Assembly (NCBI GenBank): GCA_958430865.1
Contig: CAUDNR010000511.1
Location: 2,349-30,397 of the forward strand
From: Entrophospora sp. SA101
Lineage: Eukaryota > Glomeromycota > Glomeromycetes > Entrophosporales > Entrophosporaceae
Length of the DNA stretch: 28,049 bases
Reading direction: 5' to 3'
Positions 1-28,049 of the stretch are shown here, in pieces (position 1 is the first letter of the stretch; each line of letters starts with the position of its first letter). A program made the translations under genes and the position numbers. The notes below the pieces were generated by a model, which saw nothing but the letters and a program-made list of their open reading frames with translations, made no database searches and was not told the DNA's origin.

Positions 1-134
1 AAATTAAAAGTTATATGTCAAAACTAAATCAAAAGTCAATAGTCAAAAATCAAAACTAGTTTCGACTTATGGCGAAATCTTTTGACTTTCGCATGGTTGC
101 GAAACTCTCTAATTTTGGAAACCAACACTAATAT
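1..134. repeat. Dispersed repeat, copy A (truncated by window start)
   Basis: This stretch is clearly similar to 10871-10989 on the same strand. Shared blocks include gtcaaaactaaatcaaaagt, a diverged middle, then ttgcgaaactctct and ggaaaccaac followed by gctaata/actaata. The two copies differ by scattered substitutions and a small indel, so they are old family members, not a recent duplication. Copy A lies about 130 bp beyond the stop codon of the minus-strand SEB1-like gene, and copy B lies 25 bp beyond the stop of a short minus-strand reading frame. No coding potential or terminal inverted repeat is visible, so the element class is unknown. Confidence 0.75.
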
Positions 135-262
135 CGATCAATGTTTAATATAAATTTTTTTATTTTGCTAAATCATAAATAAATTATAATTAGAGTGAGG
201 ATATATAAAATAAAATAAAACAGAAGTATGCTTTAAAAAAAATTGTAAAAGCACACGAAGAT

Positions 263-3200
263 TCAATTATTAAAATCGGAATCATCCGAGAATTTTTTAA
301 CCTCCTCATCTTTTTCAAACATTATACGATCATTTTTTGAATTGTCAAATAAATATCCCATTTTTTTATTAATGGATCCACATGATAGTCCCTCGCCAAC
401 AACAATATCCGGCTCTTCTACTACTACTCCACCAACAACGGGTCTTCCACCCGTGCCTCCTTGTTTACTAGTAACCAACCATTTTTTGTCAGTTTCTGTC
501 AATTTGGTAATCGGAATCAAGGATTCTCCATTCATATAATCAAAACAATCTTTAGGGCCAAATCCTAATGCCCAACGGATCTAGTTAAATATAGTAGACA
601 CATATATACTATCATTACATATGTTTTAATTATTTAGAGGATTTTATGATCTTTAACTTCTTATTTACCTTCATTTTTGTTCTAATGTTACTAAGTGCAC
701 GAGCTGCTCCTGCACGTGTATCCATTTTTATAAATGCATGATTTTTATCATAATTAATCTAATTTATTATCAAACAATCATTTATTATTTATTTATTGGT
801 TATTATTTATTAATTATATTTATTTTAAGAAAAAACTAAAGTCTTATTTAATAATACCGTAACAACTGAGACAGGTCCAAATTTGGTAAACATTTCTTGC
901 ATAGCATTTTTAGGCATATCTTCTGAAACACTACCAACATAAAGTGTTCGACTTAAAACTACATACACACAACAAAATTAATTAACAAAATTTTTTTTTC
1001 TTTTAATAAATAAAAATTTATATTAATAGGCACATTACCTTTGATATATTCCATTCCAACAGTTGGATCCTCATATACAAGACATATATCTTGTAATATT
1101 TGTGTTTGTTGTTGTGATGGTGATGATGATGATAATGATGATGATGATGATTGATGTGCTATTGGTTGAGTAACTGGAGCAATTGTTGTAACCGGATTGA
1201 TTGGAGCAGATATTTGACCAGGCTGTTGTTGAGACAGATTAATGCCACCAGCACCAGTAGTATTGGTAGTAGCAGCATTATTAACAGCAGATGATGATGT
1301 TGATACTTTAGGCAACAATTGATGAGTGGCTGAAGATGGTAATGGATGACCAGGTATTGTTGATGGAGGAGAATAACCTAGTGGTAATGGTTGTGATGAT
1401 GTTGTTGGAGCAGGTACAAAAGGACCATTTGGTTGTTGTGCCACTGCAAATTGATGGGGTGGCAATGGAGTATTTGGATTCCATGGGACAGGTTGCGTAA
1501 GATTTTGTTGAGTACCATTACTATTCCAGGCTATTGTATGAAATTGTTGATCAGGTAACATCCAAGGTTGTAATGAATTAAAAGGAAATGATTTTCCAGA
1601 TTGTTGTTGCTGTTGTTGTTGAACTATTATTGATTGACTAGGATCTGTTGGGGATTGTTTCATGGTATGTTCTTTTTTGTGCTGTTGATTTGATGATCTT
1701 GGTGGTGTGCCATCACTTTCATCCATATCACCATAATCGAAATCTAAAGGGTTATTCAATTTTGGTGCAAAATTTGTCACATATGAAGTGAGTGGTGGTT
1801 GTTGTGGAGTTTGATGAGGTGGAATTGCATGCGGATGAGGAGGTTGGTTAGAGTTGACAGGAAGATTGTTGAAAGGAATTGTTGCATTAGGTATTGGATT
1901 AGATGATAGGAATGATGGGATGTTTAAAGCTCCTTGTGTAAGATTATTCAAAGTGGCCAATAATGTTGAAGAATCCATGTTATTAGGATCTATGATAGGG
2001 GCAATGATGATTATGATATGGTATTTATTATCATAGAAATAAGTTCAACTGTAGATTCTCATAAAAACAACTTTTTTTAATAATATTAATGTGCATAGTC
2101 ATCCTAAAATATAAGCAATAAATAAAAATAATAAATAGAGGTATAAATTTTTACTTATTTAACTGACCATTATTAGAAGAAGAAACATTTACTGATTTTG
2201 TCTCATTAACACTGTTAACCAATTGAGTGAGTGGAGTGATTTGATTAAAATAGATGTCTTTTATTCTTTGAATAATCTCCTTGTTATAAGTTTCTTTGTC
2301 ATACCAAAGGTCAAGAACACGTTTCACTTTATCCTGTAAAAAATTATTATATTTTATTTTATTATATTGTACGAGGTTTTGATTAATTAATAAATATTTA
2401 TCATATCACAAAGATCTCATTTTTTTTTGTTTTTCTCTTTGAAAAGAACACACATTAATTGATCTTTTGTTCAGAATTATCATATTCATCATTATTATTA
2501 TTGTTATTAATATTGTTAATACTGTGATATATTTAATAGTAATAATCCAAACACAATTATATCATATTTGGAATGTAAATTGTAAATTTGGTTTCTTTAA
2601 TGTTCTGAAATATATTTTATAAAATTAATATCTGAATATACATCTACTATATAATTAGGTGTTTTTTCTCCTACATATTAATTAAGGTTATAGTAATAAA
2701 TTGTCTATATTTCTCCAATGTTGGCTAATTATAATTAGTGATGATTTTCTCTATTCTCACTCAATATTTAAATATATAAAGAACTTTTATAAAGTTCTAT
2801 CCAAAATCCTCCTCTTATATCATCATTTATTCATCATCATTATCCTGATTCTCTAAGTCAATCTTTCTTGTTCATTCATTCATTTTTTTTTTTAAATCAT
2901 AATGATAACAACAATAACAAATCCAGCAAATATAATATATAATATAAAATAATAATAATGATAAAGATATAACATATTAAAAACATTGTACCTTATCATG
3001 CTCCGGACATTGCATTATATGTGTAAATATTTCTTCTAACAGTTTCTCAAATCTATCGATATATTCTATTCCTGTCCACAAAGAAGATGATGAAGCTTTG
3101 GATGTAATTGATGATGACTCATTTTTTTTTGTCATTGCTGATCCTTTTTGTTTTTGAGCAGTTTGTGATATTGAATCTAACACATATAATGCTCCCAATT

Positions 3201-3630
3201 TATAATCAGATGGGCATCTTTGAATAAACTTTTGTATACTGTAAACTATATTTTTGTATTGCTATAAATTATAATATGAGTTACAAAAAAAACTTAATTG
3301 AAGCCAAAAAAAATTTTTTATATAATTATGATCTATTACTATTATTAATTTTTATTATGAATAATAGCATTTTTAATACAAATAAAGATTCTAATTCTAA
3401 CTCTACATCTAACTTTGATGAAGGGATATGTCAAAAGTTTCTATTATTCGGATTTCTTGGGTAAAATAATTTAATCTAAAAAAAAATAATATCCATACCT
3501 TTGGGCTACTCAAAGCTACTTTAGTTAGATCTTTTATTTTTGAAGCACTAGTCCCAGGTGGCTTTCTTTCAAGTAGTTCATTTAATTTCTTATCGAATTC
3601 AGGAAAATCATTTACTGTGATTTTTGTCAT
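263..3630 (-). CDS. SEB1: Seb1/Nrd1-like CTD-binding, RNA-binding transcription termination factor
   Basis: Seven exons join to a 675-residue protein: 3630-3499, 3261-2992, 2333-2168, 1989-1039, 958-858, 758-669, 580-263. Exons 1-3 (residues 1 to about 150) encode a CID, the helical domain that binds the phosphorylated RNA polymerase II tail; it starts MTKITVNDFPEFDKKL. Residues about 190-500 are a Pro/Gln/Asn/Ser-rich linker with a poly-Gln run. Residues about 508-570 form an RRM, with RNP2-like TLYVGS and RNP1-like KNHAFIKM. The C-terminal part carries WALGFGPKDCFDY, GGTGGRP and VVEEPDI, which I recognise from the Seb1/Nrd1/SCAF family. The family acts in the nucleus on nascent transcripts to direct termination and 3' end choice. 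Intron phases agree at all six junctions. Intron 2 is unusually long (658 bp). A 33-nt 5'UTR intron (3679-3647) is possible. Confidence 0.9.
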
Positions 3631-4140
3631 GTTGTCTCAACACAATCTATAAATATAACGACAATAAAAAAATTTTTACCATTGGTTTTGTTACACGAAC
3701 TATCAATATTAAAATAATGGGCGTTATTGATAATCGTGGTGTTGGATAATTAAAAACAAAAATATACCTGAAAGATATAATCCATATTAGAAGAACATCT
3801 GGATTAATTAATTCATCAATTTAATTATTTATGAATCACTATTATATTTATTATTGTATATGAAATTCTGAGTGGCTAATTTGAATTTCATGTGCATGAA
3901 TTGCAATTCACGCAAACATAATAATTAATCTATACAGTGATCGATAACTTGAGATTTTTTTAATTTAATACATTCATGCAATGTTTTTTTCTTCTAAAAT
4001 ATAATAGTTGGCGATGTTTTGTACAAGTATATAATACTTTTAATTGGATGCTTCATTGTTTAGATAAAAAAAAAAGATTGGGAACTTTAAATTTATTTAT
4101 TTTGCTGATTTAATATAATAATATAAAAATAATAATAGTT
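3631..4140. other. Intergenic region upstream of the SEB1-like gene
   Basis: About 510 bp of AT-rich sequence between the SEB1-like start codon and the first recognisable PRP19 remnant. It must contain the SEB1 promoter on the minus strand. I see no convincing TATA box. The PRP19 remnant has no upstream ATG in its frame, so its own first exon has been lost here. Confidence 0.5.
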
Positions 4141-5756
4141 TCTGGAGGAGTACCTGAAGAACCTGTTGTTTCCAAAAAGTCAGAACAACTTTATGAAAAA
4201 AAGTTGATTATCAAATATATAGCTGAAACCGGAAAGAAACCTGTGACTGATGAAGATTTATCTGAGGAAGATCTATTAGAAGTAAAATCAAGTAAGCTTT
4301 TTAATATTTTTTTTTGGAAGAAAAAATTTTGATTAATAAATAAACATTTATACAACATGTTTGAACGAATGGTAGTTATGATGATATCAATTATTAAATA
4401 AACAACTAGAAGCTGTTTCTGACCAATTTTTATATGATTTAGAAATTTATCTGAACTTTATAATTTGTTATTATATATATATATATATAATATAGAATCT
4501 ATATATATATTATTTATCATTCATTTAATTGTAAAAAATTTTTTTTTCTTAATAATAATCAGGTACAAAGATAGTAAAACCTCATCCACAAACCTTTTCT
4601 TCCATTCCATCATTGCTGACAGCTTTTCAAAATGAATGAGATAGTTTACATTAGTAAATATCAAAGTTCAACCACCTGCAGATATGTCTATGTCTGAGAC
4701 ACAAAAGATGTAGGTTAATGAGGAGAAAGGCATAGGTAGTTCAATCATTTAAAAATTAGTAGAATCCAGTATAGTGTATATAATTTCTATTAACTAATTA
4801 TCATTTAATTATAAAAGAAATATATGCACATTCTAAAATTAAAGTTTACCCAATTAAAAAATTTTAAATTAGTTTATCAAAGGGATGTAAAAAAAGAAAG
4901 CCACCACCAAATCTTACACCTGCTGATACAATCAAAACATTTACTCAAATTTCTACAATTCCAGCTTTACACAATTCCTCAGTGCCTGGAATATTATTAT
5001 GTATGGATTTAGATCAAACAGAAAAATTAGTTCTAACAGGTGACGTTGACAAAAAGCATCGATTTATTATAATTGTAAAGAAGGTAAAGTAGTAAGTCAA
5101 TTGAACAACCATACAAATGGTTTGCGGAGAGAGAAAGACAAAGCTGGTGAATCAGATATTGTATTTACAGCAAGCACTGATAAAAGTGTTAGAATTTGGA
5201 ATAATACCAAAGAAGGTATTTATTTTCAAGTGAAAATATAAAATCTCAAAAAAAAAAAAATTTTTTTTTCTTAATAAAACCAGGATATAAAGCATCCATT
5301 GCCATTTCAATACACAATGCAGAAGTTACTGGTATAGCTTTAAACCCCACCAAAGATTATTTTATGTCAGTTTCTGAAGATTTAACCTGGGTTTTCATGA
5401 TATTGCTATTGCTCAAACACTGGTTAAATAGAAAATAGTGATGTAAAAGGTGGTTTGTATTTATATTTATTCGATTTTATTATATAAATAACCTATTTAC
5501 TCATGTATTTATATTATAATAAATGTATTGGAATATTCATGTGGAAATTTCATCCTGATGGTCTTATATATTAGGAACAGGTACAAATGATTCAATTGTT
5601 AGAATTTGGGATATAAAAGCACAACAAAATGTTGCAAAAATGGAAGGACACACAAGAAAAGTCAAATCATTGTCATTTTCAAAAAATGTATATTACTTAG
5701 CAACAAGTTCAGGAGATAATTTGATTAAAATATGGGATTTAAGAAAACAAAACAAA
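4141..5756 (+). pseudogene. PRP19: Decayed PRP19 (U-box/WD40 splicing factor and E3 ligase) pseudogene
   Basis: Translated fragments match Prp19 in order. The U-box (4141-4294) reads GGVPEEPVVSKKSEQLYEKK then KKPVTDEDLSEEDL. Next come SIPSLLTAFQNE, a central PPPNLTPADTIKTF segment leading to VPGILLCMDLDQTEKLVLTG, and WD40 pieces including [28 protein letters not shown] and FHPDGLI...GTGTNDS. Lesions are many. There is no start codon. The conserved Trp after FQNE is TGA (4637-4639). Frameshifts lie near 5055, in TGGGTTTTCATG near 5390, and at a TA insertion near 5570. The coiled-coil region around 4640-4880 is scrambled and the last WD repeats are missing. Intron-like GT-AG segments survive (4295-4562, 5216-5283), so it arose by DNA duplication, not retroposition. 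Prp19 is essential in yeasts, so an intact copy is presumably elsewhere. Confidence 0.88.
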
Positions 5757-6406
5757 TGTCCACACTCTATGTGTCTTTTATTATTTTATATTGTTGAAAT
5801 CAAACTATGGGACAGAAAATGTAGTGTCTCTCGGGTATTTCTGTATTTATTACAAGAATAATAATAAATAATTGGTATCGTTTTGCTTCTCATAATTAAT
5901 GTTAATATTAATATTAATATTAAATAATTAAAAGATGTCAAGGCAATACAACTGTTGCAGAAGGGAAACAATTCGATATGTGACATTTTCATAATCATAA
6001 ATTGGCAGATGTCAAGTTACTTGAACACTTTACAGTCATTCTCATACATTCCTTCTTCAAAATACTTCTTCTGATATAAATGAGGTTCATATTAACTATT
6101 GTTGTCCAGACAAATATCATAATCACATTATATTGTAATTGGTAATACAATTGTGGTGTTAAACATTCTTGATCCCTGAAATTTTTGATAATAATACAAA
6201 TGTTCACTTTGTCTGGTTTTGTTGCAAGCATGTCCATATTATGATACAGATACGTAATTCCGCATTTTATGATGTCAGTAATATTTTATATTTTTGGTAA
6301 TGATATTCGTGCCTGTTGTTTCTGAGACCTCGATTAGAAGTTTCCAGAGTCCCTCCTATAAATTTTAATTTGTGAAACTATATTTTTTCTAAACAAAACC
6401 TCTAAA
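5757..6406. other. Gap between PRP19 relic and GON7-like gene; holds a short shared segment
   Basis: AT-rich DNA without a supported gene. Around 5805-5820 the frame gives IKLWDRK, possibly a last WD40 scrap. 5898-5922 is an ATTAAT-type microsatellite. Positions 6199-6226, read on the minus strand, are identical over 28 nt to 24811-24838 on the plus strand. The final 100 bp before 6407 should contain the promoter and 5'UTR of the GON7-like gene. Confidence 0.45.
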
Positions 6407-6736
6407 ATGTCTGCCATAACAACAACAACAACAGTCCAAGCAACTTATTCAAAAAAACAAGATGATGAAAACAATTCTAAACCCTTAGTATTGAGAAAGT
6501 TTGAATATAATCTGAAGAAAGTTTTTAATGATAATGATAATGATAATGGTGATGATAATAATAATTATAACCAGAATAATGAAAAAAAAGAATTACATGA
6601 CTTATCAAATCTTTTGCTTTCAATGCAAAAAGATATCAATACATACCTAACAGATCAAATGAAAATAACTGGTGATGATTATAAGGATGTTGAAGAAATG
6701 GAGGAGGAAGAGGAGGGAGATGAAAAACTTAATTAA
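6407..6736 (+). CDS. GON7: Small acidic protein, candidate GON7 subunit of the KEOPS complex
   Basis: Single-exon frame of 109 residues. The N-terminus has a Thr run, then VQATYSKKQ. An Asn/Asp low-complexity stretch follows (about residues 41-60). A predicted helix LHDLSNLLLSMQKDINTYLT sits at about 63-83, and the tail is Glu/Asp-rich. The helix fits the fungal Gon7 pattern as I know it (an LxxLQxDIN-f/y-LT core followed by an acidic tail), and size and N-terminal ATY are also compatible. KEOPS makes the t6A modification of tRNAs, and Gon7 is its small, mostly disordered subunit. Short, low-complexity proteins are easily over-called; the alternative is an unrelated acidic hypothetical protein. 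The gene is convergent with the lipase gene, 207 bp away. Confidence 0.55.
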   Translation: MSAITTTTTVQATYSKKQDDENNSKPLVLRKFEYNLKKVFNDNDNDNGDDNNNYNQNNEKKELHDLSNLLLSMQKDINTYLTDQMKITGDDYKDVEEMEEEEEGDEKLN

Positions 6737-6943
6737 CAACATTTTTATTACAAGACTGTATCCTGCAATCATATTTTTATTTTGTCATTTTATCATATTT
6801 ATTAGAAAAACGTGAATTATCATTGCATACAATTGGTCATTATCATATTTTAATTCTTTGGCTACTAAAATTAATGGTTATGCAAAAAAAAATTTATTAA
6901 ATAAAAATAAAAATGGTTTAGTAAATGAAATGTTAAAAATGAG

Positions 6944-8898
6944 TCATTTGCTAATTCTTTCTATAATATCTAAATAATTTTTATAACCATTGAAAAATAA
7001 TAACTGTTGCTCACTGCCGGTCCAAACAGGAATCAAACTAAAGTGTGTTGTATTATCAACTTCCCAAACATACCATTTACCAGCTTCAAAATTTTCCTTT
7101 TCATAACCACATTCATTTTCTTTTGATGGTAGCCCTTTAAAATGTTTACATAAACCATCTTCACATTTGTAATGAGGATGTGATTGAGAAATTTTTGGAC
7201 ATACTCCATCATTCTCATACCATTTGTGTAATTCTTCTTGTGATAATGGTGGTGGAACATGATCTTCTGAAGATATTGTATTATCTTGAAATCGGAATCT
7301 ACCAATTCCATATGATAAAAAATAAATTGCTAATGGCAATGAAAAAGAAAAACTTGGCTTATGAAATTTTGTTATAGGATCTTCATGCGTCTATTAATCC
7401 CCATAGAAAAATAAGTTATATTTATAATATTAATGATAATGATAATAATAATCATTGGCATTTAATTTACCATTGATGCAGCATAGGTTCTGTAATAGGT
7501 ATTTTTAAAAGTTTTACTTGTTGAATTTAAATCATTCATTGCATGTATTGTCATATCATAAGGAGCATTATCTTTGAAATATAACCAAGGACTTTTAAAT
7601 AAACATTTTAATAATCCATGTTTACTAACACAAATATTATTTGAATTTTTGTTTAAAGATTCATCAATTTCAACCATTTCTTCACTTTCTTCATCATCAA
7701 CTTCTTCATTTGAATCATCATCATTTCCTTCTTCATCAATGTTGATATCATCATCATCTTGAATTTTAAGATCCAAACCATCATCTCCTTCCCTTTCTTT
7801 AAGATAATTAGAATCCTTTACTTTTTTACTTTGAAAAATATTAATTAAATATTCAGAAATTGTGCTGAATGGATTTATTTTAGTACTTTTTATTGTATTA
7901 AAATTCCAATGATCAACATTAAAATCATAAGTAACTTTTTTCAACCATTTAATGTCAAAATACTCATATAAATGAACAAATCTACCCAACCAACAACCAA
8001 ATGAAAATGGGCGAATTTCACCATTTCTTTTTGTAGTTGCTCCCAATAAATACACCCCTTGAGTACCTATTAAATATACATATAAATATATAAAATATGA
8101 TGATAAGATGTAAAATTATAAAAAACAAACCTTTGAATGGTGAAGAAACAGCCGTTAAAGATCTAATCATGTCAGGATGTGCATTATAAGATGATGGAAA
8201 TATATCACTTGCAAGCAATTGTTGAAGCTTCCATATAGTTGTACCACCCTGTACACATGTTAAAACAAACCGCAAAACTTATTAACCTCATTACAAAAGC
8301 AATATGAACTTATTTATCTAAAACTTACTAGTGAATGACCAAGAAAATGAAGAGGTTTAGAAACACTCCATTCTGAATATAATCCTATGATGATGTTTTT
8401 TTAAATATTGCTTGTCAGATTTTTATTATTTCAATATCTATTAAAAATTATAAATAAAACTTACCAGGATATTCACGTCCATATCGAGAATGACCAAATA
8501 ATTTAGAATGCTCTTCACCATAATCAACTATTTTATTTTAAAGTAAATACTACTAGCGTTGCATAACAAAAATGGCACTGTTAATACCTCTCTGCATTAA
8601 AATTATAATTACCTTTTCCACCTTTAATTTGATAAAAAATTTCAACAGCTCTGTCATGTAAAGAACTTCCACAACCAGGAGTAACAAATATGCAACTTCT
8701 GTTACTTTTTAGATTTGAATCATTTGTGGAAAACAATGATTCTAATGGACCCCAATAAGCTGGTTTACCAGGTCCCATGAAACCCTCAACGAAAACAACA
8801 GGATTCGGAAATATTTCATCATCATTGTTAATATTGTTGTTGTTTGTTTTTGTTCTTGAATCATTCAAAGATTGGTAATCAAAAAATTCAGGCGACAT
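6944..8898 (-). CDS. Family I.5-type lipase (alpha/beta hydrolase)
   Basis: Six exons (8898-8613, 8527-8465, 8384-8329, 8248-8131, 8066-7471, 7390-6944) give 521 residues; an in-frame ATG at 8934 would add 12. Near the N-terminus NPVVFVEGFMGPG is the oxyanion-region strand-turn. DYGEEHSKLFGHSRYGR precedes the nucleophile elbow GHSLGG (Ser134). WYENDGVCP holds the likely acid Asp434 and VDNTTHFSLIPVW the likely His489. These resemble the bacterial thermoalkalophilic (family I.5) lipases and their plant/fungal relatives, which hydrolyse acylglycerols or similar esters. There is no N-terminal signal peptide, so a cytoplasmic or lipid-droplet role is possible. The nucleophile elbow is split by an intron after Leu135. 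An acidic insertion sits at residues about 265-310. Confidence 0.88.
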
Positions 8899-9390
8899 TT
8901 TTATTATTTTTTTTGGATAAAATTTTTCGCACAATAAATAGAATAATAATGTAACACTAATTAATAAATAATTAAGATAGCGCGGGCTTTTTCTGCGGAT
9001 TTAAGGGTTTAACGGATAAAAAAAATTTTTTTTTTTAACAAATTTATTCCGTTAGATGATGATCATTACTATTACTATTTTGAAATTTAAAATATAAACC
9101 CGAAAACGTAATAGTAACGTATTGGGGTTGGTCACAAAATTTTCAAAATACATTTAAAAAAATCCGCATATATGAAAATTCTATTATTGATGTTCATTAC
9201 GTAATGACGAATAAAAAAAGTAATACAATCTACAGCTGTACAATTCATTTAATCTAAATAGCTAATGAATCGAATCAAAAAATTAGATGATTCGTTCGGA
9301 ACCTTATTTAAAACCAATAATCTGTAAAATAAATTTATGGCTTGTGAAATGATTCGTGGAAATGAAATTTACGATTTAGACATTAGGAAA
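8899..9390. other. Intergenic DNA upstream of the lipase gene, with a small fold-back
   Basis: About 490 bp with no supported gene. It must contain the lipase promoter on the minus strand. At 9010-9016 and 9048-9054 the 7-nt arms taacgga and tccgtta are inverted around an A/T-homopolymer loop; allowing a one-base bulge the pairing extends through the adjoining ataaa/ttta. The motif is similar in style to the larger inverted repeat at 9633-9674. Confidence 0.45.
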
Positions 9391-9397
9391 ATTTTTC

Positions 9398-9408
9398 TTA
9401 TATAAAAG
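9398..9408 (+). promoter_or_regulatory. Strong TATA-box-like element
   Basis: ttatataaaag on the plus strand, 83 bp before the ATG at 9491. In a background this AT-rich a TATA match means little alone. Here it is followed by a less AT-rich leader and then by a short open exon ending at a consensus-like 5' splice site, which makes a real promoter plausible. Confidence 0.4.
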
Positions 9409-9490
9409 AAGGAAATATCCACCCTTGCTTATAATCAAAAAGAAAATTTTTTTAAAAAATAACTATACTTTTAATAATAAATTTGAAAAT

Positions 9491-9535
9491 ATGTACACAC
9501 AAACCCGATCAGAAGAAAATTTAAATCAACCTAAA
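9491..9535 (+). other. Orphan first exon, 15 codons ending at a GTAATA donor
   Basis: ATG followed by 14 sense codons (MYTQTRSEENLNQPK), then gtaata as a plausible 5' splice site. Base composition is less AT-rich than the surroundings. No downstream exon that continues it could be found in the next kilobase, which holds fold-backs and short repeats. It may be the surviving 5' end of a gene whose body was lost or displaced, or a chance open frame. Confidence 0.3.
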
Positions 9536-9581
9536 GTAATATTTTTTACATATTTTAAATTACGATTTTGATATAACTTAT

Positions 9582-9591
9582 ATCACGTGAT
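9582..9591. promoter_or_regulatory. Palindromic CACGTG (E-box-type) site
   Basis: atcacgtgat is a perfect 10-bp palindrome with a CACGTG core, the site class bound by bHLH factors such as fungal Cbf1. It lies inside the candidate first intron of the orphan exon. Function is not shown by sequence alone. Confidence 0.3.
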
Positions 9592-9632
9592 TTTGTTATA
9601 AAATCAAATTTCTCGTTTTTACGGATATTTCG

Positions 9633-9674
9633 ATTTAGCGGATAAATTTCTTGGGCCAAACTTATCCGCTAAAT
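9633..9674. repeat. Inverted repeat with 13-bp perfect arms
   Basis: atttagcggataa (9633-9645) and ttatccgctaaat (9662-9674) are perfect inverted arms around a 16-nt spacer that contains gggcc. The structure would form a stable hairpin in otherwise AT-rich DNA. It may be a dyad binding site or the terminus of a small fold-back element. Confidence 0.6.
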
Positions 9675-9962
9675 TGAGATTCACTGTGTATTAAAATCTG
9701 CGATTGTGAAATGTCGTCCGACTATTATGAATCTCGAAAGCTGAAATGTTGCGGTCCCGCTCTTTTTTAGTGTACTAGTACTTTCTAATCATAGCGTTTG
9801 CGGTCACCTATCCTCCACTACAAAATTTGGCACTAGTAATGCTTATTTTTAACAATAAAAAATGGGCTACTTAAAAATATACAGTATCGTGTGATCTACA
9901 AGAAACTTTGTGTGACCATATTTTGCAAGCGGAGTTGGAAAAGTAGTATTGTTATTAACATG
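9675..9962. other. Gene-free stretch of relatively GC-rich repeat fragments
   Basis: No gene seen. Short motifs ttgcggtc occur twice (near 9743 and 9800), and cactacaaaattt (near 9818) recurs at the end of the fold-back around 12470. These suggest fragments of a shared repeat family. Confidence 0.35.
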
Positions 9963-10179
9963 GGTCTTTTCAATAGAAACGGATCATCCTGTGAAAAAAG
10001 CAATTTTGAGTTCCTCGTGTACAACATTTTTGCTGGTTAAAAATCCTCTCATCGACGACTATTTAATCAATATGCAACCATCCATTCAATCAAAAAATAA
10101 GTCGCATTAATTGAATTCGTAAAGTGGGTACAGTCCCTAAGCTACATGTGAGATATTCTTGTTTCCTATCGAAAAGACC
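9963..10179. repeat. 217-bp MITE-like segment with terminal inverted repeats
   Basis: The left end ggtcttttcaatagaaac (9963-9980) pairs with the right end gtttcctatcgaaaagacc (10161-10179), with one substitution and one single-base indel over about 19 nt. The interior has no open frame of note. No exact target-site duplication is visible, though both flanks contain attaa. A small non-autonomous DNA transposon is the simplest reading. Confidence 0.4.
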
Positions 10180-10870
10180 TATTAATTAATATATTTGCAT
10201 AAATTTCATTACTAATAAAGTTCAAACTGAATTCTGCCCTGGAAATATGACCATCTGCCCTGAAAGCAAATTACCACTAACTGCAAAAATACAATAATAG
10301 ACACATAACTAATTGTATTTATATTTGTAATAGGTTGACTAATATAAAAGTGAAAGCTATTAGATGAATTGTGAGAAAAAATGCCAAGAATTTTACTAAA
10401 TTCTTTTTTTGAAATACATGGAATTCCGTAATCTGTAATAATTCCATGGTTAATTAATATAGATGCTGGTCGCAATTCTTGGTGATGGTTGCAACCATAT
10501 TTGCGACATATAAAAATGGTTTGTGACACCTGGTTGCGACCACCTTTGCGACCACTTTGGTTTCCTTTTTTTGGATTGCGACATGGAACACTATTAATTA
10601 ATAAATTAAAAAATTTTAAAAGCAATAATTATTATTTTTGATAAAAGAATTTATCTGCAGTCTTGATTTTGGTTGATTGTATGTATCTGAATTATTTGTT
10701 AAATATAACTAATTAAGAGTATTCTGTAAATTTGATCCATCTGAAGCGTTTTTAATATCTACTATGAATGATTTTTTTTAAAATATATAAGTCCAATTGG
10801 GTGCTCTTTGGTTATGTAGTAAATAGTGTTCGTTGCCAAAATTATTTTGAAGAGACGAAAGTCAAAACAA
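10180..10870. other. Gene-free stretch with a hairpin and GTCGCAA-type degenerate repeats
   Basis: 10417-10425 and 10440-10448 (catggaatt / aattccatg) form perfect 9-bp inverted arms. Between about 10465 and 10582 the minus strand carries several spaced copies of gtcgcaa or close variants (for example ggtcgcaaaggtggtcgcaa), giving a repetitive Gly/Arg-rich frame on that strand. A long minus-strand open frame over 10212-10625 has mixed, unconvincing composition; I do not call it a gene. Confidence 0.4.
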
Positions 10871-10989
10871 AAATTAAAATTTATGTGTCAAAACTAAATC
10901 AAAAGTCAGTGATCAAAACTTACAGCGAAACCATTTGACTTTTGCACAGTTGCGAAACTCTCTAGTTCTGGAAACCAACGCTAATAGTG
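10871..10989. repeat. Dispersed repeat, copy B
   Basis: Related to 1-134 in the same orientation, sharing the blocks described for copy A. It lies 25 bp past the stop codon of the minus-strand frame ending at 11015. Confidence 0.75.
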
Positions 10990-11014
10990 AAGCATATCAA
11001 TTGTCATAAAAATT

Positions 11015-11203
11015 TTAAATTTGTAGTTGATTATTATCTAAATCGTTCAATAAATCAACTTCCTGTAGACTCGAATTTAAATCTTCATCATTATCATCTC
11101 TAATGTCTAAACTTGAAAATTTATCCATTGATTGAGCCAACTTCAACCGTAATTGCTTCTTTTTTACCATATTTACATATATCACTTGAAATTTCTCTAA
11201 CAA
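11015..11203 (-). pseudogene. Possible 3' exon of a decayed or incomplete hypothetical gene
   Basis: An open frame reads into MVKKKQLRLKLAQSMDK and ends in a charged, Asp/Leu-rich tail LNSSLQEVDLLNDLDNNQL. Composition (basic helix then acidic tail) looks coding, but no start-bearing upstream exon can be recognised between here and 11700. I do not recognise a family. The nominal start at 11203 is not an ATG, so if this is real it is an internal or terminal exon. It could equally be chance. Confidence 0.3.
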
Positions 11204-11696
11204 ATGAATGTCAAAGAAATTTTTTCTTTTGAACTTAGTACAAATAATGTGATCAATAGCATTTTATTCAGGGAAATTGCATTACCAAAATTAAAAAGTT
11301 TATTTAATAAAAAATACCTTTATTTTACTGTATGTTGTATAATAGTTGTTAATAGTTAATTTGAAAAATTCAGTACAAATAGCTAGTCTAAAAAGCAAAA
11401 CAAAAAAATCTATTTTTTAAACTTTGAGATAGACTTCACGATATGACTAATAGTGATGTTTTCGATCCATATTTTTATGCAAAAATCACCATCCTTATCA
11501 GTTTGTGACCTCTTCTGATGAAAATTTAATCTTAAAATACTCATTTACATAACTTTACAGAATTCCTCTATTGCTCCTTCAACGTCAAATTCTGGCACAC
11601 AAAACAATCGCTATAAATCACAATCACAACCGCAACAACAATCAATCTACAAACTCTAGATCATAATAACAGACAATACATATCAAATCTTTGATA
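11204..11696. other. Gap with a possible Ser/Gln-rich exon remnant
   Basis: Mostly AT-rich DNA. After a good 3' splice site (ttacag, ending about 11560) a plus-strand frame gives NSSIAPSTSNSGTQNNRYKS then a Gln-rich run, ending at a TAG near 11659. It may be an upstream exon or leader of the gene at 11697, but it does not join it in frame without lesions. Confidence 0.3.
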
Positions 11697-12355
11697 ATGG
11701 CTTCGTCTTTAGATGGTCCATCCTCTCCTTTGACCTCAACGCAATGTGTACAAAATGCAACCGCGACCACTACCAGAACAAATAATGTTGCATCAATAGC
11801 TTCACCCTTCTTTACTACTCCTCCAAATATTCCTGCAATTTTAATTAATCCTAACTGAGACATTTTGACAAGTAATTTCGATTTGCAAGAAATATTATCA
11901 CAATTTGAAACACAACCTGATCCATCAAAAATTATTTTAACTTTAAAAGTTGAAAGAGATAAACGTAGAGCAGAAGAAGCTAAATTGCGTGTTCGTGAAT
12001 TTGACCTAATACTAATGGATCGTCATAGGCAAAGAAGATTTGCGGAACACGTTGAAGGTATGGATGTATCCAATAATACTAATAATTATGAAGAGCAACT
12101 AATTCTTCTTAATAACGAACGTGGTAAAATTATTAATTATATTAATTGTAGATTTTTTAATTTTAACTTTTTAAAAACATTGAGGTTTTTTCTCATCAAA
12201 AAGATATTATTATAATAAAATTTGGGAATTTTCGAAATGCCAAGGTTCAAATTAGCAATAAAATTTGTCAGTTAACTTTTTTATTTTGTTATTAATTGAT
12301 TATTATAGATGATCCGCACCGTAATGTGGAGGATGCAATGAATTATAAAAAATAG
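11697..12355 (+). pseudogene. Hypothetical basic-helix protein gene with an in-frame TGA
   Basis: From ATG 11697 the frame gives 53 codons (MASSLDGPSSPLTSTQ..., Thr/Pro-rich), then TGA at 11856-11858. The same frame continues with DILTSNFDLQEILSQFETQ and a strongly charged helix (ERDKRRAEEAKLRVREFD, then MDRHRQRRFAEH). A GT-AG intron (12124-12308) joins to a short last exon ending NVEDAMNYKK and stop at 12355. Without the TGA the product would be about 156 residues. The helix suggests a coiled coil or nucleic-acid contact; I do not recognise a family. The stop may be a TGG-to-TGA mutation. Alternatively the ag in aactgag or acaag is a 3' splice site and the 5' part is a separate exon. Confidence 0.42.
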
Positions 12356-12480
12356 GGACCGCATCAGGGTTGGCAAATGTGTGGTCCATCGGATCCATTA
12401 GTGTACCATTTTAGCATATTTAGTAATTTATTAATAGCAATGGACCGGTCAATTTGCCAACCTTGGTCCGCACTACAAAA
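12356..12480. repeat. Fold-back (MITE-like) element abutting the stop codon of the upstream frame
   Basis: ggttggcaaatgtgtggtccat (12368-12389) is inverted relative to atggaccggtcaatttgccaacc (12440-12462), with mismatches only in the centre of the arms. Outer sequences gggaccgcatca and tggtccgcac also pair imperfectly. The loop is about 50 nt and AT-rich. The element begins within a few bases of the TAG at 12353-12355, so insertion may have defined the 3' end of the preceding frame. Confidence 0.55.
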
Positions 12481-12962
12481 TTTTCTAAATTAACCAAATT
12501 TAGAGATAATACAGTCTTTGTAATGAAGTCAGCAAGTAACTTAAACTTAGTATTAGGAGAATAGAATGAAATTACAATCGATTTGAATGTAAAATTTACA
12601 ACAGGAAAATTTTCAATAAAAAATAATGATAATCATTCAAATAAGACAAAAATGACAAAAACAAATGATTGATTGATTGATATGAACGGCGACGACGACG
12701 ATGATGTTGTTGATCAATCAAACCAATCAAATTGAATTGAATGAATGGCTGGATGCTCGATTGATTTTTATTATTGTTAATATTATTATTATTATTATTA
12801 ATTATTATTATTATATTATTATTAAATTTATTCAATTATTCTTTTAATTCTAAAATTTTTTACAAAAAAAAAAATAAATATTTTTTGAGTTTCTACAATT
12901 TTCATTTCGCTCCTGAAAAGATTTTACAATATACAAAATCTATTATTGCGTCTCAAAATAAA
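12481..12962. other. Convergent 3' region with ATT and GAC/GAT microsatellites
   Basis: No gene supported. It holds a cgacgacgacgatgatg tract (near 12690) and a long TTA/ATT microsatellite (about 12767-12830). Open frames over it on both strands are pure low complexity. It serves as the 3' flank of KEX1 (minus) and of the hypothetical gene at 11697 (plus). Confidence 0.5.
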
Positions 12963-15900
12963 TTAAACAAACAAATTATTTTTACTAGAATTCTTGTCGT
13001 CGTCGTCTTCTTCTTCTTCTTCTTTTTTATCAACTATAGCGGTATTTTCATCTTCTTCATTTTCACTATCTCCAAAATGATCAATATCATCTGTTTGGAA
13101 CAATGTAGCTTCTTTAGCTAAATCATCCCTGCAAAAAATATAATTATTTAATAATTAAAGTTTTAAAAAATAAAATTATTATAGTTAGTTGCTTGACTTA
13201 CAACTCATTGTTTTCAAGATCCAACACCATCTTTTGATTTGCCAAACTTTTTCTACGATTAAATATTTTCCCTCGGTAATTCCAAATAAGTATCAAAATT
13301 ATACCAACTATTAAAATAATAAGCACGATTGTTCCATGACTATATAAAATGATAATAAATAATAAATAAATAAAGATTATTTATTATTTATTAGATAGAT
13401 TACTTTCATTTTCGTTTTAATTGCTATCATTATATTTACATATACAATATATGTATATTTATTACACAAAAAATTAAATTCTTACGATTGACGCTGTTCG
13501 TCTGAATCTTGATTGTGTTCATTATTTTTATTATCACTATCTTCTCCATTATCGTAATCACCTTGCACATTTGGTTGCTCCTAAAAAAAGGAAAATTATA
13601 TTAGTAAATTTTGTAAAAAATTTATGTTGACTGTTTCCACAATAAAAGTTCCTTATAATTGTATATGAATATATTAATAAATTAATTACCTTTATACCAA
13701 TACTTGAAGTAAAATTAGCTATTATATCATCATGGATTCCAATAAATCTATAAATCATATCCATAGTTTCAACAGGTACATCATATGGCACCATATGACT
13801 TGTATTGTAAACAACAATGTATGTAAGATTTCTCTCAGTAGTCATTTCGCCAACAACTTTATCATTTATATACCAAGGTTTTGATACTGCATCCTAAAAA
13901 TTACATGCATATCGTAGATAAATAAATGAGTGAATGAATCGATGGATAGTGAGAATAAAATAATAATGGTGGTGGTGGTTGGTAGTGGTTAATAAAGTTT
14001 TCTAATTTTACCTTAAAACCTTTATATCCGTTCCATTCTAACTTCTTTACCATATCTTGTGTTCCATATATGTTACATATTAAATCTTTATCCCCACTAA
14101 AACATACATGTAGATAAATAAACACAATAAATACAATATAATGATAAAAATTATGTGAAAAATTTAATACAAACTTGTATAATAAAACATTGATTTGTTT
14201 TAAAAGATCAGGCATTAACTAGAATAATAGTAAATTAGTATTAACACATAATAATTGATATATTTAGTTTATATATGTGTGTGATAACACATACTGTAAC
14301 AGAGGGAGGCGACATGTCTTGATCAAAGCCAATGCCAACTTTAGAATTACATTCCACCCATTTAAGTTTATTTGTATTAGCATGTATGGCATCAACAACG
14401 TCTGGTCGCTATTAATAATGATTCTAATTAAATATTTTAGAATCTAATTTAAAATCATTTTGTTTTTATTATTTTCTTAAAAAAAATTAATATTACTCTT
14501 AAATATTTGTAAATTGTAGGAAGCTCGTAAGGCCAATTCATTCCACAAGAAGGATAACTGTCATTATGATCACGAATATCATATTGATTTATACATGTTT
14601 CTCTGGTTCCTTCTCTACTCTCAAAAAAAATTTTTTTATTAACAGTTTTTATAAAATGAATTAATAAATATAATATAATATTTACCGTCTACGAGAACCA
14701 CTTAAGATTGTGACTAAAACTTTTTCACATGAATATACATGAATGGCAAGACTTTCCTGCAAATCTTTCATACAGATTCCTAATTGCTCATATGCAGCAG
14801 CCTATTATAGTAATAATGATAATGGTAATAATAATATTGTTACAATTGATAATATAATTCTTTTTGGTTTATTGTCGTTGTTTTTTTACCTTGGTTTTTT
14901 CATCCATAATATTCTGGTCCACTGCAAATGTGTAATATGCATTATACTATTGTATTAATAGAAAGTAATAATTATAACATTAACAATAAAGAAATATTAA
15001 AATATTAGAAATATAAAACTTATAGTTATATAATAATTACCTGACTTATAGGATCAAACCATCCATTACCAATTGCTATTCCTTTTAAATTATACTAATA
15101 TTAAAGAAAAGTAAAAGTTTAGATTAAATAAATAGTTTGTTATACTTTTTCCTTCAGAACAAAAAATATATTAATATTAACCTTGTGATAATCGGGTGTT
15201 TTCCTGGCATGATTCCGATCTAATATAGCTTTTGCTATATAAGGTATATATGTTCCTGCAAAACTTTCACCTGCTAAATAGATCTTCAAAATAGTGAATA
15301 TAAATGATTTTAATATTTTTTTATATTATTATAATGACAATCAATAACCATAACAATAACGATATATACATCATCATTGGAAAATTCCGGAAATATCCCA
15401 TAAAACTGATCTAAAAAGGTTAAAAATTGGTTTGAGACCTAAATGAATATTTTGTAATTAATTGGTTTGTTTTTTTAATCTTGGCAAAAAATTCTCATAT
15501 AAAAAAATTCATATATATATTACTTGTGTCAAATTGTTTAAATAACCATCGGAATCAGTAAAGCTAAACCCTGTGCCCACAGGCTGATCGACTTTTTTAT
15601 TTGATATAATAATAATTGTGAAGAAAGTTACTACATTTGTAGATATTAATAATCACAATTAATATGATTATAATAATCACAACAATTAAATACCATATAA
15701 AACATTTGCATATTCATTCCATGAACCATCGATTAACCTTAATGTTTGATCTGAATTGATTCTCCAAGGTCCATTTTCAAGAAATACACCATCCATACTA
15801 TAAAAATCGACAAGAATTAATAAGATTAAATCCTAGTGAATAAAAAAAGAAAATACTTTATTTTTATTTCATTACCTTGAACTAAATGAGATTATCAAAT

Positions 15901-16613
15901 TATATGAATGATATTTAGAATATGTATAATATGTATAATATATATGCGATATATTTCTAATGATAAATCAAACTTACCATCCAGGACCTAAATCAATATA
16001 TACTCATTAGACTATATTGTAAATAGTAATAAATCACCAAATTAAAACATTATATATAACAATGAATTGCAAACCTCCATTTAACCATATAATCTATCAC
16101 AATGAAAATGAATGAGAATTAAAACATAAATTATTTAAAAACTCTAAATAATACAACAGATCCAATTATCATAATATATAATAAATATCTTTTTTTATTT
16201 TGTTGATGTCAACTTACTAACTTGGGTCTATCAGCAATATGTTTATTGTGCATCAACCAAAAAAACAAATGGGAATTTGTGGAGGGATCAATTGTAATGT
16301 GGCTGATTTTTTTTTGCAATTTTATGTTTAGTAAAAAAAATTAAAAACATTATATTTGTTTATATATATATACATATATTTACCCCGCATGTGATTTTAA
16401 ATTACTTTTGTCAGAAAGACCAGGTAAAGATCTGACAAAGTAATCAGCAGCTATTCAAATATATTTATATTAGAAAACATCAAAGCTTGGTCCTATCGTT
16501 CAACTATTAAATAGTTACTAACCAGTTGCTGCCTCGGAAAACTCTAGTCTAACAATGAAGATATAAAGACCAAGTAATAATAAAACTATGGATTTCAAAA
16601 TATTGTAGTCCAT
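12963..16613 (-). CDS. KEX1: KEX1 pheromone-processing serine carboxypeptidase
   Basis: Twenty-one exons give 603 residues: 16613-16523, 16450-16384, 16302-16218, 16093-16075, 15987-15978, 15881-15876, 15797-15694, 15591-15524, 15438-15370, 15283-15182, 15094-15041, 14946-14890, 14801-14686, 14614-14497, 14408-14295, 14218-14175, 14096-14012, 13893-13690, 13580-13486, 13339-13202, 13128-12963. Phases agree throughout. The protein has a signal peptide (1 to about 28), the oxyanion motif NGGPGCSSMDG, catalytic Ser180 in GESFAG, catalytic Asp in GDKDLICN (about 377-379) and His436 in HMVPYD. An acidic stalk, one membrane segment (about 507-523) and an acidic cytosolic tail follow. Kex1 trims C-terminal Lys/Arg from secreted precursors after Kex2 cleavage in the late Golgi. 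Exons of 19, 10 and 6 nt encode the oxyanion motif. Confidence 0.93.
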
Positions 16614-16772
16614 TTTATTAAAATTAATATTAACCGTCAATTATTACATTAAAAAAAAAAAAAAAGCATTTTATGCGTTTTGTGGAACAATATATATCCG
16701 CAGTAACATAAAAAAATTTCTTTTTTCAATCGACGATTACCAAAAAAAAATTTTTCATCATCATAATATAAA
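16614..16772. promoter_or_regulatory. Divergent KEX1/NAP1 promoter
   Basis: Only 159 bp separate the KEX1 start codon (minus) from the NAP1 start codon (plus), so both promoters and 5'UTRs must share it. It holds a poly-A/T tract and caatatatatccgc near 16690 as a possible TATA-type element. Confidence 0.55.
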
Positions 16773-17967
16773 ATGACAGCTCCAACAGCTTTATTTCAAG
16801 ATAAAACTCTTCAATTAATAGGGAAACCTTTAATAAACACAGATAAGTTACCTGAAGATATTAAACGACGAGTAAATGCTTTGAGATATTATCAAGATAA
16901 GCATGAAAAATTAGAAGCAAAATTTCAAGAACAGATTTTAGCTTTGGAAAAGCAATATTTAAAAGAATATATGCCACTATATGAAATGCGTGCAAACATT
17001 GTTCAAGGTAAAAGCGAACCAACTCAAGATATTGTCGAGGAAGGTATCAAAATAGATGAAGAGGAAAAAAATAAATTAGGTGAAAAACCAGAAGGAGAAG
17101 AAGATGCAACAACAAAAGAAACCATAATAGAAAAAAAGGAAACAGCTGAAGTAGATGGTGGAGGACCTGCAAAAGGAATTCCTGGGTTTTGGCTCACAGC
17201 TATGAAAAATTTAGTTTCTGTTGCAGAGATTATTACCGTGCGCGATGAAGAAGCATTAAAACACTTGATTGATATTAAAATGTCATATCTTGCAAAACCA
17301 GGATTTGAACTTACGTTTGAATTTGAAAAAAATCCATTTTTTACTAATGAAAGCTTGAAAAAAACATATTTTTATCGGGAGGAGCCTGGTTATGGTGGAG
17401 ATTTTGTTTATGATCATGCTGAGGGCACAAAAATCGATTGGAATGAAGGCAAAAATCTTACCAAAACAGTAAAGAAAAAGGTTCAAAAACGTAAAGGTAA
17501 TAACGATGAAGATATGTATATTTTTTAAAATTCAATTCAATTCAATTCAATGTTTTAAATCTTATCTAGGTACTACAAAGACTCGTGTAAGAAAAGTGAC
17601 AGTAGATACAGATTCATTTTTTCTTTTCTTCAGTCCACCAATTGAACCTGAAGATGAAGAAGATGAACAATTGGATGAACAATTAGAAATGGATTATCAA
17701 ATTGGTGAAGACATAAAAGAAAAACTTGTTCCTCGTGCTATTGATTGGTATACTGGCAGGGCTTTAAAATTTGATGATACATTCGATTATAATGATTTAT
17801 ATTATGATGATGATGATGATGACGACGACGATGATGATGGTCCCGAAGTTGACAATGAGGAAGTTGACGATGATGACAATGATGATGATTATGATGATGA
17901 CGACAACGACGATGATGATGATGAAATAGATAAAGAAAATGAAGAAACAACCAAGGATTCAAAATAA
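16773..17967 (+). CDS. NAP1: Nucleosome assembly protein NAP1
   Basis: Two exons (16773-17496, 17570-17967) give 373 residues. The N-terminal helices (LPEDIKRRVNALRYYQDKHE and the long dimerisation helix LEAKFQEQILALEKQYLKEY) are followed by an acidic insert. The family signature KGIPGFWLTAMKN, then DEEALKHLIDIK, the beta-domain GFELTFEFEKNPFF and, after the intron, DTDSFFLFFSPP are all present. The C-terminal tail is very acidic with eleven consecutive Asp. NAP1 is a histone H2A-H2B chaperone in nucleosome assembly and nuclear import. Length is slightly short for the family but no domain is missing. The 73-bp intron contains a (ttcaa)n run at about 17531-17551. Confidence 0.95.
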
Positions 17968-18761
17968 AATAAATATTAATTAGAATCCATTCATCATTCA
18001 TCATTAATTAATTTATTAATCAATTTTCTTTTTATATTGTTAGTTAAAGGTGCCCTTCTTTGGGGAGGAGAAATATTTAATATAATAATATTAACGTTTA
18101 GATTATTTATTATTACACTTTATTTGTTATGTTGACTTTTTTAAATGTTGTATTTATCTGTTATAATCATTTTATATATATATAAAAAAAGATATCATTT
18201 ATTTGAATATACATATAAAAATGAAAAATCTAATTTGGTCGTTTGGAAAAGACCATATACATCTACTTGTACACTACGCTCGCTGTATTAGTAGTAAAAC
18301 CAAATACAAAAATTTCTATATTGTAACGACGATGAAGTCGCCTGGCAATCAAATTTTCAACTAATACTACCTGTTTGCAAAAATAAATTATTTATTTGAT
18401 GATGGATTGATTAAATTGATTAGCATAATAATAATCAACAACGCCTTTAAAACATTTATTATATCACCACCATCTCCTTTGTAAGGTTCCTTTCTTTCTC
18501 ACTTTTTCATCTAAATAATTTAGATGCTCTAAAAAAATCATGACATGTCCTTTTTTTTTTGTACAAAATTTTTTATTTCACAAAGCATATTCCATTTATT
18601 AAATTTATTTTGTAAGAAATTTATTTTATTCTATTCTCTTGCAATTTATTTATAATGATTGAAAAAAAAAATTTTAGCAAAAAAAAAAATATAATCTATA
18701 AATTTATAATATTAATATTGCAAATAATTAATAATTTGACTAGAGATTTTTAAAAACTTTT
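17968..18761. other. Convergent NAP1/mago intergenic region
   Basis: About 790 bp. The first part is NAP1 3'UTR. Around 18240-18370 a short, relatively GC-rich patch contains a minus-strand open stretch ending at a TAG (18263-18265). It could splice in frame to mago but does not encode its conserved end. The rest (18380-18761) is AT-rich homopolymer DNA and mago 3'UTR. Confidence 0.45.
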
Positions 18762-19597
18762 TTAAATCGGCTTAATCTTAAATAAAAAAAACAAAAATAA
18801 AATTTATTATTGTTATTACCGTAATATTAAAACATACAAATATAAATATAATTACCTTAAAATGTAAACTGATCAAAGAAAATACTAAACATTTAAGATC
18901 TTGCACTAAATAATAAAAACTTCTTAAACCTTCAGGATCTTCACTTTCTTGAACGTCAACAAGTGATCCAATCTTGGCAGTCTAAATAATTTCATATATT
19001 GTTGTAGTAATAATATTAATATATCAACATTATTGATTATTATTAATCTAATATCTAACCTCAAAAGAAATATGTTCATTTCCTAATCTGATCTCAAGTT
19101 CTTGCCTACCAACAACATTCTTTTTAGGCCATCGATGATCATCTTCACTATAAAGATATATATATATAATTTATATAGTGTTTATCTATATATATAATAA
19201 TGTTTTTTAATCTTACTTCATTATATTACTTTCTTTGATAATTTCTTTCAATTCTTTCATCATTAAAGGACTAACGTACACTTTAAAAAAAAAAAACCAA
19301 AATAACATTAGAGAATCAAATCTGTAGAAACTTTTTACACTAATCCCTAGTTAATGCTTACTCTCTTTTCTTATTAAACTGTCATTTCTATAATTTGAGT
19401 GGTTAGCATAACGACATCTTCCATCAGCACAAAACTCAAACTCTAAAAATTCATGTCCATATCTACCTTTATGACCAGTACTTATTCAAAAATTATATTT
19501 TTTATTACATTTAGATCGATTAATGAACTAAAACAATTATATGGAAATTGAAAAATACATACTAGTAACGAATGTAGAATTCCTCGTCGTTTACCAT
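18762..19597 (-). CDS. mago: Mago nashi, exon junction complex core subunit
   Basis: Six exons (19597-19563, 19480-19362, 19280-19217, 19147-19060, 18981-18856, 18776-18762) give 148 residues, the normal length. Motifs read [74 protein letters not shown], then [20 protein letters not shown] and the C-terminal KIKPI. The last exon is only 15 nt (IKPI and stop). Mago pairs with Y14 to clamp eIF4A3 on spliced mRNA. It is divergently paired with the F-box/WD40 gene. Exon 1, the first 27 nt of exon 2 and the upstream promoter are duplicated at 26067-26210. Confidence 0.96.
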
Positions 19598-20272
19598 TTT
19601 TTTTATAGACTAAAATATTAATTTTATTTATTTTTTATAGATCAAAAAATATTAGTTGCACAAGTTAACAAATTCATCTCCACAAAATTGAATACAATGT
19701 GAAAATTATAACAATTAAATATATAACAAACAAATATCTTTCTTTTTTTTTTATCATCTCCTCCCTCTTTATTATCAATTCTATATACTCTCTTTAGTTT
19801 TTTTTTTTTTATAATTCAAAAGATAAATTCTGTTAAATATATAAACTCTCCCAATTTTGCATTATATATATCATCCCTCCCTCCCTTGAATTTAAAAGGT
19901 AATGGTGATAATAAACATTTTGCTTTTTTTTTTTTTTTCTAAAAAAAGACTTTTTTTTAATTTTCTTTTAAAAACTATAACTTAACAAAATGTTTTTTAC
20001 CAACAAATTTCATCAATTTTAGATTAATTTATTATTTATAGTAAAACATTACTATCGAAACAAAAATAAATAAACACAATCATCGTATTTTTAGTGAATA
20101 TTATTTTTAAAAAATAATGAAGGGCCCAAAATCAGCACTCATGGGAAGTAAACAAAAAATTTTAAAAATATTTACAAAAAATACTAATCATAATAAACAA
20201 TCTGTTGTTACCTCTTCCTCCTCTTCCCCCTCCTCCTCCTCTTCGCCGTCATCATCATCATCACCGTCATCA
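19454..20272. repeat. 819-bp direct duplication, copy 1 (mago/F-box divergent promoter)
   Basis: Identical by eye to 26067-26885 at a constant offset of 6613, with no substitution or indel found, even in the T and A homopolymers. It spans from mago codon 20 (exon 2) through mago exon 1, the 519-bp divergent promoter and the first 52 codons of the F-box gene. Identity stops abruptly at both ends; the right end is in a TCA-type microsatellite. Confidence 0.95.
19598..20116. promoter_or_regulatory. Divergent mago / F-box-WD40 promoter
   Basis: 519 bp between opposing start codons. It has two strong pyrimidine tracts on the plus strand (around 19740-19815 and 19870-19890, ctccctccc-type), and poly-T and poly-A runs around 19924-19960, features typical of nucleosome-depleted fungal promoters. 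No single TATA box stands out. The whole segment recurs unchanged at 26211-26729. Confidence 0.6.
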
Positions 20273-21797
20273 TCTACCAATAATAACGGCAATTGTAATT
20301 ACAACAATAATAATGTTATAGAAACATCACCACCAAAAAAAGCTGTAACTATCACCAACACTACAGCTATTACAAAAAGATTAACAGGAATTGCTAATAA
20401 AATTAATATCAACACAACCACCACAAATAATAACGTTGTTAACAATATTTTAGATAATAATTTGGATGATGTTGACGAAGGATTTTATACATTAGATGAA
20501 AAGACTCCAAAAATCGGTAAAAAAATTTTTTTATGATCATCATCATACATAATTTTTAAGTAAAAAAAATTTGTGATGTAATAAATAATGTAAAACATAT
20601 TTATTATGATTTTTTTGTTCAGACTACTTAACACGACTCCCTTACGAAATGGCATCATATATATTACTATATATTGATTTACAAACATTATGTAGAATGT
20701 CACTTGTATCTCGTACCTGGTATCGTATATCAAGAGATAATGAAATATGGCGTAGAAAATTTTTATCAAACGAAGGATGGAAAGTGAATATTCCAAAAGA
20801 AATTTTAATATCTGGCGGAATTGATTGGAAGTTACTATACAAGAATAGATATACGCTATCATTGAAATGGAAGAAAGGCGAATGCGAAAAAAAATATTTG
20901 AAAGGTCATGTAGATAGTGTCTATTGTATTCAATTTGATGAAAAAAAAATAGTCACTGGATCAAGAGATAAAACCATCAAATTTTGGGACATTAACACGG
21001 GAATTTGTTTCCAGACATTACATGGACATGATCTTTCAGTATTATGTTTACAATATAATGACAAAATAATGGTAACTGGATCGAGTGATTCTACTATAAT
21101 TATTTGGGATATGAGTAATATTGATAAAGTTATAAATAATAATAATAATAGTGATAACAATCAATGTGTTAAACAGATAATGAAGCTGAATGGTCACTCA
21201 GCAGGTGTTTTAGATATATGTTTTGATGATAATTATATTGTATCATGTTCAAAAGATTGCACAATAAAAGTATGGAATGTTATTACTGGGGAATTAAAAA
21301 GAACATTATATGGTCATTTCGGTCCTGTGAATGCTATACAACTTAAAGATAATAGAATTATATCAGCTTCTGGCGATGCATTAATAAAATTATGGGATCT
21401 AAATACCGGTGTATGTATAAGAGATTTTGTTGGTCATACACGCGGGCTAGCATGCGTACAGTTTGATGGTAGATGGGTGGTGTCAGGATCAAATGACAAA
21501 ACCATCAAAATATGGGATGTGGAAACTGCTCAGTGTGTACGTACACTTGAGGGTCATACCGATCTGGTAAGAACTTTACATTTTGATGAGAATATGGTTA
21601 TCAGCGGAAGTTATGATCAAACTGTTAAAGTATGGGATCTTAAAACTGGTAAACAACTATTGGATTTTCATGAAGGTCATACCAGTTGGGTGTTTGATGT
21701 ACAATTCAACAGGACCAAAATTGTTAGTACAAGCCAAGATAAGAAAATATTAATGATGAATTTTGCTGAAGATTTAGATACAAAATATTTATTATGA
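20117..21797 (+). CDS. F-box/WD40 protein (SCF substrate receptor, Cdc4/Fbw7-like)
   Basis: Two exons (20117-20516, 20623-21797) give 524 residues. Residues 1 to about 130 are low complexity (Ser-Pro runs, then Asn/Thr-rich). The F-box follows at about 134-180 (YLTRLPYEMASYILLYID then SLVSRTWYRIS and NEIWRRKF). Residues about 220-515 hold seven WD40 repeats, for example GSRDKTIKFWDINTG, GSNDKTIKIWDVETA and GSYDQTVKVWDLKTG, forming a complete propeller. Such proteins link phosphorylated substrates to Skp1-cullin1 ubiquitin ligases. Which subfamily it belongs to, and its substrate, cannot be told from sequence. The first 52 codons are shared with the START gene at 26730 through the 819-bp duplication. 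Confidence 0.92.
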
Positions 21798-22324
21798 TGA
21801 ATTAATTATGTTGATTATCATCAATGTTTGATAAGAAAAAATTCTTTTATTTAGAAAAATAAAATATCTTTACACCTTCTCAAAGCAATTTTTTTAGGGG
21901 CTTTTTTTATCATATAATATTTTATATATTTTAATATTTAAAAAAATTTATCATCATTTTTTTTTTTAAATATTCTTTTTGTATTTCCTTTACTATTTCT
22001 AATTATCATATATCACATTCCTTCACTATTCAAATTTTTTTTAATTTATTTATTGGAAAGTCATTAAATTAGGGATAATATTCTATTTATTTGTAAATTT
22101 TTATTATTTGTAATTATTATTATTATTATTATTATTATAATGAAAAAATTCATCGATAGCCAAATAATATTTTCAAAATCTTTTTATTATATTTTACAAA
22201 ATAAATAAATAAATGACAATACAACACACTTAAATATTAAATACAATTTTATAATTAATAAAAAAGAAAAACAATAAATAAAGAATAATTGATTGATTAT
22301 AAATATCTCTCTCCTATATTACCA
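21798..22324. other. Convergent F-box/PLAC8 intergenic region
   Basis: 527 bp of AT-rich 3' flanking DNA with homopolymers and an ATT microsatellite (about 22113-22138). Nothing else seen. Confidence 0.5.
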
Positions 22325-23045
22325 TCACATAGCATTTGCTTCTCGATTTTCTTGTATTAATGCACAGTAACTAAAACAATAATGTGTACACAAATCACCA
22401 GCTCCAGATCCCTAAAAAATTAATAAAATTAATAAAATTTTAATTTCAAAATAAATTTTTTCATCATAAAAATAATAATTTGATTAATTACCTCAATGTT
22501 TAATTGGGTACGCATTTCATTACGATTCAAAGGTCCAACAACACATCCCACAAAAGCGTAAAGCAATCCATTAACGAGACATGCACTTTCATCATTAAGC
22601 ATTCTAGCTTTTGTTTCACCCTAGTAATAGATAATAGAGAATATATGAATAAATGATGATAGGTATTTTACTAATTAGACAGTGCTATTTTATTGAAATA
22701 TTCACTTACATAAGTAACGCATGGACAACAAAAAGTCTTAAGGACTAAAAAATAAAAATAAAAAATTGAAATTAATTTAAACCTGTTTTTTTAATTGAAT
22801 TAATAACTTATAATATGCTTACATAAATTCGAGTCAGCAAAACAATCAAATAACCCAAATCTCCATTCTCTTGGTCCATTATTATTATCATATACTTCTT
22901 TTACCGGTGGTGCTCCTGTAGGTTGTTGCATTTGAGGTGTTTGTTGGTAATTCATTGGAGGTGTTTGTGGTCCACCGCCGAATTGTGACTGGTTTGGTGG
23001 TTGTGAAAAATTTTGATACATTACTGGTGGTGGTTGATAAGTCAT
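22325..23045 (-). CDS. PLAC8-family cysteine-rich protein
   Basis: Four exons (23045-22823, 22744-22710, 22620-22492, 22411-22325) give 157 residues. The N-terminal 60 residues are Pro/Gln-rich (QPPPVMYQNFSQPP...). The PLAC8 domain follows, from REWRFGLFDCFADSNL through the signature LKTFCCPCVTYGETKARM, a hydrophobic segment with LLYAFVGCVVG, then RTQLNIEGSGAGDLCTHYCF and CALIQENRE. Family members include plant FCR/PCR proteins and fungal relatives, linked to membrane-associated cell-size or metal/calcium traits. The specific role here is unknown. The Pro/Gln-rich head could mediate protein contacts. Confidence 0.92.
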
Positions 23046-25005
23046 TTGTGAAAATATGAATATGAAATTTAGGAATGAAAGAAAATAATTTCAAAATTTA
23101 TACAAATTGTGTGCAATTTATTTTATTTTATTTTTTTTTTTTTTAGAAAAAAATTTTTTTTTTACTTTTTTATTATTTGAATGTTATTGTTGTTATTGCT
23201 GTGTACATTTTTCAAAAAGAGAAATCGAGTTTTATCTTTTTCCCAAAAATAAACAAACATATAAATAAAGTGAAATTTTATGAACATCCTATTAAGTTCC
23301 TTAAACGTAAATTGCATTCCACGTGATTATGAGGCTAAAATTGGAGTCCATATTAATATTAATATGGTGCTATAATGATTTTGACATCCCAAAATTGCAA
23401 CAGCGTGAATAAATTCAGTTGTCAAGGTGTAACATTGTTATCCAATCAAATTTTGATTTCTGGAGAGTCTCTAATTTGTACTAATTACACAACGAAATTC
23501 TGAATTGCTACATTTTTATTTTATTATTAATAATAAGCAATTCATTACTTTCCGGAAATTCCGTCAACGCCAAATCATTTTAATTTATTATTATCTTAAT
23601 TCCCCCAAAAATGGAAGTATAAATACCAAATCGTAATTTTGAAGTTAATCTACGTACGACTTCATATTTGATCGGCCAATTTCACATACGTACAACGTAT
23701 CTTTTATTTCAATTTCGTCAAATTCATAATTTTTTCAGGAACCAATTATATTCGATAATTTCATAACTTTTCATAGCATAGTAGACATTGGATTTCATTG
23801 GCTAAATTTCGTGATATCATGCAATAATTAAATTTTTGGCTTGAAGATCGTTACGCAATTTGAAAACGGAATAAATTTATTTAGTTTGAATGGAATCAAA
23901 TGAATTTCAAGTTGATGCAAGAATATGCATACACACTTGGGTGGTAGAAGTAGTCATCATATCTATTATATTAACAATAAATCTACAATTGTTATAAAAT
24001 GTTAATAACAATGATCTATTATTTATATATAATAATAATACGTTCTTTACTTAATATAGTTAATTGGAGTAATACGAGTTAATAGGATGATAATAACGTT
24101 CTCTAATTAGTCAAAATGTCCTACTTTCAAAAAAATTTTTTTTTAGAAACTAAATTATATATATGCACATTGATGACCGTTGTAATAATTGAATATTATC
24201 AAACTTCCTGCTAGTACATTGTTCCTTTAAAGATAGACATATATATATGCATGTATGTTTAAATAACCAAAAATTTAGTATATCAAGTTTATATATATAA
24301 CAAAAAACTTGATCACGATACAAAAAAAATAAATAATAATATTTACAAGTGAGAGTTTATACCTTCCATCACAGATGACTTTATCCTATTTTTCTTTCTC
24401 TCCATCTCTTGTCAATAATAATGATTGTTGTGATCAAAAGAGGATGAACAAGAAGGTATAACGTTAATACGCGGTCATGCTTATCATAAATGTTTGGAAC
24501 TTTATAAAAAGGGTGTTGTCACAAATGTAAAATCCTATATAATAATAATAGACTAGAAAAAGATAATCCTGAGCCTAGAACGTCTTACAATATACTTACG
24601 TTGATCACTAAAGCTTGAAATATAGTTCCTATGTAACCCTTCAAAAGCGACTTGATCATTTGATCATTTTTCACACACATACTGTGAACATAGAAAGCAA
24701 AATATACGCGTTAAAAAAATGTATCATAGGTTAAACAAGTTTTTATGCGCAATCACACCCTGTTTTCAACATAAAAAAGATCAACGATCGATTTGTCACA
24801 TGGGACATACTGCAACAAAACCAGACAAAGTGAACATTATATTGCACACATTACAGGGAACAAAATTTAGTGTAATTGTGATAATATTAATATTAATATT
24901 AATGTATTTTTTTAATTATAACCCTAACTAAATAAGCTTTTTTTGTTTAAAAAAAAGAAAATCCAATAAAAATTAAAAAAAAACATCATCAACTCATCAA
25001 CCCCC
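23046..25005. other. Gene-poor 2-kb region with repeat fragments
   Basis: Nothing convincing as a gene. Notable items: a perfect 20-bp palindrome at 23348-23367 (ccatattaatattaatatgg); a CACGTG site near 23321; AT microsatellites around 24160-24300; a degenerate RING-like frame at about 24443-24549; and a 28-nt segment (24811-24838) identical to the minus strand of 6199-6226. The frame 24719-24931 around that segment ends in low-complexity Ile/Leu and is not called a gene. Confidence 0.45.
24443..24549 (+). pseudogene. Possible relic of a RING-type zinc finger
   Basis: An open frame reads DEQEGITLIRGHAYHKCLEL then YKKGVVTNVKSY before a stop. GHAYHKC resembles the Cys-Gly-His...His...Cys core of RING domains, but the first Cys is Arg (CGC), the Cys pairs that should follow are missing, and there is no start. 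The match is short and family membership is tentative. Confidence 0.25.
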
Positions 25006-26210
25006 TTAACCACGAATATTTAGTACTAATCCAATATCTTCTTTTGACAGCGTTGCTCGTTTAGCATGAATTGTACATAGTCGACTGATGATGATAATGG
25101 GGAAGAAGTTTTTTTTATTAATAGTAATATTGTTAATAGAATAAATAGAATCATTATCTTTTTACAGATTGAAAATTATTAAATCAACTTACACATCCTG
25201 AAACAACTCAATTAAATATGTCTCAGCAGCTAATTAAAAAAAAAATATAATATTATACACACACATATAAATTCACAAATTCATACATGTAGGATTCAAT
25301 CAAAAAATAAATCAATTAATTACCTTCTTGAAGTGCTGTAATGGCTGTGGATTCAAACTCAAATCCCATATTAGAATGTTGTTGAAATATGTTTGTGGCA
25401 ATTTCTTCAACCTATACATATATATACATAATGATTAATTGACTAGTATTTGTATATTAAATGATTATTAATAATGTAATAATAATCTTCTGATCACTAA
25501 CTACTCTAGAAAAAGGTATTCTTCTTAGAAGAAGATTTGTTGTTCTTTGATGTCGTCTGATTTCATTTAAAGCTATATTATATGGCCTGTACCTTGGTGG
25601 TTTTGTGTAAAAGCCTGTTTTTTATTTTAAAATAATCATTTAGCCACTTTTACAAATTGATATGCAAATAATTATTTAAGCAAATTCAATTGGTTGAATT
25701 TTATACACATCTTTAAAAATCAGCACTTACATCTGGTATTTGTTGATTCATTTAAATTATTTGTCAGGTCCATTAGATCATCACCATCATTGCTATCATT
25801 ATCATCCTTTGTAGACATAATGATACTGGTGGTAGTTACAATTTCTTGTCTTTCCTCTTCATCTTTTTCTACTATATTCTCCAAAACAACAACATCATCA
25901 ATACTATCTTCTTGGTTTATTTTCCCTTCATTGTCATCCTCTTCCTCTGATATCTGCAGATCCTGTAATATTGATGCAAATATTAATATTACAATTTTCT
26001 AAAATATAAATAATAATTAATAAACAAGAATAACTAAAAAATACCTCTATATTATTGTTATATAATTGTCCATATCTACCTTTATGACCAGTACTTATTC
26101 AAAAATTATATTTTTTATTACATTTAGATCGATTAATGAACTAAAACAATTATATGGAAATTGAAAAATACATACTAGTAACGAATGTAGAATTCCTCGT
26201 CGTTTACCAT
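25006..26210 (-). CDS. CENPA: CENP-A-like centromeric histone H3, with a mago-derived N-terminus
   Basis: Seven exons (26210-26176, 26093-26045, 25962-25731, 25614-25502, 25411-25324, 25229-25193, 25084-25006) give 210 residues. The histone fold (about 106-210) reads RYRPYNIALNEIRRHQRTTN, LLLRRIPFSRVVEEIA, TALQEAAETYLIELFQDV and RLCTIHAKRATLSKEDIGL, ending NIRG. Helix order and LCTIHAKR are clearly H3-like. Loop 1 (NIFQQHSNMGFEF) is about five residues longer than in canonical H3, and the tail (29-105) is acidic, not the H3 ARTKQ tail; both point to CENP-A, which marks centromeric nucleosomes. Residues 1-20 are identical to mago because the 5' end lies in the 819-bp duplication. An internal in-frame ATG (25818) would give a 134-residue form. 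Exon 4 uses a GTTAGT donor. Confidence 0.75.
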
Positions 26211-26885
26211 TTTTTTTATAGACTAAAATATTAATTTTATTTATTTTTTATAGATCAAAAAATATTAGTTGCACAAGTTAACAAATTCATCTCCACAAAA
26301 TTGAATACAATGTGAAAATTATAACAATTAAATATATAACAAACAAATATCTTTCTTTTTTTTTTATCATCTCCTCCCTCTTTATTATCAATTCTATATA
26401 CTCTCTTTAGTTTTTTTTTTTTTATAATTCAAAAGATAAATTCTGTTAAATATATAAACTCTCCCAATTTTGCATTATATATATCATCCCTCCCTCCCTT
26501 GAATTTAAAAGGTAATGGTGATAATAAACATTTTGCTTTTTTTTTTTTTTTCTAAAAAAAGACTTTTTTTTAATTTTCTTTTAAAAACTATAACTTAACA
26601 AAATGTTTTTTACCAACAAATTTCATCAATTTTAGATTAATTTATTATTTATAGTAAAACATTACTATCGAAACAAAAATAAATAAACACAATCATCGTA
26701 TTTTTAGTGAATATTATTTTTAAAAAATAATGAAGGGCCCAAAATCAGCACTCATGGGAAGTAAACAAAAAATTTTAAAAATATTTACAAAAAATACTAA
26801 TCATAATAAACAATCTGTTGTTACCTCTTCCTCCTCTTCCCCCTCCTCCTCCTCTTCGCCGTCATCATCATCATCACCGTCATCA
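26067..26885. repeat. 819-bp direct duplication, copy 2 (CENP-A-like/START divergent promoter)
   Basis: Identical by eye to 19454-20272 including homopolymer lengths. On its left it joins the CENP-A-like gene inside the mago-derived exon 2; on its right it joins the START gene within the Ser-Pro run, right after codon 52. Both junctions keep the reading frame. Confidence 0.95.
26211..26729. promoter_or_regulatory. Duplicated divergent promoter (CENP-A-like / START)
   Basis: Sequence equals 19598-20116. If the assembly is right, this centromeric histone gene and the START gene are driven by the same elements as mago and the F-box gene, so all four would be expected to have similar expression patterns. 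Confidence 0.6.
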
Positions 26886-28049
26886 CCTATTACTGCTACA
26901 CCGACTAAAATTCCATTTTCACCTCAAATTCCAACTGCAACCCCAATTCGAAATACTACGTCTTCAAAAAAAAAATATGTTAAAATTCCTGAAAAGAATA
27001 GAGCGACACATCGTCATTCCGAGACATTACGTGCAGCAATAGACAACTTCAAATCACAAGCAAGGTCGTTGGATGGATGGAATTTCTATTCGAATGATAA
27101 AGGTGTTAAAATCTACACCAAAGATGTTGGCGGTAAATCTATACCAATGATACGAGGTGAATCAAGAATCTCTGGTGGATTTACTGTAGAAGATATCTTG
27201 TCGATTATAAATAGTGTAGAAATGAGAAAGATATGGGACGAGAGGTTTGAAGATAGTGTTGTATTGGAGAAATTGAATCACTTTGATAGTCTAGTCAAAT
27301 CTGTGATAAAAGGCTCATTTTCGATAAGGTAATATGTGCGTGCTTGTTTATATATACATATTTTGTTACATTGATAATAATAATAATAGATATAAATATT
27401 TTCTCATAATGTTATAGTGGAAGAGATTTGTCATTGGCATCTTCGACAGAATATGATTTTGAGACTGGAATAGTTAGATATGTATCAACATCAGTAATAG
27501 ATCCATTGATCCCAGAGACCAAAAAATATGTCAGGGCACAATTAGATTTTGCAGGTTTTGAATTTGCATCAAAGTTTGATGATGAGGGATTTACAAAATA
27601 TGTGGATATAAAATACATTGCGGACATTAACGCCAAAATTGACACAGTTCCATCCATAATCCTCAGACAAGTTTCCATTCAGACTCCAATTATACTTAAC
27701 AGGATCGACGAGTTGTTACAAAAAAGTGGATTCCCGCCCTATGTTAGAGAATCGACATCACAAACTTCGATGAAATCATGTGTGGTCAACACGAAAACAT
27801 TTGAATGTGACATTGAGGTGGTAGATGTTTTTGGTGGTGCGGTTACCGAGTTAAAAACTTCAAGAAAGATGTATCCTAATGGATATGAGTTAACCATCAA
27901 ACCTGAAAATGTAAAGGTTGAATTATTACCGAGTAAATTTGAGCTTGTTCGTATAATGTTTCCAACTGGAAATGATTATACAAATATGTTGAAAATTAAA
28001 ATCAAAAGAAATACATCTAAAGGAATAGATTTTATTTATAATGTTGGAA
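26730..28049 (+). CDS. START-domain lipid-binding protein, 3' end outside window
   Basis: Exon 1 is 26730-27328 (199 codons plus 2 nt). Exon 2 starts at 27418 and remains open to the window edge. Residues 1-52 equal the F-box protein's N-terminus (Ser-Pro runs). A Pro/Thr-rich stretch and a basic patch (SSKKKYVKIPEKNR) follow. The START domain begins about residue 110: LDGWNFYSNDKGVKIYTKDV, GGFTVEDILSIINSVEMRKI, SVVLEKLNHFDSL, then after the intron SSTEYDFETGIVRYVSTSV. A further beta-rich region continues to the edge. START domains hold a single lipid in a helix-grip pocket; fungal members have been tied to lipid transfer. The ligand cannot be predicted. The true ancestral start may differ from the duplicated one. 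Confidence 0.85.

What the first reader, a model, noticed from the sequence alone, without database searches (positions are those of the whole stretch)
19454..26885. Identical 819-bp duplication of a bidirectional promoter driving two unrelated gene pairs
19454-20272 and 26067-26885 match base for base in my line-by-line comparison, at a fixed offset of 6613. Each copy contains a full divergent promoter plus the first coding bases of both flanking genes. Copy 1 drives mago and an F-box/WD40 gene; copy 2 drives a CENP-A-like histone gene and a START gene. Both junctions of copy 2 keep frame. Promoter capture that rewires two genes at once is rarely seen this clearly. Perfect identity, even in homopolymers, means either a very recent event or gene conversion, or an assembly chimera.
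Basis: seen in the sequence. Interest (0 to 1): 0.92.

Follow-up and report, generated by a model that had tools for sequence, protein, structure and literature searches.

The report
Duplicated promoter, likely amplification chimera
In a DNA contig of the root-symbiotic fungus Entrophospora sp. SA101, an 819-letter stretch spanning the shared start region of two genes appears a second time, letter for letter, joined in frame to two other genes, but the join is likely an artefact of how the DNA was amplified and assembled, so it would be unsafe to read it as a natural rewiring of genes.

Summary
Copy 1 is native: it holds the canonical start of mago and an F-box/WD40 5' exon that a paralogue shares. 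Copy 2 is derived. On its left it breaks into a CENP-A-like gene whose relatives on two other contigs carry a different, longer 5' half. On its right it runs, through 23 shared bases, into the second half of a longer START gene whose intact copy is on another contig. That START piece differs from it only at the sixth base from the contig end, and the contig stops after 1,164 bases. Both fusions keep frame, the right one because both genes read the shared serine repeat in the same frame.

The strain's published data come from phi29-amplified nuclei with merged assemblies, and some contigs I examined contain other near-identical duplicates and abrupt joins. I judge copy 2 most likely an amplification chimera (0.5) or an assembler mis-merge (0.17). 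A real, very recent rearrangement remains possible (0.3). Reads across the two junctions, or PCR on unamplified DNA, would settle it.

The parts
19454..20272 (.). Copy 1 of the 819-bp segment, native: divergent promoter region plus mago 5' exons (minus strand) and F-box/WD40 5' exon (plus strand)
   Evidence: exact identity with copy 2; mago aligns with solved mago structures from residue 5 on; F-box N-terminus shared with paralogue on C12
26067..26885 (.). Copy 2 of the 819-bp segment, derived
   Evidence: flanking genes have other 5' parts in their relatives elsewhere
18856..19597 (-). mago nashi gene, native (ATG at 19597; very short last exon not placed)
   Evidence: (PF02792, E 4.1e-75)
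20117..21797 (+). F-box/WD40 gene, native (ATG at 20117)
25006..26066 (-). CENP-A-like histone gene, 3' part, diverged from the C1264/C25 copies (12 mismatches to C1264 plus indels over 24800-26066); C1264 and C25 carry a different 5' half beyond 26066
   Evidence: (PF00125)
26066..26067 (.). left junction: blunt, 0 bp shared
   Evidence: read by eye from the printed sequences
26863..26885 (.). 23 bp common to the 819-bp segment and the native START gene on C735 (right junction)
26886..28049 (+). second half of a longer START gene, identical to C735 except base 28044; cut by the contig end
25006..26210 (-). fused mago/CENP-A-like open reading frame, 210 aa, 7 exons
26730..28049 (+). fused F-box/START open reading frame (NCBI model 24734_t:CDS:2, partial, splices over the junction)

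Best explanation
Copy 2 and the START piece after it are copies, identical but for one base, of DNA that sits elsewhere in the same assembly, joined to a CENP-A-like gene at the very end of the contig, and this join is likely a template-switching chimera made by phi29 polymerase when the fungal nuclei were amplified, then carried into the assembly. Inferred steps: a growing strand that had copied the CENP-A-like gene lost its template, re-primed at the mago/F-box locus 6.6 kb away, copied 819 bases, then slipped through a shared serine-codon repeat onto the START gene. Shown: the sequence relations, the junctions and the contig end. Not shown: that the switch happened in the tube rather than in the fungus.
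For: The strain (C. claroideum/C. luteum SA101) was sequenced from 24 single nuclei and from pools of nuclei, all after multiple displacement amplification, with merged or scaffolded assemblies; the authors report duplications made by one workflow. About 2 kb of copied sequence has one difference, at base 28044, the sixth from the contig end, while the neighbouring CENP-A-like piece differs from C1264 by 12 mismatches plus indels. The sequence that follows the START piece was found at one place, C735; the other matches to it are pieces of a paralogue on C1324 and short repeats. The right junction shares 23 bp; in the reference study over 70% of phi29 chimeras re-primed at 2-21 nt. An 819-bp perfect repeat exceeds the 150-base reads used (inference). 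Some other contigs show near-perfect duplicates: C12 tandem 98.8% over 7.4 kb with a run of N between the copies, C1324 inverted 99.96% over 7 kb, C1650 with an abrupt join after 383 bp identical to the window's left end.
Against: Both fusions keep frame and strand. The right one follows from the shared repeat; the left one is 1 in 3 for frame alone and perhaps 1 in 30-40 if falling inside exons on the same strand is counted (my rough estimate, not computed). The left junction has no microhomology, whereas 90.9% of direct phi29 joins under 10 kb had some. The 819-bp jump is direct and under 10 kb, a rare class (11 of 475). Two switches within 819 bp are needed. The exact pipeline behind this 101-Mb assembly was not identified; its size and contig number match no row of the published table. 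The same self-comparison found no duplicate over 300 bp in C735 or in the fetched pieces of C1264, C25 and C1930.
Confidence: 0.5

Rival explanations
1. A real and very recent rearrangement: a break in the CENP-A-like gene was joined to the START gene with an 819-bp templated insertion from the nearby mago/F-box locus, as in microhomology-mediated break-induced replication. It may be carried by only some nuclei, and it may or may not do anything.
For: Donors stay intact; 23-bp shared sequence at one junction; both fusions open and in frame; templated insertions that start chromosome fusions are documented in human cancer (PMC8421209, abstract).
Against: Zero differences over 819 bp including T runs of 10, 13 and 15 leave little time (inference); the contig stops 1,164 bp later; no independent continuation of the START copy was found; amplified source DNA.
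Confidence: 0.3
2. A purely computational mis-merge: consensus merging or scaffolding of single-nucleus assemblies pasted the three pieces together, with no chimeric molecule.
For: Two of the published workflows merge contigs by motif spacing, and the authors report duplications from one of them; redundant copies within C12 and C1324; identical-sequence join in C1650.
Against: The left junction has no overlap at all, and overlap-based merging normally needs one.
Confidence: 0.17
3. Gene conversion between two old copies of one bidirectional promoter keeps them identical.
For: Perfect identity of the two copies.
Against: Relatives of both recipient genes lack the segment and have their own 5' parts; only two full copies found.
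Confidence: 0.03

Closest known systems
Chimeras of multiple displacement amplification (PMC1855051, passages read)
   Same: Abrupt joins of near-perfect copies; shared sequence at the right junction; the strain's published DNA was phi29-amplified
   Different: Most known ones (406 of 475) are inverted; the 819-bp jump here is direct, under 10 kb, with a blunt left junction
Templated insertions by microhomology-mediated break-induced replication (PMC8421209, abstract and outline)
   Same: A copied stretch from a nearby template sits between two joined loci
   Different: Not shown to exist in native DNA; one junction is blunt
Promoter capture by segmental duplication, NPEPPS-TBC1D3 in human (preprint PMC12871316, passages read)
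   Same: A partial gene copy with its promoter lies upstream of an unrelated gene and could make a fusion transcript
   Different: There the duplication is over 100 kb, about 8.9 million years old and backed by long transcripts; here it is 819 bp, two-sided, undated and without transcripts

Membership tests
phi29 amplification chimera | DNA was amplified by multiple displacement amplification | tested here: inconclusive
   True of the SA101 data described in PMC6987183, but this particular assembly could not be matched to a row of its Table 1
phi29 amplification chimera | copied pieces identical to their source | tested here: met
   819/819; START piece one difference in 1187, at the sixth base from the contig end
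phi29 amplification chimera | short complementarity at the junction (over 70% of cases) | tested here: inconclusive
   23 bp right, 0 bp left
phi29 amplification chimera | mostly inverted joins | tested here: not met
   the 819-bp copy is direct; 69 of 475 published chimeras are direct, so this feature is typical rather than required
phi29 amplification chimera | absent from unamplified DNA | not testable with these tools
   no reads or samples
templated insertion / break-induced replication | copy of a nearby template between two joined loci, donors intact | tested here: met
templated insertion / break-induced replication | present in native chromosomes | not testable with these tools
   no reads and no other isolate of the strain
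promoter capture | downstream gene transcribed from the captured promoter | not testable with these tools
   no RNA data; NCBI model P0002 is a prediction, and the published annotation used no RNA
CENP-A (CenH3) | H3-type histone fold with longer loop 1 and divergent tail | tested here: met
   PF00125 E 3e-24; best solved chains are H3.3 and the centromeric histone cnp1; 5 extra residues in loop 1 against H3.3 in the printed alignment; the loop criterion is recalled; centromere location untested
double-START gene | two START domains in the native gene on C735 | tested here: inconclusive
   P0001: one stretch, residues 30-205, E 7e-23; the second half alone (P0002) scores 20.5 bits, below Pfam's cut-off of 22

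The most novel reading that the evidence does not exclude
A real two-sided promoter capture: one templated insertion of a divergent promoter with both first exons put a centromeric histone under the mago promoter and a lipid-binding START protein under an F-box gene promoter at once, both in frame, possibly private to some nuclei of one coenocytic fungus.
Probability: 0.12. Interest if true: 0.72.

Novelty: not a real feature. Interest (0 to 1): 0.22.

Why it matters
If artefact, it warns that gene fusions and duplications read from assemblies of amplified single nuclei can look perfect and in frame, and that NCBI already carries a resulting fused gene model (P0002). If real, it would be a two-for-one rewiring event caught almost at birth, and it would bring in the open question of how much nuclei within one mycorrhizal fungus differ in structure.

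Tried and rejected
Gene conversion: rejected because the recipient loci show no homologous segment to convert. Redundant contig of the whole locus: rejected because the mago gene was found at one place only and copy 2 has different flanks. Retrocopy: rejected because the mago intron is kept in copy 2. Transposon carriage of the segment: no third full copy was found. The repeat scan (seed 16, at least 40 bp) reported inverted pairs touching the segment only as 70%-complementary low-complexity arms near its right end; shorter element ends were not searched for.

Searching for the fusions in other data: the fused START query found 5 proteins (from the 7,983 candidates scored); I read all 5, and only P0002, which lies on a contig of the window's length, carries the F-box start. 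The fused mago/CENP-A-like query found 11 proteins; I read 8 of 11 and none has the mago start; the other three are not labelled SA101. Papers: no paper in the library holds both 'Entrophospora' and 'SA101', and PRJNA528883 is in one paper only, so the exact assembly version stays unidentified; a 2024 paper on these fungi has no hit for SA101, Entrophospora or claroideum. A search on bidirectional promoter capture listed 10 of 55 papers; from their titles and abstract starts I saw no exact parallel. Templated-insertion and CENP-A searches: listings seen only, apart from the papers named.

Large random sampling of the assembly for a chimera rate was planned but not possible. The examples of near-identical duplicates come from contigs met through homology hits, so they are not a rate, and some fetched pieces showed none.
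Full report
WHAT IS THERE. The finding is exact. Window 19454-20272 equals 26067-26885 base for base (819/819); the next base differs on each side, and a local alignment adds only four more columns with one mismatch. The T runs of 8, 10, 13, 15 and 8 are identical too. In the assembly that holds the window (101.3 Mb, 2,123 contigs; the window is the right part of contig C469 and ends where the contig ends), 2 of 9 matches are full length, both here.

WHICH COPY IS NATIVE. Copy 1 is. Its left side holds the first 62 coding bases of mago (ATG at 19597, 35-nt exon, 82-bp intron, 27 nt of exon 2), continuing into a mago gene (PF02792, E 4.1e-75; solved mago chains; one place in the genome). Its right side holds 52 codons of an F-box/WD40 gene (ATG 20117). 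A paralogue of that gene on contig C12 (91% and 87% nt identity over 649 and 553 bp of the body) shares part of the upstream region and the N-terminus, KIMKSPKSTLIGSKQKILRLFTKNS against KIMKGPKSALMGSKQKILKIFTKNT. So both halves of the segment belong to copy 1.

WHAT COPY 2 IS JOINED TO. Left: a CENP-A-like histone gene on the minus strand. Window 24800-26066 matches contigs C1264 and C25 (96% overall; 12 mismatches to C1264 plus indels), and the match to both stops exactly at 26066. C1264 and C25 continue there with a different, longer 5' part, and agree with each other over about 0.9 kb beyond; the NCBI model P0076 of the strain reads through that point. Right: 26863-28049 matches contig C735 with one difference in 1187, at base 28044. 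In C735 this is the second half of a longer START gene. That long arrangement looks ancestral: a paralogue on C1324 matches on both sides of the junction at 80-82%, and Entrophospora candida (P0007) and a second SA101 protein (P0006) cover the full 700 aa. The first START domain is clear (E 7e-23), but the second half alone scores 20.5 bits against a Pfam cut-off of 22. The window's START piece lacks the first half, and the contig ends 1,164 bp after the junction.

JUNCTIONS AND FRAME. Left, 26066/26067: no shared base on either side. Right: 23 bp, CATCATCATCATCACCGTCATCA, shared between the 819-bp segment and C735; it encodes serines and a proline in the same frame in both genes, so the right fusion is in frame as a consequence. 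The left fusion is in frame by a 1-in-3 event: mago [20 protein letters not shown], then QLYNNNIE and the rest of the histone, 210 aa over seven exons. The histone fold is complete (PF00125, E 3e-24); its best solved relatives are H3.3 and the centromeric histone cnp1, with five extra residues in loop 1 against H3.3.

WHERE IT COMES FROM. Protein hits name the source as Entrophospora sp. SA101 (taxonomy). The window's fused START model is held by NCBI as 24734_t:CDS:2, partial, on a contig of 28,049 bases, the window's length; its predicted intron removes the junction itself. The strain was sequenced by Montoliu-Nerin et al. 2020 (PMC6987183; outline, passages and section 14 read). Twenty-four single nuclei were amplified with phi29 and sequenced as 150-cycle pairs; Nanopore reads came from amplified pools of nuclei. 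Assemblies were merged or scaffolded, genes were predicted without RNA, and the authors describe duplications made by one workflow. No row of their Table 1 matches 101.3 Mb in 2,123 contigs, so the exact version is not identified.

WHY AN ARTEFACT IS LIKELIEST. About 2 kb of consecutive sequence (819 + 1,158 bases up to the one difference) is copied from two separate places without a difference, whereas the adjoining histone piece is clearly diverged from its relatives. The copied part is the last 7% of the window. The stretch that follows it was found once, on C735; other matches to that stretch are pieces of the C1324 paralogue (78-89%) and short repeats. The repeat is longer than the reads that built the contigs (inference). 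Some other contigs carry near-perfect duplicates: C12 tandem 98.8% over 7.4 kb with a run of N between the copies, C1324 inverted 99.96% over 7 kb. C1650 holds 383 bp identical to the window's left end and then jumps back to a 96% copy of window 185-470. These are examples met through homology hits, not a measured rate. In the same comparison C735 and the fetched pieces of C1264, C25 and C1930 showed no internal duplicate over 300 bp.

WHAT SPEAKS AGAINST THAT. In the reference study of phi29 chimeras (PMC1855051, passages), 406 of 475 are inverted and direct joins under 10 kb are 11 of 475. Here the 819-bp copy is direct, 6.6 kb from its source, and its left junction is blunt, while 90.9% of direct joins under 10 kb showed complementarity. 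Two switches in 819 bp are needed. Both fusions have matching strands and frames. I therefore keep 0.3 for a real recent rearrangement by template switching in the fungus, and within it 0.12 for the bolder form in which the captured promoter works.

VERDICT. Observation confirmed; promoter capture not shown. Most likely an in-vitro chimera (0.5) or assembly mis-merge (0.17). The test is simple: reads or PCR across the two junctions.

Noticed in passing
window 1-383: Identical to C1650:102733-103115, which then jumps back to a 96% copy of window 185-470: another abrupt perfect-identity join, involving the other end of this contig.
   Followed up: partly
window 9605-13794: 99.95% identical (2 mismatches in 4190) to C640; the left edge of the match is where C640 carries a pogo/Tigger-like transposase gene (label by recall).
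   Followed up: partly
window 1792-8600: 97% identical to C777:10887-17809, perhaps a second haplotype or a recent duplicate.
   Followed up: no
window 25006-26066; C1264, C25, C1930; P0073-P0076, P0080, P0082: CENP-A-like genes occur in several similar but rearranged copies in SA101, one (P0073) with a tandem internal repeat; the one E. candida hit (P0077) is 57% identical.
   Followed up: partly
window 23773-24799: Dispersed repeat, 69-97% alike in pieces on many contigs, next to the CENP-A-like gene; the match of that gene to its relatives stops at about 24800.
   Followed up: no
L040 upstream of base 4634: Insert with terminal repeats CAGTGTTGGAAATTC...GAATTTCCAACACTG near the 5' part of the CENP-A-like gene on C1264, like a small inverted-repeat element.
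   Followed up: no
C12 and C1324: Redundant copies within one scaffold: tandem 98.8% over 7.4 kb in C12 and inverted 99.96% over 7 kb in C1324.
   Followed up: yes
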